From Pseudolabrys sp. (lineage in GTDB: Bacteria; Pseudomonadota; Alphaproteobacteria; Rhizobiales; Xanthobacteraceae): a stretch of DNA of 64,000 bases. Both the position numbers and the translations under genes were made by a program. The stretch lies in NCBI GenBank assembly GCA_030684935.1, contig JAUXXH010000058.1:1-64000 (forward strand), given 5' to 3'. Positions within the stretch are counted from its first letter, which is position 1; the number at the start of each line of letters is the position of its first letter. Shown one piece after another: positions 1-64,000 of the stretch. The notes under the pieces are model-generated. The model saw nothing but the letters and a program-made list of their open reading frames with translations. It made no database searches and was not told the origin of the DNA.

Positions 1-951
1 CTTCGGAATCATCGCGTGGACGCCCTTCACATGGTTGACGGTCTGGGTGCAGTGCAGGTCGGCGGCGATGCTGCACAAAGCGTAGGCTTGCTCCTTGGTG
101 ATGCCGGTCAGCGTCACGATCCACTCGATCATCTGCTTCACCGCAGTCCGCGCGGCGTCGTCGAGATCGGTGTCGAGACCGAACGTGATGTAATGTGTGG
201 GCGTCTCGCCGCGCGGCAGCGTCCAGCCGAGACCCTTGCGCAGGTTGAACTCGAACGTGCCCTTCAGGCAGGTCTCGATCGCGGTGCCGTTGACTTCACC
301 GTGACCCTGCGCACCGTGGCCGTCGCCGGTCGAGAACAGAGCGCCCTCGTTCCACACCGGGAGATACACCGTCGTGCCGGCAACCAGATCCTTGCAGTCG
401 ATATTGCCGCCGAACTCGCGCGGCTCCTTGCTGTTCTGGCGGCCGAAGGCCTCGGGTGGCTGCACGGCGAGCTGGCCGAAGAACGGTACGATCGGCACCT
501 TCATGCCCCACGGCATGGTTGCCATCTTGGTCTCTTTGTCGAGGTGGATCTGGATCATGCCCGTCGCCGGGAAGTCTTCCGGCACGGTTCCGACGTACGG
601 ACGGTAGCCGTTGAATCCCCAGTCCTGGCGCACTTCGATGTCGAGAATCTTGACCTCGAGAACGTCGCCGACAGCGGCGCCGTTGACGTAGATCGGACCG
701 GTCAGAATGTGGTTGCCGGTGCCGCGCTTGGCCTTCTCGTGAATCTGCTTCAGCTCGGGCAGGATCTTGTACTCGGCCGGTGGCGGCCGCTCCGGATTTC
801 CCGAGACGGTCTCGATGACAACCCGATCGCCGGGATCGATGGTGAGCACCGGCTTCAGCCCGCCGTAGAAAAAGCCCCAATGCACGGTCTCTGGCGATGA
901 CTGTAGAAGGTGGGTCTTGCCCATCGTTTTCGGGTCGACCGTTTTGTTCAT
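1..951 (-). CDS. Formamidase/acetamidase family protein (C-terminus cut by window edge)
   Basis: Hydrolyses short aliphatic amides (formamide, acetamide) to ammonia and the acid, a nitrogen-scavenging role typical of the FmdA/AmdA family. The 317 visible residues run off the window start. They include family-typical stretches such as VHWGFFYGG, TGDGHGAQGHGEV and FEFNLRKGLGW. The ATG at 951 has a GAGAGGAG Shine-Dalgarno seven bases upstream. It is transcribed divergently from the binding protein at 1236. A consensus sigma-54 element at 1143-1158 points towards it, so nitrogen control is likely (inference). Formamidase and acetamidase cannot be told apart from sequence alone. Confidence 0.9.
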   Translation of the reverse strand, partial: MNKTVDPKTMGKTHLLQSSPETVHWGFFYGGLKPVLTIDPGDRVVIETVSGNPERPPPAEYKILPELKQIHEKAKRGTGNHILTGPIYVNGAAVGDVLEVKILDIEVRQDWGFNGYRPYVGTVPEDFPATGMIQIHLDKETKMATMPWGMKVPIVPFFGQLAVQPPEAFGRQNSKEPREFGGNIDCKDLVAGTTVYLPVWNEGALFSTGDGHGAQGHGEVNGTAIETCLKGTFEFNLRKGLGWTLPRGETPTHYITFGLDTDLDDAARTAVKQMIEWIVTLTGITKEQAYALCSIAADLHCTQTVNHVKGVHAMIPK

Positions 952-1106
952 TGCTCACTCCTCTCAAGAATTCCTCGCCTGACCGAACGTCACCGCGATT
1001 TTCTTCAACCCGTTTTGCCAAGCGCCGATCGCGGCGCATGGGTGTCGCAAACAAGGCGTGGGTGCCGTTTCATCACTGCATGATTACGAATGCGGCAGTC
1101 CTGCTC

Positions 1107-1121
1107 TGGAACGGGGTTTGC
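1107..1121 (+). promoter_or_regulatory. Putative sigma-54 (-24/-12) promoter for the binding-protein gene at 1236
   Basis: The bases TGGAACG-N4-TTGC match the RpoN consensus TGGCACG-N4-TTGC at all but one fixed position. The GG and GC dinucleotides start 12 bases apart, as required. The predicted start near 1133 gives a leader of about 100 bases. Opposing element at 1143-1158. Confidence 0.5.
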
Positions 1122-1142
1122 GGCCCGTCCCTGCGTCAAACT

Positions 1143-1158
1143 TGCAACCATCGTGCCA
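1143..1158 (-). promoter_or_regulatory. Consensus sigma-54 (-24/-12) promoter for the formamidase gene
   Basis: Read on the minus strand the bases are TGGCACG-ATGG-TTGCA, a perfect match to the RpoN consensus with correct GG-GC spacing. The predicted start near 1132 leaves a leader of about 180 bases before the ATG at 951. An NtrC-type enhancer was looked for, but no clear site was seen. Confidence 0.7.
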
Positions 1159-1235
1159 TCCACTCAATGGACTTTCCCGGCATGCAATTTGCTTGATACC
1201 GAGTCACGGCAATCGGCAAAAAGCACAGGAGTGAC

Positions 1236-2330
1236 ATGATGACTGCGTCAATTTGGAACGGAATAAAGAGCGACCAGACGGCGAAGCGGACAGCAGGCTG
1301 TGGCCGCCGCGCGCTGTTGACCGGCGCGGCCTGCCTGGTGGCATCGGCTATCGCAATCGCGGCGCCCGCTCAGGCGCAAACGAAGAACGTCAAGATCGGA
1401 CTCGACTGGATCATCCAGGGCACGCACGCGCCGTTCTTCATCGCGCAGGAGAAGGGCTACTTCAAAGACGCCGGCGTCAACGTCACCGCCCTTGATCCGG
1501 GCAAGGGCGCGACCAACGTTGCCATCAGCGTCGCCAGCGGCGCCTATGATTTCGGCTGGGTCGACATGCCTTCGATGATCAACTTCAACGCGAAGAATCC
1601 GAACTCGCAATTGATCGCGGTCTACATCAGCTTCGATGCCTCGCCGCTGGCGGTCATCGCGAATGCCGCTGCCGGCATCCGCCACCCCAAGGATCTGGAC
1701 GGCAAGAAAATGGCCGGCGGCAGCGGCGGCGCGGGCCACGACACCATCGGCATCCTGCTCAAGGCGTCGGGCGCCGAAGGCGTCAAGATCGACTGGGTGC
1801 CGGTGCAGAACACGCTGTACGGCGCCATGATCAAGCGCGGCGAAGTGGCCGGCACGGTCGCCTTCACCAACTCGAACGTCCCGGCGCTGCTGGGCGTCGG
1901 CATGAAGCCGGAAGAGATCACGGTGCTGAAGTATTCCGACTACGGCGCCGACATGTACGGCCTGACGCTGGTGGCCACCAAGAAGTTCGTCGAAGAAAAC
2001 CCCGACGCAGTGCGCGGCGTGGTCAAGGCGCTCAACCGCGGCACCAAGGAAACCATCGCCGATCCGGATGCCGCCCTCACCCTCATGAAAAGCCGCGACC
2101 AGATGATGAAGATCGAGGTCGAGAAGATCCGCCTCGGTCTGGCGCTCGAACTGACCAAGACGCCCTGGGTCGAAAAGAATGGCCTGAGCACGGTGAACCC
2201 GAAGAAGCTGCAGTTCACCATCGACTCGATCGCCGAAGCCTACAACCTCACCAACAAGCCGGCGCCGTCGGACGTGTACACCGAGAAGTTCCTGCCGCCG
2301 GTGGCGGAGCGCATGCTCGGCTCGAAATAG
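1236..2330 (+). CDS. ABC transporter substrate-binding protein, NitT/TauT (NMT1/THI5-like) family
   Basis: Periplasmic binding protein for a small, probably nitrogen- or sulphur-containing organic solute. The 364-residue product has a basic start, a hydrophobic stretch (about residues 27-42) and an APAQAQ signal-cleavage site. The mature part begins KNVKIGLDWIIQGTHAPFFIAQ, the usual SsuA/TauA fold opening. The ATG at 1236 follows AGGAG by five bases; a second ATG at 1239 is possible. No permease or ATPase lies beside it, so it is an orphan or works with a distant transporter. A sigma-54-like element upstream and the divergent amidase suggest an amide-related ligand (inference). Confidence 0.88.
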   Translation: MMTASIWNGIKSDQTAKRTAGCGRRALLTGAACLVASAIAIAAPAQAQTKNVKIGLDWIIQGTHAPFFIAQEKGYFKDAGVNVTALDPGKGATNVAISVASGAYDFGWVDMPSMINFNAKNPNSQLIAVYISFDASPLAVIANAAAGIRHPKDLDGKKMAGGSGGAGHDTIGILLKASGAEGVKIDWVPVQNTLYGAMIKRGEVAGTVAFTNSNVPALLGVGMKPEEITVLKYSDYGADMYGLTLVATKKFVEENPDAVRGVVKALNRGTKETIADPDAALTLMKSRDQMMKIEVEKIRLGLALELTKTPWVEKNGLSTVNPKKLQFTIDSIAEAYNLTNKPAPSDVYTEKFLPPVAERMLGSK

Positions 2331-2351
2331 TCTCTTTACGCTTGCTGCGAG

Positions 2352-2386
2352 GGCGCCGGGTCACCCCGGCGCCTTCGTTTCGTTTT
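2352..2386 (+). terminator. Rho-independent terminator after the binding-protein gene
   Basis: A perfect 9-bp stem (GGCGCCGGG at 2352-2360 and CCCGGCGCC at 2365-2373) with a TCAC loop is followed by a T-rich stretch, TTCGTTTCGTTTT. It begins 22 bases after the stop codon at 2330. Confidence 0.8.
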
Positions 2387-2571
2387 GGCCGGTGCGCCGC
2401 CGCGCGCGAAAATTCTCTGGCCATCGAAGTATTTCTGCAGAAAGCCCACCCGCTGCGTCGCACGGAATTCTGCGCGCCACAATCGCCGGTCGAGCACATT
2501 CGCCTTCCCACGCGGAGGCAAAGGCCTTAGCAGACAGGCATCGCTGAACGTCCGAAAAAGGCCTCCTGAGC

Positions 2572-3636
2572 ATGCCGCTGTTCGAACGCTATCTTTCGGT
2601 GTGGGTGGGCCTGGCCCTCCTCACGGGCCTTGCACTGGGCACCCTGATACCCGGGGTTTTCGGCTTTCTGGCCTCGCTCGAATACGGTTCGGTCAACTTT
2701 ATCGTCGCGGTGCTGATCTGGTTCATGGTCTATCCGATGATGGTGGCCGTCGATTTCGGCAGCCTGCGCCGCGTGCACGAACGCCCCAAGGGGCTGATCA
2801 TCACGGTGGTGATCAACTGGCTGATCAAGCCATTCACCATGGCGGCGCTGGGCGTTCTGTTCTTCCACTACATCTTTGCCCCGTTCATCGAACCGGAAAA
2901 TGCCGGTCAGTACATCGCGGGGATGATCCTTCTTGGGGCCGCTCCCTGCACGGCGATGGTATTCGTCTGGTCGCAGATGACCAAAGGCGATCCGAATTAC
3001 ACGCTGGTTCAGGTGTCGCTGAACGACGTCATCATGGTCTTTGCCTTTGCCCCGCTGGTGGCGCTGCTGCTCGGGGTCACCGATCTGAGCGTGCCGTGGG
3101 AAACGCTGCTGCTGTCGGTCGTGCTCTATGTCGTAATTCCGCTGGCGGCGGGGGTGGCGACGCGGATGGTGCTGGCGCGCGATGCCGGCGGCCCGGTAGA
3201 GGCCGAGGCGGCGGTGAGCCGCTTCACAGCAAAGGTGAAACCCCTGTCGATCACCGGCCTGCTGGCCACGGTGGTGCTGCTGTTCGGCTTTCAGGGCGAC
3301 GTCATCCTGTCACAACCGCTGCTGATCGCTCTGATCGCGATTCCACTTCTGATCCAGTCCTACGGGATCTTCGCGATCGCCTACTGGGCGGCCAAGGCCT
3401 GGCGTGTGCCGCATAACATCGCCGCCCCCTGTGCGCTGATCGGCACGTCGAACTTCTTCGAACTGGCCGTTGCGGTGGCGATCGGCCTGTTCGGGCTCAA
3501 CTCGGGCGCCGCGCTGGTGACCGTGGTCGGCGTGCTGGTCGAGGTGCCGGTGATGCTGAGCCTCGTGCACTTTGCCAACCGCACAAAACACTGGTTCCCG
3601 GCGGCAGAGATCCGCGCACCGAGTCAGAAAAAATAG
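2572..3636 (+). CDS. acr3: Arsenite efflux transporter, Acr3 family
   Basis: Ten-helix inner-membrane carrier of the BASS superfamily that exports arsenite. At 354 residues it has family-typical length. It carries the conserved helix-4 cysteine (Cys126 in [12 protein letters not shown]) and the helix-9 glutamate (Glu297 in [13 protein letters not shown]) known to matter for Acr3 transport. No arsR, arsC or arsH is adjacent, which is unusual because Acr3 usually sits in an ars operon. The 240 bases upstream hold the preceding gene's terminator and no obvious ArsR site. It is convergent with the gene ending at 3671. Confidence 0.92.
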
Positions 3637-3670
3637 CACGGGACGGCTTTGTCGCAGCTCCGCAGCGTTC

Positions 3671-4897
3671 TTAAGACAACCCAACGCTTTCATCGGCGAG
3701 CGGGATGATCTCGCGGACGTGCCCGGCCACGATCGCGACGAAGGCGGCGTCATTGATGTGATGCGGCACGCGGATCAGACGGTGCGTTCCGCTGGTCACA
3801 AAATGGCGTTCGAACGCCTTGAACAGGGCCTCGTCGGCGGCGGGATCGTGAAACTTCTGGCCCGGCGCGTCGAGCGCCGACACCCCGCCTTCCGGCAGCA
3901 GCATCCGCACGGGGCCTTTCGAGCGATTGAGCTTCTCGGCAATCCAGGCGGCGATCTGCTCCAGTTCCGTGGCGGTCGTGCGCATCAGCGTGACGTTGGC
4001 GTTGTGCACGTGAAACAGCCGCCCGCGATATTTGTCGGGCACGGTGCTTTGCGCCCAGAAGTTCACCATGTCGAGCGCGCCGCATGAGCCGACCCAGGGA
4101 ATGCCGGTCTTGGCCACGGCGTCGAAACGCTCCGGCCCCGCGGTGCAGACGCCGCCGAGCAGATGATCGGCTGCCTCAGTCGTCGTGAGATCGACCATGC
4201 CCTGCAACAACCCGGCAAGCGCCAGTGCCTCGAGGGCGCGGCCGCCCGGACCGTTGGCATGGAACACTTGGCACTCGTAGTCGCCGCCGAGGCGCGCGGT
4301 GAGCTGCTGCACACAAGGCGTCGTCACGCCGAACATGCTGATGCCCAGCGCGGGCTTGGCGTCGGCAAATATTGGAACCGGCCGGGTCATCATGCCGGCG
4401 AGCGCGTGGGCGGCGTTCGCCAGGATCACGCGCGACAGGCGGTTGAGCCCGGCAATGTCGGTGACCGGAAACATCATCATGATGTCGTGCACGCCGACAT
4501 AAGGGCCGACGTCGCCGGCGGCGAGCGTCGAGACCATGATCTTCGGTACACCGATCGGCAGCGACCGCAGCGTCGGCGCGATGATCGCCGTGCCGCCGGA
4601 GCCGCCAAGACCGATCATGCCGCCGACATCGTGGCGCGCGGCGATGCAGGCCTTCAGCGCGACCGACATCGCCGTGACCGCGACGCCGCGGTCGCCCGCC
4701 TTCAGCACGGCGCCGGCGCCATCGGGATGAAACGCCGCGACATCTTCAGCGGACATGTCGGCGTCGGTGGCCGGCGTCATGGTGCCGACGTCAACCGTGA
4801 CGGCGCGCAGGCCGGCGTCGCGCAGGCGATCCGCGATATAGCGAATCTCCTCCGCCTTGGTATCGAAGGTGCCGACGACGTAGGCCGCGCCCGGCAT
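3671..4897 (-). CDS. Tm-1-like ATP-binding domain protein (UPF0261 family)
   Basis: Full-length (408-residue) member of the UPF0261/Tm-1-like family. Its N-terminus, AAYVVGTFDTKAEE, and the glycine-rich MIGLGGSGGTAI segment are characteristic. In the tomato Tm-1 protein this domain binds ATP and viral replicase. The bacterial biochemical role is not established. ATG at 4897 follows AAGGGAG. It is the last gene of a tight minus-strand operon with the SRPBCC protein (10-nt gap) and a TIM-barrel protein. In plants the Tm-1 and TIM-barrel domains are fused, so the two bacterial products probably act together (inference). Confidence 0.85.
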   Translation of the reverse strand: MPGAAYVVGTFDTKAEEIRYIADRLRDAGLRAVTVDVGTMTPATDADMSAEDVAAFHPDGAGAVLKAGDRGVAVTAMSVALKACIAARHDVGGMIGLGGSGGTAIIAPTLRSLPIGVPKIMVSTLAAGDVGPYVGVHDIMMMFPVTDIAGLNRLSRVILANAAHALAGMMTRPVPIFADAKPALGISMFGVTTPCVQQLTARLGGDYECQVFHANGPGGRALEALALAGLLQGMVDLTTTEAADHLLGGVCTAGPERFDAVAKTGIPWVGSCGALDMVNFWAQSTVPDKYRGRLFHVHNANVTLMRTTATELEQIAAWIAEKLNRSKGPVRMLLPEGGVSALDAPGQKFHDPAADEALFKAFERHFVTSGTHRLIRVPHHINDAAFVAIVAGHVREIIPLADESVGLS

Positions 4898-4907
4898 ACC
4901 CGCTCCC

Positions 4908-5354
4908 TTATTTGCGCTTCTTCTTGGCGACCTGCTCGGCGCCTTCGAAGGCGAAGCGGAAGGTGTCGCTCACGACCTGGTGCACCGACGTCGCATCCTT
5001 GTCGGCGACGTCATACTCGGCCCACCATTCGCCGAAGGTCTTGTTGCCCTCTGTGATCGGCTTGAGCCGCATCTCCGACACATAATTTTTCACCGCCAGC
5101 GAGGTGACCGACAGAATGCGGTAGCAGCAGGTGTATTCGCGGTCCGACAGCGTCAGCAATTCCTCGCGGATATGGCCGCCATCGTGGGTGTAGAAGCTGC
5201 GCACGCAGCCGATCTGGTCGGACGGCTTGCCGCCCTCGATCTCGCTTTTGGCAAAGAACCGGTGATAGACCGGCAGCGCGTTGAAATCGCGCAGCACGCC
5301 CCACGCCTCCGCGACCGGAACATCCATCACCCCACTCACATAGACGCGCGCCAT
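4908..5354 (-). CDS. SRPBCC (START/polyketide-cyclase-like) family protein
   Basis: A 148-residue single-domain protein with the hydrophobic-pocket SRPBCC fold. It opens [20 protein letters not shown] and later has [17 protein letters not shown], typical of the polyketide cyclase/dehydrase branch that binds small organic ligands. The ATG at 5354 is chosen because GGGAGGAG precedes it; longer frames start inside the upstream gene. It overlaps the end of the TIM-barrel gene by 19 bases. The reaction, if any, is unknown. The setting with a LIV-type importer suggests it handles an intermediate of the imported compound. Confidence 0.82.
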
Positions 5355-6208
5355 TTCTTCTCTCCTCCCTTGCCCGTCAGCGACTTCAGACCCTTGAACG
5401 TCTTGATGTGCGCGACAATCGCCGTTTCGACCGGTATTCGCTCGGCGCTGCTGGCGCCGTAGAAGCCGTTGCAGTGTTCGCTGTGCCGCAGAATGTAGTC
5501 GACATCCTCGGGCGAGGAGATCGGGCCGCCATGGGCGATCACGATCACATCGTTGCGCACGCGCCGCGCGGCCTCGGCCCATTCGTCGATCAGGGCCGCG
5601 CAGGCGTCAAGGCTCTTGGCCGTGGTGGCGCCGATCGAACCGCCGGTGGTGACGCCCATGTGCGGAACGATCACGTCCGCGCCCGCGCGCACCATCTCGA
5701 CGGCCTCGTCGGCGCTGAACACATAGGGCGTCGTCAGCAGATCGATTTCGTGCGCCTGCCGGATCATGTCGATCTCGGTCGAGAAGTTGATCCCGGTTTC
5801 CTCAAGGCTGACCCGGAATGTGCCGTCGATGATGCCGACGGTCGGAAAGTTCTGCACGCCGGAGAAACCGAGTTCCTTCAATTTCTTGAGGAAGACCGGC
5901 ATGATGATGAAGGGGTCGGTGCCGTTGACGCCGGCGATCACCGGCGTCGTCTTGCAGACCGGCAGGATTTCCACCGCCATCTCGACGACGATCTCATTGG
6001 CATTGCCGTAGGCCAGCAGCCCGGCCGACGATGCGCGGCCCGCCATGCGGTAGCGGCCGGAGTTGTAGACGATGATCAGATCGATGCCGCCGGCCTCCTC
6101 GCACTTGGCGGAAATCCCCGTCCCCGCCCCGCCGCCGATGATCGGCTCGCCGCGCCGTATCATGTCGTGAAAGCGTTCGACGATGGCCTTGCGTTCAAAC
6201 CGCGGCAT
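5336..6208 (-). CDS. TIM-barrel protein of the phosphoenolpyruvate hydrolase-like family
   Basis: A 290-residue TIM-barrel protein of the family annotated as phosphoenolpyruvate hydrolase-like, related to the C-terminal half of plant Tm-1 proteins. Visible landmarks are [36 protein letters not shown] and [12 protein letters not shown]. It lies between the LIV permease gene livM (14-nt overlap upstream) and the SRPBCC gene (19-nt overlap downstream), so translation is probably coupled. The true substrate is not known. The family name rests on weak similarity to PEP mutase-like barrels and should not be taken as an activity. Confidence 0.82.
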
Positions 6209-7184
6209 GGTGCTTTTCCTTGATATTGGCGGCGGCCGAGCGGGTGACCGACGGCCGCTGCATCAGCATGTGATTGAGTTGTCCCACGATGCCGCGCCGG
6301 AACACGAGCACGCAGAAGATGAAGACAAGGCCGACGACGATGGTTACCCAGGCGCCGAGCGCATCGAAGTAATGATGCAGCGCGGAGATCAGCACGGCGC
6401 CGATGGCGGGGCCGAACACGGAGCTCATGCCGCCGAGCAGCGTCATCAGGATCACCTCGCCGGACATGTGCCAATGGACGTCGGTCAGCGCCGCCAGCTG
6501 GAACACGACGCACTTGAGCGAGCCGGCGAGACCGGACAGGCCGGCGGACAGCGAGAAGGCGATGATCTTGTAGCGGTCGACGGCATAGCCGAGCGACCGG
6601 GCCCGCGGTTCGTGCTCGCGGATGGCGCGCAGCACCTCGCCGAAGGGCGAGTTCACAATGCGGTGCACCAGCCACAGCCCGCCGGCGATGCAGGCAAGCA
6701 CGACATAATACAGATTGAAGTCGCTGCGCAGGCTGAGCACGCCGAACAGCACGCCGCGCGGAATCTGCTGCATGCCGTCTTCGGCGCCGGTGAACTCGGC
6801 CTGCAGGAACACGAAATAGACCAGCTGCGCCAGCGCCAGCGTGATCATTGCGAGGTAGATACCCTGGCGGCGTATGGCGAGCGCGCCGAACACGGCGCCG
6901 AGCAAGGCTGCGCCGAGAACGCCGGCCAGAATCCCGACCTCCGGCGGCAGTCCCAGTTCGCGCAGCGCGTAGCCGGTGACATAGGCGGCCGTGCCGAAGA
7001 AAGCCGCGTGGCCGAAGGACACGATGCCGGTGTGGCCGAGCAGAAGATTGTAGGCGCAGGCGAACAGCGCGAAGCACATCACCTTCATCACGAACACCGG
7101 ATAAAGGATGTGCGGCATGAAGGGCACCGCGACCAGCACGGCGAAAAGCAGAACCAGCAGCGAGCGGCTCAGGGCGAGCGGCAT
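6195..7184 (-). CDS. livM: Branched-chain amino acid-type ABC transporter permease LivM
   Basis: Inner-membrane permease (329 residues) of the HAAT/LIV family, with many hydrophobic helices. It has the signature [18 protein letters not shown] in the N-terminal half and a coupling stretch, [14 protein letters not shown]. The ATG at 7184 overlaps the livH stop by one base (TGATG), so this start is preferred over longer frames. It pairs with LivH at 7184-8071. LIV-family importers carry amino acids, amides, urea or aromatic acids. The catabolic neighbours here suggest a substrate other than leucine (inference). Confidence 0.92.
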
Positions 7185-8071
7185 CAGTTCTCCTCCCGGC
7201 CGAACAGGCCCGCCGGACGGAGCAGCAGGACCAGCGCCATCACCAGAAAGACGACGGTCGCGGATGCCTGCGAATAATAAACCTTGGTGAGCCCTTCGAC
7301 GACGCCAAGGCCAAGGCCGGTGACGGCGGAGCCGAAGATCGAGCCGAGCCCGCCGATCACGACGATGGCGAAGACGATGATGACGAGATCCGAGCCCATG
7401 GACGGATAGACGTGCTGGATCGGCGCGGCCAGCACGCCGGCAAAGGCCGCGAGCCCGACGCCGGCGCCATAGGTGATGGTAAGGAGCATCGGCACATTGA
7501 TGCCGAAAGACTGGGTCAGCTCGGGCCGTTCCGTCGCCGCGCGCAGATGCGCGCCGATCCGCGTCTTCTCGATCACGAACCAGGTGGCCAGACAGACGAC
7601 GATCGCCACGCCGATGACGAAGGCGCGATAGACCGGCAGGATCATGAAGCCGAGATTCCACACACCCCGCAGCTCAGGCGGCGTCGGGAACGGCTGGCCG
7701 GACGAACCGAAAGCGACGCGAAAGCCGCCTTCCAGCACCAGCACCAGACCGAAGGTGAGCAGAAGGCCGTAGATCGGATCGAGGCCGTAGATGCGGCGCA
7801 GGAAGAGCCGCTCGAACAGCGCACCGGCGATCCCGACCACCACCGGCGCCACGAACAGCGCCGGCCAGTAGCCGACGCCGAAATAACTGCCGGCCATGTA
7901 GGCCACGAAGGCGCCCGCCATGAAGAAGGCGCCATGGGCGAAGTTCACGATCCGCAGCAGACCGAAGATGATGGCGAGCCCGAGACTGAGCACCGCATAG
8001 AAAGCGCCGTTCACCAGCCCGAGCATGATCTGCCCGAGAAACGCCTGGATCGGAACGCCGAAAATATCCAT
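7184..8071 (-). CDS. livH: Branched-chain amino acid-type ABC transporter permease LivH
   Basis: A 295-residue membrane permease of the LIV family. It shows the typical LVNGAFYAVLSLGLAIIFGLL and IVNFAHGAFFM N-terminal helices and the RATERPELTQSFGINV coupling region. It is the first gene after a 135-base gap that holds a strong hairpin (8168-8199) behind the binding-protein gene. Translation is coupled to livM by a TGATG overlap. It forms the heterodimeric channel with LivM. Confidence 0.93.
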   Translation of the reverse strand: MDIFGVPIQAFLGQIMLGLVNGAFYAVLSLGLAIIFGLLRIVNFAHGAFFMAGAFVAYMAGSYFGVGYWPALFVAPVVVGIAGALFERLFLRRIYGLDPIYGLLLTFGLVLVLEGGFRVAFGSSGQPFPTPPELRGVWNLGFMILPVYRAFVIGVAIVVCLATWFVIEKTRIGAHLRAATERPELTQSFGINVPMLLTITYGAGVGLAAFAGVLAAPIQHVYPSMGSDLVIIVFAIVVIGGLGSIFGSAVTGLGLGVVEGLTKVYYSQASATVVFLVMALVLLLRPAGLFGREEN

Positions 8072-8154
8072 GGCCGCTTCGCCTCAACCAGAAACCAGGA
8101 GCGCCCGGCCCGGACCGTATTCAACCGGCGCAGCGATGCAGCGTACCGTGCCTG

Positions 8155-8199
8155 CCGGAAAGGCAAAGCCCCGGGCGGCCAGCATGGCTCGCCCGGGGC
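8155..8199 (-). terminator. Hairpin after the LIV binding-protein gene, possible partial terminator
   Basis: GCCCCGGGCG (8168-8177) pairs with CGCCCGGGGC (8190-8199). On the minus strand it is followed by the T-rich TTTGCCTTTCC. It lies just past the binding-protein stop (8207) and before livH. A leaky terminator or RNA-stabilising hairpin here would give more binding protein than permease, a common arrangement in ABC operons. Confidence 0.55.
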
Positions 8200-8206
8200 A
8201 GCGTGA

Positions 8207-9418
8207 TTACTTTTTCACGAGGTAGCAGGTGCTCTCCGACAGCGGCTGGAAAGCCTGCGCGGCCGGAATGGTGGCAACCGGCTTCAGATAGTCCCAGGCG
8301 CCCTTCGATTCCGCCGGCGTCTTGACCTGCCAGAGGTACATGTCGTGCACCATGCGGCCGTCGACGCGGACGGTGCCGTTCCTCGTGAAGAAGTCGTTGA
8401 TCGGCAGCTCGCGCATCTTCGCCGAGACCTTGTCCGGATCGTCGGTGCCCGCCGCCTTCACCGCATTGAGGTAATGCATGGTGGAGGAGTAATCGGCGGC
8501 CTGCGCCATGTTCGGCATCTTGCCGACGCGCTTCATGAAACGCTGGCCGAAGGCGCGCGATTCGTCGTTGGCGTCCCAGTACCAGGCATTGGTCAGCAAC
8601 AGACCCTGCGCGGTCTGCAAGCCGAGCGAATGCACGTCCTCGATCCAGAGCAGGAGCGCGGCGAGCTTCTGATTCTTGGTCGCACCGAACTCGGCCGCGG
8701 CCTTGATGGCATTGACCGCGTCGGCGCCCGTCGAGGCAATGCCGATGATCTCCGCCTTCGAAGCCTGCGCCTGGAGGATGTAGGAGGAGAAGTCGGTGGT
8801 GGCCAGGGGATGCCGCGCCGCCCCGACCACACGCCCCTTGTTGGCGCGCACGACGTTCGAGACCTGCTGCTCGAGTCCGATGCCGAAGGCGAAGTCGACG
8901 GTCAGGAAGAACCAGGTCTTGCCGCCCTGCTCGACCACGGCCTTGCCGGTGCCGTGCGCGAGCGAATAGGCGTCGTAGGCATAGTGGATCGCGTAGGGCG
9001 AACACAGTTCGTTGGTGATGCCCATGTTCGAGGCGCCGTTGACGATGATATGACGCTTCTTTTCCTTGGCAACGGTCGCGACCGCGCGCGCGACGCCGGA
9101 ATTGGCGAGGTCGTTGATCATGTCGACGCCGCCGGTATCGAACCATTCGCGCGCCTTGGCGGCGCCGATGTCGGGCTTGTTGAGATGGTCGGCGAAGACC
9201 ACATCGATCTTCTTGCCGAGCACGGTGCCGCCGAAATCCTCGACGGCCATGCGCACGGCTTCGACGGCGCCCTTGCCGGACAGGTCGGCGTAAATGCCGG
9301 ACATGTCCGCCAACACGCCGATGCGAACGACATCATCGGATATTTGCGCACTGGCGGGCCACGCAGTGACGGCGAGCAGAGCGCTGGCAGCGAGCGATAG
9401 ACGTGAACTCCTGGCCAT
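8207..9418 (-). CDS. LIV-family (type 1 periplasmic) substrate-binding protein
   Basis: A 403-residue periplasmic solute-binding protein of the Leu/Ile/Val-binding type. It has a signal peptide ending WPASAQ, then VVRIGVLADMSGIYADLSGKG, the usual first strand and binding loop. The ATG at 9418 follows GGGAGGAAG. It is divergent from the AraC regulator, with 69 bases between. It delivers ligand to LivHM/LivGF encoded on either side. Similar proteins bind aromatic acids, amides or amino acids; the ligand cannot be read from the sequence. Confidence 0.92.
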   Translation of the reverse strand: MARSSRLSLAASALLAVTAWPASAQISDDVVRIGVLADMSGIYADLSGKGAVEAVRMAVEDFGGTVLGKKIDVVFADHLNKPDIGAAKAREWFDTGGVDMINDLANSGVARAVATVAKEKKRHIIVNGASNMGITNELCSPYAIHYAYDAYSLAHGTGKAVVEQGGKTWFFLTVDFAFGIGLEQQVSNVVRANKGRVVGAARHPLATTDFSSYILQAQASKAEIIGIASTGADAVNAIKAAAEFGATKNQKLAALLLWIEDVHSLGLQTAQGLLLTNAWYWDANDESRAFGQRFMKRVGKMPNMAQAADYSSTMHYLNAVKAAGTDDPDKVSAKMRELPINDFFTRNGTVRVDGRMVHDMYLWQVKTPAESKGAWDYLKPVATIPAAQAFQPLSESTCYLVKK

Positions 9419-9488
9419 GACTTCCTCCCTGTTTGAGATTTATGTTATTATTGGACTCCACATTAGATGTTCGATTTACTCATGATCC
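9419..9488. promoter_or_regulatory. AT-rich divergent promoter region between LIV binding protein and AraC regulator
   Basis: These 70 bases are clearly more AT-rich than the coding DNA around them and must hold both divergent promoters, plus probably the AraC-family operator. No convincing repeat or -35/-10 pair could be singled out. Confidence 0.45.
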
Positions 9489-10346
9489 ATGGCTGGTTCG
9501 CACGGAAAACTATCTGAAACCCACATCGTCGGCGCCGACACGGAGCAGACCATCGTGCGCGCCGCGGACTGCGCGGCGCTGGCGCAAAGGCAAATTTCCC
9601 ATGTGGGTGTAGGGGATGCTGCGGTGCCATATAGAATTGTGCGGACGCAACTGAGCGGCACCTATGTCCATGCCAGCCTCGGCGGCGAAGGAAGAATTCT
9701 GCTCGACGGCCGCTGGCGGCCGCACCGCGCCGGCATGGTGTCGCTGGCGCCCGCCCATGTTCTGCACGCCTTCCATGCCATCCCCTCCAAACGCTGGCAG
9801 TATTGCTGGGTGCGCTACATGCCGACGTCGCCGCGCTCGTCGATCAATTTCGTCGCGCCGGTGATGGCCCGCTTCGAAGCGGAAGCGCTCAATCACGCGA
9901 TCCTCGGCCTCCATCGCGAGGTGCAGGCCGGCAGCAACACCGGCTCGGCGACGCTCTGGATCGATCTCATCGAGCACTACATCACGCGCTTTGCCGAACC
10001 TTTGCAGCGCGAGGACCGGCTTCGCGCGGTCTGGAACGCCGTGCAGGCGGATCTGGCGCAGCCCTGGACCGTGGACTCGCTTGCGGCGCGCGCAAAAATC
10101 AGCGGCGAACATTTGCGGCGGCTATGCCAGCGCAGTCTCGGCCGCAGCCCGATGCAGCAGCTCACTTATCTGCGCATGCAGCACGCGGCGCACAGACTCG
10201 CCACCACCGAAGAGAAGATCGAGGATGTGGCGCACCTGGTCGGCTATCAGAATCCGTTCGCGTTCTCGAACACATTCAAGCGGATGACGGGCTTCCGCCC
10301 GTCGCAATTCCGCCTGCACCGCGCACCAAGAGCCTCAGACGCCTAG
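9489..10346 (+). CDS. AraC family transcriptional regulator
   Basis: A 285-residue regulator. The N-terminal half (about 1-160) is a cupin-like ligand-sensing domain. The C-terminal 100 residues carry the two helix-turn-helix motifs of the AraC family, ending with VAHLVGYQNPFAFSNTFKRMTGFRPSQFR. It sits on the opposite strand within the LIV operon, divergent from the binding-protein gene and overlapping the 3' end of livF by 12 bases tail to tail. It most likely senses the imported solute or a metabolite and controls the flanking transport and catabolic genes. Confidence 0.9.
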   Translation: MAGSHGKLSETHIVGADTEQTIVRAADCAALAQRQISHVGVGDAAVPYRIVRTQLSGTYVHASLGGEGRILLDGRWRPHRAGMVSLAPAHVLHAFHAIPSKRWQYCWVRYMPTSPRSSINFVAPVMARFEAEALNHAILGLHREVQAGSNTGSATLWIDLIEHYITRFAEPLQREDRLRAVWNAVQADLAQPWTVDSLAARAKISGEHLRRLCQRSLGRSPMQQLTYLRMQHAAHRLATTEEKIEDVAHLVGYQNPFAFSNTFKRMTGFRPSQFRLHRAPRASDA

Positions 10347-11039
10347 CAGGCCGACGACGCGGTCGAACTGCTCGGTCAGGCGCGCATTGTCGAAGGCTTC
10401 CACCACGCGGCCGCCTTCCATCACATAGTGGCGGTCGGCGACCGTGGTCGCGAACCGCACGTTCTGCTCGACCATCAGGATCGTGAAGCCCTGCTCCTTC
10501 AAGCGACGGATCACCGCGCCGATCTGCGAAACGACGACGGGCGCAAGGCCTTCGGTCGGTTCGTCGAGCAGCAACAGCCGTGCGCCGGTGCGCAGGATGC
10601 GGCCGATCGCCAGCATTTGCTGTTCGCCGCCGGAGAGCTTGGCGCCGGGGCTTTTCAGGCGCTCGCGCAGGTTCGGAAACAGGTCGAGCACCTGCGCTTC
10701 GCTCATGCCGCCGGCCTGGACCTCGGGCGGCAGGCGCAGATTTTCCGCGACGTCGAGCGTGGCGTAGATGCCGCGGTCCTCCGGGCAAAAGGCGATGCCG
10801 AGGCGCGCAATCTGATGCGGCGCGACACCGATGATCTCTGTCCCTTCGAGCCGGATCGAGCCCTCGCGGCGCGGCACCATGCCCATGATCGACTTGAGCG
10901 TCGTGGACTTTCCCGCGCCGTTGCGGCCGAGCAGCGTGACGAGTTCACCCGGCCGGACGGTCAGATCGACGCCGTGCAAGACGTGACTCTGCCCGTACCA
11001 GGCCTGCAGGTTGCGGATCTCGAGCATCGCCTCATGCAT
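10335..11039 (-). CDS. livF: ABC transporter ATP-binding protein LivF
   Basis: A 234-residue LIV-family ATPase. Walker A is GRNGAGKS (about 38-45), the signature LSGGEQQ about 135-141, and Walker B LLLLDEPTEGL follows. The ATG at 11039 is preferred because GGAGG precedes it. It overlaps the livG stop by eight bases; longer frames start within livG. It works as a heterodimer with LivG to power LivHM. Its 3' end overlaps the convergent araC gene by 12 bases. Confidence 0.93.
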   Translation of the reverse strand: MHEAMLEIRNLQAWYGQSHVLHGVDLTVRPGELVTLLGRNGAGKSTTLKSIMGMVPRREGSIRLEGTEIIGVAPHQIARLGIAFCPEDRGIYATLDVAENLRLPPEVQAGGMSEAQVLDLFPNLRERLKSPGAKLSGGEQQMLAIGRILRTGARLLLLDEPTEGLAPVVVSQIGAVIRRLKEQGFTILMVEQNVRFATTVADRHYVMEGGRVVEAFDNARLTEQFDRVVGLLGV

Positions 11040-11784
11040 GGCCGCCTCCGATATAGGCTTCGACGACGCGCGCATCCTTGGACACCGTCGCGTAGTCGCC
11101 TTCGGCGAGAATTTCGCCCCGCGCCAGCACCGTGATCCGGTCGCACAGGTCGGACACGACTTTCAGATTGTGCTCGACCATGAGGACCGTGCGCCCCTTT
11201 GCCGCGGCGCGGATCAGATCGACGATGCGGCCGACATCCTCGTGGCCCATGCCGGCTGTCGGTTCGTCGAGCAGCATCACTTCGGGCTCAAGCGCCAGCG
11301 TCGTTGCCAGTTCCAGCGCGCGCTTGCGGCCGTAGGCCAGTTCGGAAGCCGGGCCATCGGCGAAATCCTCGAGACCGACCGCGGCGATCAGTTCGCGCGT
11401 GCGCGATTCAAGCGAGTTGAGCACGGCCTTGGAGCGCCAGAAATCATAGGAGCCGCCGCGCCGGCGCTGCACCGCGAGGCGCACGTTCTCGAACACGGTA
11501 AGATTCTGAAATACCGCTGAAATCTGAAACGATCGCACCAGACCCATGCGCGCGACCGCGTCCGATTTCTGCCGGGTGATATCGCGTCCGTTCAGGCGGA
11601 TGGTGCCGGCCGACGGCTCGAGAAACTTCGTCAGCATGTTGAAACAGGTGGTCTTGCCAGCGCCGTTCGGCCCGATCAAGGCGTGGATCGATCCGCGCTC
11701 GACGGCCAGCGACACATTGGAGACCGCGCGGAATCCGCTGAAGTCCTTGATGAGCGAGTCGGCCTCCAGAACATAGTCGGACAT
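11032..11784 (-). CDS. livG: ABC transporter ATP-binding protein LivG
   Basis: A 250-residue ATPase with Walker A GPNGAGKT (38-45), the LivG-type signature ELAYGRKRALE and Walker B VMLLDEPTAGM. It has the C-terminal YIGGG tail common to LivG proteins. GGGAGGAG precedes the ATG. It is 147 bases downstream of the amidohydrolase gene and overlaps livF. Together these genes form the upstream arm of the split LIV operon. Confidence 0.93.
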   Translation of the reverse strand: MSDYVLEADSLIKDFSGFRAVSNVSLAVERGSIHALIGPNGAGKTTCFNMLTKFLEPSAGTIRLNGRDITRQKSDAVARMGLVRSFQISAVFQNLTVFENVRLAVQRRRGGSYDFWRSKAVLNSLESRTRELIAAVGLEDFADGPASELAYGRKRALELATTLALEPEVMLLDEPTAGMGHEDVGRIVDLIRAAAKGRTVLMVEHNLKVVSDLCDRITVLARGEILAEGDYATVSKDARVVEAYIGGGHA

Positions 11785-11931
11785 TTTTATGTCTCCTCCC
11801 TCGTCTCTCCAGTTTGAAACTGAAACGTCGCGTTACGCAAGGGAAAGAGCCGGCGCGGTTGGAGCGAAGGAATACCGCGGGGCCGGTCAGGACGTTGGCG
11901 GCACCTTGGAGGCCCGCCGTCAACGGTCCCG

Positions 11932-12879
11932 CTACGCCGCCGTATCAAACATCGCGAGCGCATTGCCGCGCTCGATCGCATGCAACTGCGCCGGATCGAG
12001 GCCGAGCTGGGCCAGGCCCGCGACAGAAGCGGCGGTCGTATCTTCCGGCGCGAACGGGTAATCGCTGCCGAACAGGACGCGGCTTGTGTCGACCAGTTGC
12101 AGCAACGACGCGAAGGCGAAACGGTTGGCGGACAACGCCGTGTCGAAATAGAGCTTACGCAGCGTCGTCAGCACGCCTTCGCTCAGCACCGCGCGATTGG
12201 CCGGAATGCGCTCCAGCCGCGCCAGCCGGTCGGCCAGGAACGGCACCGTCCCGCCGGCATGCGAGAAGATGAAGCGGATACCGGGGAAGCGCGCGAAGGT
12301 GCCGTTCATCATCAGGCTGACGATGGCGCGCGTGGTGTCGAACGGAAAGTCGAGGGTCGCGGCGGGAACGCCGGGGATGTGACACGAACACGGTCCGCAG
12401 TCGGGATGAACGAAGACGACGGCGCGGCGGCGATCGAGCGCCGCGAACACCGGGTCGAACAGCGGATCGCCGAGATAGCGCTGCCCGTAACTGGTCAGCA
12501 GGCCGATGCCATCGGTCCCGATCGTGTCATAAACTCGGTCGATCTCGGCGAGCGCTACCGGCACATGCGGCAGCGGCAGAAAAGCGAAGGCGCCGAACCG
12601 TCCCGCCGATGAGCGGCGCAGCGCCGCGGCATCGTCGTTGAAGCCGCGGACGACCTCGACCGCCTCCGCTTCCGCGCAGCCGGCCACGCCGGGCGCCGAC
12701 ATCGAGGTGTAGGCACGTTCGATTCCGTGCCGGTCCATCACGGCAATCGACATGTCCGGGCTCCACGCCGGCGCCTTGCCCGACACAAGCAAACGTCCGA
12801 TCGCCTCTTCACCCACCGCCTTCAGGTAGCGCGGCGGCAGGATGTGGTGATGCACGTCGATGCGATGCGGTGACGTCAT
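11932..12879 (-). CDS. Amidohydrolase family protein (ACMSD/aromatic decarboxylase-like)
   Basis: A 315-residue metal-dependent TIM-barrel hydrolase of the amidohydrolase-2 family. It has the N-terminal metal motif (RIDVHHHILP), FVHPDCGP, the IFSHAGG histidine and the catalytic aspartate in VLFGSDYPFAPE. Relatives are 2-amino-3-carboxymuconate-6-semialdehyde decarboxylase and 6-methylsalicylate or gamma-resorcylate decarboxylases. A non-oxidative decarboxylase or C-C hydrolase acting on an aromatic acid is therefore plausible. It leads the minus-strand livGF group, implying that it acts on the imported substrate. Confidence 0.87.
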   Translation of the reverse strand: MTSPHRIDVHHHILPPRYLKAVGEEAIGRLLVSGKAPAWSPDMSIAVMDRHGIERAYTSMSAPGVAGCAEAEAVEVVRGFNDDAAALRRSSAGRFGAFAFLPLPHVPVALAEIDRVYDTIGTDGIGLLTSYGQRYLGDPLFDPVFAALDRRRAVVFVHPDCGPCSCHIPGVPAATLDFPFDTTRAIVSLMMNGTFARFPGIRFIFSHAGGTVPFLADRLARLERIPANRAVLSEGVLTTLRKLYFDTALSANRFAFASLLQLVDTSRVLFGSDYPFAPEDTTAASVAGLAQLGLDPAQLHAIERGNALAMFDTAA

Positions 12880-12944
12880 AGTGGCTCGACCTCCTCATGG
12901 GATCCGGCAAGTCTTTACCTGCCGATGATCATCCCTGTCGAATT

Positions 12945-12957
12945 TCTGATTATCAGA
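12945..12957. promoter_or_regulatory. Perfect 13-bp dyad in the divergent promoter region
   Basis: TCTGAT-T-ATCAGA is a perfect inverted repeat in the 265-base gap between the amidohydrolase gene (minus) and a Bug binding-protein gene (plus). It could be an operator for either. No regulator is adjacent except the AraC protein 2.6 kb away. Confidence 0.35.
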
Positions 12958-13144
12958 GATCACGGCCGCCCGCGCAGGTCTTTGCCGGGAACACGGCGTT
13001 CTGTCACATCCTGAAAAAGGAGATTTTCCACGCGACCATTTCGGTGTTGGCTCATCCGGTATTGCAACGTTAGAGTGACGCCAAGAACCGCCGCTGCGCG
13101 GCAGAGGGCTTGAGCCCCAACGTGTCCAGGGAGGACCAACCAGA

Positions 13145-14140
13145 ATGACCGTATCCCGCAGAACCGTCGTCACGCGTGCCGCCGCGGCCACCCTTGCGCT
13201 CGGACTCATGCAAGCGGCGAGTCCGCTCTATGCGCAGGACTTTCCAACCAAGCCGATCACCATCATCGTGCCCTCGTCCGCCGGCGGGCCGGCTTACGTC
13301 ACGGCGCGGCTGATCGCGGACCGGTTCTCGCAGGCGCTCAAGCAGCCGGTGGTGGTCGAAACCGTTCCCGGCGCCGGCGGCACCCTCGGCATGGGCCGGC
13401 TGGCCCGCTCTGCGCCCGACGGGTACACGCTGATGATCCATCAGAACGGTTTTGCCATCACGCCCGCGATTTACGAGAAGCTGCCGTTCGATGTCGAAAA
13501 GGACTTCGTCACGGTCGGCATGATCAACCGCAGCGAGACCTTCGTCGTCGGCCGGCCGACGCTGCCCGCCAACAACTTCAAGGAACTCGTCGCGTGGATG
13601 AAGGGGCCCGGCAAGCCGGCGCGGATCGCGCACCCGGGCGTCGGCACCAACGGTCATCTGGCGGCGACCATGTTCGTCCGCGCCTTGGACATCGAACCCG
13701 TGCTGGTCGCCTATAAAGGCATCGGTCCGGCGGTCAATGATATCGTCGGCGGGCATGTTGACGTGACGCAGGTCGGCGCATCAGCCGCAGCGCCGCTCAT
13801 CAAGGACAACAGGATCAAACTCTTTGCGTCCACCGGCTTCAGCCGCAACCCGCACTTTCCCGACACACCGACCTTGAAGGAACTCGGCTACGATATCCAG
13901 CTATGGCTCTGGATGGGCCTGTTCGCGCCCGCCGGAACGCCGCAGCCGGTGCTTGAAAAGCTGAATGACGCGCTGCGCGAGACGATCGCCGACTCGCGAA
14001 TCATCAGCAATTTCGACACCGCGCTGATCCAGCGGTTTCCGGAGGATCAGATGTCGCTCAAAGCCTCCGCAGCCTACGTGCGTGACCAGATCGCGCTCTG
14101 GGGCAAGGTGGTGCGCGACAACAACATCAAGGGCCACTGA
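13145..14140 (+). CDS. Bug family tripartite tricarboxylate transporter (TTT) substrate-binding protein
   Basis: A 331-residue periplasmic binding protein of the Bug/TctC family. It has a signal peptide of twin-arginine-like type (SRRTVVTRAAAATLALG), a cleavage site near SPLYAQ, and the family landmarks ITIIVPSSAGGPAYVTARL and VVETVPGAGGTLGMG. Bug proteins bind carboxylates or similar ligands, usually for TctAB permeases. None is present here, which is common for the greatly expanded Bug families. Its ligand is unknown. Confidence 0.9.
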   Translation: MTVSRRTVVTRAAAATLALGLMQAASPLYAQDFPTKPITIIVPSSAGGPAYVTARLIADRFSQALKQPVVVETVPGAGGTLGMGRLARSAPDGYTLMIHQNGFAITPAIYEKLPFDVEKDFVTVGMINRSETFVVGRPTLPANNFKELVAWMKGPGKPARIAHPGVGTNGHLAATMFVRALDIEPVLVAYKGIGPAVNDIVGGHVDVTQVGASAAAPLIKDNRIKLFASTGFSRNPHFPDTPTLKELGYDIQLWLWMGLFAPAGTPQPVLEKLNDALRETIADSRIISNFDTALIQRFPEDQMSLKASAAYVRDQIALWGKVVRDNNIKGH

Positions 14141-14392
14141 GCAAAGCGCCTTATCGCAGAGTGGCGGCAGCGGCCTCAAGCCGCCGCCCTCCAGCGACCC
14201 GCGCGACTCGCGCCGGTGGCCGCACAGGCTCGGGCCGCGTGCTGCCACGGCGGCGATGCTTCGCCGTTCCGGGTGTCGAAGCCCTAGCCCTCCGTCTGAT
14301 CGCCGGGCCGGGTGACGGCTGATAGCGGCGTCCCAACACGCGCCGCGCGATTTTTATTGATCGCCGCCGCAGGAGTGCCCGTTCCGGGACAG
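14141..14392. other. Intergenic region between the Bug gene and tRNA-Ser
   Basis: No gene is seen in these 252 bases. A GC hairpin (GGCGGC at 14163-14168 with GCCGCC at 14183-14188) follows the Bug gene. It has no T-run, so it is at best a Rho-assisted stop. Confidence 0.4.
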
Positions 14393-14482
14393 TGGCGGAG
14401 GGAGTGGGATTCGAACCCACGTTACGGTTTCCCGTAAACACGCTTTCCAAGCGTGCGCCTTCAGCCACTCGGCCACCCCTCC
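14393..14482 (-). tRNA. tRNA-Ser (anticodon GGA)
   Basis: The minus strand folds as a 90-base class II tRNA. The acceptor arm GGAGGGG pairs with TCCCTCC (one G-T pair) and ends in an encoded GCCA. The D arm is TGGCCGAGTGGCTGAAGGC. The anticodon stem-loop has GGA (14446-14448), the long variable arm TTACGGGAAACCGTAA is diagnostic for serine, and the T arm contains GTTCGAATC. It reads UCC and UCU codons. No integrase or duplicated 3' end is nearby. Confidence 0.96.
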
Positions 14483-14648
14483 AGCTCCGAACAGAGCGCC
14501 TGCCTTCTACACCAAGACACGCGCGCGGCACGGTTTTTCGCTCGTTTTGCAGCGCAAAACAGCGATAGCGGGCGGCACTATAGCCATGGACCGTCACGGC
14601 ACAAGCACGCCACCGTAAATGACAATAATATGCATATTTATGTTTTTT

Positions 14649-14673
14649 ATACATTTATTGACGATTTATGTAT
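14649..14673. promoter_or_regulatory. Inverted repeat overlapping the tup promoter, candidate metal-oxyanion operator
   Basis: ATACAT-N2-AT-N5-AT-N2-ATGTAT is an imperfect 25-bp dyad in an AT-rich block (about 14620-14690) upstream of tupB. A -35-like TTGACG (14658-14663) lies in its centre, with CATTAT (14682-14687) 18 bases on as a weak -10. A repressor bound here would block the promoter. A ModE- or TunR-like protein is the likely type, but no such regulator is encoded nearby. Confidence 0.5.
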
Positions 14674-14711
14674 TTTGAACGCATTATAAGCGGTGCTTAC
14701 ATGAGGTGCCT

Positions 14712-15404
14712 ATGCCGGGGGAATTGTCCGCGCTGCAGTTGGTGTTCACCGGCGATCCCGGCCTTTACGCCATCGTCCGGTTGTCGCTGCTGGTCAGCCT
14801 GACCGCGGTGTTGCTGGCGGCGCTGATCGGCATCCCCCTCGGCGCGCTGATCGCCCTGACCCGGTTTCGCGGCCGCGACGCCGCCATCGTTGTGCTCAAC
14901 GCCATGATGGGCTTGCCGCCGGTGGTGGTTGGGCTCGCGGTTTATCTCGCACTGTCGCGGTCGGGCCCGCTCGGCTCGTGGGGCCTGCTGTTCACACCGC
15001 AGGCCATGGTGATTGCGCAGACCATTCTGGTGGCGCCGATCATCGCCGCCCTGAGCCGGCAGACCATCGAAGACCTGTGGGCCGAGTACCGCGACGAACT
15101 GGCGGCCATGAATGTCGGCCCGGCCGGGCGCGTGACGACGCTGATTTGGGACGCGCGGTTCTCGCTGGTCACCGCGCTTCTGGCCGGCTTCGGCCGCGCA
15201 GCGGCGGAGGTCGGCGCCATCATCGTCGTCGGCGGCAATATCGAGGGTTTCACCCGCACAATGACCACGGCGATTGCGCTGGAAACCTCGAAGGGCGATC
15301 TGCCGCTGGCGATCGGGCTCGGCATCGTCCTGATCTGCATTGTCATTGTCATCAATGGACTGGCGTGGGGGGCGCGCTGGGCGGGCGAACGCTATGCGGC
15401 CTGA
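14712..15404 (+). CDS. tupB: Tungstate (or molybdate) ABC transporter permease TupB
   Basis: A 230-residue inner-membrane permease with the binding-protein-dependent transport fold. It has VGLPPVVVGLAVYL-like and EYRDELAAMNVGPAGR coupling-loop features of the TupB group. The ATG at 14712 has GAGG five bases before it; an in-frame GTG at 14706 is an alternative. It is the first gene of tupBCA, with an 11-base overlap with tupC. It is probably controlled through the AT-rich dyad upstream. Tungstate is inferred from the TupA type of binding protein encoded downstream. Confidence 0.88.
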   Translation: MPGELSALQLVFTGDPGLYAIVRLSLLVSLTAVLLAALIGIPLGALIALTRFRGRDAAIVVLNAMMGLPPVVVGLAVYLALSRSGPLGSWGLLFTPQAMVIAQTILVAPIIAALSRQTIEDLWAEYRDELAAMNVGPAGRVTTLIWDARFSLVTALLAGFGRAAAEVGAIIVVGGNIEGFTRTMTTAIALETSKGDLPLAIGLGIVLICIVIVINGLAWGARWAGERYAA

Positions 15405-16128
15405 CTTGCGGGCGCCCGCCACATGCCTTCCGGTCGTGATCGCCGACGCCCGCATCGTCGCCGGCGGCCGCGCCATCCTCGACGGCGTCTCGCTGAGCTT
15501 CGCCGCGGGCGCGCCGACCGCGCTGATCGGGCCGAACGGCGCCGGCAAGACGACGCTGCTGCGCGCCGCCATGGGTCTGCTGCCGCTGACCTCCGGCCGT
15601 ATCACCTGGGGCGGACTGGACACCGCGCCGCCGGAGCGCCGCGCCATTCTGTTTCAGCGCCCGGTAATGCTCCGCCGCAGCGTCGCCGGCAATATCGCCT
15701 ATGCGCTGGGCGCCGCCGGGGTGCCGCGCAGCCAGCACGCCGCACGCATCGACGAACTGCTGGAGCTGGTCGGCCTCGACGGCTTCGCCGAGCAGCCAGC
15801 GCGCCGGCTGTCGGGCGGCGAACAGCAGCGTCTGGCGCTGGCGCGGGCGCTCGCCCGCGATCCGGCCTTGCTGTTTCTCGACGAGCCGACCGCCAGCCTC
15901 GATCCCGCCGCCACCAAGTCCATCGAGGACATCGTGCGCGACGTCGCCGCGCGCGGCGTCAAGGTGGTGATCTCGACGCACGATCTCGGCCAGGCCAGGC
16001 GGCTCGGCGGTCACGTCGTGCTGCTGAACCGCGGGCGGGTGGTCGAAGACAGCCGGGCCGAACCGTTTTTCGTGAAGCCCGCGACGGAGGAAGCCCGCAG
16101 GTTCATCGCCGGTGAGTTGCTGGTGTGA
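15394..16128 (+). CDS. tupC: Tungstate (or molybdate) ABC transporter ATP-binding protein TupC
   Basis: A 244-residue ATPase. Walker A is GPNGAGKT (46-53), followed by LFQRPVMLRRSVAGN, the signature LSGGEQQRLALARAL, Walker B LLFLDEPTASLDP and the switch histidine in ISTHDLGQA. The ATG at 15394 inside the tupB end is chosen because sequence upstream of it is tupB code in another frame. It powers TupB. It ends in a four-base overlap with the GTG start of tupA. Confidence 0.9.
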   Translation: MRPDLRAPATCLPVVIADARIVAGGRAILDGVSLSFAAGAPTALIGPNGAGKTTLLRAAMGLLPLTSGRITWGGLDTAPPERRAILFQRPVMLRRSVAGNIAYALGAAGVPRSQHAARIDELLELVGLDGFAEQPARRLSGGEQQRLALARALARDPALLFLDEPTASLDPAATKSIEDIVRDVAARGVKVVISTHDLGQARRLGGHVVLLNRGRVVEDSRAEPFFVKPATEEARRFIAGELLV

Positions 16129-16991
16129 GCAACGAAAACCAAAGCAGGATGATAGCCGTGTTCCACGTCCGCAGTCTGACGACCGCCCTTGTGCTCGGCA
16201 CCTTCGCGCTGACCGCGCCCGCCGGCGCACAGAACAAATCCATCATCGTGTCGTCGACCACCTCGACGCAGGATTCCGGCCTGTTCGGCCACCTGCTGCC
16301 GTTGTTCAAGTCGAAGACCGGCATCGACGTGAAGGTGGTGTCGCAAGGCACCGGCCAGGCGCTCGACACCGGCCGGCGCGGCGATGCCGACGTGGTGTTC
16401 GTCCATGCCAAGTCGCAGGAAGAAAAATTCGTCGCCGACGGCTTCGGCGTGAAGCGTCATCCGGTGATGTACAACGAATTCGTCCTGATCGGACCGAAGA
16501 GCGACCCGGCCGGCGTCAAGGGATCCAAGGACATCGTCGCCGCGCTCAAGACCATCAGGGACAAGGGCGCGCCGTTCATCTCGCGCGGCGACAAATCCGG
16601 CACGCATGCGGCCGAACTCAATCTCTGGAAGGCGGCCGGCGTCGACATCGAAAAGGAAAAGGGCCCCTGGTACAAGTCGATCGGCCAGGGCATGGGCGCT
16701 GCGCTGGCCACCGCCAGCGCCGGCAACGCCTATGTGCTCGCCGACCGCGGCACCTGGCTGTCGTTCAGGAACCGCGGCGACCTGATCGTCTCGGTCGAAG
16801 GCGACAAGCGGCTGTTCAACCAGTACGGCGTCATCCTGGTGAACCCGGCCAGGCATCCGACCGTGAAGAAGGACTTCGGCCAGCAGTTCATCGACTGGCT
16901 GGTGTCCAAAAAAGGACAGAAGGCCATCGCCGACTACACGATCGGCGGCGAGCAGCTGTTCTATCCGAATGCAGAGGACGCCGGGGCGTGA
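16125..16991 (+). CDS. tupA: Tungstate-binding protein TupA
   Basis: A 288-residue periplasmic binding protein of the PBP-like phosphate/tungstate group. After a signal peptide ending PAGAQ it has IIVSSTTSTQDSGLFGHLLP, the Thr/Ser-rich oxyanion-binding motif of TupA. VSQGTGQALDTGRRGDADVVFVH and SRGDKSGTHAAEL also line the anion pocket. The GTG at 16125 overlaps the tupC stop (GTGTGA); an ATG at 16149 would still leave a full signal peptide. High-affinity tungstate uptake for tungsten or molybdenum enzymes fits the moa/moe-type genes that follow. Confidence 0.92.
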   Translation: MSNENQSRMIAVFHVRSLTTALVLGTFALTAPAGAQNKSIIVSSTTSTQDSGLFGHLLPLFKSKTGIDVKVVSQGTGQALDTGRRGDADVVFVHAKSQEEKFVADGFGVKRHPVMYNEFVLIGPKSDPAGVKGSKDIVAALKTIRDKGAPFISRGDKSGTHAAELNLWKAAGVDIEKEKGPWYKSIGQGMGAALATASAGNAYVLADRGTWLSFRNRGDLIVSVEGDKRLFNQYGVILVNPARHPTVKKDFGQQFIDWLVSKKGQKAIADYTIGGEQLFYPNAEDAGA

Positions 16992-17025
16992 TGGACTTGC
17001 GCGTCAGAGCAAAGCATCAGGCACC

Positions 17026-17067
17026 AAGGCGTGCGCGCCTTTCCCCCACGGGAGGTGCGCACGCCTT
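17026..17067. terminator. Bidirectional terminator between tupA and a convergent Bug gene
   Basis: AAGGCGTGCGC (17026-17036) pairs perfectly with GCGCACGCCTT (17057-17067) across a 20-base loop. A-rich sequence lies on one side and TTTCG on the other. It lies between convergent stops at 16991 and 17082, so it can serve both genes. Confidence 0.75.
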
Positions 17068-17081
17068 TCGATGACAGCCGC

Positions 17082-18056
17082 CTATTGCGGCTCGATGCCG
17101 AGGTCCTTGGTGGTCTTGCCCCACAACGCCAATTGTTCCTTCAGGAACGCCGCGGCGGCCTGCGGCGTGCCGACGCCGCCCTTCGGCAGCTCGAAGCCGA
17201 GCTTGGCCGACAGCGCCACGACCTGCGGGTCCTTGATCGCGGCATCGGCCGCGGCATTGACCTTGGCGATAATGTCGGCCGGCGTGCCGGCCGGCGCCAT
17301 CAGCATGAACCAGCCGTTGAAGTCGAAGCCCGGCAGCGTTTCGGCGGCGGCCGGAACGTTCGGCAGACTGGCTGAGCGCTGGCTTGACGCCACGGCGACG
17401 GCACGCAGCGATCCCGCCTGCACCAGCGCCTCGACGATCGATACCGAAAACACACCAGCCTGGGTGCGGTTCGTCATCACGTCCTGTATGCCGGCATTCG
17501 GATTGGTCGAGGGGATCAGCACGAACTTGGTGCCGGCAAATTTGTTCAGCGCCTGACCCGTGACGCCAGCCAGATTGCGCGGTCCGTCAACCGACAACGA
17601 GAGTTTGCCGGGCGACTTCTTTTCCAGCGCGATCAATTCGCCCAGCGTCTTGGCCTCGACCGAGGGATTGACGACGATCAGCTGATTGCTGCGCGTGACA
17701 AAGGCGACCGGCGCGAAATCCTTCTCCGGATTATAGGGAAGGTTCTTCATCATGTAGGGATTGGTGACTAGCGCCGCCGAGGTGGCGAAGAACAGCGTGT
17801 AGCCGTCCGGCGCGGACCGTGCCGCGGCGCTGGCGCCAACCACATTGCCGGCGCCGGGCTTGTTCTCGATCACCACAGTCTGGCCGAGCGACTTGCTCAT
17901 CCGCTCGGCGATCATGCGCGCCATCACGTCCGGGCTGGCGCCGGCCGGCTGTGACACGATCAAGGTAATGGGCCGCTGCGGCCAGGTCTGCGCCGACGCC
18001 GGAGCGGCGAAGGCAACAAGCGCGACAGCCAGCGCAATGACGGAATTCCGCACCAT
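17082..18056 (-). CDS. Bug family TTT substrate-binding protein
   Basis: A 324-residue periplasmic protein of the Bug/TctC family. It has a cleavable signal (AFAAPASAQ), then RPITLIVSQPAGASPDVMARMIAERM and VVIENKPGAGNVVGASAAA, both diagnostic. GGGAGGAAG precedes the ATG. It is a second Bug protein without its own TctAB, divergent from fdhD. It interrupts the tup/fdhD molybdenum-tungsten gene group and has no obvious functional link to it. Ligand unknown. Confidence 0.9.
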   Translation of the reverse strand: MVRNSVIALAVALVAFAAPASAQTWPQRPITLIVSQPAGASPDVMARMIAERMSKSLGQTVVIENKPGAGNVVGASAAARSAPDGYTLFFATSAALVTNPYMMKNLPYNPEKDFAPVAFVTRSNQLIVVNPSVEAKTLGELIALEKKSPGKLSLSVDGPRNLAGVTGQALNKFAGTKFVLIPSTNPNAGIQDVMTNRTQAGVFSVSIVEALVQAGSLRAVAVASSQRSASLPNVPAAAETLPGFDFNGWFMLMAPAGTPADIIAKVNAAADAAIKDPQVVALSAKLGFELPKGGVGTPQAAAAFLKEQLALWGKTTKDLGIEPQ

Positions 18057-18217
18057 GACTTCCTCCCTGGTTTAAATTCTTGATTTTGTTGTCCCCATTG
18101 TGCCGGGTCGCAGCAAAAATCACAATACAGTACTTACTGGTCCATATCGCGGTACAAGCAGCCCGAAACGCCCTGCCCGCGCTTCCGTGGGCCGTACCGA
18201 ATGCCTACATTCGCCGC

Positions 18218-19096
18218 ATGAAATCAGGCACCTATCTCATCAAGCCCAGTCCGCAGGATCCGCGGCTGACCGAGCGCGTCAGCGGCATCGACCAGACCGG
18301 CGCCCGCATCGACACCTCGGTGACGGTAGAGCGGGCGCTGACGATTTTCCTGAACAGCCAGGAAATCGTCACCGCCATGACCATTGGCGATTACCCCGAC
18401 TATCTGGCGATCGGCTATCTGCTGAACCAGAACATGCTGCTGCCGGACGACGTCGTGACCGATGTCGACTACGACGAGGAACTGGCGGTGGTCGTGGTGC
18501 GCACCAAGCGCAAGACCAATTACGAGAAGAAGCTGAAGAAGAAGGTGCAGACCTCCGGCTGCGCCCAGGGCACCGTGTTCGGCGACCTGATGGAAGCGCT
18601 GGAGAACGTGACGCTGCCCAACACCGAATTGCGTACCTCGTGGCTCTATGCGCTGACGCACAGCATCAACACCACGCCGTCGCTGTATCTCGAGGCCGGC
18701 GCGATTCATGGCTGCGTGCTGGCGCACCAAGACCAGCCGCTGGTCTACATGGAAGATGTCGGCCGCCACAACGCGGTCGACAAGATCGCCGGCTGGATGT
18801 TCAAGGAGAAGGTGCCGCCAGACGACAAGATCTTCTACACCACCGGCCGGCTGACCTCGGAGATGGTGATCAAGTGCGTAAGGATGGGCATTCCGATTCT
18901 GATCTCGCGCTCGGGCTTCACCGCCTGGGGCGTCGAGCTGGCGCGCAAGGCCAACCTGACGCTAATCGGCCGCGCCCGCGGCAAGCGCTTTGTCGCGCTG
19001 GCCGGCGAAGACCGCATCGTGTTCGATCAGGACCTCGACAAGGTCGAGGAAGAAAGCGCCAAACACCGGCGCAAAGCGGCGGTGGGTGATGAATGA
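18218..19096 (+). CDS. fdhD: Formate dehydrogenase accessory sulfurtransferase FdhD
   Basis: FdhD carries sulphur from the cysteine desulfurase to the molybdenum or tungsten bis-MGD cofactor of formate dehydrogenase. The 292-residue form from ATG 18218 fits the family; there is no clear Shine-Dalgarno and the frame is open to 18080. Landmarks are YLAIGYLLN, EDVGRHNAVDKIAGW and FTTGRLTSEMV-like FYTTGRLTSEMV. The loop that holds CxxC in E. coli FdhD reads SGCAQG here, so only Cys115 remains and position 118 is Gly. No formate dehydrogenase structural genes are in the window. Confidence 0.9.
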   Translation: MKSGTYLIKPSPQDPRLTERVSGIDQTGARIDTSVTVERALTIFLNSQEIVTAMTIGDYPDYLAIGYLLNQNMLLPDDVVTDVDYDEELAVVVVRTKRKTNYEKKLKKKVQTSGCAQGTVFGDLMEALENVTLPNTELRTSWLYALTHSINTTPSLYLEAGAIHGCVLAHQDQPLVYMEDVGRHNAVDKIAGWMFKEKVPPDDKIFYTTGRLTSEMVIKCVRMGIPILISRSGFTAWGVELARKANLTLIGRARGKRFVALAGEDRIVFDQDLDKVEEESAKHRRKAAVGDE

Positions 19097-19117
19097 GCGC
19101 AACACGCGCTTTGCTTT

Positions 19118-19236
19118 ACCCTCCCCTGGAGGGGGAGGGTCGGTGAGCGCAGCGAACCGGGGTGGGGTGAATGCCGCTTAAGCTCACCCCCTCCCGCCGC
19201 GCTTCGCGAGGCGACCTCCCCCCTCCAGGGGGAGGT
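19118..19236. repeat. Palindromic intergenic repeat pair between fdhD and mobA
   Basis: Two GC-rich hairpins face each other: ACCCTCCCC-TGGA-GGGGGAGGGT (19118-19140) and ACCTCCCCC-CTCCA-GGGGGAGGT (19214-19236). The sequence between is also partly self-complementary (GGTGAGCGCAGCGAACC, then GCGCTTCGCGAGGCG). A shortened relative is at 21721-21781. The pattern is that of dispersed REP-like elements of Bradyrhizobium/Rhodopseudomonas genomes. Confidence 0.75.
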
Positions 19237-19253
19237 GAAGAAAGGCACTGCAT

Positions 19254-19883
19254 TTGAACATTCCCCCTCCCCCCACCCTTGGCCTCGTCCTCGCCGGCGG
19301 CCTCGCCCGCCGCATGGGCGGCGGCGACAAGGCCCGCATCGAGATCGGCGGCGTCACCATCCTCGACCGCGTGCTGGCGACGCTGTCGGGCCAGTGCACC
19401 GGCATCATCATCAACGCCAATGGCGACCCGAAGCGTTTCGCCGACACCGGACTGACGGTGGTGCCGGACAGCGTGCCGGATTTCGCCGGGCCGCTGGCCG
19501 GCATTCTTGCCGGGCTCGACTGGCTGGCGCAGAAGAACAACGGCGTCGAATGGATGATGAGCGTGCCCGGCGACTGCCCTTTCCTGCCGGACGATCTGGT
19601 CGAGCGGCTGCATCAGGCGCGGCGCGACAAGGGCACCGCCGTGCCGCTCGCTTGCGCGCGCTCCGGCGACTGGCGCCATCCCGTCGTCGGGCTGTGGCCG
19701 CTGGCGCTGCGCGAGGACCTGCGCAAGGCGCTGATCGACGAGGACCTGCGCAAGATCGAGGTGTGGACCGCGCGCCACGGCATCGCCATCGCCGAATGGC
19801 CGGACCAGCCGCTCGATCCGTTCTTCAACGTCAACACGCCGGAGGATGCGGCCAAGGCCGAGAAGATCGTGGCCGGCGGCTAG
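19254..19883 (+). CDS. mobA: Molybdenum cofactor guanylyltransferase MobA
   Basis: Transfers GMP from GTP to molybdopterin to make the guanine-dinucleotide cofactor used by DMSO-reductase-family enzymes. The 209-residue product begins NIPPPPTLGLVLAGGLARRMGGGDK, the nucleotide-binding glycine-rich loop. It has VPDSVPDFAGPLAGILAGLDW and the metal-binding aspartate in SVPGDCPFLP. The start is a TTG at 19254 with AAAGG nine bases upstream; no ATG exists before the conserved loop. The repeat element ends just upstream. It overlaps convergent moeA by four bases. Confidence 0.92.
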   Translation: MNIPPPPTLGLVLAGGLARRMGGGDKARIEIGGVTILDRVLATLSGQCTGIIINANGDPKRFADTGLTVVPDSVPDFAGPLAGILAGLDWLAQKNNGVEWMMSVPGDCPFLPDDLVERLHQARRDKGTAVPLACARSGDWRHPVVGLWPLALREDLRKALIDEDLRKIEVWTARHGIAIAEWPDQPLDPFFNVNTPEDAAKAEKIVAGG

Positions 19884-21154
19884 TTCATCAGGTCCGCATA
19901 CGAGAGAAACCCGACCCGGTCGCCCGGCGCGACGGACGTCACGTCTTCGGCAAACTCCAGCAGCCCGTCGGTTTCGGTCAGCGATGTGAGAATGCCGGCG
20001 CCGTCCTGCGGATGCTTGACCGCCTCGAGTTCGCCGTCGACGCCGCGGCGCAGCGACACACGGACATATTCGCGGCGATCCTTCTTCTTTTTGTAGGCGA
20101 AGGCGACGCGCACCGGCAGCGGATGCAGCGTCTGCGGCAGCGCGCCCGACAGGCGCCGCAGCAGCGGCTTCACCACCCGCACGAAGGTCACGAACACCGC
20201 CACCGGATTGCCTGGCAGCCCGACAAAGGCGGCACTTTCATTGTGGCTCGCACCGCGGATGACGCCCATCGCCACCGGGCGGCCCGGCTTGATGGCAATG
20301 CGCCAGAACACCAGACTGCCGATGGCCTCGACCGCGCCGCGCACATGATCGGCTTCGCCGGTGGAAACGCCGCCCGAGGTGACAACCAGATCGTGCCCGG
20401 CGGAGGAGTTCTTGAGCGCGCGCGCCAGTCCATCTGGATCGTCGGAAAGAATGCCGAGGTCGGTGACCTCGGCGCCGAGCCGCTCCAGCAGCGCCGCGAG
20501 CAGAAAGCGGTTGGCGTCGTAGATGGCCGCACCGTGGCGCAACCCGCCGGGCTCGACCACCTCGTCGCCGGTGGAGAAGATCGCCACCCGCAGGCGTCGG
20601 CGCACATCCAACTCGGTCAGACCGATGGCGGCGGCGAGCGCCACGTGCTGCGCATCGAGCACAGTGCCGGCCGGCAGCGCGACATTACCGGCGGGCAGAT
20701 CCTCACCCGCAAAACGGCTATTGGCACCGCGCTTGAGTCCTTTGGGCACCGCCACCGTGTCGCCGTCGACAGTGACGTCTTCCTGCATGAAAACCGTATC
20801 GGCGCCGGCAGGCATCGCCGCGCCGGTGAAAATGCGGATCGCCTCGCCCGGCCTGATCGCCACATCGGATTGCGCGCCCGCCATCAGACGGCCAGCAACG
20901 GCCAGCTTCGTGTCGCCCTCGGCCGACAGATCGGCATGGCGCACCGCGTAGCCATCGACAGCGGAATTATCGAACGGCGGCAACGCCACCGGCGCAATCA
21001 CATCGTCCGCCGTCACCCGGCCGCGGGCGAGACGCAGCGGAACGCGCTCGACGCCGTCCACCGGCGCAACGCGCTCGCCGATCAGGCGCTCCATATCGGT
21101 GAGCGGCAGCAGCGGACCGGAGAAGGCAAAGCAGTCGTCGGTCAGTTGCGCCAT
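19880..21154 (-). CDS. moeA: Molybdopterin molybdenumtransferase MoeA
   Basis: Inserts molybdate into adenylylated molybdopterin. A canonical-length MoeA of 424 residues. It has PLPPFDNSAVDGYAV-like APVALPPFDNSAVDGYAV, IFTGAAMPAGADTVFMQED, VAIFSTGDEV, VVTSGGVSTGEADHV and GLPGNPVAVFVTF in the expected order. It is co-transcribed with mobB (TAATG overlap at 21154). It is one of three MoeA-related proteins encoded within 5 kb and the one most likely to be the housekeeping enzyme. Confidence 0.95.
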   Translation of the reverse strand: MAQLTDDCFAFSGPLLPLTDMERLIGERVAPVDGVERVPLRLARGRVTADDVIAPVALPPFDNSAVDGYAVRHADLSAEGDTKLAVAGRLMAGAQSDVAIRPGEAIRIFTGAAMPAGADTVFMQEDVTVDGDTVAVPKGLKRGANSRFAGEDLPAGNVALPAGTVLDAQHVALAAAIGLTELDVRRRLRVAIFSTGDEVVEPGGLRHGAAIYDANRFLLAALLERLGAEVTDLGILSDDPDGLARALKNSSAGHDLVVTSGGVSTGEADHVRGAVEAIGSLVFWRIAIKPGRPVAMGVIRGASHNESAAFVGLPGNPVAVFVTFVRVVKPLLRRLSGALPQTLHPLPVRVAFAYKKKKDRREYVRVSLRRGVDGELEAVKHPQDGAGILTSLTETDGLLEFAEDVTSVAPGDRVGFLSYADLMN

Positions 21155-21669
21155 TATGCGCTCCGGACTTTTTCAATCGCCACCGCATGCCGCAATAGCA
21201 CGTCGGCAATTGCGTCGGTGTCGTTGAGATCGACCACCGGAACCTGCGCCTCCGGCAGCGCGGTGTCGCAGGCGACCGCGACAATATGCGGATCGTCCGG
21301 ATGCAGCAGCGGCTTGCCATTGGCGGTGCGGTGAATTTCCAGCTTCGGAAAGGCGTCGCGCTTGAATCCCTCGACCAGCACCAGATCGACCGCCGACATC
21401 TTGGCCGTCAGCGCGGCGAGGTTCCATTCCGGCTCCTCGCGCAACTCGTGCAGGATCGCCCAGCGCTTGCCGGAGGAGATCAACACCTCGGTGGCGCCGG
21501 CGGCGCGGTGCATGAACGAGTCCTTGCCCGGCGTGTCGAGATCGAAGCCGTGATGGGCATGCTTGAGCGTCGACACGCGCAGGCCCCGCGCAATCAGCCG
21601 CGGGATCAGCTTGGTGACCAATGTCGTTTTGCCGGAACCGCTCCAGCCAGCGAGACCGATGATGCGCAT
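21154..21669 (-). CDS. mobB: Molybdopterin-guanine dinucleotide biosynthesis protein MobB
   Basis: GTP-binding partner of MobA. A 171-residue P-loop protein with Walker A GWSGSGKTTL near the N-terminus, TLKHAHHGFDLDTPGKDSF and LVLVEGFKRDAFPKLEI, all typical of MobB. The ATG at 21669 begins directly before the conserved MRIIGLAG. No Shine-Dalgarno is evident. It overlaps moeA by one base and lies downstream of a palindromic repeat. Confidence 0.93.
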   Translation of the reverse strand: MRIIGLAGWSGSGKTTLVTKLIPRLIARGLRVSTLKHAHHGFDLDTPGKDSFMHRAAGATEVLISSGKRWAILHELREEPEWNLAALTAKMSAVDLVLVEGFKRDAFPKLEIHRTANGKPLLHPDDPHIVAVACDTALPEAQVPVVDLNDTDAIADVLLRHAVAIEKVRSA

Positions 21670-21720
21670 GGCGAGCGTTATAGCAGCGGCGGCGCACAAT
21701 GCGCGCCGCGAATTCTGCGT

Positions 21721-21781
21721 GCTCCCTCCCCCTGCAACCCGCCCGCCTTCGGCGGGCGACCTCCCCCTTTCAGGGGGAGGT
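21721..21781. repeat. Palindromic repeat overlapping the 3' end of the MoeA-fusion gene
   Basis: Hairpins GCCCGCC-TTC-GGCGGGC (21741-21757) and ACCTCCCCC-TTTCA-GGGGGAGGT (21759-21781) resemble the element at 19118-19236. The stop codon of the MoeA-fusion gene (21770-21772) lies in the second loop, so the repeat supplies that protein's last codons and could also end transcription. Confidence 0.7.
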
Positions 21782-23773
21782 GAAAGAAGACTCCGCCGGC
21801 TCCATGCCGATGGCGCGGATCCGGTCGCGGGTGGCGTCGTCGCGCAGCGCCGCGAGGAAGGCCTGCACCGCCGGCCGGTCGCGGCGGCTTTCGACCACCA
21901 GGAAATCATAGTGTTCCGGCGCGACCGCAATGAAACCGAGGCCGTAGAGCCGCGCCACCGGCTCGATGGCGAGCCCCCAGTCGGCGCGACCCTGCGCGAT
22001 CGCCGCCGCCACCGCATTGTGCGACTTCGGCTGGTTGGCGTAGCCGGATGGCCGCGCGCCCGCGAGCAATTTGTCGACCAGCACGCGGGTGCCGGAACCG
22101 GCATTGCGGTTGACCATCAGCGCCGACGCATCGGCCAGCATCGCCATGATTGCTTCCTCTGCGCTGCGGCCCTCAACGCGCGCGTCGCCGGGACGGAACA
22201 GGACGCCCTGCATGCGCCGCCAGCCCGGCACCAGCGACAGTTCCGGCGTCACCAAATGCACATTGTATTTGCCGCTGGCCGGATCGATGAGATGCACCGG
22301 CGCAATGTCGCATTCGCCGCGGCTGGCGGCGGCGACGCCGCCGAGACTGCCGACCGCCAGCGTGCGCGCCGAGAAACCGCGCTCGGCCAGCGCGCCGACC
22401 ACCACATCGAGCGCCACGTCGTGGCTGCCCATGATAGACAGGTCAGGCGCGCGCGCGGCGCTGCCGATCAGCGTCACCTCCGCCTGCGTGTCGGCATGGA
22501 GCGCCGAGGCGAGCGCGTCAATCTCGATAAAGCCGTCGGCCTGCGAGAAGCTGGTCACCGACCCGGAACCCTTGCCGGTCGGGAACGCGATCGGGCCCTG
22601 CGTGCCATGAGCCAGCGACACCAGCACGAACTCCTTGCGGCCCAGTTCGGACGCAATGCGCACCGGCACGCGGGCGCTGACGGTCTCGGCCGCTTCCGGC
22701 GGCAACCCGGCCAGCGCGCGGATCACCGGCGCGACAAAGGCATGAAAGGTGAAGATCGCCGAGGTTGGAAATCCCGGCAGCACCACGATCGGCTTGCCGT
22801 CGACGACGCCGAGGCAGAGCGGTTTGCCGGGCTTCAGCGCCACGCCGTGCACGAGGATGCCGGGCGCACCGAGCCGCGCCACGATGGCATGCGACAGATC
22901 GCCGGCGCCCTTCGAGGTGCCGCCCGACAGCACCACCATGTCGCTCGACGCCAGCGCCGCGCGCACGGCTTTCTCCAATTGCGCGGCGTCGTCGGGAAAC
23001 GCACCCAGCGACACCGGCGCACCACCGCATTCGGCAATCGCCGCGGCAACGATCGCGCCATTGCTGTCATAGACGCCGGCGGGCTTGAGCGGCGCGCCGG
23101 GCGCCACGAGTTCATCGCCGGTGGAGAGCACCGCGACCTTCGGTCTGCGCACGACGTCGATGGTGGCGAGGCCGCAGGCGGCCAGCATGCCGATTTCGCG
23201 CGAGCCGATGCGGGTGCCGTGCCGCAATAGCGTTTCGCCGCGCGCGATATCGGAACCGGCATAGGACACGAACTGGCCGGCGGCGGCGGCGCGGCGCAGT
23301 TCGATGCGCGGGGCGCCGTCCTCGATCAGCTCGGTGTGCTCGATCATCACCACCGCATCGGCGCCGCGCGGAATGACGCCGCCGGTGGCAATGGTGGTCG
23401 CCGTGCCCGGCGCCACGCTCAAAAGCGGTGCGTGGCCGCAGGGTATAATCTCCGCATTCAATGTCAGGATTTTCGGCTGCGCCTCGCTGGCGCCGACGGT
23501 GTCGGCGGCACGCACAGCGAAGCCGTCGACATTGGAACGGTCGAAGGGCGGCGCGTCGACCGCGGCTTCGACGTCATGCGCCAGCACGCGGCCGAGCGCG
23601 TCACCAAGCGACACCGTCTCCGGCCCGAGCGGCGACAGGTTGAGGTGCTTTTCGAACCGGAGGCGCGCTTCCTCCGCCGACACGACGTCGAGGAACTGCT
23701 CCTGCCGCGCCGCGGCGCGGATGCGCGCGATCAGTTCTGCGCCATCATTGGGCTGCGCTTTGCTCACGGCCAC
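21770..23773 (-). CDS. MoeA-like molybdopterin protein fused to a periplasmic-binding-like domain
   Basis: A 667-residue two-domain protein. Residues about 30-420 are a MoeA domain (DAPPFDRSNVDGFAV, VIPRGADAVVMIEH, VAVLSTGDELV, VVLSGGTSKGAGDLSHA, VLPGFPTSAIFTFHAF). Residues about 440-660 are a PBP-like domain of the type found in molybdate-sensing proteins (LSIMGSHDVALDVVV, VNRNAGSGTRVLVDKLL, WGLAIEPVARLYGLGF). Such fusions occur in prokaryotes, but the function is untested; the C-terminal domain might bind molybdate or tungstate or the cofactor. It overlaps the next MoeA-like gene by 10 bases and ends in a repeat element. Confidence 0.9.
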   Translation of the reverse strand: MAVSKAQPNDGAELIARIRAAARQEQFLDVVSAEEARLRFEKHLNLSPLGPETVSLGDALGRVLAHDVEAAVDAPPFDRSNVDGFAVRAADTVGASEAQPKILTLNAEIIPCGHAPLLSVAPGTATTIATGGVIPRGADAVVMIEHTELIEDGAPRIELRRAAAAGQFVSYAGSDIARGETLLRHGTRIGSREIGMLAACGLATIDVVRRPKVAVLSTGDELVAPGAPLKPAGVYDSNGAIVAAAIAECGGAPVSLGAFPDDAAQLEKAVRAALASSDMVVLSGGTSKGAGDLSHAIVARLGAPGILVHGVALKPGKPLCLGVVDGKPIVVLPGFPTSAIFTFHAFVAPVIRALAGLPPEAAETVSARVPVRIASELGRKEFVLVSLAHGTQGPIAFPTGKGSGSVTSFSQADGFIEIDALASALHADTQAEVTLIGSAARAPDLSIMGSHDVALDVVVGALAERGFSARTLAVGSLGGVAAASRGECDIAPVHLIDPASGKYNVHLVTPELSLVPGWRRMQGVLFRPGDARVEGRSAEEAIMAMLADASALMVNRNAGSGTRVLVDKLLAGARPSGYANQPKSHNAVAAAIAQGRADWGLAIEPVARLYGLGFIAVAPEHYDFLVVESRRDRPAVQAFLAALRDDATRDRIRAIGMEPAESSFTSP

Positions 23774-24897
23774 GGCTTTACCTGAACCGACGCGCCCGCG
23801 GAATAGCCCTCGCTGTCCGGTGGAACCAGGATCCAGCCATCGGACCGCGTCAGCGCCGACAGCGGCAGATATTTGCTCGCCAGCGGCTCGGCCTGCCCGC
23901 CGCTGCGGCGTACCGGCACCAGTTCCGTCAGGCCGACCGTCGACGTGACCTTGCGCGCCAGCGGCATCATTTCGACGGCTTCGCTCTCGCGGTAGGTAAT
24001 ACCGGCCAGCCGCTCCAGCATGCGCCGGCCGACCAGCAGCCAGACCGCCAGCGCCGCATCGAGCCGCCCCGGCAAAAGCAGCACCGGCCGGTGCCCGACA
24101 AAGCCGATCGCGGCGGTTTCGCCCGGGGTCAGCGCAATGCCATGAACCGCGACCTCGCCATCGCGCGCCAGGCGCAGCACGCTGGTATCGCTGCGGCCGC
24201 TGCCGGTGCCGCCGATGACGACGATGGCGTCGGCGCTCTCGGCCGCGAGCACCGTGCCGAGATCGCCGCCGGCCTGATCCAGACGCGCCGTGCCGCCGCG
24301 TTTTTCAATGTCCGTCGCCAGCAGGCGCGCAGCCGCATTGATGAGGGTGCTGCCGCGCAGCGGCAAGACGCGAATGCGCGGCTCGCGCACCGAGATCCGT
24401 GCCAGACCGGCGGCGGCAAAGGCGGCGACGTCGAGCGCGCCCAGACGCTCGCCGGCCCGCCGCAGCGGCATGGCCGGATCGCAATCGCTGCCCGCCGGCA
24501 ACACGCCGTCGCCCGGACTGATTTCGGCGAGCGCCTCGGCGGTACCATTGCGCACTTTCACCGCATCGAACGGCGCGACGCTGTCGGTGTCGGGCGGCAT
24601 CGGCTGCCCCACTTCGATTCGCTGCGGCGGACGCAACAACGGCGACGGTGTGTAGCTGCCCACCCCGAGGGTGTCGTCGGCGACCAGCGCCCAGCCATCG
24701 CGCAAAGCCAGCGCCGCACTGGGACGCGCCGGGGCTGCGGCATCGGCGGCCAGCGCGCGGCCCACGGCGGCGGCAATATCGGCGGACCGCGCCGGCACCG
24801 GCTTCACGCGGTTGTCGATCATCGCCAGCACATCGGCGAGCGGCGTCAACCGTGTAATCGTCTGTATTGTTTCCGACGCCACGGCCGCTCTTTCCAC
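23764..24897 (-). CDS. MoeA-like molybdopterin-binding protein (divergent, short)
   Basis: A 377-residue divergent MoeA homologue. It keeps the overall layout (LADVLAMIDNRVKPVPARS, ALALRDGWAL where MoeA has the DGYA motif, IVVIGGTGSGRSD, VHGIALTPGETAAIGFVGHRPVLLLPGRLDAAL). The usual catalytic motifs such as PxGADxVV are changed, with DSVAPFDAVKV at that place. It is first in the operon with the MoeA fusion gene, with a 10-base overlap. It may be a modified transferase or a cofactor-binding partner. Divergent from the MetE-like gene. Confidence 0.83.
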   Translation of the reverse strand: MERAAVASETIQTITRLTPLADVLAMIDNRVKPVPARSADIAAAVGRALAADAAAPARPSAALALRDGWALVADDTLGVGSYTPSPLLRPPQRIEVGQPMPPDTDSVAPFDAVKVRNGTAEALAEISPGDGVLPAGSDCDPAMPLRRAGERLGALDVAAFAAAGLARISVREPRIRVLPLRGSTLINAAARLLATDIEKRGGTARLDQAGGDLGTVLAAESADAIVVIGGTGSGRSDTSVLRLARDGEVAVHGIALTPGETAAIGFVGHRPVLLLPGRLDAALAVWLLVGRRMLERLAGITYRESEAVEMMPLARKVTSTVGLTELVPVRRSGGQAEPLASKYLPLSALTRSDGWILVPPDSEGYSAGASVQVKPWP

Positions 24898-24918
24898 GTG
24901 CTTGACGTTGCTGGTCTC

Positions 24919-24932
24919 AGACTATTCAGTCT
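24919..24932. promoter_or_regulatory. Small dyad in the divergent region between MoeA-like and MetE-like genes
   Basis: AGACT-ATTC-AGTCT is a perfect 5-bp inverted repeat in the 95-base gap between divergent genes. It is a possible operator or chance; no regulator is linked to it. Confidence 0.25.
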
Positions 24933-24992
24933 ATCGCAACAATGCGCGTAAAGCAGCGAAGCTTTTCGACAGGTGAAAGCAGGAGAGACGCG

Positions 24993-26168
24993 GTGTTTAC
25001 AGCCACCAAGGACAAGGCGCTACTCACGACCACCACCGGAGCGCTGCCCCGGCCGAGCTGGTACACTGAAAACCTCCGCGGCGCGCCGCTGTCGCAGGGC
25101 TTTTCCCGACTGGGCTATCGCGACCAGCATTTCGACTGCCTGGCCTGCCACGTTGCAACGCAGCATCGCGCCGGCATCGACATCATGGTGGACGGCGACA
25201 CCCGGCTGGACGACGACGTCGCCGGCCGCGGCTGGGTGAGCTACGCCACCGAGCGGATCGCGGGCATCGGCACGCCGCGCGTCGAAGTGCCGCCGGCCGG
25301 CTTCATGAAGGACAAGGGTCCGGGCGACCTGATGTGGGAAGTGATCGAAACCCGCATGACGCCGCCGGTGACAGGCAAGATCGGCGCGACGCAGTTGCAG
25401 CTCGACCGCGCCTACAAGGCGATGGCGCCGATGACCGACAAGCCGGTCAAGGTCGGCTCGATCTCGGCGCAACTGCTGGCGCTGATGCTGACCAATGAGC
25501 ACTACAAGGACCGGCTCGATCTCCTGATGGATCTGTCGGTGGCGATGAACCGCGAATATCACGCGCTGGCCGACGCCGGCGCGCCGATGGTGCAGATCGA
25601 GGAGCCGGCGATTCACCAGGTGATCGCCGACCCGAACCAGACGATCAAGCCGGAGCAATGGGTCGAGGCCTTCAACATCGAGGTGAAGGGCCTGCGCGAC
25701 AAGACCGAGGTCTGGTGCCACACCTGCTGGGGCAGCCCGGCGGCGCAGCGCGTGGCGAGCAAGAACCAGTCCTACAAGGACGCCCTGCCCTATCTCAACG
25801 AACTCGACTGCGACGTGCTCACCGTCGAGGGCGCCTTCAACCAGGGCATGGATCTCGAGCATTTCGGCAAGCTGATCTCCAAGGACAAGAAGGTCGCGCT
25901 CGGCGTCATCAGCCACCGCACGCTGCAGGTCGAACGGCCGGAGGAAGTCGCCGACCTGATCCGCAAGGCGCTCAAGCACATCGAGCCGGAGCGGCTGATC
26001 CTGACCAGTGACTGCGGCTTCGGCCGCCAGGGCATGAGCCGCATGCATGCGTTCTACAAAATGGTGGCGCTGACGCGCGGCACCAATATCGTGCGCAAGG
26101 AACTGGGTCTGCCGGAAGCCGACATCCCGGCCACCGACCCGAAGCTGTCGATGGTGCCGCTCTCTTGA
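24993..26168 (+). CDS. MetE C-terminal-domain-like zinc methyltransferase family protein
   Basis: A 391-residue single-domain relative of the catalytic half of cobalamin-independent methionine synthase. The zinc ligands of that fold are all present: His243 and Cys245 (CHTCWGS), Glu279 (TVEGAF) and Cys341 (TSDCGFGR). The substrate-recognition stretch QIEEPAI is also kept. GTG at 24993 is preferred because AGGAG lies seven bases upstream; a longer frame has no ribosome site. The N-terminal MetE half is absent, as in core-MetE and epoxyalkane:CoM transferase relatives. The stop overlaps the TusA start, implying coupled action on a thiol or persulfide substrate (inference). Confidence 0.85.
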   Translation: MFTATKDKALLTTTTGALPRPSWYTENLRGAPLSQGFSRLGYRDQHFDCLACHVATQHRAGIDIMVDGDTRLDDDVAGRGWVSYATERIAGIGTPRVEVPPAGFMKDKGPGDLMWEVIETRMTPPVTGKIGATQLQLDRAYKAMAPMTDKPVKVGSISAQLLALMLTNEHYKDRLDLLMDLSVAMNREYHALADAGAPMVQIEEPAIHQVIADPNQTIKPEQWVEAFNIEVKGLRDKTEVWCHTCWGSPAAQRVASKNQSYKDALPYLNELDCDVLTVEGAFNQGMDLEHFGKLISKDKKVALGVISHRTLQVERPEEVADLIRKALKHIEPERLILTSDCGFGRQGMSRMHAFYKMVALTRGTNIVRKELGLPEADIPATDPKLSMVPLS

Positions 26169-26392
26169 GCAGCGAAACGACCATGAACCTGCGCGGGCTG
26201 AAATGCCCGCTGCCGACGTTGCGGGTGAAGAAGAAACTGTCGGGCCTGGCCTCCGGCGACGTGATCGTTGCCGAATGCACAGACCCGCTGGCCGCCATCG
26301 ACATTCCGAATCTGGTGCGCCAGACCGGCGATGTGCTGGAAGGCCAGTCGGCCGCGGACGGCGTGCTGACATTCCGGATCAGGAAGACGTAG
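26165..26392 (+). CDS. TusA-family sulfur carrier protein
   Basis: A 75-residue sulphur-relay protein with the diagnostic GLKCPLPTLRVKK motif, in which Cys14 carries the persulfide. The TTG at 26165 overlaps the upstream stop (TTGA); an ATG at 26183 would give a 69-residue form starting NLRGLKCPLP, which is equally usual. Coupling to the MetE-like gene and closeness to fdhD and moe genes suggest sulphur delivery either to the zinc methyltransferase-like enzyme or to the cofactor pathway. Confidence 0.88.
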   Translation: MSSETTMNLRGLKCPLPTLRVKKKLSGLASGDVIVAECTDPLAAIDIPNLVRQTGDVLEGQSAADGVLTFRIRKT

Positions 26393-26403
26393 CGGGGCGC
26401 CTG

Positions 26404-26724
26404 TCAGGCTGCGCGGCGCTTTTTGGCCGGACGCTTCGGCTCGGCCGGGCGGACCGACAACTTCAGACCCAGCGCGTTCAACACCCGCATGATCGTGCCA
26501 AACTCCGGATTGCCGTTCTCGCCGAGCGCCTTGTAAAGACTTTCCCGGTTCAGATCGGCCGACTTGGCTATCCCGGAAATGCCACGCGCGCGCGCGACAA
26601 GACCCAGCGCATCGCGCACAAAGTCAGCGTCCCCAGTTTCGAGCGCGGCCGTGATATAGGCCGCCTGCCGTTCATCGGTATCAAGATAGCCGGCGGCATC
26701 AAAGCGTGTCGTCTTTCCCATCAA
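26404..26724 (-). CDS. Antitoxin of an HI1420-type (HigA-like) toxin-antitoxin pair
   Basis: A 106-residue helix-turn-helix antitoxin of the HI1420 addiction-module family. It reads FDAAGYLDTDERQAAYITAALETGD, then GISGIAKSADLNRESLYKALGENGNPEFGTIMRVLNALGL, the DNA-binding domain. It has a very basic C-terminal tail (RPAKKRRAA). As is normal for this family, the toxin is encoded first; the antitoxin ATG overlaps the toxin stop by four bases. It probably autorepresses through the palindrome at 27014-27041. Confidence 0.92.
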   Translation of the reverse strand: MMGKTTRFDAAGYLDTDERQAAYITAALETGDADFVRDALGLVARARGISGIAKSADLNRESLYKALGENGNPEFGTIMRVLNALGLKLSVRPAEPKRPAKKRRAA

Positions 26725-27011
26725 TGCCTCTCTGCGATTTGCCGGGCCGGCTCAATGTCCTGACGTTGGGTGCCTTTGTCTCCGCCACACAGAAGTATGA
26801 CGACAGCTGTGCCCTGACGTATAAAATAGATTCGATATCCGGGGCCGTAGTCGACCCGTAACTCCATCAAACCATCCCCAAGACTCTTGCAGTCCCCGGG
26901 GTTGCCGCGCTCCATCCGACGAAGTCGAGCAACGATCCTGGCGAAGGCGTTGGCGTCCTTCAACCGCCGAAGCCAGTGTGAGAATTCCGCTGTCTGACGG
27001 ATCTCAACCAT
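26721..27011 (-). CDS. RelE/ParE-superfamily toxin, HI1419 (HigB-like) type
   Basis: A 96-residue toxin. FSHWLRRLKDANAFARIVARLRRMERGNPGDCKSLGDGLMELRVDYGPGYRIYFIRQG and the closing LLCGGDKGTQRQDIEPA are hallmarks of the HI1419/phage-derived Gp49-like RelE group, which usually cleaves mRNA on the ribosome. The ATG at 27011 sits two bases after a 28-bp perfect palindrome, leaving no clear Shine-Dalgarno outside it. It is the first gene of the pair, downstream of a nitroreductase gene on the same strand. Confidence 0.92.
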   Translation of the reverse strand: MVEIRQTAEFSHWLRRLKDANAFARIVARLRRMERGNPGDCKSLGDGLMELRVDYGPGYRIYFIRQGTAVVILLCGGDKGTQRQDIEPARQIAERH

Positions 27012-27013
27012 AG

Positions 27014-27041
27014 GTCACTGTAGCCCATGGGCTACAGTGAC
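27014..27041. promoter_or_regulatory. 28-bp perfect palindrome before the toxin start, candidate autoregulatory operator
   Basis: Reading from 27014, GTCACTGTAGCCCA joins its exact reverse complement. It lies between the nitroreductase stop (27052) and the toxin ATG (27011). As DNA it suits a dimeric antitoxin. As RNA it would fold into a 12-14 bp hairpin touching the toxin start codon, hiding it from ribosomes or ending upstream transcription. Confidence 0.7.
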
Positions 27042-27051
27042 GCAAGGCAGC

Positions 27052-27891
27052 TCAATCCAGGCAGAATCCCTTGGCCCGCACGAAGGCGCCGAAATCGGCG
27101 CGGGCCGGCTTCGAATATTGCCGGGCCTTGTCCTCCGACCAGCCGTAGAACTCGGCCCGGCCGAAACGCTCCGGCTCACGCTGCTGCCGGTATGCCCGCG
27201 CCGCGTGGCGCCGCCGGTCATAAGCATCAACCTCCGCCAGAAGATCGCCCTCGTCGAAGCGTTCCTCGTGCAGCGTGGTCCCGAGCGACAACCGCTGTGA
27301 AATGCCGCTCGGCTCGGCCGGCCAGCCGACGGACATGCCGGCGAGCGGAATGACCTTCGGCGGCAGCGCCAGCATCTCGCTCACCACCGTGGCGTGATCG
27401 CGGATCACACTGATCGGGCAGCAGCCGAGACCGACGGCCTCCGCCGCGCGCAGGAATGTCGCCATCACAATGGCGGCGTCGACCGTGGCGTTGAAGAACA
27501 GATCGAGGTGGTCGTTGGGAAACGGTTTCCCCCGCGCTTCCGCGAGCGCCGGAATGCGGCGGCCATTGGCGAGAAAGACCAGGAACAGCGGGGCGTCGTG
27601 CAGCCACGGCATTTCCGGCATCAGATCGGCGATGGCGCCGAGCCGGTCGCGATCGCGGATGATGAGAATGTCGGCCTGTTGCAGATCGCTTTTGGACGGC
27701 GCCGACAGCGCGCAGGCGCACAGCAGCCGCAGCAGATCGTCAGCCACGGGGCGATCCAGATAGCGCCGGTGCACCCGGCGCGCCGCCAGGCGGGCGAGTT
27801 CGTCGAGCCCGGACAGACCGGCATCGACGGTGAAGGTCTCGCCGAAACGGTCGGAAAGCGCGGTTTTGATGGTGTCGGCGGGATGCGGCAT
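27052..27891 (-). CDS. Nitroreductase family protein (FMN-dependent NAD(P)H oxidoreductase)
   Basis: A 279-residue flavoprotein of the nitroreductase fold. The start of the fold RRVHRRYLDRPVADDLLRLLCACALSAPSKSDLQ binds FMN phosphate. VDAAIVMATFLRAAEAVGLGCCPI and PLAGMSVGWPAE follow in the expected order. ATG at 27891 has GAGGAA eight bases upstream and avoids a longer frame without a ribosome site. It probably reduces quinones or nitro compounds; the physiological substrate is unknown. Confidence 0.87.
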   Translation of the reverse strand: MPHPADTIKTALSDRFGETFTVDAGLSGLDELARLAARRVHRRYLDRPVADDLLRLLCACALSAPSKSDLQQADILIIRDRDRLGAIADLMPEMPWLHDAPLFLVFLANGRRIPALAEARGKPFPNDHLDLFFNATVDAAIVMATFLRAAEAVGLGCCPISVIRDHATVVSEMLALPPKVIPLAGMSVGWPAEPSGISQRLSLGTTLHEERFDEGDLLAEVDAYDRRRHAARAYRQQREPERFGRAEFYGWSEDKARQYSKPARADFGAFVRAKGFCLD

Positions 27892-28013
27892 GTCGTTCGA
27901 TTCCTCAATGGAGCTCCACGATAACGCCACTTGCCCCGAGCCGCTTGAATATCCCCGGTTGTGTCCAGCGCGTGTTCACAAGGATTCTCTCGCCGGCTCG
28001 ATTCATGGGCCGG

Positions 28014-29453
28014 TCATTTGGCCTGATGATAGGGACAGGCTGCCTCGACCTGCGTTCCGGCGCCAGCCGACAAAGGCGCCGCTGCAATTCGCGGCTCCAG
28101 CGTCATCGGCAGCCCGCCGTCCGGACGCAACGTCAGCCGGCAGACCGGATCGACCTTGCTGCCCATCGGCATGCGCAGCCTGAACTGCTGCGCCAGCGTC
28201 GCCAGCGACAGGATCGCCTCGGTCAGGCCGAACGACATGCCGGCGCAGACCCGCGGCCCGATGCTGAACGGGATGTAGGCGAATTTCGAAATCGCGCCGG
28301 CGCGATCCGGCATGAACCGGTCGGGGATGAAATGGTCGGGTTTGTCCCACAGCTTCTTGTGACGGTGCAGCAGCCACGGTACCACGAAGATCAGCGAGCC
28401 CTTGGGAATGCGCCGGCCGTTGTAGGTTTCCTCCTGAAGCGCCTCGCGGGGCAGGATCGGCACCGGCGGATAGAGCCGCAACGTTTCCTCGATCACCGCC
28501 TGCGTGAATGGCAACCGCGCGACATCGGCGAGACCGGGACGCTGGCCACCCAGCACGCTGTCGATTTCGGCATGCAATCGAGCCTCGACGTCCGGCGCCT
28601 GCGACAGCAGATACCAGGCCCAGGCCAGCGTATTGGCGGTGGTTTCATGGCCGGCCATGAACAAAACCGCGGCCTCGTTGCGGATCGCCTCGTCGCTCAA
28701 TGCCTCACCGGTCTCGGCATCCTTGGCGTCAAGCAACTGCGCGATCAGCGATGTCTCGCCGGTCGCGCGCCGGGCCTTGATGTTCTGCACAATACCGTCG
28801 AGCACGGTGTGGATGCGGCGCTGGGCGCGATGCACCGCCGGCGCGTGAAAGCGCGGCAGCCATTCCGGCAGACCGAGCAGCGAGATCAGGTCGAGCTGGC
28901 CGATCGTCTTCTGATAGTCGCTGAAGCCGTTGACCACCTCCTCGGTATAGACCCGGCCAAGCTCGCGGCCGAAGATGGTGCGGGCAATGATCTCGGCCGT
29001 CAGGTTGGCCATTTCGCTCAGCGCATCGATCCGGGGTGAAGCCAGCGAAGCCCAGCGGTTGCGGGTCTCGACGATGGTCTCGACCATCACCGGCGCGAAC
29101 TGCGACAGCCGCGTGGTGTGAATGATCGGCGCCACCATCTTGCGCCGCGCCTTCCACAATGGGCCGTCGCTGATGAACAGGCCGTCGCCGATCAGCGGCG
29201 CCAGGGCGTGCCGCATCTGCGGCGCTTTGCGCTCGAAGCTGGCATTGTGCAGGTTAAAGGCGAATTTGACCGAATCCGGACTGTTACAGAGAAACGTCTC
29301 ACGGTTGAGAATGCGTGACGACGAAAACTCCAGTTCGAACGCGGACGCCTCCCACATCGCCACGAAATTCTTGCGGCCGATCCATAGCCGCTGCCAGGCC
29401 GGCGGCGGTCGGGGAAAACGGTATGGATAAGGCGGGACAAAATCGACGGTCAT
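28014..29453 (-). CDS. Cytochrome P450
   Basis: A 479-residue soluble P450 monooxygenase. The I-helix oxygen-binding motif is AGHETT (267-272), the K-helix EETLR (322-326), and the haem ligand Cys403 lies in FSIGPRVCAG. The FTQAVIEETLRLYPPVPILPREAL and PDRFMPDR segments resemble class II/CYP4- or BM3-like bacterial enzymes that hydroxylate fatty or terpenoid chains. No ferredoxin partner is adjacent. It is a stand-alone gene, divergent from the molybdenum hydroxylase genes with 217 bases between, where no motif could be assigned. Confidence 0.94.
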   Translation of the reverse strand: MTVDFVPPYPYRFPRPPPAWQRLWIGRKNFVAMWEASAFELEFSSSRILNRETFLCNSPDSVKFAFNLHNASFERKAPQMRHALAPLIGDGLFISDGPLWKARRKMVAPIIHTTRLSQFAPVMVETIVETRNRWASLASPRIDALSEMANLTAEIIARTIFGRELGRVYTEEVVNGFSDYQKTIGQLDLISLLGLPEWLPRFHAPAVHRAQRRIHTVLDGIVQNIKARRATGETSLIAQLLDAKDAETGEALSDEAIRNEAAVLFMAGHETTANTLAWAWYLLSQAPDVEARLHAEIDSVLGGQRPGLADVARLPFTQAVIEETLRLYPPVPILPREALQEETYNGRRIPKGSLIFVVPWLLHRHKKLWDKPDHFIPDRFMPDRAGAISKFAYIPFSIGPRVCAGMSFGLTEAILSLATLAQQFRLRMPMGSKVDPVCRLTLRPDGGLPMTLEPRIAAAPLSAGAGTQVEAACPYHQAK

Positions 29454-29670
29454 GCCGGGAGCCTAGACGAAGGTGCCGCAACATTCAGCATACAGTGACC
29501 GTCTATCGGGAGGAAGTGAATGAATGACCTCACCATCTCATCGCAAAGCGGTTAAATCTTGGTCAGCCGCAGGACACATATTGGGCAAAGCCGTCGCCTT
29601 TGACATTGCCGCGCATTCGTCAGCATAATTTTCCGCCCACCCCCTCGCTCAGGTCTCTGACAACCGCGCA

Positions 29671-30555
29671 ATGAAGCCAGCCTCGTTCAAATACATCCTC
29701 GCGCGCACGCTGGACGACGCGCTGGCGGCGAAGACGGAGCATGGCGACGAGGCGCGCTTTTTGGCCGGGGGTCAAAGCCTGGTGCCGACCATGAATTTCC
29801 GGCTGGCGCAGCCGGCCATCCTGATCGACATCAACCCGATTGCTGCGCTGTCCGGCGTGCGCGACGGCGCCTCGATCCGAATCGGGGCCCTGACCCGCTA
29901 CCGGATGCTGGAGGCCGATCCACTGATCGCCGCTCGCCAGCCGATCCTGCGCGAAGCCCTGCCCCACATCGCCCATCCGCAGATCCGTAACCGTGGCACA
30001 CTCGGTGGCAACCTGGCGCATGCCGATCCGGCCTCGGAGATGCCCGCGATCATGCTCGCGCTCGGTGCCAGAATGCGCCTGCAATCGGCCGCCAACGATC
30101 GCTGGGTCGATGCCAACGACTTCTTTGTCTCGGCGATGGAAACGGCGTTGCGGCCGGACGAGATGCTGACCGAGATCGACATTCCCGACAGCCCGCCCGG
30201 CACCGGCACCTGCTTCATGGAGGTGGCGCGGCGGCAAGGCGACTTCGCGCAGGCCGGCGTCGCCGCCATCGTCACGCTCGGCGCTGACGGCAAATGCGGC
30301 GGCGTGCGGCTGGCGTTCTGCGGCGTCGCCGAGCGGCCGTTTCACGCCGACGCCGCGGCCCAGTCGCTGATCGGCGGCGACGGCAGCGACGACAGCTTCA
30401 GGCAGGCCGCCGAACTGGCGATGGCCGCACTCAATCCGCCCGGCAGCACCCATGCCAGCGCCGGCTATCAGCGCCATCTGGCCGGCGTGCTGGCGCGCCG
30501 CGCGCTGACCACCGCGCATGCGCGCGCCACAACCGAGGTGCGCCGTGACCACTGA
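29671..30555 (+). CDS. Xanthine dehydrogenase/CO dehydrogenase-family FAD-binding (medium) subunit
   Basis: A 294-residue FAD subunit of a molybdenum hydroxylase. The FAD pyrophosphate motifs FLAGGQSLVPTMNFRLAQP and HPQIRNRGTLGGNLAHADPASEMPA are intact. It is first of three genes (medium, small, large) with an 11-base overlap with the small-subunit start. The medium-small-large order is common in CoxMSL-like enzymes. The enzyme transfers electrons from the 2Fe-2S subunit to its acceptor through FAD. Confidence 0.92.
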   Translation: MKPASFKYILARTLDDALAAKTEHGDEARFLAGGQSLVPTMNFRLAQPAILIDINPIAALSGVRDGASIRIGALTRYRMLEADPLIAARQPILREALPHIAHPQIRNRGTLGGNLAHADPASEMPAIMLALGARMRLQSAANDRWVDANDFFVSAMETALRPDEMLTEIDIPDSPPGTGTCFMEVARRQGDFAQAGVAAIVTLGADGKCGGVRLAFCGVAERPFHADAAAQSLIGGDGSDDSFRQAAELAMAALNPPGSTHASAGYQRHLAGVLARRALTTAHARATTEVRRDH

Positions 30556-31024
30556 ACGCCATGCCATCAGCGTGACCGTCAACGGCGTGCGCCACGACAA
30601 GACGGTCGAGGCGCGCATGTTGCTGAGCGATTTCATCCGCCACGAATTGCTGCTGTCCGGGACCCATGTCGGCTGCGAACACGGCGTCTGCGGCGCCTGC
30701 ACCATATGGTTCGACGGCTTCCCTGCGCGTTCCTGCCTGATGTTCGCGGTGCAGGCCGACGGCCACGACATCGCCACCGTCGAAGGCCTGGCCGACAACG
30801 ACAAGCTCAGCCCATTGCAGCAGGCGATGCACGAGGCGCACGGTCTGCAATGCGGCTATTGCACGCCCGGTATCCTGATGACCATGTCGCATTTTCTCGC
30901 CAGCAATCCCGCGCCCGACGAACAGGCGGTGCGCGAGGCGCTGTCCGGCAACCTGTGCCGCTGCACGGGATACCAGCACATCGTCGATGCGGTGTTGCTG
31001 GCGGCCGAACGGATGCGGGGCTGA
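30545..31024 (+). CDS. [2Fe-2S] small subunit of a xanthine dehydrogenase-family enzyme
   Basis: A 159-residue iron-sulphur subunit. The plant-type cluster motif is GTHVGCEHGVCGACTIW; the C-terminal cluster uses CGYCTPG and GNLCRCTGYQHI. The GTG at 30545 is chosen because GAGG precedes it by six bases and it starts VTTERHAISVTVNG, the normal N-terminus. It shuttles electrons from the molybdenum centre to FAD. Confidence 0.94.
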   Translation: MTTERHAISVTVNGVRHDKTVEARMLLSDFIRHELLLSGTHVGCEHGVCGACTIWFDGFPARSCLMFAVQADGHDIATVEGLADNDKLSPLQQAMHEAHGLQCGYCTPGILMTMSHFLASNPAPDEQAVREALSGNLCRCTGYQHIVDAVLLAAERMRG

Positions 31025-31029
31025 CCGGC

Positions 31030-33369
31030 ATGGAAACGCGATACTTCGGCGCTTCGGTCAAACGCAACGAAGATCAGCGGCTGCTCACCGGCCAGGCGCT
31101 GTTCATCGACGACATCGAACTGCCCGGCATGCTGCATGCCGCGGTGCTGCGCAGCGCGGTGGCGCATGGGCGTATCGTCACGGTCGATGTCTCGGCCGCG
31201 TTGAAACGCGAGGGCGTGGTCGCCGCCTATACGGCACAGGACCTTGGCGACTTCTGGCAGCCCGGCCCTTTGCTCGTTCCGCCGCCGCCGATCGAGGGCT
31301 CGGTGTTCAATCTGCGCACCCACGCCTGTCTCGCCAAGGACAAGGTCCGCTACGCCGGCGAGCCACTGGCCATCGTCATCGCCGCCGACCGTTACATCGC
31401 AGAGGATGCGCTCGCCGATATCGTCGTCGATATCGAGATCCTGCCGGCGCTGGTCGACCTCGAAGCGGCGTTGGCGAAAGGCGCCGCGCTGGTGCACGAG
31501 GATCTCGGCAGCAACATCGCCGCGCATATCCACCAGGGCAAAGGCGACTACGCCAGGGCCGCCTCCCGCGCCGACCACATCATCAAGCGGCGCTTTCTGT
31601 ACGAGCACGGCATCTCGTCGCCGATCGAGACCCGCGGCATCGTCGTGCAATGGGACGCACGCGGCGGCCAGCTGACCATGTGGGACACCACACAAGCGCC
31701 GGTTTTCGTTCGCAACGGGCTGGCGGCGGTGTTCGGCCTGTCCGAGCGGCAGGTGCGCGTCATCGCGCCCTTCGTCGGCGGCGGCTTCGGGCCGAAGATC
31801 ATGATGTTCTATCCGGAGGAACTGCTGCTGCCCTGGGCGGCGATGCAGCTCAACCGGCCGATCAAGTGGATCGAGGACCGGCTGGAGCATTTCGTCGCCA
31901 CCACGCATGAGCGCGGCCAGGTTCACGACTCCAAGATCGCGCTGACCAAAGATGGCAAGATCCTCGGCGTCAAGGATGTGTTCCTGCACGACAGCGGCGC
32001 CTACGATCCCTACGGGCTGACGGTGCCGATCAACAGCCAGTGCACATTGCTCGGGCCCTATGTCATCCCCGACTACGACAGCACTTTCACCTGCGTGTTC
32101 ACCAATCTGCCGATCGTCACGCCCTATCGCGGCGCCGGCCGCCAGCACGGCGTGTTCGTGATCGAGCGGCTGCTCGATATCGCCGCGCATGAACTGGGCA
32201 TCGATCCAGCGGAAATCCGCCGCCGCAATCTGATTCCACCCGACGCCTTCCCCTACGACAACGAGATCATCTACCAGGACTTCGCGCCGCTTTCCTATGA
32301 CAGCGGCGATTACGAACCGGTGCTGGACAAGGCGCTGAGCGCCATCGGCTACGCCGGCTTCAAGGACGAGCAGGCCGCCGCCCGCGCGAAGGGCAAGCAT
32401 CTCGGCATCGCGGTCGCCGCCTATGTCGAAGGCACCGGCATCGGCCCCTATGAAGGCGCGCGGGTGCAGGTGCAGGCCAATGGCCGCGTCAGCGTCGCCA
32501 CCGGCATCGGCACGCAGGGCCAGGGCCACTACACCGTGTTCGCGCAGATCGTCGCCGACCAGGTCGGCTGCGACGTGCGCGACGTCGATGTGGTGACCGG
32601 CGACACCGACCGCTTTCACTGGGGCGCCGGCACCTTCGCCAGCCGCGGCGCGGTGGTCGCCGGCAACGCCGTCAACGAAGCCTCCAAGGTGGTGCGGCAG
32701 AAGATTCTGACGCTGGCGGCCGAGCATTTCGAATGCGCCGAGGGCGACCTCGAACTCGGCCAGGGCCAGGTGTCGATCGTCGGCGTGCGCGGCCAGGCGA
32801 TCCGGCTGAGCGAACTGGCGCAGAAGGCCAATCCGATGCGCGGCGCGGTCAAGCCCGGCGCCGAGCCGGGTCTGGAGTCCACGCAATATTTCGGCCCGCC
32901 ATCGGGCGCCACGGCGTCGGGCGTGCATGCCATGATCGTCGAGGTGGATCCGGAAACGTTCACGCTGGCGATCAGGAAATACGTGATCGTCCATGACTGC
33001 GGCACGGTGATCAATCCGCTGATCCTGGCGGGACAGATCATCGGCGGCGCGGCGCAGGGCATCGGCAATGCGTTCTACGAGAAGCTGATGTACGACGACG
33101 CCGGGCAATTGCTGAATGCGTCGCTGGCCGATTACCTGTTGCCGACGTCGCTCGACGTGCCGCGCTTCGTGCTGGACCACACCGTAACGCCCTCGCCGCT
33201 CAATCCGCTCGGCATCAAGGGCGCGGGCGAGGCCGGCGCCATCCCGGCCGGGCCGTTGTTTGCGCAGGCGATCGAGGATGCCCTCGGCTTCAAGGCGAAG
33301 GGCATCGAACTGCTGGAGATCCCGCTGAGCCCGGCGCGGCTATGGGAATTGACGCAACAGGCTGGCTGA
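31030..33369 (+). CDS. Molybdopterin-binding large subunit of a xanthine dehydrogenase-family hydroxylase (form II CoxL-like)
   Basis: A 779-residue catalytic subunit with the Mo-MCD-type hydroxylase fold. It has GGGFGPK, PYRGAGR (365-371) and the catalytic Glu (about 734) in GAGEAGA. The PYRGAGR loop resembles the AYRGAGR motif of form II enzymes, not the AYxCSFR loop of true CO dehydrogenase, so it is probably an aromatic or heterocyclic hydroxylase. The ATG at 31030 is five bases after the small-subunit stop. It ends one base from a convergent hydrolase gene. Confidence 0.92.
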   Translation: METRYFGASVKRNEDQRLLTGQALFIDDIELPGMLHAAVLRSAVAHGRIVTVDVSAALKREGVVAAYTAQDLGDFWQPGPLLVPPPPIEGSVFNLRTHACLAKDKVRYAGEPLAIVIAADRYIAEDALADIVVDIEILPALVDLEAALAKGAALVHEDLGSNIAAHIHQGKGDYARAASRADHIIKRRFLYEHGISSPIETRGIVVQWDARGGQLTMWDTTQAPVFVRNGLAAVFGLSERQVRVIAPFVGGGFGPKIMMFYPEELLLPWAAMQLNRPIKWIEDRLEHFVATTHERGQVHDSKIALTKDGKILGVKDVFLHDSGAYDPYGLTVPINSQCTLLGPYVIPDYDSTFTCVFTNLPIVTPYRGAGRQHGVFVIERLLDIAAHELGIDPAEIRRRNLIPPDAFPYDNEIIYQDFAPLSYDSGDYEPVLDKALSAIGYAGFKDEQAAARAKGKHLGIAVAAYVEGTGIGPYEGARVQVQANGRVSVATGIGTQGQGHYTVFAQIVADQVGCDVRDVDVVTGDTDRFHWGAGTFASRGAVVAGNAVNEASKVVRQKILTLAAEHFECAEGDLELGQGQVSIVGVRGQAIRLSELAQKANPMRGAVKPGAEPGLESTQYFGPPSGATASGVHAMIVEVDPETFTLAIRKYVIVHDCGTVINPLILAGQIIGGAAQGIGNAFYEKLMYDDAGQLLNASLADYLLPTSLDVPRFVLDHTVTPSPLNPLGIKGAGEAGAIPAGPLFAQAIEDALGFKAKGIELLEIPLSPARLWELTQQAG

Positions 33370-33370
33370 T

Positions 33371-34141
33371 TCAGGCCAGGCTCAGGGCCCGCGCATGACG
33401 CGCCGTCACCGCCAGCAACTTTTCGGTCAGTCTGTCCGGCATCGACAGTTGCGGCGCGTGGTCGGTCTCCAGGCCATAAACGGCGGCGCAGCCGGCCAGC
33501 TCCTGCATCTTGCGTTGCAGCGGCAGATGCACCGAGCGGTCCTGCAGCGCCTCGACATAGGCGCGCGGGATGACGCCATAGTTGGCCGGGGTCAGCCGCA
33601 GCTTGCCGTGGCGTGGGCCTTCCGGTTGTGGCGTCAGCCGCGCCGCAGCGGCCGCGGCCAGAGCGGGATCGGCCATGTGGTAGAACACCTCCACCGCCGA
33701 AACCGGATCGATGGTCGAGGCGCCGTTGGCATAGGTCAGCCGCGCATGGGCGCCGCGCATCCACGGCTCAAGGTGCCGGTCGTAGAATTCCAGCACCGCC
33801 ATGCCATCCGGCAGCATGAAAGCGCAGAGATAGATGGCGAGCGCAATCCGCGCCGGCCGCAGTTCGCAAACCTGCGAAACGGTGACGCCGCCCATGCTGT
33901 GGCCGATCAGGATGACCGGCCCGGTGGTCCCGTCGACCAGGCCGGTCACCGTCTCGACATAGCTGTCGAGCGTCACCTGATCCGGCGGCGTGTCGTCGTG
34001 GCCGTCGCCCGGCAGATCGGCGGCGATCACAACGTGCCCGGCCGCCTGAAGCCGCGGCACGATGGTGTCCCAGGCCCAAGCGCCCTGCCAGGCGCCATGA
34101 ACAAGGATGAACGTGTAACGCGGTTTGGCGGCGCCGCTCAC
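33371..34141 (-). CDS. Alpha/beta hydrolase (esterase-type)
   Basis: A 256-residue alpha/beta hydrolase close to the plant-like methylesterase/hydroxynitrile lyase group. The oxyanion region is FILVHGAWQGAWAW, the nucleophile elbow LIGHSMGG, and the late histidine lies in LETDHAPQLSMPD. The start is a GTG at 34141 overlapping the preceding oxygenase stop (GTGA). The long open frame upstream is coding-shadow only. It may cleave an ester or amide made by the oxygenase; unproven. Confidence 0.85.
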   Translation of the reverse strand: MSGAAKPRYTFILVHGAWQGAWAWDTIVPRLQAAGHVVIAADLPGDGHDDTPPDQVTLDSYVETVTGLVDGTTGPVILIGHSMGGVTVSQVCELRPARIALAIYLCAFMLPDGMAVLEFYDRHLEPWMRGAHARLTYANGASTIDPVSAVEVFYHMADPALAAAAAARLTPQPEGPRHGKLRLTPANYGVIPRAYVEALQDRSVHLPLQRKMQELAGCAAVYGLETDHAPQLSMPDRLTEKLLAVTARHARALSLA

Positions 34142-35115
34142 TTGTAGGTTCGCTTGTACATCTCGCGCATGTGCTGATCGACCGTGACCGGCGGATATTT
34201 CGGCTGTTCGCCGGGCGCCAGGCAGGTCGGAATGCATTTCACTTCGAAGCTGTAATTGCCGCCATAGAAAAACGGCACCGAATAGCGCTCCTTGCCGGAG
34301 GCGTTGACGACGCGGTGGACGGTCGAGCGGTAGCGGTCGTTGGTCCAGCGCGCGATCATGTCGCCGAGATTGACGACATAGGTGCCGGGCAGCGGCTCGG
34401 CGTGGATCCAGTTGCCGCTGTTCTGGTCCCAGACCTGCAGGCCGCCGATCTCGCCCTGCCGCAAAATTGTCAGCCCGCCGAAATCGGTATGGGCGCCGGC
34501 GCCCTTCTGGGTCGGATCGCCCTGCGGCGATTGCGGCGGATAATGCAGCAGCCGAACCGTCGCCATCGCATCCTTGTTGAAGCCGTCGAAGTAGTTTTCC
34601 GGCAGGTCGAGCGACAGCGCCATGCCGCGCATCATGGTCGCGGACAAACCCATCATGACGTCGAGATAGCGCAGCATCACCGGACCGAAATTGGGCAGCT
34701 GCGGCGGCCACTGGTTGGCGCCATGATTGAACATGCCGGCCAGCACCCGCGGGTCGTCCGGCGCATGCTCGGGGCCAATGTAATAGCCTTCCTTCAAGTC
34801 GGGCGGCGCGCCGGGCTCCAGCGTCTGGCCCTGCATCGCCTCGTAGCCACGGTTTGCCTTTGATTTCGATTTGTCGACCTCGGCCTTCTGCTCGGCCGGC
34901 AACGCGAAGAACGCCGCCGCTTCGGCGAACACGTCTTGCATCAGATCCTCGGGCACGCCGTGGTTCTTGATGTAGAAAAAGCCCTTGTCGATGCAGGCGG
35001 CGCGCAGCGCAGCGCCAACCGCCTGGCGGTCGGCCGGATCGGCACTGTTGAGGCCGCCGATATCGATGACCGGCAGCGAAGCCACGGAAACCTTCACCGC
35101 TTCGAGTGCCTTCAT
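34138..35115 (-). CDS. 2-oxoglutarate/Fe(II) oxygenase, isopenicillin N synthase-like
   Basis: A 325-residue non-haem iron oxygenase. The iron triad His209-x-Asp211 (GAHTDFGG) and His267 (STVHRVV) and the 2-oxoglutarate-binding Arg277-Tyr-Ser279 are intact, so it is probably active. The N-terminal DIOX_N part (PVIDIGGL, GFFYIKNHGVP) is present. Bacterial relatives hydroxylate small molecules. It is the first gene of a two-gene unit with the alpha/beta hydrolase and divergent from a LysR gene. A sigma-54-like element lies upstream (35169-35184). Confidence 0.92.
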   Translation of the reverse strand: MKALEAVKVSVASLPVIDIGGLNSADPADRQAVGAALRAACIDKGFFYIKNHGVPEDLMQDVFAEAAAFFALPAEQKAEVDKSKSKANRGYEAMQGQTLEPGAPPDLKEGYYIGPEHAPDDPRVLAGMFNHGANQWPPQLPNFGPVMLRYLDVMMGLSATMMRGMALSLDLPENYFDGFNKDAMATVRLLHYPPQSPQGDPTQKGAGAHTDFGGLTILRQGEIGGLQVWDQNSGNWIHAEPLPGTYVVNLGDMIARWTNDRYRSTVHRVVNASGKERYSVPFFYGGNYSFEVKCIPTCLAPGEQPKYPPVTVDQHMREMYKRTYK

Positions 35116-35168
35116 GGGGACAACTCCTCCAATCGTCGCGCCCGGCGGCGCGCATCACCAAATTTCGA

Positions 35169-35184
35169 TGCAAGACCCGGGCCG
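35169..35184 (-). promoter_or_regulatory. Sigma-54-like promoter for the 2-oxoglutarate oxygenase gene
   Basis: On the minus strand CGGCCCG-GGTC-TTGCA has the GG-GC spacing of RpoN promoters and matches TTGCA exactly. It differs from the -24 block at two positions. Predicted start near 35158, 43 bases before the ATG at 35115. Confidence 0.4.
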
Positions 35185-35230
35185 CGGAAGCCGGTATAAG
35201 ATTTGCCGATAGACAGCCCGGGATCGCCCC

Positions 35231-36124
35231 TTGGAACTGCGCCAGCTCCGTTATGCCCTGTCGGTCGCCAAGCAGCGCAGCTTCACCCGCGCGGCGACGG
35301 TATTGAACGTCTCGCAGTCCGCAGTCAGCGAGCAGGTCGCGCTGCTGGAGACCGAGATCGGCTTCCCGCTGTTCCGCCGCACGCCGCGCGGTATCGACAT
35401 CACCGAACGCGGCCGCACCTTCCTGTATGAGGCCGAGCGCGTCATCGGCGATGTGCTCAGCCTGTCGGACAGCGCCCGGCGGCTGCGCGGCGCGCCGTCC
35501 GAGACACTGACGCTCGGCATCGGATCGGGCATGGCGCAGATCTTCATGCCGCGGCTGTTCCGCGATCTGCCCAAGACCCTGCCGGGCGTCAGGCTGGAAA
35601 TCCTCACGGCGCCGACCCGCAACATTTTCAATGACTTGCACGAAGAACGGGTCGATGCCGGAATCGCCATTGAATCCGATCCGGAACGGGTGCCGGCCGG
35701 CATTCTGATCGAGCGGCTGACCCAGGCCGACATGGCCCTGATCGTGCCGCCGGCGCACCGGCTGGCGCGATCGCGCAAGGCCATCGACATCGGCAGCCTG
35801 GTCAGCGAGCCGATTGTCATGAGCGAACTGACCGTCGGCTATGGCCAAATCGTGCTGTCGCTGTTCACCGATCTCGGCATCCGCCCCAATATCCTGGCCA
35901 TCGCCGACAATATCGAGACCATGAAGACGATCGTTCAATCCGGCGCCGGAATCGCCATCGTGCCGCGCGCCAGCGTCGAGACCCAAGCAGCCCTTGGCGT
36001 CATCAAGGTGCTGCCTATTGTTCCGGCACGCGCGGTCACCTTCAGCCTGTTTCGGCGGCGGCAGCCGCTGTCGCGCCGCAAGGAAGGCTACATTGCGACC
36101 GTGCGCGACCTGCTCAAGGACTAG
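35231..36124 (+). CDS. LysR family transcriptional regulator
   Basis: A 297-residue LysR regulator. The N-terminal winged helix ELRQLRYALSVAKQRSFTRAATVLNVSQSAVSEQVALLE is canonical and fixes the start as TTG at 35231; no ribosome-binding site is visible. The C-terminal effector domain is of the periplasmic-binding type. It is placed between the divergent oxygenase gene and the hyuA operon, 109 bases ahead of hyuA, and is the likely ligand-responsive regulator of one or both. Confidence 0.92.
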   Translation: MELRQLRYALSVAKQRSFTRAATVLNVSQSAVSEQVALLETEIGFPLFRRTPRGIDITERGRTFLYEAERVIGDVLSLSDSARRLRGAPSETLTLGIGSGMAQIFMPRLFRDLPKTLPGVRLEILTAPTRNIFNDLHEERVDAGIAIESDPERVPAGILIERLTQADMALIVPPAHRLARSRKAIDIGSLVSEPIVMSELTVGYGQIVLSLFTDLGIRPNILAIADNIETMKTIVQSGAGIAIVPRASVETQAALGVIKVLPIVPARAVTFSLFRRRQPLSRRKEGYIATVRDLLKD

Positions 36125-36192
36125 CCAACCGGTTGCAATCGGTTTTTCCGATAATGGAATCGCCAATCCATCTTAGACTCTGAGCGCGGCCC

Positions 36193-36208
36193 CGGCCCAT
36201 ACTTTGCC
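36193..36208 (+). promoter_or_regulatory. Sigma-54-like promoter upstream of hyuA
   Basis: CGGCCCA-TACT-TTGCC keeps GG and GC 12 bases apart and the TTGC box. The -24 block is imperfect. Predicted start near 36219 lies just before a GAGG ribosome-binding site and the ATG at 36234. Confidence 0.4.
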
Positions 36209-36233
36209 TCACTGTCCATGTGAGGCGCTGACT

Positions 36234-38318
36234 ATGCCGGCCACCCACACTCATCTGCGTATCGGCATCGATACCGGCGGCACCTTCACCGATATCGTCT
36301 GCGTCGACAGCGCCACCGGCGCGATGCGCGTCACCAAGGTCGCCAGCACGCCGTCCAATCCCGCGGTCGGGCTGGTGCGCGGTGTCAACGCCATCCTCGA
36401 AGCCAGCGGCGCCACCGTCGACGACCTCGCCGGACTGGCGCACGGCACCACCGTTGCCACCAACGCCCTGCTGCAAGGCGAAATCGACGGCCTCGGCCTG
36501 ATCGTCACCGAAGGCTTCCGCCATATTCTTGAAATCGCGCGGCAGGCGGTGCCGGACGGCTACGGCAACTCCTATTTCTGGGTGAAGCCGGAACGCATCG
36601 TGCCGCTGCGTCATGTCCGCGAAGCCGGCGGCCGGCTGAATTACCTCGGCCAGGAACTGCGGTCGCTCGACGAGGCCAGTGTACGCGACGCGGCGCGGTA
36701 TTTCCGCGATCAGGGCATCAAGACCATCGGCGTCTGCCTGATGCATTCCTACGCCAATGCCACGCATGAACAGCGCGTCGCCGAGATCGTGCGGCAGGAA
36801 TATCCGGACTGCACGGTGTCGCTGTCCTGCGAGGTGCTGCCCGAGTACCGCGAATACGAGCGCACCGTGACGACTTTGGTCGATGCTTTCGTCAAGCCGC
36901 ACATGAGCCGCTATCTTGCGCGCATCCGCGACGAACTGGGCGAAGGCCTGCGCGAGAAGCCGTTTCTGGTCATGCAGTCGAGCGGCGGCGTCGCCAGCCC
37001 CGACCAGGTGATGCGCAAGCCGATTACCACCGCGCTGTCGGGACCGGCCGCCGGCGCGCTCGGCAGCGCCGTGATCGCCGAAATGGCCGGATTTCCCAAC
37101 GTCGTCACGCTCGACGCCGGCGGCACCTCGACCGACCTGTGCCTGATCGAGAACGCCAAGCCGCATGTCACCAATGGTGGCTCGGTCGGGCCGTTCCCGG
37201 TGCGCATTCCGATGATCGACATCGAGACCATCGGCACCGGCGGCGGCTCGATCGCCTGGATCACCCGCGAAGGCCATCTCAAGGTCGGGCCGCGCAGCGC
37301 CGGCGCCGAACCGGGACCGATGTGCTATCCGAACGGCGGCGACGAGCCGACCATCACGGACGCCAACTTGGTGATGGGCCGCATTCCGCCGGCGCTGATC
37401 GGCGGCGGCATTGCGCTGAACGCCGAGCGCGCCCGCGCCGGCCTTGCGGCCTTGGCGGCCAAACTGCCGGGCAAGATGACTGCCGAGCAACTGGCCGAAG
37501 GCATTGTCGAGATCGCCAACTGGAACCAGGCCAACGCCATCCGGCAGATGACCATTCAGCGCGGCATCGACCCGCGCGCCTTCGCGCTGCTGTCGTTCGG
37601 CGGCTCCGGCCCGGCGCAGTCGCCAGCCGTGATGCAGTTGATCGGCATGAAGGCCTGCATCGTGCCGCCCAATCCCGGCAACCTTTCGGCGTTCGGATTG
37701 CTCGCGGTCGACTGGCGCACCGACCAGATCGTCACCAAGGTGATGCACGAGGACGCCATCGATCTCACCGCTGTCGCCGCAATCTATGCCGGCCTGGAGC
37801 GCGACGCGGTCGCGACGCTGGAGCGCGACGGCATCGAGCCGGCGCGCATCCGCACACTGCGCGAAGGCGACATCCGCTACGCCGGGCAATCGATGGAAGT
37901 GCGGGTGACGGCGCCGTCCGGCCCCATTGACGATGCCTTTGCAGACAGGCTGATCGATGCCTTCCACGCCGCGCATCTGAAGACCTTCGGCTACAACTAC
38001 GCCGGCAAGCAGAAGGTCGAGCTGGTCAATTTCAGCGTGTCCGGCTTCGGCGTCATCGACCGGCCCAGCATTCCGAAGCTCGATCTCGCGGCGGCAACGT
38101 CGCCGCAGCGGTCGCAGCGAAAAGTCTATTTCAGCGGCGCCTTCATCGACACGCCGGTCTACCAGCGCGCTTCGCTCGGCGCCGGCTTCACGCTCGACGG
38201 ACCCGCAGTGGTCGAGGAATTCGGCTCGACCACGGTGGTGTTTCCCGGCCAGCGTCTCGAGGTCGATCCGCACGGCATTCTGATCGTGCGGCCGGTTTCT
38301 TCGGGGATTGCCCCATGA
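36234..38318 (+). CDS. hyuA: Hydantoinase/oxoprolinase family protein, A subunit (HyuA)
   Basis: A 694-residue member of the ATP-dependent N-methylhydantoinase/5-oxoprolinase/acetone carboxylase A family. The N-terminal actin-like phosphate loop IGIDTGGTFTDIV and the second loop VTLDAGGTSTDLCLI bind ATP. It opens a lactam or cyclic imide with ATP hydrolysis, as a complex with HyuB. ATG 36234 is preferred (GAGG upstream); an in-frame ATG at 36204 lacks one. The stop overlaps hyuB by four bases. Confidence 0.92.
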   Translation: MPATHTHLRIGIDTGGTFTDIVCVDSATGAMRVTKVASTPSNPAVGLVRGVNAILEASGATVDDLAGLAHGTTVATNALLQGEIDGLGLIVTEGFRHILEIARQAVPDGYGNSYFWVKPERIVPLRHVREAGGRLNYLGQELRSLDEASVRDAARYFRDQGIKTIGVCLMHSYANATHEQRVAEIVRQEYPDCTVSLSCEVLPEYREYERTVTTLVDAFVKPHMSRYLARIRDELGEGLREKPFLVMQSSGGVASPDQVMRKPITTALSGPAAGALGSAVIAEMAGFPNVVTLDAGGTSTDLCLIENAKPHVTNGGSVGPFPVRIPMIDIETIGTGGGSIAWITREGHLKVGPRSAGAEPGPMCYPNGGDEPTITDANLVMGRIPPALIGGGIALNAERARAGLAALAAKLPGKMTAEQLAEGIVEIANWNQANAIRQMTIQRGIDPRAFALLSFGGSGPAQSPAVMQLIGMKACIVPPNPGNLSAFGLLAVDWRTDQIVTKVMHEDAIDLTAVAAIYAGLERDAVATLERDGIEPARIRTLREGDIRYAGQSMEVRVTAPSGPIDDAFADRLIDAFHAAHLKTFGYNYAGKQKVELVNFSVSGFGVIDRPSIPKLDLAAATSPQRSQRKVYFSGAFIDTPVYQRASLGAGFTLDGPAVVEEFGSTTVVFPGQRLEVDPHGILIVRPVSSGIAP

Positions 38319-40198
38319 ATGCGCATTCCAAGGATTTCCCCTGGCCGACCGCGCCCGACCTGCCGGCGCGTCACGTCGATCCGATCGTGCTGCAGATCGT
38401 CGAGGGCACGCTGAACTCGATCGAGGCCGAGATCGAATACGCCATCGAGCGCACCGCGCGTTCCCCGATGATCCGCGAGGCGCACGATTACCGCGTCGGC
38501 CTGTTCGACCGCTACTGCCGCAAGCTCACCGGCCGCTCCTATTCGGCGATGCCGAACGCGGTAGTGCGCGACTTCCCGCCCGACACCATGAAGCCGGGCG
38601 ACGTGTTCCTGATGAACGACACGTACCTGACCGAAGGTTCGATCGGCCACCTGCCCGATCTGTGCAGCACCGTGCCGGTGTTTCATGACGGCAAGGTGGT
38701 CGCCTACATCCAGGCCTTCGGACATCACGACGACATCGGCGGCCGGGTGCCCGGCTCGATGCCCGGCACCGCCGCCACGGTATTCGAGGAAGGCCTGGCA
38801 ATCCCGCCGATCAAGCTTTACGACGCCGGCGTCAAGAACGAGGCCGTCTTCACCATCGTCAAGCGCAACACCCGCGTACCCGACATGCTGGCCGCCGATC
38901 TCGATTCGGAGGTGCAGGCCTGCGTCATGGGCGCACGCCGCATGGCCGAACTGTTCGAGCGCTTCGGCGCCGAGACGGTGGAGGCCTGCTTCCAGGCCAT
39001 CCTCGACAAGTGCCGCGACATCTTCCGCCGCGAACTGCTGCCGAAGATCGCCGACGGCACCTACGCATGGGAAGATTACGTCGAGCACGACGGCATCACC
39101 GATCCGAAGCTGCACAAGCTCGCCATCACCATGACCAAGAAGGGCGAGCGCATCACGCTCGACTTCACCGGCACCGATCCGCAGTCGACGGGCCCGATCA
39201 ACTGGCCGGCCGACTATGCCGGCGGCGCCTTTTTGATCAAGTGGATCGCGCCGATCCTGCGCAATCTCGCCGACACCCCCGAGCGCGCCGCGGAAATCCT
39301 GGTCAACGAGGGAGTCTGCGAAGTCTTCGACATCGTGTTCCCGCCCAAGGGTACGCTGATCACGCCGGAATGGCCGGCCGCCACCAATGCGCGGTCCTTC
39401 GTGCTGCTGCGCTGCCTCGGCCTGCTCGCCGGCGTGGTGGCGCAGGCGGTCGACGGCCGCATCCCGGCCGATCAGGAAACCATCCGCTACACCGGCTTCT
39501 ATGGCGTCGGCCCGGACGGCAAGTCGTTCCTGTCGCGCGAGGTTCTCGGCGGCGGCTCCGGCGGGCGCTATTACGCCGACGGCAGCGACGCCATCCACAT
39601 CGTGCCGGATTCGCGCAACCAGCCGGCCGAATTCACCGAAACCCGTTTCCCGATGCTGGTGGAGAAACTGGCGCTGCGCACCGACTCCGGCGGTGCCGGG
39701 ATGCGGCGAGGCGGGCTCGGCTATGAAAAACACTACCGCGCGCTGGTCGATTGCCGCACCATCGTCACCGCCGACCGCGTGCGGCTCGGCTGTTATGGCG
39801 TCAATGGCGGCAAGCCGGGCACGCCGTTCCTGGTGACCGTCGATGCGGACGGCACGCCGCGCGATCTCGGCGGCCTGGTCGACGGCGAGCCGGTACTGGC
39901 CGGGCAGATCGTCCGCGTCGTCACCACCGGCGGCGGCGGCTGGGGCGATCCGCTGGAACGCGAGCCGGAACTGGTGCAGCGTGACGTGCTGGACGGCAGG
40001 GTATCGCTCACTGCGGCGCGCGACGATTACGGCATCGTGCTGACCGCCGACACCTTCGCCATCGATACGGCCGCGAGCATCGCCCTGCGCGGGAAGATGC
40101 AGGAAGCGCGGCCGAAGCCGGCCGCGATGATCGATCGCGGCGACGGCTACGAAAAGATGATCCGCGGCGAATTCAAGCCGTGGAAGCGAAGCAATTAA
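38315..40198 (+). CDS. hyuB: Hydantoinase/oxoprolinase family protein, B subunit (HyuB)
   Basis: A 627-residue HyuB subunit, close in length to the family's usual 550-650. It has DPIVLQIVEGTLNSIEAEIEYAIERTARSP, LMNDTYLTEGSIGHLPDL, HHDDIGGRVPGSMP and TDSGGAGMRRGGLGYEKHY, the metal- and substrate-lining motifs. Translation is coupled to hyuA. The pair forms a heteromeric ATP-dependent cyclic amidohydrolase. The substrate cannot be predicted from sequence; a ring-opening amidohydrolase follows 22 bases downstream. Confidence 0.92.
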   Translation: MNAHSKDFPWPTAPDLPARHVDPIVLQIVEGTLNSIEAEIEYAIERTARSPMIREAHDYRVGLFDRYCRKLTGRSYSAMPNAVVRDFPPDTMKPGDVFLMNDTYLTEGSIGHLPDLCSTVPVFHDGKVVAYIQAFGHHDDIGGRVPGSMPGTAATVFEEGLAIPPIKLYDAGVKNEAVFTIVKRNTRVPDMLAADLDSEVQACVMGARRMAELFERFGAETVEACFQAILDKCRDIFRRELLPKIADGTYAWEDYVEHDGITDPKLHKLAITMTKKGERITLDFTGTDPQSTGPINWPADYAGGAFLIKWIAPILRNLADTPERAAEILVNEGVCEVFDIVFPPKGTLITPEWPAATNARSFVLLRCLGLLAGVVAQAVDGRIPADQETIRYTGFYGVGPDGKSFLSREVLGGGSGGRYYADGSDAIHIVPDSRNQPAEFTETRFPMLVEKLALRTDSGGAGMRRGGLGYEKHYRALVDCRTIVTADRVRLGCYGVNGGKPGTPFLVTVDADGTPRDLGGLVDGEPVLAGQIVRVVTTGGGGWGDPLEREPELVQRDVLDGRVSLTAARDDYGIVLTADTFAIDTAASIALRGKMQEARPKPAAMIDRGDGYEKMIRGEFKPWKRSN

Positions 40199-40220
40199 TC
40201 CCGTGAAAGAGGAATAACGT

Positions 40221-41315
40221 ATGGCCATCGAAGTCGCCAAAGTCGAACTGAAAACGGTGCAGGATGCCTCCGGCATGGAGGAATGCATCGCCAAGGGCCA
40301 GTTCACCGCCGATCAGGTGATCGCCGTGATCGGCAAGACCGAAGGCAATGGCGGCGTGAACGACTTCACCCGCATCCTGGCCGATCAGGGCTTCCGCCGC
40401 GTGCTGATGAAGCACGGTAAGCGCAGCGAGGCCGAGATCCACAACGTCCCGATGGTGTGGTCGGGCGGCTGCGACGGCGTCATCACGCCGCACGCCACCG
40501 TGTTCGCGCGCAACGACAAGACCGGCCCGGCCGACAAGGCGCGGCTGGTCATCGGCACCTCGCTCAGCGCCGAACTGCTACCGGAAGATATCGGCCGGCT
40601 GGCGATGGTGGAGAAGGTGGCGGCGGCTGTGAAGGCGGCCATGAAGGACGCCGGCATCACCGACCCGAAGGATGTGCACTACGTCCAGACCAAGACGCCG
40701 CTGCTGACCATCGACTCGGTGCTTGATGCCGAAAGCCGCGGCCAGCATGTCGCCTGCGAAGTCCACGAGTCGATGGGTGTGTCGAACGGCACCACCGCGC
40801 TCGGCATCGCCGTCGCGCTCGGCGAGATCGCCATGCCGAAGGCCGAGGAGATCTGCAAGAACCTCGACCTCTTTTCGTCGGTGGCGTCGTGCTCCTCCGG
40901 CGTCGAACTGACGCAGGCGCAGATCGTGCTGCTCGGCAACAAGCCGGGCGCCGGCGGCCGCTACCGCATCGGTCACGCCGTCATGAGGGACGCCCTCGAC
41001 ATCGACGGCATCTACGACTCGATCCGCAGTGCCGGCCTGGAGCTTCCCGAGCGCCCCCGCGCCAGCGACCTCAACGGCAAGGTCGTCAACTGCTTCATGA
41101 AATGCGAGGCCGACCGGCGCGGCACGCTGCGCGGACGGCGGCAGATCATGCTCGACGATTCCGACGTGTCCTGGCACCGCCACATCAAGGCGGCGGTCGG
41201 CGGGGTGGCGGCGACCGCGATCGGCGACGCGGCGGTGTTCGTGTCGGTCGACGCCATGCACCAGGGCCCGCAGGGCGGCGGACCGGTGATCGCCATTATT
41301 GACGCAGGGGAGTGA
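40221..41315 (+). CDS. Ring-opening amidohydrolase of the cyanuric acid hydrolase/barbiturase (AtzD) family
   Basis: A 364-residue enzyme of the rare family that hydrolyses cyanuric acid or barbituric acid. Its threefold internal repeat carries three Lys-Ser pairs: Lys39 ([12 protein letters not shown]) with Ser81 (WSGGCDG), Lys158 (QTKTPLL) with Ser226 (CSSGVE), and Lys294 (MKCEADRRG) with Ser342 ([10 protein letters not shown]). The metal-binding tail QGPQGGGPV is present. AAGAGG precedes the ATG. Only two activities are established in the family and many members have unknown substrates. Company with HyuAB, an importer and an amidase suggests a cyclic amide. Confidence 0.9.
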
Positions 41316-41328
41316 ACCGGGGCGAGAC

Positions 41329-41344
41329 CGGCACGGTGTTTGCT
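41329..41344 (+). promoter_or_regulatory. Near-consensus sigma-54 promoter before the importer genes
   Basis: CGGCACG-GTGT-TTGCT matches the RpoN consensus TGGCACG-N4-TTGCW except for the first base, with exact GG-GC spacing. Predicted start near 41355. It would let nitrogen limitation boost the transporter and amidase genes independently of hyuA. Confidence 0.65.
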
Positions 41345-41422
41345 TGCAAATGACCTGAATTCCGGCGGTCGGCCGGATCACGCGTGAAGCATAACAGTTC
41401 GTCAAACCAAGGAGTTACTGAA

Positions 41423-42409
41423 ATGGCCCTGTTTGGACGCAATGCCCGCAGAATGCTGGTCGGGGCGCTGGCGGCGCTGGCCGTCTCCGCCCTCCCCGCC
41501 GCCGCGCAGGACAAGGTCAAGGTCGGCGTGTTCCCGATCTCGTCGTCGCTGCCTTATTTCGTCGCCATCGACCTCGGCTACTTCAAGGAACTCAACATCG
41601 AGCCGGAGACCATCCGGCTGATGGGCGGGCCGCCGAACGTGGCCGCGCTGATGACCAACCAGATCGAGGTCTCGGCGGTGCTGGTGACGCTGGAAGGTCT
41701 GAACGCCGCGCTCAAGAAGCCGGGCGTCGCGCAATACATCGCCATGCACAGCCAGAACGTCGAATACAAGATGGAGCAGTTCGTGGTGCGCGAAGGCCTG
41801 CTCGACAAGGTCAAGTCGCTGAAGGACTTCAAGGGTCTCAAGCTGCTGTCGGCGCCGGGGCCGGCCAACCTGAACACCGCCAAAGGCATTCTCGCCAAAG
41901 CCGGGCTGAAGGAAGGCGACTACACCATCGACCAACTCGACATGGGCCAGCACGTCAACGCCATCAAGGCGGGGACCTTCGACGGCGGCTACACGCTGGA
42001 GCCGAGCGCGACCATCATGCAGAACATCGGCGCCGGCAAGACCTTAGAGGCCGGCGTGATCGCCAAGTACGTTCTCGGCGACCCGAAGGCCGACGCCTTT
42101 GCGGCCGGTTGCGCATTCTCCGCCGACTTCATCGCCAAGCGTCCGGACGTCGCCAAGCGTTTCGCGCAAGCTTGGGCCAAGGCGATCGACTACATCAACA
42201 AGAACCCGAAAGAGGCGCGCAAGCACCTCGCCAAGAACACCATGACGCCCGACAACATCGTCGATACCGTGCCGATGCTGGGCTACATCATGACCAAGGA
42301 CATGAGCGCCAAGCAGCTCGGCGACCTGCAGAAGTTCGCCGACTTCGGCCACGAGATTGGTGTCGTGCCGGAGAAGATCGACGTCAAGAAGTACCTGCAC
42401 GCGTTCTGA
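41423..42409 (+). CDS. ABC transporter substrate-binding protein, NitT/TauT family
   Basis: A 328-residue periplasmic protein with a signal peptide ending ALPAAAQ. The body opens DKVKVGVFPISSSLPYFVAIDLGYFKE, typical of NMT1/SsuA-like proteins. The ATG at 41423 follows AAGGAG by eight bases; the longer frame has no such site. It is first gene of a full importer (binding protein, ATPase, permease), unlike the orphan at 1236. It presumably captures the cyclic amide degraded by the neighbouring enzymes. Confidence 0.92.
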   Translation: MALFGRNARRMLVGALAALAVSALPAAAQDKVKVGVFPISSSLPYFVAIDLGYFKELNIEPETIRLMGGPPNVAALMTNQIEVSAVLVTLEGLNAALKKPGVAQYIAMHSQNVEYKMEQFVVREGLLDKVKSLKDFKGLKLLSAPGPANLNTAKGILAKAGLKEGDYTIDQLDMGQHVNAIKAGTFDGGYTLEPSATIMQNIGAGKTLEAGVIAKYVLGDPKADAFAAGCAFSADFIAKRPDVAKRFAQAWAKAIDYINKNPKEARKHLAKNTMTPDNIVDTVPMLGYIMTKDMSAKQLGDLQKFADFGHEIGVVPEKIDVKKYLHAF

Positions 42410-42434
42410 AACAGCGACTGACGGGGAGTATCCC

Positions 42435-43268
42435 ATGACCGTGGCACAGCACGCCCTGCGACCCGATCCGTCGGGCGTGCCGTCCACGGCGCCGGGGGTC
42501 GGCTTCAGCAAGCGCCCGCACGTCACCATCCGCGGGCTGAGCAAACGCTTCGACACCGCGGTCATCTACGACAACTTCGACCTCGACATTCCGCGCGGCG
42601 AGCTGATCTCGGTGTTCGGCCCGAACGGCTGCGGCAAGAGCACGCTGATCAACATGATCGCCGGGTTGATCCCGGTGGATGCCGGCGAAATCCTGTTCGA
42701 TGGCATGCGGCTCGATGAGATCAAGTTCGGCTACGTGTTCCAGAATTACCGCGAGGCGCTGTTTCCCTGGATGCGCGCCTTCGACAACATCGCCTACCCC
42801 TTGAAAATGATGAATGTCCCGGCCGCGGAGCGCAAGGCGCGCACCGAGAAGCTGGTGGCGCACCTGGGCGTCAAGATCGACCTCAATCTCTATCCGTACA
42901 AGATGTCCGGCGGCCAGCAGCAGCTGGTCTCGATCATGCGCGCGCTGGTAGTCGAGCCGGAAATCCTGTTCCTCGACGAGCCGTTCTCGGCGCTCGACTA
43001 CGAGATGACGCTGTTCATGCGCGATCAGTTGCAGAAGCTGTTCATGGAGAGCGGTACCACCATGGTGCTGGTGTCGCACGACCTCGAGGAGGCGGTCTAT
43101 CTCGCCGACCGAGTGCTGCTGTTGTCGCGCCATCCGGCGCGGGTCGCCGACTTCAAGGTCGTCCGCTCGGCCCGCCCGCGCACCGACGCGACGCTGTCCG
43201 ATGCCGATTTCGTGCAGACCAAGGCGCATTGCCTCGACGTATTCCAGCGTGAGGTACGGCGCGCATGA
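42435..43268 (+). CDS. NitT/TauT-type ABC transporter ATP-binding protein
   Basis: A 277-residue ATPase with Walker A GPNGCGKST (about 62-70), Q-loop FQNYREALFPWM, a signature SGGQQQLVS and Walker B LFLDEPFSALDY. The N-terminal 30 residues before the domain are an extension of no clear role. The ATG at 42435 follows GGGGAG. Overlaps the permease start by four bases. Confidence 0.92.
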   Translation: MTVAQHALRPDPSGVPSTAPGVGFSKRPHVTIRGLSKRFDTAVIYDNFDLDIPRGELISVFGPNGCGKSTLINMIAGLIPVDAGEILFDGMRLDEIKFGYVFQNYREALFPWMRAFDNIAYPLKMMNVPAAERKARTEKLVAHLGVKIDLNLYPYKMSGGQQQLVSIMRALVVEPEILFLDEPFSALDYEMTLFMRDQLQKLFMESGTTMVLVSHDLEEAVYLADRVLLLSRHPARVADFKVVRSARPRTDATLSDADFVQTKAHCLDVFQREVRRA

Positions 43269-44023
43269 ACACCAAACGACTCGAGGTATTCCTGCCGCTG
43301 ATCGGCGTCGCCGGTCTGGTGGCGATCTGGTCGGGCGCAACTTTCCTCAAGCTGGTCGATCCCGTGCTGCTGCCATCGCCGGCCTCGACCTTCGACGCCT
43401 TCTGGAAGGGGATGGATGGCCGCCTCGGCTTCGACTTCGCCAAGACGGTCTATCGCACCGCGATGGCCACTGTCATCGCCGCGGTGATCGCCATTCCGCT
43501 CGGCATCGTGCTTGGTGCGTCGGAGCGGGTCTATCGTTCGCTCGAATTCGTCATCGACTTCTTCCGGTCGACTCCGGCGTCGGCGATGTTTCCGCTGTTC
43601 CTGGTGCTGTTCGGCGTCGGCGACGAAACCAAGATTTCGGTGGCCGCCTTCGGCGCCATTCTGGTGATCCTGTTCAACGTCGCCTACGGCGTCATGAACG
43701 CGCGCAAGACCCGCCTGCTCGCCGCTAAGGTGATGGGCGCGTCGCGGCTGCGCGTGCTGTTCGACGTGATGCTGCTGGAGTCGCTGCCGCAGACCTTCGT
43801 CGGGCTGCGCAACGGCGTGTCGCTGGCGCTGGTCATCATCGTCGTCGCCGAGATGTTCATCGGCTCGCAGGACGGCCTCGGCCACAGCGTATTCGAGGCG
43901 CAGCAACTGTTCGACATGCCGCGGATGTATGCAGCGATCTTCGCCGCCGGCGCGCTCGGCTACGGGCTCAATCTGCTGTTCCTGCTGATCGAGCGCCGCT
44001 TCGTGCACTGGTCGGGGAAGTAA
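43265..44023 (+). CDS. NitT/TauT-type ABC transporter permease
   Basis: A 252-residue inner-membrane permease of the SsuC/TauC type, about six hydrophobic helices. The coupling-loop region AKVMGASRLRVLFDVMLLESLPQTFVGLRNGVSLAL (EAA-like) contacts the ATPase. The ATG overlaps the ATPase stop (ATGA). A palindromic repeat separates it from the amidase gene. Confidence 0.92.
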   Translation: MNTKRLEVFLPLIGVAGLVAIWSGATFLKLVDPVLLPSPASTFDAFWKGMDGRLGFDFAKTVYRTAMATVIAAVIAIPLGIVLGASERVYRSLEFVIDFFRSTPASAMFPLFLVLFGVGDETKISVAAFGAILVILFNVAYGVMNARKTRLLAAKVMGASRLRVLFDVMLLESLPQTFVGLRNGVSLALVIIVVAEMFIGSQDGLGHSVFEAQQLFDMPRMYAAIFAAGALGYGLNLLFLLIERRFVHWSGK

Positions 44024-44043
44024 CTCACACACCCTCTCGATTG

Positions 44044-44128
44044 TCATCGCCGGGCTTGACCCGGCGATCCCGTTCAGGCGGACACTGTACCCGCCTGAGC
44101 GAGATGGCCGGGACAAGCCCGGCCATGA
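44044..44128. repeat. Palindromic repeat (GCCGGGCTTGACCCGGC family), copy 1
   Basis: Arms at 44044-44069 and 44103-44128 are inverted copies of a TCATNGCCGGGCTTG-containing 26-base unit, and each arm is itself a near-palindrome around CTTGAC. The middle forms another hairpin (CAGGCGG with CCGCCTG). A second copy is at 52272-52380. Confidence 0.8.
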
Positions 44129-44147
44129 CAAGCCAAAGGAAAACGAG

Positions 44148-45560
44148 ATGCCTGACGAAACCCTGACCCGGAAATCCGCCGGCGAACTGGCGGCACTGAT
44201 CGCCGCGCGCGCGGTGACGCCGGTGGAAATTCTCGACGCCCATCTGGCGGCGATCGAGCGGATCAACCCGGCGCTCAACGCCATCGTCACGCTCGATGCG
44301 GAGCGGGCGCGGGCCACCGCGGTCGAGGCCGGCGCGGCCGTCATGCGTGGCGACCCGCTCGGGCCGCTGCATGGCCTCCCGGTCGGCATCAAGGACATCA
44401 CGCTGACCGCCGGCATCCGCACCACCTATGGCTCGCCGCTGTTCAAGGATTTCGTACCGGACGAAGACGCCGAAGTGGTGCGCCGCCTGAAATCGGCCGG
44501 CGCTATCATTCTGGCGAAGACCAACACGCCGGAATTCGGCGCCGGCGCCAACACGGTCAATCCGGTGTTCGGCGCCACCCGCAATCCATGGAATCCGGCA
44601 CTCAGCCCGGCCGGTTCGTCCGGCGGCTCGGCCGTCGCGGTGGCGACCGGCATGCTGCCGCTGGCGCAGGGCACCGACTTCGGCTGCTCGATCCGCATGC
44701 CGGCGGCGTTCTGCGGCATTGTCGGCATTCGCCCGACGCCGGGCCTGACGCCGAATTACCCGATGCCGCTGGCCTGGGATCCCGGACAGGTGAACGGCCC
44801 GCTGGCGCGCAACGCGACCGACGCCGCGCGCATGCTCGATGCCATGGTCGGCTTCAGCCGCATCTCGCCGATTTCGGTGGCACCGCCGTGGAAAAGCGCA
44901 CTGGCCGAGGTCGAGGCAACGAAGGACGCCAAGGGCCTGCGCATTGCCTATGTGTCGGACATTGCCGGCATTGGCGTCGACAGCGAAATAGACGCCATCT
45001 GCCGCAAGGCGGCGCTGGCGCTGCGCGATGCCGGCGCGACAGTGGATGAGATCGAGTTCGACGCCTCCGAGGGCAAGGTGCCGTATCAGGCCTGGCGCGG
45101 GCTCTGGATGGTCGGCCAGCAATTCGCCAACCTCGACCGGCTGGAAGACTTCGGCCCCAATCTCAAAGGCAACGTGAAGGCCGGGCTGAAGGTAACGCCG
45201 CTCGACTTCGCCACGGCCGAGAAGACGCGCGCGGCTCTCTTTCTTCGCTTCAAGGACCTGTTCGATCGTTACGACCTGTTGCTGACTCCGGCCTCCCCGG
45301 TGAAGCAGTTTCCGGTCGATCAGAATTTTCCGACCGAGGTCAACGGCAAGAAACTCGACAACTACACCGACTGGATCGCCAGTTCGTTCCTGATCACGCT
45401 GATGAGCCTGCCGGGCGGCAGCGCGCCCGCCGGATTCGCCAGCGACGGCCTGCCGGTCGGCATGCAGATTGTCGGCGCGCGCTTCGAGGAGCCGAAGATC
45501 CTCGGCCTCGCCAAGCTGCTGCACGCGGCGAGCGGCGTCGGCTGGCCACCGGCGCTGTGA
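44148..45560 (+). CDS. Amidase (amidase signature family)
   Basis: A 470-residue amidase. The Ser-cisSer-Lys triad is visible: Lys82 (PVGIKD), Ser157 (PAGSSGGS) and nucleophile Ser181 (GTDFGCSIRMPA; Cys180 replaces the usual Gly). It hydrolyses a linear amide to acid and ammonia. AAAGGA lies seven bases before the ATG. It is last in the hyuAB-AtzD-like-importer unit, where it could finish nitrogen release after the ring is opened (inference). Confidence 0.92.
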   Translation: MPDETLTRKSAGELAALIAARAVTPVEILDAHLAAIERINPALNAIVTLDAERARATAVEAGAAVMRGDPLGPLHGLPVGIKDITLTAGIRTTYGSPLFKDFVPDEDAEVVRRLKSAGAIILAKTNTPEFGAGANTVNPVFGATRNPWNPALSPAGSSGGSAVAVATGMLPLAQGTDFGCSIRMPAAFCGIVGIRPTPGLTPNYPMPLAWDPGQVNGPLARNATDAARMLDAMVGFSRISPISVAPPWKSALAEVEATKDAKGLRIAYVSDIAGIGVDSEIDAICRKAALALRDAGATVDEIEFDASEGKVPYQAWRGLWMVGQQFANLDRLEDFGPNLKGNVKAGLKVTPLDFATAEKTRAALFLRFKDLFDRYDLLLTPASPVKQFPVDQNFPTEVNGKKLDNYTDWIASSFLITLMSLPGGSAPAGFASDGLPVGMQIVGARFEEPKILGLAKLLHAASGVGWPPAL

Positions 45561-45570
45561 CTTTACGCTT

Positions 45571-45688
45571 GCCCCGGACGCGGTGCAGCACGAAGTGATG
45601 CGCCGCAGAGCCGGGGCCGTCTCACACAATGACTATGGAACGATCCCGGGTCTGCAACGCACCGCTGACGCGCTGCGCCGCGCCCGGG
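45571..45688. repeat. Long imperfect inverted repeat between amidase and potI
   Basis: CCCGGACGCGGTGCAGC (45572-45588) is matched by the inverted GCTGCGCCGCGCCCGGG (45672-45688), with 15 of 17 positions paired. An inner GCCCCGG/CCGGGGC pair spans 45571-45617. It looks like a dispersed Bradyrhizobium/Rhodopseudomonas-type element. It may also act as a terminator for both convergent genes. Confidence 0.65.
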
Positions 45689-45698
45689 AAACGCACCC

Positions 45699-46508
45699 TC
45701 ACGGCGCGGAGCGCCGTTCCGCCCGCCACAGCATCAGCATCGCCGTGGCAATGAGCACGGCGACGCCGAGCACCAGCAGCGTCGCCAGCGCATTGATCTG
45801 CGGCGACACGCCGAGCCGGACGCTGGAAAAGATGACGATCGGCAAGGTCGAGGCGCCGGGCCCGGTGACGAAACTCGCGATCACCACGTCGTCCAGCGAC
45901 AGCGTGAAGGCGAGCAGCCAGGCGGCGAGCATGGCCGGCGCCAGCAGCGGCAGGGTCACGCGCAGGAACGTCCGCCACGGCGTCGCGCCAAGATCGGCCG
46001 CCGCCTCCGCCAGCCGCGGATCGAATTGCGACAGCCGCGCCCGGATCACCACGATCGCGTAAGCCGTGCCGAACGTAATATGCGCCAGCGTGATGGTGGT
46101 GGCGCCGCGGCCCGCCGGCCATCCGATCGCTTCGCTGAGCATCACGAACAGCATCAGCAGCGACAGACCGGTCAGCACCTCGGGCAGAATGAGCGGCGCC
46201 ATCGCCAGCGCCTCGAAAGCGCCGCGCCCGGTAGCCCGCCGGATCCGCTGCATCGCGAAAGCGGCCATGGTGCCGAGCAGCACCGAGGCCGTCGCGCTCA
46301 CCGCCGCGACCCGCAACGACAGCCACAAGGCGTCGCCGATCTGTGCATTGCGGAACAGTTCGCCATACCAGCGGGTGGAAAATCCGCTCCACACCGCGAC
46401 CAGCCGGTTGTCGTTGAATGAATAAACCATCAGCACGGCGATCGGCAGATAGAGAAAGGCATAGCCGAAGGCCAGCATGCTGAGCGGAAAAAGCGCGCGA
46501 CGCGTCAT
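45699..46508 (-). CDS. potI: Polyamine ABC transporter permease (PotI/PotC type)
   Basis: A 269-residue permease with six hydrophobic helices. It has the PotC/I features SFNDNRLVAVWSGFSTRWYGELF, the EAA loop EAAADLGATPWRTFLRVTLPLL, and ILPEVLTGLSLL. The ATG overlaps the potH stop by four bases. It is last of a potFGHI operon. Its 3' end lies just outside the repeat at 45571-45688. Confidence 0.9.
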   Translation of the reverse strand: MTRRALFPLSMLAFGYAFLYLPIAVLMVYSFNDNRLVAVWSGFSTRWYGELFRNAQIGDALWLSLRVAAVSATASVLLGTMAAFAMQRIRRATGRGAFEALAMAPLILPEVLTGLSLLMLFVMLSEAIGWPAGRGATTITLAHITFGTAYAIVVIRARLSQFDPRLAEAAADLGATPWRTFLRVTLPLLAPAMLAAWLLAFTLSLDDVVIASFVTGPGASTLPIVIFSSVRLGVSPQINALATLLVLGVAVLIATAMLMLWRAERRSAP

Positions 46509-47407
46509 GTCGCGACCTCCGTGCGCCGGGCCAGGCGGTAGATCAGCGCGGCCGGCAGCAGCACCGCCACCAGCAGCAGCATCGCCAGCGCCGCGGCGAG
46601 CGGCCAGTCATTGTTGCCGAAGAACTCGTTCCACAGCACCGGGCCGACCATCAGCGTGTGCGAGCCGCCGAGCAGTTCCGGAATGATAACCTCGCCGAGC
46701 GCCGGGATGAACACCAGCAGCAGCCCGGCGACGATGCCGGGCATCGACAGCGGCAAAGTGACGCGGAAGAAGGCACGCGCAGGCCTGGCGCCGAGATCGG
46801 ACGCCGCGTCGAGCAGTGTCCAGTCCATCCGCTCCAGCACCGCATAGATCGGCAGCACCATGAACGGCAGATACGAATAGACGATGCCGAGATGCACGGC
46901 GAATTCGGTGTTCAGTAGCGGCAAGGGCTCCGCGATCAGCCCGGCGTCGAGCAGCAGGGAGTTGATGAGGCCGTTGGAGTTCAGCAGGCTCGACCAGGCG
47001 TAGACGCGGATCAGGAAAGACGTCCAGAACGGCAGCACCACCAGAATGAGCAGCGGTGTGCGAACGCCCTCACGGACGCGCGCCAGCGCATAGGCCATCG
47101 GATAGGCGATCAGCAGCGTGATCAGCGCCGACACCGCGGCGATGCGGATCGAGCCGGCGAAGGCCTGGATGTAGAGCCAGTCGGAAAAGATCAGCGCATA
47201 GTTGTCGCCGGACGCATTCAGTTCCGGCAGCAGCCCCTCGCCCGGCACCAGCAGCGGCGTGAACGGCGGCGCGCCGCGCCGCTTCTCGGTGAAGCTGATC
47301 GCCAGCACGACGAGCGCCGGCAGCAGCGTAAACAGAAGCATCCAGCCGAGCGGCAGCCCGAGCACGAGTTTGCGGGTCGCGCCCGTCCGGCCGCCGGGGG
47401 CGGTCAT
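46505..47407 (-). CDS. potH: Polyamine ABC transporter permease (PotH/PotB type)
   Basis: A 300-residue membrane protein. VLPFWTSFLIRVYAWSSLLNSNGLIN and the EAA loop DAASDLGARPARAFFRVTLPLSMPG are diagnostic of PotB/H. The ATG at 47407 overlaps the potG stop (ATGA) and is preferred to a longer frame within potG. It forms the channel with PotI. Confidence 0.9.
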   Translation of the reverse strand: MTAPGGRTGATRKLVLGLPLGWMLLFTLLPALVVLAISFTEKRRGAPPFTPLLVPGEGLLPELNASGDNYALIFSDWLYIQAFAGSIRIAAVSALITLLIAYPMAYALARVREGVRTPLLILVVLPFWTSFLIRVYAWSSLLNSNGLINSLLLDAGLIAEPLPLLNTEFAVHLGIVYSYLPFMVLPIYAVLERMDWTLLDAASDLGARPARAFFRVTLPLSMPGIVAGLLLVFIPALGEVIIPELLGGSHTLMVGPVLWNEFFGNNDWPLAAALAMLLLVAVLLPAALIYRLARRTEVAT

Positions 47408-48528
47408 TGGCTCAACATCCGCGCGACCTTGGGCTCCCACCACAGATGGGCCTCGTCGCCTTGCGCCGGGCGGCCTGCGGCCTCGAATTCAAGCGGCGAC
47501 AGCCGCACCCGCACAATCTTGCCCGTCGGCAATGTCAATTCGCAGGCATAGGAGTTGCCGAGAAAGGCCAGCGCGCCGACCCGCGCCGCCAGCGCGCTGG
47601 ATTGTGCCGGCCGCTGCCGTGACAGCCGGATGTGCTCCGGCCGCACCATGACGGTCACCGCGGCCCCGGTGGCGGATTGCCCGTCGCACAGCGCGGGCAG
47701 ATCGGACCCAGCCTCGCCACTGTCGACCGTGGCAATGCCGGCGGTGATACCGGCGACCGTGCCCGCGAACAGATTGGCGGCGCCGAAGAAGTCCGCGACA
47801 TAGCGCGAACACGGCGCGTCGTAGAGGTCGCGCGGCTCTCCGATCTGCACCAGTTTGCCGTCGCGCATCAGCGCGATCCGGCTCGCCATGCCGATCGCTT
47901 CCTCCTGGTCGTGGGTGACGACGACAAAGGTGATGCCGATCCGCTCGCGCAAGCTGACGAGCTCGGCCTGCGCACGCTCGCGCAGCTTCTTGTCGAGCGC
48001 CGCCAAGGGCTCGTCGAGCAGCAGGATTTTCGGCCGCTTCACCAGCGCGCGGGCCAGCGCCACGCGCTGGCGCTGGCCGCCGGAAAGTTGATGCGGTTTG
48101 CGCCCGCCGAGCGCGCCCATCTCCAGCAGATCGAGCGTGGCTTGCACGCGGTCGCGGATTTCATCGCGCGGACGGCGCTCTTCCTGCAAGCCGAAGGCGA
48201 CGTTCTTCTCGACCGTCAGATGCGGAAACAGCGCGTAGGACTGGAACATCATGTTGACCGGCCGCCGATAGGCCGGCCAGCCGGTCATGTCCTCGCCGTC
48301 GACCAGGATGTGACCGGAGTCGAGCGTCTCCAGCCCGGCGATGGCGCGCAGCAGCGTGGTCTTGCCGGAGCCGGAGGCGCCGAGCAGGCAGAAGAACTCG
48401 CCGCGTCCGATGTCGAGGTCGACGCTATCGAGAGCCGTGGTACCGCCGAACCGCCGCGTGACACCCCGAATGCGGATGATCGGCGGCGCGTCGCCGCCGG
48501 TCAGCGGCCGGTCTTGATCCGCGTCCAC
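47404..48528 (-). CDS. potG: Polyamine ABC transporter ATP-binding protein (PotG/PotA type)
   Basis: A 374-residue ATPase. GASGSGKTTLLRAIAGLE is Walker A, LSGGQRQRVALARALVKRPKILLLDEPLAALD the signature and Walker B, and VVTHDQEEA the switch region. The C-terminal TOBE domain (TVMVRPEHIRL) is present. It overlaps the potF 3' end by 28 bases; no later start suits the conserved N-terminus. Confidence 0.92.
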   Translation of the reverse strand: MDADQDRPLTGGDAPPIIRIRGVTRRFGGTTALDSVDLDIGRGEFFCLLGASGSGKTTLLRAIAGLETLDSGHILVDGEDMTGWPAYRRPVNMMFQSYALFPHLTVEKNVAFGLQEERRPRDEIRDRVQATLDLLEMGALGGRKPHQLSGGQRQRVALARALVKRPKILLLDEPLAALDKKLRERAQAELVSLRERIGITFVVVTHDQEEAIGMASRIALMRDGKLVQIGEPRDLYDAPCSRYVADFFGAANLFAGTVAGITAGIATVDSGEAGSDLPALCDGQSATGAAVTVMVRPEHIRLSRQRPAQSSALAARVGALAFLGNSYACELTLPTGKIVRVRLSPLEFEAAGRPAQGDEAHLWWEPKVARMLSQ

Positions 48529-49625
48529 AATCTGTTCCGGTCCCGCTCATACTTCTGCGCCACCATCGGCACCGTATAGAGTTTAACGGCAGGCGGCGGA
48601 TAGACAACCGGATCCTCGTTGATCTCCTTGGCGATGTACTGCCGCGACTCCGGCACGGCGTTGGCGTAGCCGACTTCGCTGGTGATCTCGGCGACGATCT
48701 TCGGATCGAGCAGGAAGTCAATGAACTTGTGCGCGTTGTCGGGGTTAGGGGCATCAGCCGGGATCGCCATCACGTCGACGTTGAACACCGCGCCTTCCTT
48801 GGGCAGGAAGATGCCGATCTCGACGCCCTTCTTGGCTTCGGCGGCGCGCTTGCGCGCCTGGAACAGGTCGCCGGCATAGCCGTGCGCGACGCAGATCGCG
48901 CCATTGGCGAGGTCGTTGATGTATTTCGAGGAGTGGAAGTAGCGGTACCCTCCGCGCGCCTTGGTCACCACCTCGCCGGCGGCCTTGAGGTCCGCCTCGC
49001 TGGTGCTCTGCGGATCGCGGCCGAGATAGGCGAGCGCCGCGGGGATCACCTCGTCCGGCGTGTCGAGCAAGGTGACGCCGCAGCGTTTCAGCGCCGCCGT
49101 ATTCTTCGGATCGAAGATCAAGGCCAGGCTGTCGGTCGGCGCCGACGGCAGCGCTTTCGACACCGCCGATTTGACGTAACCGATGCCGGTGCCCGCCATC
49201 ATGTAGGGCAGCGCATAGGCATTGTCCGGGTCGGCCGGCTTGAGCTGCGCCAGCACCTTGGGATCGACGCCCTTGGCATTCGGGATCTTGGCGAGATCGA
49301 GCTTCTGGTAGACGCCGGCTTTGATCTGACGCGCGAGGTACGGCATCGCCGACGGAAACACCACGTCGTAACCCGACTTCTTGACCAGGATCTTGGCTTC
49401 CAGCGTGTCGTTGGAATCGTAGACATCGTAATTGACCTTGATGCCGGTGCGCCTGGTGAATTCCTCCAGCGTGGTCGGGGCGATGTAGTCGCTCCAGTTA
49501 TAGACGTTGAGAACCTTGGATTCCTGCGCCTGCACGGGAAGCGCCGCGAGGGCAAACGACAGCAGCAAAGCGGCGGCGAGAACTTTGCCGCGCTGGGAGG
49601 ATCGGCGATTGGTCGTGGTGTGCAT
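48501..49625 (-). CDS. potF: Putrescine/polyamine-binding periplasmic protein (PotF/PotD type)
   Basis: A 374-residue binding protein with a signal peptide (AALPVQAQ) and the mature start SKVLNVYNWSDYIAP, the PotF/D hallmark in which Trp and Asp line the polyamine site. VYDSNDTLEAKI and YALPYMMAGTGIGYV also agree with PotF more than PotD. First gene of potFGHI. An 88-base gap separates it from the DUF808 gene upstream. Confidence 0.92.
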   Translation of the reverse strand: MHTTTNRRSSQRGKVLAAALLLSFALAALPVQAQESKVLNVYNWSDYIAPTTLEEFTRRTGIKVNYDVYDSNDTLEAKILVKKSGYDVVFPSAMPYLARQIKAGVYQKLDLAKIPNAKGVDPKVLAQLKPADPDNAYALPYMMAGTGIGYVKSAVSKALPSAPTDSLALIFDPKNTAALKRCGVTLLDTPDEVIPAALAYLGRDPQSTSEADLKAAGEVVTKARGGYRYFHSSKYINDLANGAICVAHGYAGDLFQARKRAAEAKKGVEIGIFLPKEGAVFNVDVMAIPADAPNPDNAHKFIDFLLDPKIVAEITSEVGYANAVPESRQYIAKEINEDPVVYPPPAVKLYTVPMVAQKYERDRNRLWTRIKTGR

Positions 49626-49713
49626 AGCCCCTGCCCTGTGATGAAAATCGGCGGCAAAACTATACCATCGCTGCGCCGGATTTCACGCGGATCGTGCAGC
49701 GGCCCACAAGTGC

Positions 49714-50700
49714 CTAGGCGCGTCGAACGCCCTTCGCCCGCTTCCAGACCGGCGCCAGCACATAGCCGACCACCGGGATCAATGCCGCCCCGACGGCCAG
49801 CCCGACCACCCCGGCGCCGGCGGCCATGACGATCCAGCCGGCCACGGCGCCCACCGCCGGCACGGCCTGCGCGACCACCGCGCCGGCATGGGCGATGGCA
49901 TGGCCGATCGACGTCAGGCCGTAGACTTCCAGCCCGTGCACAATGATGCCGCCGCCGACCCAGATCATGGCGGCGGTGCCGAGGACGCTCAGGCCGGTGA
50001 GAAAATACGGCATGCCGAGCACCAGTCCGCGCCCGAGCGCCCGGCTGGCGCTGCCGAAACCCGACGCATTGCCGTTACTTGCCAGCGCCACGCCGACGTC
50101 GTCCGCCTTCACGATCAAGGCGACGGCGCCATAGACCACGACGGTGATGCCGATGCCGACCACCGCCAGCACCAGGGCCTGGGTGTAGATATTCCCGGCC
50201 GGCAGCGTCGACAGCGTGATCGCCATGATCTCGGCGGAGAGGATGAAGTCGGTCTTGATGGCGCTGGCGACCTTCTCGTCTTCGAGCGATTTCGCGTTCA
50301 AGGCCACCGTCTCGATATTGGCCTCGTGCTCTTGCGCCTTGTGCGGCACCAGCACCTCGTAGACCTTCTCCGCGCCCTCGTAGCAGAGATAGGCGCCACC
50401 GATCATCAGCAGCGGGTTGATGAGCCAGGGCGCGAAGGCGCTGAGGGCAAGCGCGGCCGGCAGCAGGAACAGCAGCTTGTTGCGCAGCGACCCCCAGGCG
50501 ATCTTGCCAATGATCGGCAGTTCGCGCGCGGCGGCAAAGCCGACGACATAGCGCGGCGTGACCGCGGTATCGTCGATGACAATGCCAGCCGCCTTCACAC
50601 CCGCCCTGGAGGCCTGACCCACTACATCGTCCAGCGACGCGGCCGCGACCTTGGCCAGCGCCGCGACGTCGTCGAGAAGCGCGATCAGTCCGATGCTCAC
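49714..50700 (-). CDS. DUF808 (YedI-like) membrane protein
   Basis: A 328-residue multi-helix inner-membrane protein of the DUF808 family. It opens SIGLIALLDDVAALAKVAAASLDDV, as E. coli YedI does. Family function is unknown. The start is a GTG at 50700 with AAGGT seven bases upstream. It stands alone between the pot and box loci, downstream of boxB on the same strand. Confidence 0.88.
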   Translation of the reverse strand: MSIGLIALLDDVAALAKVAAASLDDVVGQASRAGVKAAGIVIDDTAVTPRYVVGFAAARELPIIGKIAWGSLRNKLLFLLPAALALSAFAPWLINPLLMIGGAYLCYEGAEKVYEVLVPHKAQEHEANIETVALNAKSLEDEKVASAIKTDFILSAEIMAITLSTLPAGNIYTQALVLAVVGIGITVVVYGAVALIVKADDVGVALASNGNASGFGSASRALGRGLVLGMPYFLTGLSVLGTAAMIWVGGGIIVHGLEVYGLTSIGHAIAHAGAVVAQAVPAVGAVAGWIVMAAGAGVVGLAVGAALIPVVGYVLAPVWKRAKGVRRA

Positions 50701-50720
50701 GGGGATACCTTACGGCTCGT

Positions 50721-50756
50721 CTCTCCAAAGGGAGAGCGCGGCGCGATGATCGCGCC
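50721..50756. other. Two short hairpins between boxB and the DUF808 gene
   Basis: CTCTCC-AAAG-GGAGAG (50721-50736) and GGCGCGAT-G-ATCGCGCC (50740-50756) sit in the 82-base gap after the boxB stop. Neither has a T-run on the minus strand, so a terminator role is possible but weakly supported. Confidence 0.4.
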
Positions 50757-50782
50757 GGAAGATCATACGCCGCGCGAAACGC

Positions 50783-52225
50783 TCAGGCGATCTTCACGTA
50801 CTCGAAATCGCCAGGTTTGTTGTCGATGCCGACCTTGGGCGGCGCGATCCAGCTGGCGAACTTGCCCGGCTCGACCACAGGCTGCATCAGCCCGGTGATG
50901 AAGTCGCCATCCGCCGACGACGGCAGCCAGTTGTCCTTCTTCTTCTCCCATGCCGCGGCGTCGAGCAACTCGCCGCTCGGGCTGGCCTGGGTGTTGCGGA
51001 ACTCGCCGATATGGCGGTGGAACGCGACATGCGGCAGCGTCAGCGTGAACTTGATACCGGTCGCCTCGATGATCTTGTTCCAGCGGGCGACGCCCTTGCT
51101 GCAGTCGTTGGTGTAGTCGTCGCGCAGCCGCATGTTGAGCGCGGTCAGCGCCGGTTCATCGACGCGCTTGATCTCGCCGCCCACCAGCTTGAGCACCGGA
51201 TAGGTCGCGTTCTCGAGCTTGTGGTCGTCCTGCAAGCGATGTTCCTGAAAGCGGCCCTTGAGCCCGGCGTTAAACACATTGGCGGCGTTGGTCGAGACCT
51301 CGGAGCCGAACAGGTCCAGCGCCAGCGAGTAATGCAGGTTCAGCTTCTTCTGGATGGTCGGCAAATCGATCACGCCGAGTTTGCGCACCGCCTCGATGTT
51401 GGACGGATCGTCGATGCCGGCTTTCACCATTGCCTCGCAGGTGCGCTGCACGGTGCGGCCGATGCCGGTCTCGCCGACGAACATGTGGTGAGCTTCTTCC
51501 GTCAGCATGAATCGGCAGGTGCGCGACAGCGGATCGAAGCCGGATTGCGCCTGCGCCTCCAACTGCATCTTGCCGTCGCGGTCGACGAAGAACGTGAACA
51601 TAAAGAACGACAGCCAGTCCGGCGTCGCCTCGTTGAAAGCGCCGAGCATCCGCGGCTGATCGGCGTCGCCGGAGCGGCGCTGCAACAGGCCTTCCGCCTC
51701 GTCCCGGCCGTCATTGCCGAAATATTTGTGCAACAGGTAGACCATCGCCCACAGATGGCGGCCTTCCTCGACATTGACCTGGAACAAATTGCGCATGTCG
51801 TAGAGCGACGGCGCGGTCTTGCCGAGATGGCGCTGCTGCTCGACCGAGGCCGGTTCGGTATCGCCCTGGATGACGATCATCCGGCGCAGCATGGCGCGGT
51901 ATTCGCCCGGCACTTCCTGCCAGGCCGGCTCGCCGGCATGAGCGCCGAACGGAATGGTGCGGCCCTCCGCCGCCGGCGCCAGCAGGATGCCCCAGCGGTA
52001 CTCGGGCATGCGGACATAATCGAACACCGCCCAGCCCTTGGAGTCGACGCTGACCGCGGTGCGGAGATAGACCATTGACTCCTGGAAGCCGTCCGGTCCC
52101 ATGTCCTTCCACCAGTTGATGTAACCGGGATGCCACTTCTCCAGCGCGCGCTTGACGCGCACGTCGTCGCCGAGGCCGACATTGTTGGGGATCAGGCCGT
52201 TGTAATCGACTTGCGCGATGCTCAT
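50783..52225 (-). CDS. boxB: Benzoyl-CoA 2,3-epoxidase oxygenase component BoxB
   Basis: Di-iron monooxygenase that epoxidises benzoyl-CoA in the aerobic CoA-dependent benzoate pathway. The 480-residue product is close to known BoxB. Two ExxH iron-binding motifs are visible (Glu154-His157 in EEGRHLW; Glu243/244-His246/247 in TEEAHHMF). The ATG at 52225 follows GAGAGGA; a longer frame reads into repeat DNA. It lies downstream of boxC with a palindromic repeat between them. BoxA, the usual reductase, is not in the window. Confidence 0.95.
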   Translation of the reverse strand: MSIAQVDYNGLIPNNVGLGDDVRVKRALEKWHPGYINWWKDMGPDGFQESMVYLRTAVSVDSKGWAVFDYVRMPEYRWGILLAPAAEGRTIPFGAHAGEPAWQEVPGEYRAMLRRMIVIQGDTEPASVEQQRHLGKTAPSLYDMRNLFQVNVEEGRHLWAMVYLLHKYFGNDGRDEAEGLLQRRSGDADQPRMLGAFNEATPDWLSFFMFTFFVDRDGKMQLEAQAQSGFDPLSRTCRFMLTEEAHHMFVGETGIGRTVQRTCEAMVKAGIDDPSNIEAVRKLGVIDLPTIQKKLNLHYSLALDLFGSEVSTNAANVFNAGLKGRFQEHRLQDDHKLENATYPVLKLVGGEIKRVDEPALTALNMRLRDDYTNDCSKGVARWNKIIEATGIKFTLTLPHVAFHRHIGEFRNTQASPSGELLDAAAWEKKKDNWLPSSADGDFITGLMQPVVEPGKFASWIAPPKVGIDNKPGDFEYVKIA

Positions 52226-52271
52226 GGCGTTGTCCTCTCGTCGTTTCCCGGGCGCGTACAACCTCTCTCCG

Positions 52272-52380
52272 TCATTGCCGGGCTTGACCCGGCAATCCAT
52301 GAGGTCTTGCCGCGAATGTTTTCATACGCCCGGTGTGTGCCGCGCCTCATCATGGATGCGCGGGTCAAGCCCGCGCATGA
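52272..52380. repeat. Palindromic repeat (GCCGGGCTTGACCCGGC family), copy 2
   Basis: Thirty-one-base arms at 52272-52302 (TCATTGCCGGGCTTGACCCG...) and 52350-52380 (inverted, with GCGCGGGTCAAGCCCGCGC) flank an unrelated 47-base centre. It is the same family as 44044-44128 and sits between boxC and boxB, so it may affect their mRNA. Confidence 0.85.
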
Positions 52381-52412
52381 CGGCTGAGTGTGCTGAACGC
52401 ATTTTGCGCGCA

Positions 52413-54068
52413 TCACACCCTTTCCTTGTCGAAACTCGCCTTCACGCCGCTGCCGTACAGCTTGAGCGCGCCCTGCTCGCCGACGGCGTTGGGCCGCTGG
52501 AATATCCAGTTCTGCCACGCGGTCAGGCGGCCGAAAATTTTAGTTTCCATCGTTTCCGGTCCGGCGAAGCGCAGATTGGCTTCCATGCCGGTCAGCGAAT
52601 CCGGCGAATGGCTGACGCGCTCTTCGGTCATCACCCGCAACTCGTCGTCCCAGTCGAAGTCTTCATAGCCGAACGTCACCAGGCCGAGGTCGACCGCCGC
52701 GTCGCCGTCGAGATTCTGACCGATGCTGGCCCGCGCCTTCTCGACCGAGTCCGGCTCGCCGAGAAAACGGCTTTGCAGCCGCGTCAGCCCGTTGCCCATC
52801 GGATAGAGGCCGAAATTGGCTTCGCTCAGGATCATGGCTGCCGGGGCGCGGTTGTCGCCCTCTCGGGTGCCGATCAGCATGAAAGAACGGTCGGCGGCGA
52901 AGGCGAGTTCGGCCAAAGTCCCGGCAAAGCACGAGCCCGGTTCGATCAGTGCGAACAGGGTCTTGGCGGTGAGATCGAGGCGCTTGAGCACGCGCTTGAG
53001 GTAATGGCGGATCTCGCGCATCAGCCAGTCGCTTTCGCCTTTGATCAGCAAGGCGTCATGATCCAGCACCGCCTGCGCGTCGCCTTCGGTGCGCAGCAGC
53101 AGCAGCCCGATCGCCGGCTCGTTCGATCGCAGATGCAGAATGGCGTCTTCCAGTTCGCGCGCCATCGCCAGCGGCCAGAACGCGGCGCCGAGCGCATGCG
53201 CCGCTTCGACCGAGGCCGGCGACGGTTCCGATGGCCCGCGCACGGTGAGCGTCGCCACCGCGCGGTCGCGGTCGATCTCGACGCTGACATGGGCATACGA
53301 CACGCCGCTCTCCGTGAACTCGCGCTGCAACGGCGTCAGCGCGATGCCCTTGGCCGTGGCCGGGCGATCGGAGCGCGTCGCGAGATCGCGGGCCCGAACG
53401 GTGACCGCATCGTCCCACTTCGACGGTGGCACCGTCTCGTCGACCAGCCGCCATTCGACCGCCTTGGCGCCGCGAATGCCTTCCTCGGTCGAGCAGAAGA
53501 AGTCGGCGCGGTCGCGCCGCACCTTGCGCTTGTCGGTGACGCGGGTGATGCCGCCGGTGCCCGGCAGCACGCCGAGCAGCGGCGTCTCCGGCAACGACAC
53601 CGTCGAGCGCCGGTCGTCGACCAGCATGATGTAATCGGTCGCCAGCGCCAGTTCGTAGCCGCCGCCGGCGCAACTGCCGTTGACGGCGCACATGTAGATC
53701 TGGCGGGAGTTCGCGCTGGCGTCCTCGATGGCGAGCCGGGTCTCGTTGGTGAACTTGCAGAAGTTCACCTTGGCGCCGTGCTTCGACTTGCCGAGCATGC
53801 GGATGTTGGCGCCGGCGCAGAATACGTTGTCCTTGCCGGACTTGATGACGACGCAGCGCACTTCCGGGTGTTCGAAGCGCAGCCGCTGCACGGCGTCGTT
53901 GAGTTCGATATCGACGGCGAGGTCGTAGGAGTTGAGCTTCAGTTCGTAGTCGCCCGACAGCCCGCCCGCGGGATCGACATCCATGATCAGCGTGGCGACG
54001 TCGCCATCGCAGACGATCCGCCAGTGGCGGTAGCGCGACGGCTCGGTCTGGAAGTCGATGGCCTGCAT
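52413..54068 (-). CDS. boxC: 2,3-Epoxybenzoyl-CoA dihydrolase BoxC
   Basis: Opens the epoxide ring of 2,3-epoxybenzoyl-CoA to an aliphatic aldehyde and formate. A 551-residue enzyme with two crotonase-like domains, as known BoxC. PSRYRHWRI, SYDLAVDIELNDAVQRLRFEHPEVRCVVIKSGKDNVFCAGANIRMLG and KVNFCKFTNETR are nearly invariant BoxC motifs. ATG at 54068 is the first usable start. The strong GGGAGGAGGG at 54098-54107 is 30 bases away and instead suits a GTG at 54090 in another frame. It is probably repressed by BoxR through 54112-54125. Confidence 0.95.
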   Translation of the reverse strand: MQAIDFQTEPSRYRHWRIVCDGDVATLIMDVDPAGGLSGDYELKLNSYDLAVDIELNDAVQRLRFEHPEVRCVVIKSGKDNVFCAGANIRMLGKSKHGAKVNFCKFTNETRLAIEDASANSRQIYMCAVNGSCAGGGYELALATDYIMLVDDRRSTVSLPETPLLGVLPGTGGITRVTDKRKVRRDRADFFCSTEEGIRGAKAVEWRLVDETVPPSKWDDAVTVRARDLATRSDRPATAKGIALTPLQREFTESGVSYAHVSVEIDRDRAVATLTVRGPSEPSPASVEAAHALGAAFWPLAMARELEDAILHLRSNEPAIGLLLLRTEGDAQAVLDHDALLIKGESDWLMREIRHYLKRVLKRLDLTAKTLFALIEPGSCFAGTLAELAFAADRSFMLIGTREGDNRAPAAMILSEANFGLYPMGNGLTRLQSRFLGEPDSVEKARASIGQNLDGDAAVDLGLVTFGYEDFDWDDELRVMTEERVSHSPDSLTGMEANLRFAGPETMETKIFGRLTAWQNWIFQRPNAVGEQGALKLYGSGVKASFDKERV

Positions 54069-54111
54069 GTATAATGACGGCAGCGTTCACACCGCTGCCC
54101 TCCTCCCGCTA

Positions 54112-54125
54112 TGCATTATTTTGCA
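54112..54125 (-). promoter_or_regulatory. BoxR operator-like site at the boxC promoter
   Basis: TGCA-N6-TGCA, the arrangement of BoxR/BzdR operators. On the minus strand it overlaps the -10 region served by TTGACG at 54145-54140, so bound repressor would block boxCB. The transcript start would fall near 54105. Confidence 0.7.
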
Positions 54126-54197
54126 TGAGATTATCATAGCGTCAAACACGAGACAACCGGTGTTGCGCTGCAGCGCGGGCGACGCTACCGGTTGCCT

Positions 54198-54211
54198 TGC
54201 ATTATAATGCA
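54198..54211 (+). promoter_or_regulatory. BoxR operator-like site overlapping a -10 box at boxR
   Basis: TGCATTATAATGCA is a perfect 14-bp palindrome of the TGCA-N6-TGCA type and contains TATAAT (54203-54208), a consensus -10. BoxR binding would therefore switch off its own gene and the downstream reductase and ferredoxin. The predicted start (about 54215) argues against using an ATG at 54211. Confidence 0.75.
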
Positions 54212-54219
54212 TGTTAGCT

Positions 54220-56198
<1,979 letters not shown>

Positions 56199-56199
56199 A

Positions 56200-56267
56200 G
56201 CATGATCCCGAAAAGCCTGTCCCCGACCTGATCGGGGATGGGAACCGGTTTTCGGACAAGATCATGC
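56200..56267. repeat. Palindromic repeat between reductase and ferredoxin genes
   Basis: Ends GCATGATC (56200-56207) and GATCATGC (56260-56267) are exact inverted copies, followed inwards by CGAAAA and TTTTCGG. The middle is a CCCCGA/TCGGGG hairpin (56221-56237). It matches the style of a Bradyrhizobium-type element rich in GGAACCGGTTTTCGG. It may alter reductase and ferredoxin mRNA. Confidence 0.75.
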
Positions 56268-56285
56268 GCGGCCAAAAGAGAATCA

Positions 56286-56609
56286 ATGCCGAAGATTACC
56301 TTCATCGAACATGACGGCGCCGAACACACTGTCGACGCTGAGATCGGCGCGACCGTGATGGAAGCGGCGCTGCGCAACGGCATCTCCAGCATCGTCGCCG
56401 AGTGCGGCGGCGGCTGCACTTGCGCAACCTGTCTGGTGCATGTCGACGACGCCTGGAGCCCCGCGGTCGGCCCGCCGTCCGCCGAGGAAGAGGAAATGCT
56501 CGATTCCGCCTTCGAAGTGAAACCGACCTCGCGGCTGTCCTGCCAGATCAAGGTGACGGAAGCGCTCGACGGCCTGATCGTGCGCACGCCGTCTTATCAG
56601 GGCCGCTGA
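56286..56609 (+). CDS. [2Fe-2S] ferredoxin (adrenodoxin/putidaredoxin type)
   Basis: A 107-residue vertebrate-type ferredoxin. The cluster ligands are Cys40, Cys46, Cys49 and Cys86 (C-x5-C-x2-C spacing, with an extra Cys44). PKITFIEHDGAEHTVDAEIGATVMEAALRNGI matches the P450-partner group. It lies next to the ferredoxin-NADP reductase, so the two form a short electron-transfer chain. The partner could be BoxB, the P450 at 28014, or both. Confidence 0.93.
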   Translation: MPKITFIEHDGAEHTVDAEIGATVMEAALRNGISSIVAECGGGCTCATCLVHVDDAWSPAVGPPSAEEEEMLDSAFEVKPTSRLSCQIKVTEALDGLIVRTPSYQGR

Positions 56610-56619
56610 GGGCGCCTGA

Positions 56620-57834
56620 TCACGCCGCGCGGGTCAGGCCGATTTCCGCCCAGATGTCCGACAGCGACGTGACGAGGTGTTCGATGTCCTCGTCGCTGTG
56701 CAGCGGCGACGGCGTGATGCGTAGGCGCTCGGTACCTTTCGCGACCGTCGGGTAGTTGATCGGCTGTACATAGATGCCGTGGCGCGCCATCAGCTGGTCG
56801 CTGATCTGCTTGCACAACACCGGGTCGCACACCATCACCGGCACGATATGGCTTGGGTTGGGCAGATGCGGAATGCCGGCCTCGTCCAGCCGCGCCCGCA
56901 CCCGCGCGACCCGGTTCTGGTGCAGTTCGCGTTCCGCTGCGCTTTCCTTGAGGTGATGAATGCTGGCGATGGCGCCGGCGGCAATGCCGGGCGGCAGCGC
57001 CGTGGTGAAGATGAAGCCGGAGGCATAGCTGCGGACGAAGTCGCACATCGCTGCGGAGCCGGCGATGTAACCGCCGATCACGCCGAAGGCCTTGGCCAGC
57101 GTGCCCTCGATGATCGAGATGCGATGGCTCAGGCCCTCGCGCTCGGCGATGCCGGCGCCGCGCGGGCCATAGAGGCCTACGGCATGCACTTCGTCGAGAT
57201 AGGTCAGCGCACCGTGCTTCTCGGCGACGTCGCAGATTTCGGCCATCGGTGCGACATCGCCATCCATCGAGTAGACGGACTCGAAGGCGACCAGCTTCGG
57301 CCGTCCGGGCTCGATCAGCGCCAGTTTGCGGTCGAGATCCTCGGGGTCGTTATGGGCGAAGATGACCTTGTCGGCCATGCTGTGGCGGATGCCTTCGATC
57401 ATCGAGGCATGGTTGCCGGCGTCGGAAAGCACCACGCAGTCCGGCAGTTGCGACGCCAGCGTGCTCAGCGTCGCCCAGTTCGAGACATAGCCCGACGTGA
57501 ACAGCAGCGCCGATTCCTTGGCGTGCAGGTCGGCCAGCGCCTCCTCGAGGAGCACGTGATAGTGGTTGGTGCCGGCGATGTTGCGGGTGCCGCCGGCGCC
57601 CGCGCCGCAGCGGTCGATCGCCAGATGCATGGCCTCGATCACCGCCGGATGCTGACCCATGCCGAGGTAATCGTTGGAGCACCACACCGTAACCTCGGCC
57701 TTGCCGCCGCGGGCGCGATGATACGCGGCCTTCGGAAATTCGCCAGCGCTGCGCTCGAGATCGGCGAAGACGCGGTAGCGGCCCTCCTTGCGCAACTGGT
57801 CGATCTGGCCACGGAAGAAAGCTTCGTAGTTCAT
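56620..57834 (-). CDS. hemA: 5-Aminolevulinate synthase HemA
   Basis: Condenses glycine and succinyl-CoA to 5-aminolevulinate, the first committed tetrapyrrole step, which here feeds bacteriochlorophyll. A 404-residue enzyme with the pyridoxal-phosphate lysine at Lys248 (EGTLAKAFG), [10 protein letters not shown], and [10 protein letters not shown] with the PLP-binding Asp. ATG at 57834 has GGGGGAG upstream and overlaps the puhE stop by four bases, the usual photosynthesis-cluster position of hemA. It is convergent with the ferredoxin gene (10-base gap). Confidence 0.97.
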
Positions 57835-58679
57835 TGGACTCCCCCGACAGAAATTTTTCTTGATGGTTGCGCCCGCACCGAGGCGAGATCGGCGGCCGGC
57901 TTGGCCGTTTCGGCTTCCGCCTTTTCGGCCCGCGCCTTGATCTGCGGACCCCAGAGGCCAGCGATCGGCATCGGGATCAGCATAAACAGATGCTCGAGGA
58001 GGCCGAGCGCCAGCAGCGAGGCCATCAGGATATAGACAGTGACATCGTAGTCGCTGGCGCCGTCGCTGAAGGCGCGCCCGACGAGCCAGGCCGTGACGGC
58101 GGCCGAGCCCAGCGCGGAGACCGGAAACAGCGCATTCATCGGCCGCTGCCGGAAGTAGCTGCGCAGATGCCGCAGCGGCGGCGGCAGCAGTTCGGCGTTC
58201 AGCGTCGGCACGCCGAGGAAAAGATTGAGCTTCGAGCTCAGCCGCATCACCCACAGCATAGCGTAGAGCCCGATGGCGAACGTATCCCCGCCACCGGTCG
58301 CCGCCACGATGGCGGCAAAACCCGCCACCAGCATCAGTTCATGGTAGATGATGGTCTCGGTCGCATAGCGGACACGCCGCGCACCGGTGCAGCCCGGCGG
58401 ACACGGCGTCTTGCGCGGCCCGGTGATGTAGCCGGTCAGAAACGTGGTCTCGACAAAGCCCCACACCGCCAGCACGCAGGCGAAGGTCACATAGGCGTCC
58501 CGTGCCGTCGCCTGCCCGCCTTGCGCCAGCGCCCACAGCGCGACGATGAGGCAGACCGCAGAGATCGCAACGCTGACGCGGTAGCTGCGCCGCGATAGCC
58601 CGACAGCATACAGAATGATTCCCGTGCTGAACCACCACAGCAGCAGCGCGTACAGTGCGGGCAGCGCGATCTGCGACAT
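57831..58679 (-). CDS. puhE: Photosynthetic complex assembly protein PuhE
   Basis: A 282-residue membrane protein with about seven hydrophobic helices, a DUF3623 family member. [18 protein letters not shown] and [30 protein letters not shown] are hallmark stretches. PuhE modulates bacteriochlorophyll synthesis and assembly in Rhodobacter. It lies 9 bases after acsF and is translationally coupled to hemA. Confidence 0.94.
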
Positions 58680-58688
58680 CGTCGTCCG

Positions 58689-59756
58689 TTACCAGGCGGG
58701 CTGCATGAGAATCTGCCGCGGCAGTTCGTTGCGTTTGACTGGCAGCATGTACAGCTTGAGGAACAGCGCGCCGGCTTCCATCGTCAGCCCGATCCGCTTC
58801 ATGCGGCCGCGCAGGCCGCCCTGCTTGCGGGCATCGGCGATCGCTTCGCTGATCTCCCACAAACGGTGCAGCCCGGGCTGGAATGCCGGGTTGTCGAGAT
58901 CGAGCAGCACCGGAAACACCTGCTGCGAAATCTCGTTGGTGATGCGGAATACCTTGAAATCGTAGTCGGTCGGGTCCATGCCGACCGCCTCGTGGAACGC
59001 CGGCCGCATATGGTCGCGCACATACATGGTGGCGTAGACCGCGAGCAGGAAGAAGCGGATCCACAGCCGGTTGACGCCAGTCAGCAGCTTCGGATTGGCG
59101 CGCATCAGCAGCGCGAAGGCCTCGCCGTGGCGGAACTCGTCGTTGCACCACTTTTCGAAGTACTTGAAGATCGGGTGGAAGCGCTTGTCCGGATGCCGCT
59201 CGAGTTGCCGGTAGATCGTGATGTAGCGGGCGTAGCCGATCTTCTCGGACAGGTAGGTCGCATAGAAGATGAACTTCGGCCGGAAGTGGGTGTACTTCTT
59301 GGCCTTGGTCAGGAAGCTCAAGTCGACGCCGATGCCGAAATCCTTCAGCGAGTCGTTGATGAAGCCGGCATGGCGCGCCTCATCGCGGCTCATGTAGGTG
59401 AACAGCTCCTTGATATCCGGGTTGGTGATCGACTTCTTGATTTCGGCGTAGAGCACGCAGCCGGAAAATTCCGCGGTCAGCGAACTGACCAGGAAGTCGA
59501 CAAACTCCTGCCGCAGCGCCGGCGGCAGGCTCTCCAGCGTCATCTTGAATTCATCGGTGCGGATGAAGTGGCCCTTGTTGTGATCGGCGCGAAGCTCCTC
59601 GATCACGCCTTCCCATTCGCGCCGCACCAGGCTGACGTCGAGCTTGTTCATGGCGTCGAAGTCGGTGGTGTAGAAGCGCGGGCTGAGAACGGTGTCTTCC
59701 TGGGCAATGCGCGTTGCCGCATTCGGCGCTGTGCCGCCGCCTTCCATGGGGATCAT
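58689..59756 (-). CDS. acsF: Mg-protoporphyrin IX monomethyl ester (oxidative) cyclase AcsF
   Basis: Oxygen-dependent di-iron enzyme forming the isocyclic ring of bacteriochlorophyll. 355 residues, family-typical length. The ferritin-like ligands include Glu96/Glu105 ([12 protein letters not shown]), Glu126-x2-His129 ([10 protein letters not shown]) and [10 protein letters not shown]. The ATG at 59756 follows GGAGGA and overlaps the small upstream gene by four bases. Presence implies phototrophic capacity under oxygen, unlike the BchE route, which is not seen in this window. Confidence 0.97.
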
Positions 59757-60043
59757 GATGTCCTCCCGTCGAACCCGACTTCATACAGTTCGGTCAGTTC
59801 GAGATAGCCTTCAAGTTTGGCCCGCAGCCGTCCCAGCGCGTTGGCGCGGGTGACGGTGGCGCGACAGTGGAACGTCCGGCGCTCGCCGAACGGAATATTG
59901 GTCGGTGCGCCATGCACGGTCACGACATCGCCGGGACCGGCTTCGACGCCCTCAAGCTCGACATGGGCGTGCAGGCTTTCGGCGCTGTGCTCGATCTCGA
60001 CGGTGCAAGGCACCTCAAAGGTCCGTTCGTTGCGAACATTCAT
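59753..60043 (-). CDS. Small conserved photosynthesis-cluster protein between puhC and acsF
   Basis: A 96-residue protein, soluble by appearance, opening [31 protein letters not shown]. It occupies the place of small uncharacterised proteins found between puhC and acsF in related photosynthesis clusters. Both neighbours overlap it by four bases. No catalytic motif is seen. The C-terminal [14 protein letters not shown] is acidic. A role in reaction-centre or pigment assembly is inferred only from position. Confidence 0.8.
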
Positions 60044-60492
60044 TGCGTACGCTCCGTTACCAGCAGCCGCGCGAACGAGGCCGTGTTCAACGATCCGAAA
60101 GCGCCGAGATCGACATGGCTGCCGGTGGTCGGATCGTCGATCGTCAGACGACCGTCGGCCCAGCGGGTCAGACGAAACGGCGGTTCGCGGCCCTCGCCGT
60201 GCTGGCGCCGGTCGCGCGCCAGACTGCGCATCACGGTGCGAACGAAGCCGCCGGCACCGGGCGGCAGCTCCTCGTGGACCATGTTCCTCTCAACGTCGAA
60301 CACGGTAATGCCGCCGTCGGCGCGATCCTCGAACCGAAGATGCAGCATCTGGGCCGGAGCTGAGTCATTCTTGTCGGTAATCGTGCTGCCCGTCAGCCGC
60401 GCCGTCAGCGACACGGTGATGGTGAGCGCGATCAAGGCCGCGGCTCCCAGTAGCGCCCCCCGCGGGAACGGTTTGATCTGTTGTTCGCTCAT
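60040..60492 (-). CDS. puhC: Photosynthetic complex assembly protein PuhC
   Basis: A 150-residue protein with one N-terminal membrane segment (about 12-32, ALLGAAALIALTITVSL) and a periplasmic domain. LRFEDRADGGITVFD and GFVRTVMRSLARDRRQHG match PuhC. The ATG at 60492 follows GAGGAGA. PuhC assists assembly of the reaction centre/light-harvesting 1 core. The stop overlaps the following small gene. Confidence 0.93.
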   Translation of the reverse strand: MSEQQIKPFPRGALLGAAALIALTITVSLTARLTGSTITDKNDSAPAQMLHLRFEDRADGGITVFDVERNMVHEELPPGAGGFVRTVMRSLARDRRQHGEGREPPFRLTRWADGRLTIDDPTTGSHVDLGAFGSLNTASFARLLVTERTQ

Positions 60493-60509
60493 CGGCGTCT
60501 CCTCACGCG

Positions 60510-61166
60510 TTACGCAGCCGCCGGGGCGAGCGGCCCTGGCATGCGCTCCTGGCTTTTCTCTTCGGCGACATGGGCGGCGGCATGATCGGGCTGCGCCGCT
60601 TTCAATTCTCTGGCCAGCAGACTGGCGACCCGCGCCCCGTCCGGGACGCAGCGCAGCATCGGTTCCGGATGTTGCAGATGCCACGGCCGGGCATGCGGCC
60701 ACAGATGCAGATAGGCGATGCGGCCGTCACCGAGCAGCTTGAGTGGAATATCGGCGGTGCCGTCGCGGTGCACCTTTGCCGATGCGGCACCGATCTTGCT
60801 GTACGGCAGGTTCAGCGCGACCGGCAGCGCCAGCCCGATGTGCATGACGACGCGGCGGTTGGTGATCGAATAAACCGTGGTCCGGCTGTACAGACACGCC
60901 AGCATCGCGACGATGCAAAGTGCTGCAAACGACAGCCCGACCAGCCACACCGTATTGCGCCAGCTTCCCGTGGCGGCAAAGCCGTCTGCCAGGCCCGCCG
61001 CCACCCGCCAGATCACCAGCACGCCAAAATACACGGCGATCAGCGGCAGATGCAGCGCCCGCTTCGCCAGCGACCACCAATCGGGCCGTCCCTGCCAGAC
61101 CAGAACCTCGCCATCCGGCAGACGTTCCGGCATGCCCTTGAGCGGGCCATAGGATGCTTCGATCAT
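60510..61166 (-). CDS. puhB: Photosynthetic complex assembly protein PuhB
   Basis: A 218-residue membrane protein with a PH-like domain (bPH2 type) between and after helices. Landmarks are GPLKGMPERLPDGEVLVWQGRPDWWSLA, TVYSITNRRVVMHIG and HLWPHARPWHLQHPEPMLRCVPD. It helps reaction-centre assembly. The ATG at 61166 overlaps the puhA stop by four bases; the longer frame belongs to puhA. Confidence 0.95.
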   Translation of the reverse strand: MIEASYGPLKGMPERLPDGEVLVWQGRPDWWSLAKRALHLPLIAVYFGVLVIWRVAAGLADGFAATGSWRNTVWLVGLSFAALCIVAMLACLYSRTTVYSITNRRVVMHIGLALPVALNLPYSKIGAASAKVHRDGTADIPLKLLGDGRIAYLHLWPHARPWHLQHPEPMLRCVPDGARVASLLARELKAAQPDHAAAHVAEEKSQERMPGPLAPAAA

Positions 61167-61930
61167 ATCAGCGGCTCCGAACGCGACGGCAGGGCGTACA
61201 GATGACCGCCGCCGTAATAGGCACAGACCTTGTCTTCCTCGAGCAGCGTGATGCGATCCGGGCTCGCCAGCTTCGGCACATCCTTGAACTGGCTCGACAG
61301 GATCGACTTCACCAGGATGCGGCGCATGTAGCGTTCGACCCGGCAGAAATTCCACGGCAACATCACCGACCCGCCGTCGACCAGATCGACCTCGAGGTAG
61401 CGGATCATGATCTCGGAGCGATCGACCCAGACCTCGCGAACCGTGCCCGCCTTGTTGTGGTCGGCGCCGATGACCGGCATGCCGCGCGGATCGGGATCCT
61501 GCCTGGCGATCGAGAAAGTCGTGGCAATGCGCATTGGCACGATCTTGTCGGCGCCATCGACCGTCAGGTCCGGCACATCGGCGCGGTTGGCGTAGGACGC
61601 CGGACCGACCGCGTCGATCATCGGATTGCCGGTCGGCTCAAGCGGCGCACCGGGCCAGCGCGCGGTCGGCACCGCCTTCGTGACGGGCGCGTCGATCTTG
61701 CCATCGGGCACGCTGACGTTCGGCCCATGCGGCATCAAGAAGGTCTTCGGATCCGGCGGCAGCGGATAGCCGAATCCCTGAATGGTGCCGGCATTGTCCG
61801 CGAGTAGCGGATAGCCCTCGCGCTTGTCTTCGCGGCGAAGGTAGAAAATCAAACCGATGAAGAAGATCCAGAACGCGTAAAGCACGACCTGGGCCATATC
61901 GATCGAACCGACGATTGCACCTTTTTCCAT
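61163..61930 (-). CDS. puhA: Photosynthetic reaction centre H subunit PuhA
   Basis: A 255-residue reaction-centre subunit H. It has one N-terminal transmembrane helix (about 11-31), then the REDKREGYPL stretch and a PRC-barrel cytoplasmic domain with YLEVDLVDGGSVMLPWNFCRV. ATG 61930 has GGAGG nine bases upstream. It stabilises the L/M core and the quinone-B proton path. It is expressed after lhaA with a 23-base gap. Confidence 0.97.
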   Translation of the reverse strand: MEKGAIVGSIDMAQVVLYAFWIFFIGLIFYLRREDKREGYPLLADNAGTIQGFGYPLPPDPKTFLMPHGPNVSVPDGKIDAPVTKAVPTARWPGAPLEPTGNPMIDAVGPASYANRADVPDLTVDGADKIVPMRIATTFSIARQDPDPRGMPVIGADHNKAGTVREVWVDRSEIMIRYLEVDLVDGGSVMLPWNFCRVERYMRRILVKSILSSQFKDVPKLASPDRITLLEEDKVCAYYGGGHLYALPSRSEPLI

Positions 61931-61953
61931 GACATTGCCTCCATAAGACCTTG

Positions 61954-63384
61954 TTAGGCGGGAAGTTCGGCAAGGCCGAACCGCGTTTGTTGTTTGGAGC
62001 GGGCAACCCGCGACACGCGAATGAGCGGGCCGATAGCAACGAGCGTGGCAAACATGAGAGCAAGTTCGATGTACCAGACGACGCTGTATCCGGATGACGG
62101 ATGCATCATCGCGGGGCCGAGCGAACCATTGGCGGCCAACGCCGAGACGCCGTCGCGGATGGCGCCGCCCAGCGCAATGGCGACGCCCGCGGCGGTGGCC
62201 TGGACCGCGCCCCAACTGCCGACCGCGATGCCGCCGAGGCCCTTGCCCGCCAGCGACATGGCGGCGACCAGCGTGCCGATCGCAAACAGGCCTCCGCCAA
62301 ACCCGATCAGTGCGGTGCCGATGCTCAGCAGCAACGTTGAATTCAGCGGCGACGAGAAGATGACGGCGGTGAAGGCGACCACGCCGACCAGCGGTCCGTT
62401 GGCGGCCAACCGGTAGGGATCGTAGCCGCGGCCCAGGCAGATCGCCGCCAGCGAAAACCCGCCCAACGTGCCGCTGGCCAGCATCGCCGTGAGGAACGTG
62501 GTCTGGCTGACGGAAAGCTTCAGGATCTCCCCGCCGTAAGGCTCGAGCAGAATGTCCTGCATGCTGAAGGCCGCCGTGCCGAAGGCGACGACCACGAGCA
62601 GGCGCTTCGAACCGGCAGACTGATGCAGCAAGCGCCAGGCGTCGCTGAAGTACATGCCTTTCTGGCCGGTGGTGCGGGACGGGTCGCGGGCTTCCTGCTT
62701 CCACAGCGCAATGATGTTCAGCAGCATGGTGACAACGGCAACGCCCTGCACCACCTGGATCAGCTTGATCTGGGTGAAATCGGTGAGCAGCGTGCCGAAG
62801 GTGAGCGCGCTGACGACCATGCCGACCAGCAGCATCACGTAGAGGAAGGCGACGACGCGCGGGCGCTGCGCCTCCGGCGCAATGTCGGTCGCCAGCGCCA
62901 GGCCGGCGGTCTGCGTTGTGTGCATGCCGGCGCCGACCATCAGAAAGGCGAGCGCGGCCGCGATATGGCCGATGATGACGGGACCGTGCGTATCACCGGA
63001 CAGGATCAGCAGCGCGAACGGCAGAATGGCAAAGCCGCCGAACTGCAGCATGGTGCCGAGCCAGATATAGGGCACGCGGCGCCAGCCGAGCACAGAGCGG
63101 TGGGTGTCGGACTTGAAGCCGATCAAGGCGCGGAACGGCGCGAACACCAGCGGCAGCGACACCATCAAGGCGACGAGCCAGGCCGGCACGCCGAGTTCGA
63201 CGATCATCACCCGGTTGAGCGTGCCGTTCAGCAGCACGAAGGCCATGCCGACCGACACCTGGAACAGCGACAGCCGCAGCAGCCGGGCCAGCGGCAATTC
63301 CTTGCTCGCCGCATCGGCGAACGGCAGGAAGCGCGGCCCGATCCAGATGAACGATTTCACCAAAGCTTTGCTGACGGGGTTCAT
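61954..63384 (-). CDS. lhaA: Light-harvesting 1 assembly protein LhaA (PucC-family BCD transporter)
   Basis: A 476-residue, 12-helix major-facilitator-type protein of the BCD/PucC family, needed for LH1 assembly. It has LARLLRLSLFQVSVGMAFVLLNGTLNRVMIVELGVPAWLVALM, the first-helix pattern, and LVFAPFRALIGFKSDTHRSVLGWRRVPYIWLGTMLQFGGFA. The ATG at 63384 overlaps the bchM stop by four bases. Confidence 0.95.
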   Translation of the reverse strand: MNPVSKALVKSFIWIGPRFLPFADAASKELPLARLLRLSLFQVSVGMAFVLLNGTLNRVMIVELGVPAWLVALMVSLPLVFAPFRALIGFKSDTHRSVLGWRRVPYIWLGTMLQFGGFAILPFALLILSGDTHGPVIIGHIAAALAFLMVGAGMHTTQTAGLALATDIAPEAQRPRVVAFLYVMLLVGMVVSALTFGTLLTDFTQIKLIQVVQGVAVVTMLLNIIALWKQEARDPSRTTGQKGMYFSDAWRLLHQSAGSKRLLVVVAFGTAAFSMQDILLEPYGGEILKLSVSQTTFLTAMLASGTLGGFSLAAICLGRGYDPYRLAANGPLVGVVAFTAVIFSSPLNSTLLLSIGTALIGFGGGLFAIGTLVAAMSLAGKGLGGIAVGSWGAVQATAAGVAIALGGAIRDGVSALAANGSLGPAMMHPSSGYSVVWYIELALMFATLVAIGPLIRVSRVARSKQQTRFGLAELPA

Positions 63385-64000
63385 GGCGCGCGAACCTCGT
63401 TGGCCTGCGAGGTGTAGAAGCCCGACGCGATGCGCAGCGTACGGCCGGCGTGCCAGCCGCCCAGCGCCGGCGCCTGCTTCAGCAGCCGCTGCATCGCCGC
63501 CTCGGCCACCGGCTGGATCGAGGGCGCCCTTTCGGACCGCGGGAACAAGCGTCCGACGGCATGCATCGCGGCGAGTGCCGGCGTGCGCGGCGCGTAGGTG
63601 AAGACAATCGACCGGCCGGTGCGCACGGCGAGCGCCGATACGGCACCGACGCAATCCTCGGCACGATAATGGATCAGCGAGTCCATCGCCACCACATGAT
63701 CGAAGCGGCCGAGCGCGGGATCGAGCATGTCGCCAACACGGAAATCGATAGACCCCGCGCCGAGGTCGCGCGGCGTGCGCTCGCGCGCCAGTTCGATCAA
63801 GCTGGTGGCGACGTCGATGGCGACGACGTCGGCGCCGCGCCGTGCCGCCTCGACCGCCAGAGCCCCGGTGCCGCAGCCGGCGTCGAGCAGCCGGCAGCCG
63901 CGCAGATCGTCCGGCAGCCAGGACAGCAAGGTTGCGCGCATGCGGTCGCGGCCGGCGCGCACGGTGGCGCGGATCCGGCTCACCGGTGCATCCGACGTCA
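63381..64000 (-). CDS. bchM: Mg-protoporphyrin IX methyltransferase BchM (N-terminus beyond the window)
   Basis: The SAM-dependent methyltransferase that makes the 13-monomethyl ester before AcsF. The visible 205 residues hold the N-terminal TSDAPVSRIRATVRAGR, the SAM loop LLDAGCGTGALAVEA and the acidic AIDVATSLIELAR region, plus FRVGDMLD. The typical length is about 230, so about 25 residues lie past the window end. A GTG at 63983 is in frame but cuts the conserved N-terminus and is not the start. Confidence 0.95.
   Translation of the reverse strand, partial: TSDAPVSRIRATVRAGRDRMRATLLSWLPDDLRGCRLLDAGCGTGALAVEAARRGADVVAIDVATSLIELARERTPRDLGAGSIDFRVGDMLDPALGRFDHVVAMDSLIHYRAEDCVGAVSALAVRTGRSIVFTYAPRTPALAAMHAVGRLFPRSERAPSIQPVAEAAMQRLLKQAPALGGWHAGRTLRIASGFYTSQANEVRAP

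Follow-up and report, generated by a model that had tools for sequence, protein, structure and literature searches.

Closest described systems

The uracil/thymine dehydrogenase of Rhodococcus belongs to the oxidative pyrimidine pathway. The barbiturase and ureidomalonase of this pathway are credited to Soong et al. (2001, 2002) in the sections of PMC3758960 and PMC4051656 that cite them, and the former calls the route rare. The locus analysed here, in a window of 64,000 nucleotides (the whole stretch of DNA that was studied), resembles this pathway in having a probable barbiturase from the clade of PDB 5hwe near genes for a Mo hydroxylase and an amidase, and some of its relatives have malonate-activating genes. 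Unlike that pathway, the window system is proteobacterial and adds HyuAB, a NitT/TauT-type ABC importer, a LysR regulator and a predicted sigma-54 promoter. The dehydrogenase of Rhodococcus and the ureidomalonase were likened to window genes by proposed function.

Two other systems share components with the locus. N-methylhydantoinase and the caprolactamase CapAB, as presented in PMC8453981, are two-subunit enzymes with ATP-binding motifs, which the window HyuAB retains. The E. coli oxamic transcarbamylase AllFGH and carbamate kinase AllK are described in part of PMC11326118. AllF-like, AllG, AllH and carbamate kinase genes were found downstream of barbiturase in two relatives of the window locus (L046, L048); ureidomalonate, the substrate proposed for them, is a one-carbon homologue of oxalurate. 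These genes are absent from the window operon, and their function in the relatives is putative.

Gene content and operon structure

According to the sequence-only reading, a LysR regulator is followed in a single strand run by HyuA and HyuB, an enzyme of the AtzD family, an importer of the ABC type and an amidase, and all of them were recovered on the + strand, within or adjoining 36234..45560. The features are as follows.

29671..30555, +, CoxM-type FAD subunit of a Mo hydroxylase, proposed uracil dehydrogenase (FAD_binding_5, CO_deh_flav_C)
30518..31024, +, CoxS-type [2Fe-2S] subunit (Fer2_2; NCBIfam matches all below cut-off)
31030..33369, +, CoxL/xanthine-dehydrogenase-type Mo subunit (MoCoBD_1, MoCoBD_2, Ald_Xan_dh_C)
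33371..34120, -, alpha/beta-hydrolase-like ORF, probably accessory (named by eye from sequence alone)
34138..35115, -, 2-oxoglutarate/Fe(II) oxygenase, probably accessory (DIOX_N, 2OG-FeII_Oxy)
35231..36124, +, LysR regulator (HTH_1, LysR_substrate)
36234..38318, +, HyuA, ATP-binding subunit of hydantoinase/oxoprolinase type (Hydantoinase_A, 297 bits)
38315..40198, +, HyuB, hydrolytic subunit (Hydantoinase_B, 458 bits)
40221..41315, +, apparent barbiturase of the AtzD/barbiturase family, group VI-like (Amido_AtzD_TrzD, 463 bits; specificity residues; tree)
41329..41344, +, predicted sigma-54 (-24/-12) promoter 5′ of the importer (11 of 12 consensus bases, conserved)
~41423..42409, +, NMT1/THI5-like periplasmic binding protein, SBP (PF09084, 54 bits; PF13379, 50 bits; family search with the ORF from the upstream start 41384)
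~42435..43268, +, ABC importer ATPase (ABC_tran, 109 bits; family search with the ORF from the upstream start 42357)
43265..44023, +, ABC importer permease (BPD_transp_1, 72 bits)
44148..45560, +, amidase-signature hydrolase, proposed ureidomalonate (N-malonylurea) hydrolase (PF01425, 345 bits)

The HyuA and HyuB genes overlap by 4 bases, as do those of the ATPase and the permease, so the arrangement is operon-like. It is also beyond chance, since the complete run hyuA-hyuB-bar-SBP-ATPase-permease-amidase recurred with its order kept in 13 of 80 related loci carrying a barbiturase gene (bar). A LysR relative of at least 40% identity was present in 28 of these loci. The order LysR-hyuAB-bar-importer is found, for example, in Rhodoplanes elegans DSM 11907 (L067) and R. 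tepidamans DSM 9987 (L042). As a gene set, the importer, two kinds of ring-opening enzyme and amidase of a probable nitrogen-scavenging operon, as originally proposed, were supported.

The two minus-strand genes were each represented near bar in only 2/80 loci. The best PDB match of the oxygenase was the ethylene/succinate-forming enzyme (247 bits), and five other named oxygenases outscored thymine dioxygenase (157 bits). Because of this ranking and its rarity near bar, a thymine-7-hydroxylase role was rejected and the oxygenase was left as accessory.

Assignment of the AtzD-family enzyme

Like AtzD and TrzD, as treated in parts of PMC3758960 and PMC4051656, the window protein belongs to the Amido_AtzD_TrzD family, of which it was the single match in this 89.6%-complete assembly. 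Six catalytic or active-site columns (Lys42, Arg54, Ser85, Ser233, Lys296 and Ser344) were identical in the window protein, AtzD and 5hwe; for this comparison the numbering had to be offset twice, and the intended Lys162 column, which landed on a conserved Gln, was left out. Overall identity was 65.6% to the solved barbiturase 5hwe, but 40.5-44.6% to three cyanuric acid hydrolases.

The specificity residues of barbiturase are listed in PMC3758960 (Peat 2013) as Asn195, His321, Lys325, Val345 and Ser/Ala346 in AtzD numbering, and those of cyanuric acid hydrolase as Arg195, Thr321, Arg325, Gly345 and Gly346. The window protein has N189, H319, K323 and V343, with D344 replacing Ser/Ala; its pattern NHKVD, against RTRGG in cyanuric acid hydrolases, is of barbiturase type at four of the five positions. 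At position 346, Asp was found in the window protein and in all 88 rows of its group, whereas 5hwe has Ser, and this substitution could mean a shifted specificity.

In a 112-row tree, built by a quick search with SH-aLRT support and without bootstrap, and with long branches elsewhere, the window protein and 5hwe fell in a 92-row clade (SH-aLRT 100) that excluded the RTRGG cyanuric acid hydrolases. Clustering with true AtzD had been named in the sequence-only reading among the outcomes that would count against it; the enzyme grouped with barbiturase instead. The NCBIfam equivalog for cyanuric acid amidohydrolase did name the window protein (451.6 bits, cut-off 360). However, the same model also names the solved barbiturase (478 bits) and therefore does not discriminate between the two. 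The AtzD-family enzyme thus looks like a barbiturase rather than a cyanuric acid hydrolase.

Proposed pathway and the CoxMSL hydroxylase

The gene content, the clade and residues of the barbiturase, the conserved operon, the neighbouring genes and the sigma-54 site were all read directly from sequence. In this alphaproteobacterium the cluster is likely to serve nitrogen-controlled scavenging of pyrimidines by the oxidative route (uracil, barbiturate, malonate), with CoxMSL, barbiturase and amidase as its enzymes and HyuAB as a dedicated ring-opening partner. In this scheme the importer would bring in a pyrimidine base or barbiturate, CoxMSL would convert uracil to barbiturate, the barbiturase would open barbiturate to ureidomalonate and the amidase would split ureidomalonate into malonate and urea; a urease gene is present in the genome. 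HyuAB may act on the product of the Mo enzyme, or on a version of it that the barbiturase handles poorly, e.g. 5-methylbarbiturate from thymine. Every substrate and reaction here, and the nitrogen control, is a prediction from genes, above all the role of HyuAB. The substrate had been left as not yet known in the sequence-only reading, and the barbiturase grouping together with the neighbours in relatives narrows it, pointing to uracil or cytosine, degraded via barbiturate to malonate. A cluster for an unknown cyclic amide thereby becomes a directly testable pathway, with candidate genes for the uracil-to-barbiturate step and for ureidomalonate hydrolysis, and with HyuAB and AllFGH as possible alternative enzymes.

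The CoxMSL Mo hydroxylase at 29671-33369 had not been mentioned in the sequence-only reading. We think that it belongs to the pathway. It has a Mo/FAD/Fe-S architecture, is a candidate uracil-to-barbiturate dehydrogenase and adjoins the window operon, and in three relatives (L041, L052 and L080) CoxMSL and an NCS2 gene lie inside the operon, between hyuB and bar, with CoxM relatives 57-60% identical. CoxL copies of 72-78% identity were found near barbiturase in L040, L041, L044, L052 and L080, all HyuAB-type; only these 5/80 loci had CoxL of at least 65% identity near bar. When the best 2-5 candidates of each genome were scored, CoxL at 72% identity or more was detected in 3 of 385 genomes, including the window's own, always in or beside a HyuAB operon. 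The closest solved relatives of CoxL were CoxL 8uem and quinoline 2-oxidoreductase 1t3q. The NCBIfam matches of CoxS were to glyceraldehyde/xanthine dehydrogenase small subunits and similar proteins.

HyuAB

The new element of the cluster is HyuAB beside barbiturase. We found no description of this partnership, a literature search having given no paper that pairs "barbiturase" with "hydantoinase". The earlier statement that HyuAB does not usually accompany the activities of the AtzD family agrees with the literature searched but not with the genomes, where the two are often found together: 33 of the 80 barbiturase loci had HyuA or HyuB at 60% identity or more. One further locus (L097), whose HyuA was only 40% identical and outside the clade, was left out of an initial 34 HyuAB loci. 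HyuA itself formed a distinct 35-row clade (support 98), which is linked to barbiturase in Proteobacteria as well as in two Actinobacteria; both actinobacterial barbiturase records examined also carry HyuA or HyuB, with HyuA 53% identical.

HyuAB is probably an extra, ATP-driven ring-opening enzyme. The ATP motifs DTGGTFTD, DAGGT and GAEPGP are retained in HyuA, whose best solved relative was N-methylhydantoinase 7hk5 (476 bits). Unlike CapAB, the pair scored well under the NCBIfam caprolactamase cut-offs (514 of 1000 bits for CapA, 205 of 1000 for CapB) and belongs to its own barbiturase-linked clade. With scoring again confined to the best 2-5 candidates of each genome, HyuA at 70% identity or more was found in 4 of 385 genomes, three with bar in the operon and one without. 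In the latter (G200, a 94%-complete assembly) no barbiturase was found, and the operon keeps HyuAB, CoxMSL, an NCS2 permease and an amidase, with HyuAB as the only visible ring opener. HyuAB may therefore open the ring by itself. G200 remains a single case, since a search of 398 genomes of the phylum, again on the best candidates per genome, recovered only the window's own genome at E 1e-200, and three other genomes of the order of G200 added no instance of HyuAB without barbiturase.

A possible though less favoured alternative, which overlaps with the preferred explanation, is that the pathway is oxidative pyrimidine catabolism but HyuAB is not a ring opener in it and just happens to lie in the operon, acting elsewhere, for instance on the ligand of the importer or in a carboxylase-like manner. 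The HyuA/HyuB family also contains carboxylases, and 25 of the 45 full-flank barbiturase loci lacked window-type HyuAB, some of them with nearly complete-looking pathways (L091, L048). The gene set of G200 speaks against this alternative, as does the HyuA clade that accompanies barbiturase into the two actinobacterial records. No usable gene family separating HyuAB loci from the others (e.g. methylmalonate genes) emerged among the families listed, although cytosine deaminase and malonyl-CoA decarboxylase were commoner in loci without HyuAB.

With HyuAB taken as a ring opener, a wider and distinctly more tentative proposal is that the clade's HyuAB is a second opener of barbiturate or 5-methylbarbiturate, dependent on ATP and unrelated to the AtzD-fold barbiturase, that can replace barbiturase in some bacteria. 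Together with the CoxMSL and amidase genes it would give Proteobacteria and Actinobacteria a complete oxidative pyrimidine pathway with genes assigned to it, and a side branch of AllFGH-type transcarbamylase and carbamate kinase in relatives would gain ATP from ureidomalonate.

Neighbourhoods of barbiturase genes

Barbiturase-type genes stood in recognisable operons at the 80 loci, mostly from Proteobacteria. The loci were ascertained by barbiturase (80 of 110 relatives) and are mostly MAG contigs, some misnamed (e.g. the "Klebsiella pneumoniae" bin, L059); neighbours were counted at a threshold of at least 40% identity. ORFs were called by a simple GC-frame script, which missed bar in L045, L083 and L101; tblastn located the gene at every one of the 80 loci. 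Some sequence is shared between the genome samples and the loci: G122:C137 and L080 are one contig, and sequence of L094 and L075 recurs in L178 (G289) and L175 (G376).

Of 45 full-flank loci, 22 had pyrimidine genes near barbiturase, from families picked after the loci had been seen, whereas such genes were found in 0 of 30 control stretches, which were placed at round coordinates in 9 genomes; HyuAB-type loci alone gave 6/20 (p 0.002). The link was weakest where the architecture was most window-like (6/20 HyuAB-type against 16/25 other full-flank loci, p 0.04). Across the 80 loci the neighbours included cytosine-deaminase-like genes (20), UPRT (6), DUF1688 (4), GTP cyclohydrolase II (3), NCS1 permeases (3) and NCS2 permeases (3, the best model being uracil permease), with deaminases and NCS2 scoring below the NCBIfam cut-offs. 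The NCS2 gene following bar in L103 was nearer the xanthine permease model. Malonyl-CoA decarboxylase (7) and malonyl-CoA synthase (4) were also counted, and in L048 and L058 genes of both these types follow the AllFGH-type and carbamate kinase genes.

Scavenging of a cyclic amide or imide of another kind (hydantoins, dihydropyrimidines or lactams), with the specificity of the barbiturase relative shifted to a different ring, was the proposal of the sequence-only reading and now seems unlikely. The N-methylhydantoinase likeness of HyuAB and the Asp346 that sets the window clade apart are consistent with it, as are the low pyrimidine count at HyuAB-type loci and a search of the importer against solved structures, which gave two weak PDB matches for its ligand. 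A dihydropyrimidinase/hydantoinase-like amidohydrolase (cluster c41; families Amidohydro_1 and Amidohydro_3, the finer name given by eye) also lay near bar in 3/80 loci. However, genes for permeases, deaminases, UPRT and malonate metabolism are repeatedly found next to barbiturase, and hydantoins or lactams would leave the Mo hydroxylase and NCS2 permease between hyuB and bar unexplained.

Importer and sigma-54 sites

Sigma-54-like elements had been proposed at 36193 and 41329, and only the second held up. The element at 41329-41344 (CGGCACGGTGTTTGCT) matches 11 of 12 consensus bases, and 23 of 33 bar-SBP gaps, the window included, scored at least 10/12. The element at 36193, itself 8/12, was rejected as conserved in none of 19 orthologous LysR-hyuA gaps, window included, 0/19 of which reached 10/12. 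Within the window alone, sigma-54 matches with up to 2 mismatches were no more frequent than chance predicts (11 against an expected 13.3). The conserved site precedes the importer and not hyuA; because of this promoter, the importer would probably be switched on by nitrogen limitation.

Amidase, malonate genes and urease

The AllG of this genome was rejected as a pathway member: it lies in another neighbourhood (L153), with no reference gene at 40% identity within 18 kb. In this 89.6%-complete genome, neither malonyl-CoA synthase nor RutA scored above cut-off, and a search run without a positive control did not recover a cytosine deaminase of the type seen near bar. Malonate genes occurred in 5 of 45 full-flank loci and in 0 of 30 controls (p 0.07), with malonyl-CoA synthase or decarboxylase in 1 of the 20 HyuAB-type loci.

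The amidase scored well below the cut-offs for AtzE (207.6 against 425.75) and allophanate hydrolase (169.2 against 511.05). Cyanuric acid catabolism, in which the AtzD-family enzyme would yield biuret and the amidase would act on biuret or allophanate, is suggested by the NCBIfam name and by the AtzE amidase, which has biuret as its substrate in the Pseudomonas ADP pathway (as outlined in PMC5806882), but it is highly improbable, being rejected on the specificity residues (barbiturase type at 195, 321, 325 and 345, and Asp, not Gly, at 346), the barbiturase clade, the recurring pyrimidine and malonate neighbours and these amidase scores. In 14/80 loci an amidase gene, either of the window type or of a second one, begins no more than 250 bp 3′ of barbiturase. 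In Bradyrhizobium sp. U87765 (L091) the locus comprises an NCS2-family permease, an Amidohydro_3 gene, bar, an amidase, malonyl-CoA decarboxylase and malonyl-CoA synthase.

Gene content of the locus

The sequence-only reading had described a LysR regulator, HyuA and HyuB (hydantoinase/oxoprolinase type), an AtzD/barbiturase-family enzyme, an importer and an amidase in one run, and all of these genes were recovered on a single strand in that order. A molybdenum hydroxylase, absent from that set, was found upstream.

Features of the locus
29671-33369, Mo hydroxylase of three subunits (CoxM, CoxS and CoxL type; CoxMSL), ending 2.9 kb before hyuA
between Mo hydroxylase and LysR, opposite strand, 2-oxoglutarate oxygenase
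between Mo hydroxylase and LysR, opposite strand, alpha/beta-hydrolase-like ORF (by eye)
35231-36124, +, LysR regulator
36234-38318, +, HyuA
38315-40198, +, HyuB
40221-41315, +, AtzD/barbiturase-family enzyme
41423-44023, +, ABC importer
44148-45560, +, amidase-signature protein

The AtzD family had a single match in the window's own assembly (89.6% complete). Molybdenum-cofactor genes (FdhD, MobA, MobB and MoeA-like; 18080-24897, by eye) lie near the Mo hydroxylase. A PotABCD-like ABC transporter detected by family search (45699-49625, -) converges on the amidase gene; related loci had only scattered matches to it, to the ATPase.

Identity of the AtzD-family enzyme

Among solved structures, the enzyme scored 503 bits with 5hwe, named 'Barbiturase'. 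Six other family members, of which five are named cyanuric acid amidohydrolase and the sixth ring-opening amidohydrolase, gave 187-303 bits. The enzyme was 65.6% identical to 5hwe; for three cyanuric acid hydrolases the figure was 40.5-44.6%. The phylogenetic check suggested in the sequence-only reading agreed with this: in a 112-row tree, made by a quick search with SH-aLRT and no bootstrap and having several long branches outside the barbiturase clade, the enzyme fell in a 92-row clade with 5hwe and two actinobacterial sequences (SH-aLRT 100), and the cyanuric acid hydrolases fell outside.

According to Peat et al. (2013, PMC3758960), five positions separate the activities, being Arg-Thr-Arg-Gly-Gly in cyanuric acid hydrolases and Asn-His-Lys-Val-Ser/Ala in barbiturase. 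The window enzyme has Asn189, His319, Lys323, Val343 and Asp344. The Asp at the fifth position (346 in AtzD numbering) is common to all 88 proteobacterial-type rows, and the three actinobacterial-type barbiturases compared (5hwe and those of loci L108 and L109) have Ser or Ala there. The NCBIfam equivalog NF052395 names the window enzyme 'cyanuric acid amidohydrolase'. Since this model, whose cut-off is 360 bits, also gives the solved barbiturase 478, its annotations cannot separate the two activities.

Neighbourhoods of related barbiturases

We compared the best 80 of 110 related loci from named genome contigs (76-92% identity), counting as neighbours the tblastn matches of 40% identity or more that spanned half of the query, with names taken from representatives. 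The full seven-gene run from hyuA to the amidase gene, in the window's order, was found in 13 of these 80, and HyuA or HyuB at 60% identity or more in 33. Other neighbours were a cytosine-deaminase-like amidohydrolase (20 loci; best model below cut-off), UPRT (6), DUF1688 (URC4; 4), GTP cyclohydrolase II (URC1; 3), NCS1 permease (3), malonyl-CoA decarboxylase (7) and malonyl-CoA synthase (4). An NCS2 permease was found in 3 loci; the model that it matched best, uracil permease, scored below cut-off.

A pyrimidine gene was present in 22 of the 45 loci among these 80 with at least 6 kb on each side, against none of 30 control stretches of 20 kb (Fisher p 8e-7). The fraction was 6/20 with HyuAB (p 0.002 against controls) and 16/25 without, so the neighbour evidence carries less weight for the architecture seen in the window. 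Malonate genes (5/45 against 0/30, p 0.07) and carbamoyl genes (6/45 against 0/30, p 0.04) are, taken alone, weak support.

GTP cyclohydrolase II, DUF1688 and UPRT genes, which are uracil genes of the URC type, cluster together and adjoin the barbiturase operon in L036, L040, L063 (where the cyclohydrolase gene is cut) and L107; these loci perhaps hold two uracil routes in one island.

The Mo hydroxylase

Uracil/thymine dehydrogenase is a molybdenum enzyme, and the CoxMSL type is the kind of enzyme required to oxidise uracil to barbiturate. CoxL copies with 72-78% identity to the window's were found near the barbiturase gene in 5 of the best 80 of 110 loci, all of HyuAB type, and L041, L052 and L080 have the order hyuA, hyuB, coxM, coxL region, NCS2 permease, barbiturase. 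When 385 genomes were searched with CoxL, three had a match of at least 72%, namely G200, G122 and the genome of the window itself, and each of the three has the HyuAB operon; the G122 contig is identical with L080, so that genome sample and loci overlap here. The next match (61%) was in genome G376, which also has a barbiturase, 1.2 Mb distant.

HyuAB

HyuA retains all three ATP motifs of its family, as given in PMC8453981, and its nearest solved protein is an N-methylhydantoinase. Because most proteobacterial HyuA sequences had been collected via barbiturase, the unbiased evidence is that of the 385-genome and plasmid searches. In the former, matches of at least 70% were found in four genomes, three of them with a barbiturase in the same operon, and the next matches reached at most 49%. 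Among 72,556 plasmid records, the top HyuA matches were in Embleya (52.8%) and Nonomuraea (52.5%), followed by a third at 42.0%. The first two are also the two plasmid records with a barbiturase match above 60%, and both carry CoxL and CoxM within about 35 kb. In the HyuA tree, built after removal of six duplicate loci and of six rows that were short or broken, 32 proteobacterial-type, two actinobacterial and the G200 HyuA formed one clade (support 98); 16 other HyuA and two from Rokubacteria lay outside this barbiturase-linked clade.

The G200 locus (L154) has HyuA, HyuB, CoxM, CoxL, an NCS2 permease, an amidase of a type other than the window's and a DeoR regulator, which is the G122 layout minus barbiturase. 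No AtzD/barbiturase-family member was found in the G200 genome (single assembly, 94% complete) by a search that detected members in seven other genomes, all chosen as carriers. If this absence is real, HyuAB would be the ring opener in G200. Conversely, barbiturase occurred without HyuAB of the window's type in 25 of the 45 fully flanked loci. Thus, neither enzyme depends on the other. This agrees with two ring openers whose substrates overlap or complement each other, but also with some different job for HyuAB.

Proposed pathway

The locus is best read as oxidative pyrimidine catabolism. Pyrimidine or barbiturate would enter via the importer, CoxMSL would convert uracil to barbiturate and barbiturase would convert barbiturate to ureidomalonate, with HyuAB as a putative ATP-driven alternative or a 5-methyl branch. 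The amidase would then split ureidomalonate into malonate and urea, and urease, which is present in the same genome (G000:C32), would release ammonia from urea. Two loci without HyuAB have gene orders that almost spell out a pathway. L091 (Bradyrhizobium sp. U87765) has an NCS2-family permease, an Amidohydro_3 gene, barbiturase, amidase, malonyl-CoA decarboxylase and malonyl-CoA synthase. L048 has barbiturase, carbamate kinase, AllH, AllF-like, AllG, malonyl-CoA decarboxylase and an AMP-binding enzyme belonging to the malonyl-CoA synthase cluster, followed by TRAP-like transporter genes (by eye).

The oxidative pathway is already known, and is described as rare in PMC3758960. A literature search, for which most subscription papers were out of reach, found no paper naming both 'barbiturase' and 'hydantoinase', and, in titles and abstract openings, no gene-level account of the pathway. 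'Barbituric acid' and 'hydantoinase' co-occurred in one paper, on diketopiperazines. These negatives are not proof of novelty.

AllF-like and AllG genes were found near the barbiturase gene in L046, L048 (9357-20453), L058, L079 and L103. AllH accompanied them in L046, L048 and L103 and carbamate kinase in L046, L048 and L058, and both L048 and L058 also had malonyl-CoA decarboxylase and synthase-type genes. If oxalurate in E. coli (PMC11326118) is taken as the analogue, the AllFGH-type genes of L046, L048 and L103 may cleave ureidomalonate phosphorolytically, giving malonamate and carbamoyl phosphate and replacing the amidase step. These gene sets are a possible ureidomalonate transcarbamylase branch yielding ATP.

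Regulation

Two sigma-54-like elements had been proposed from the sequence. The one at 41329, between the barbiturase and binding-protein genes, held up: 23 of 33 orthologous gaps, the window's included, matched at least 10 of 12 consensus bases, and 14 matched at least 11. Out of 200 shuffles, no more than 1.5% scored equally well for any of these 23 gaps; the element was not found in the other 10 gaps. The one before hyuA (36193) was conserved in 0 of 19 gaps and is not upheld. Sigma-54 is consistent with nitrogen control, and from the promoter in the former gap the importer looks nitrogen-regulated. LysR may regulate the enzyme genes.

A perfect sigma-54 consensus match (TGGCACGATGGTTGCA) at 1143-1158 (-) points away from a NitT/TauT-type binding-protein-like ORF starting at 1236 (+). 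A PucC-family gene (PF03209) lies within 56620-63654, together with ALA synthase and AcsF-like genes identified by eye; this set of genes probably marks the host as an anoxygenic phototroph.
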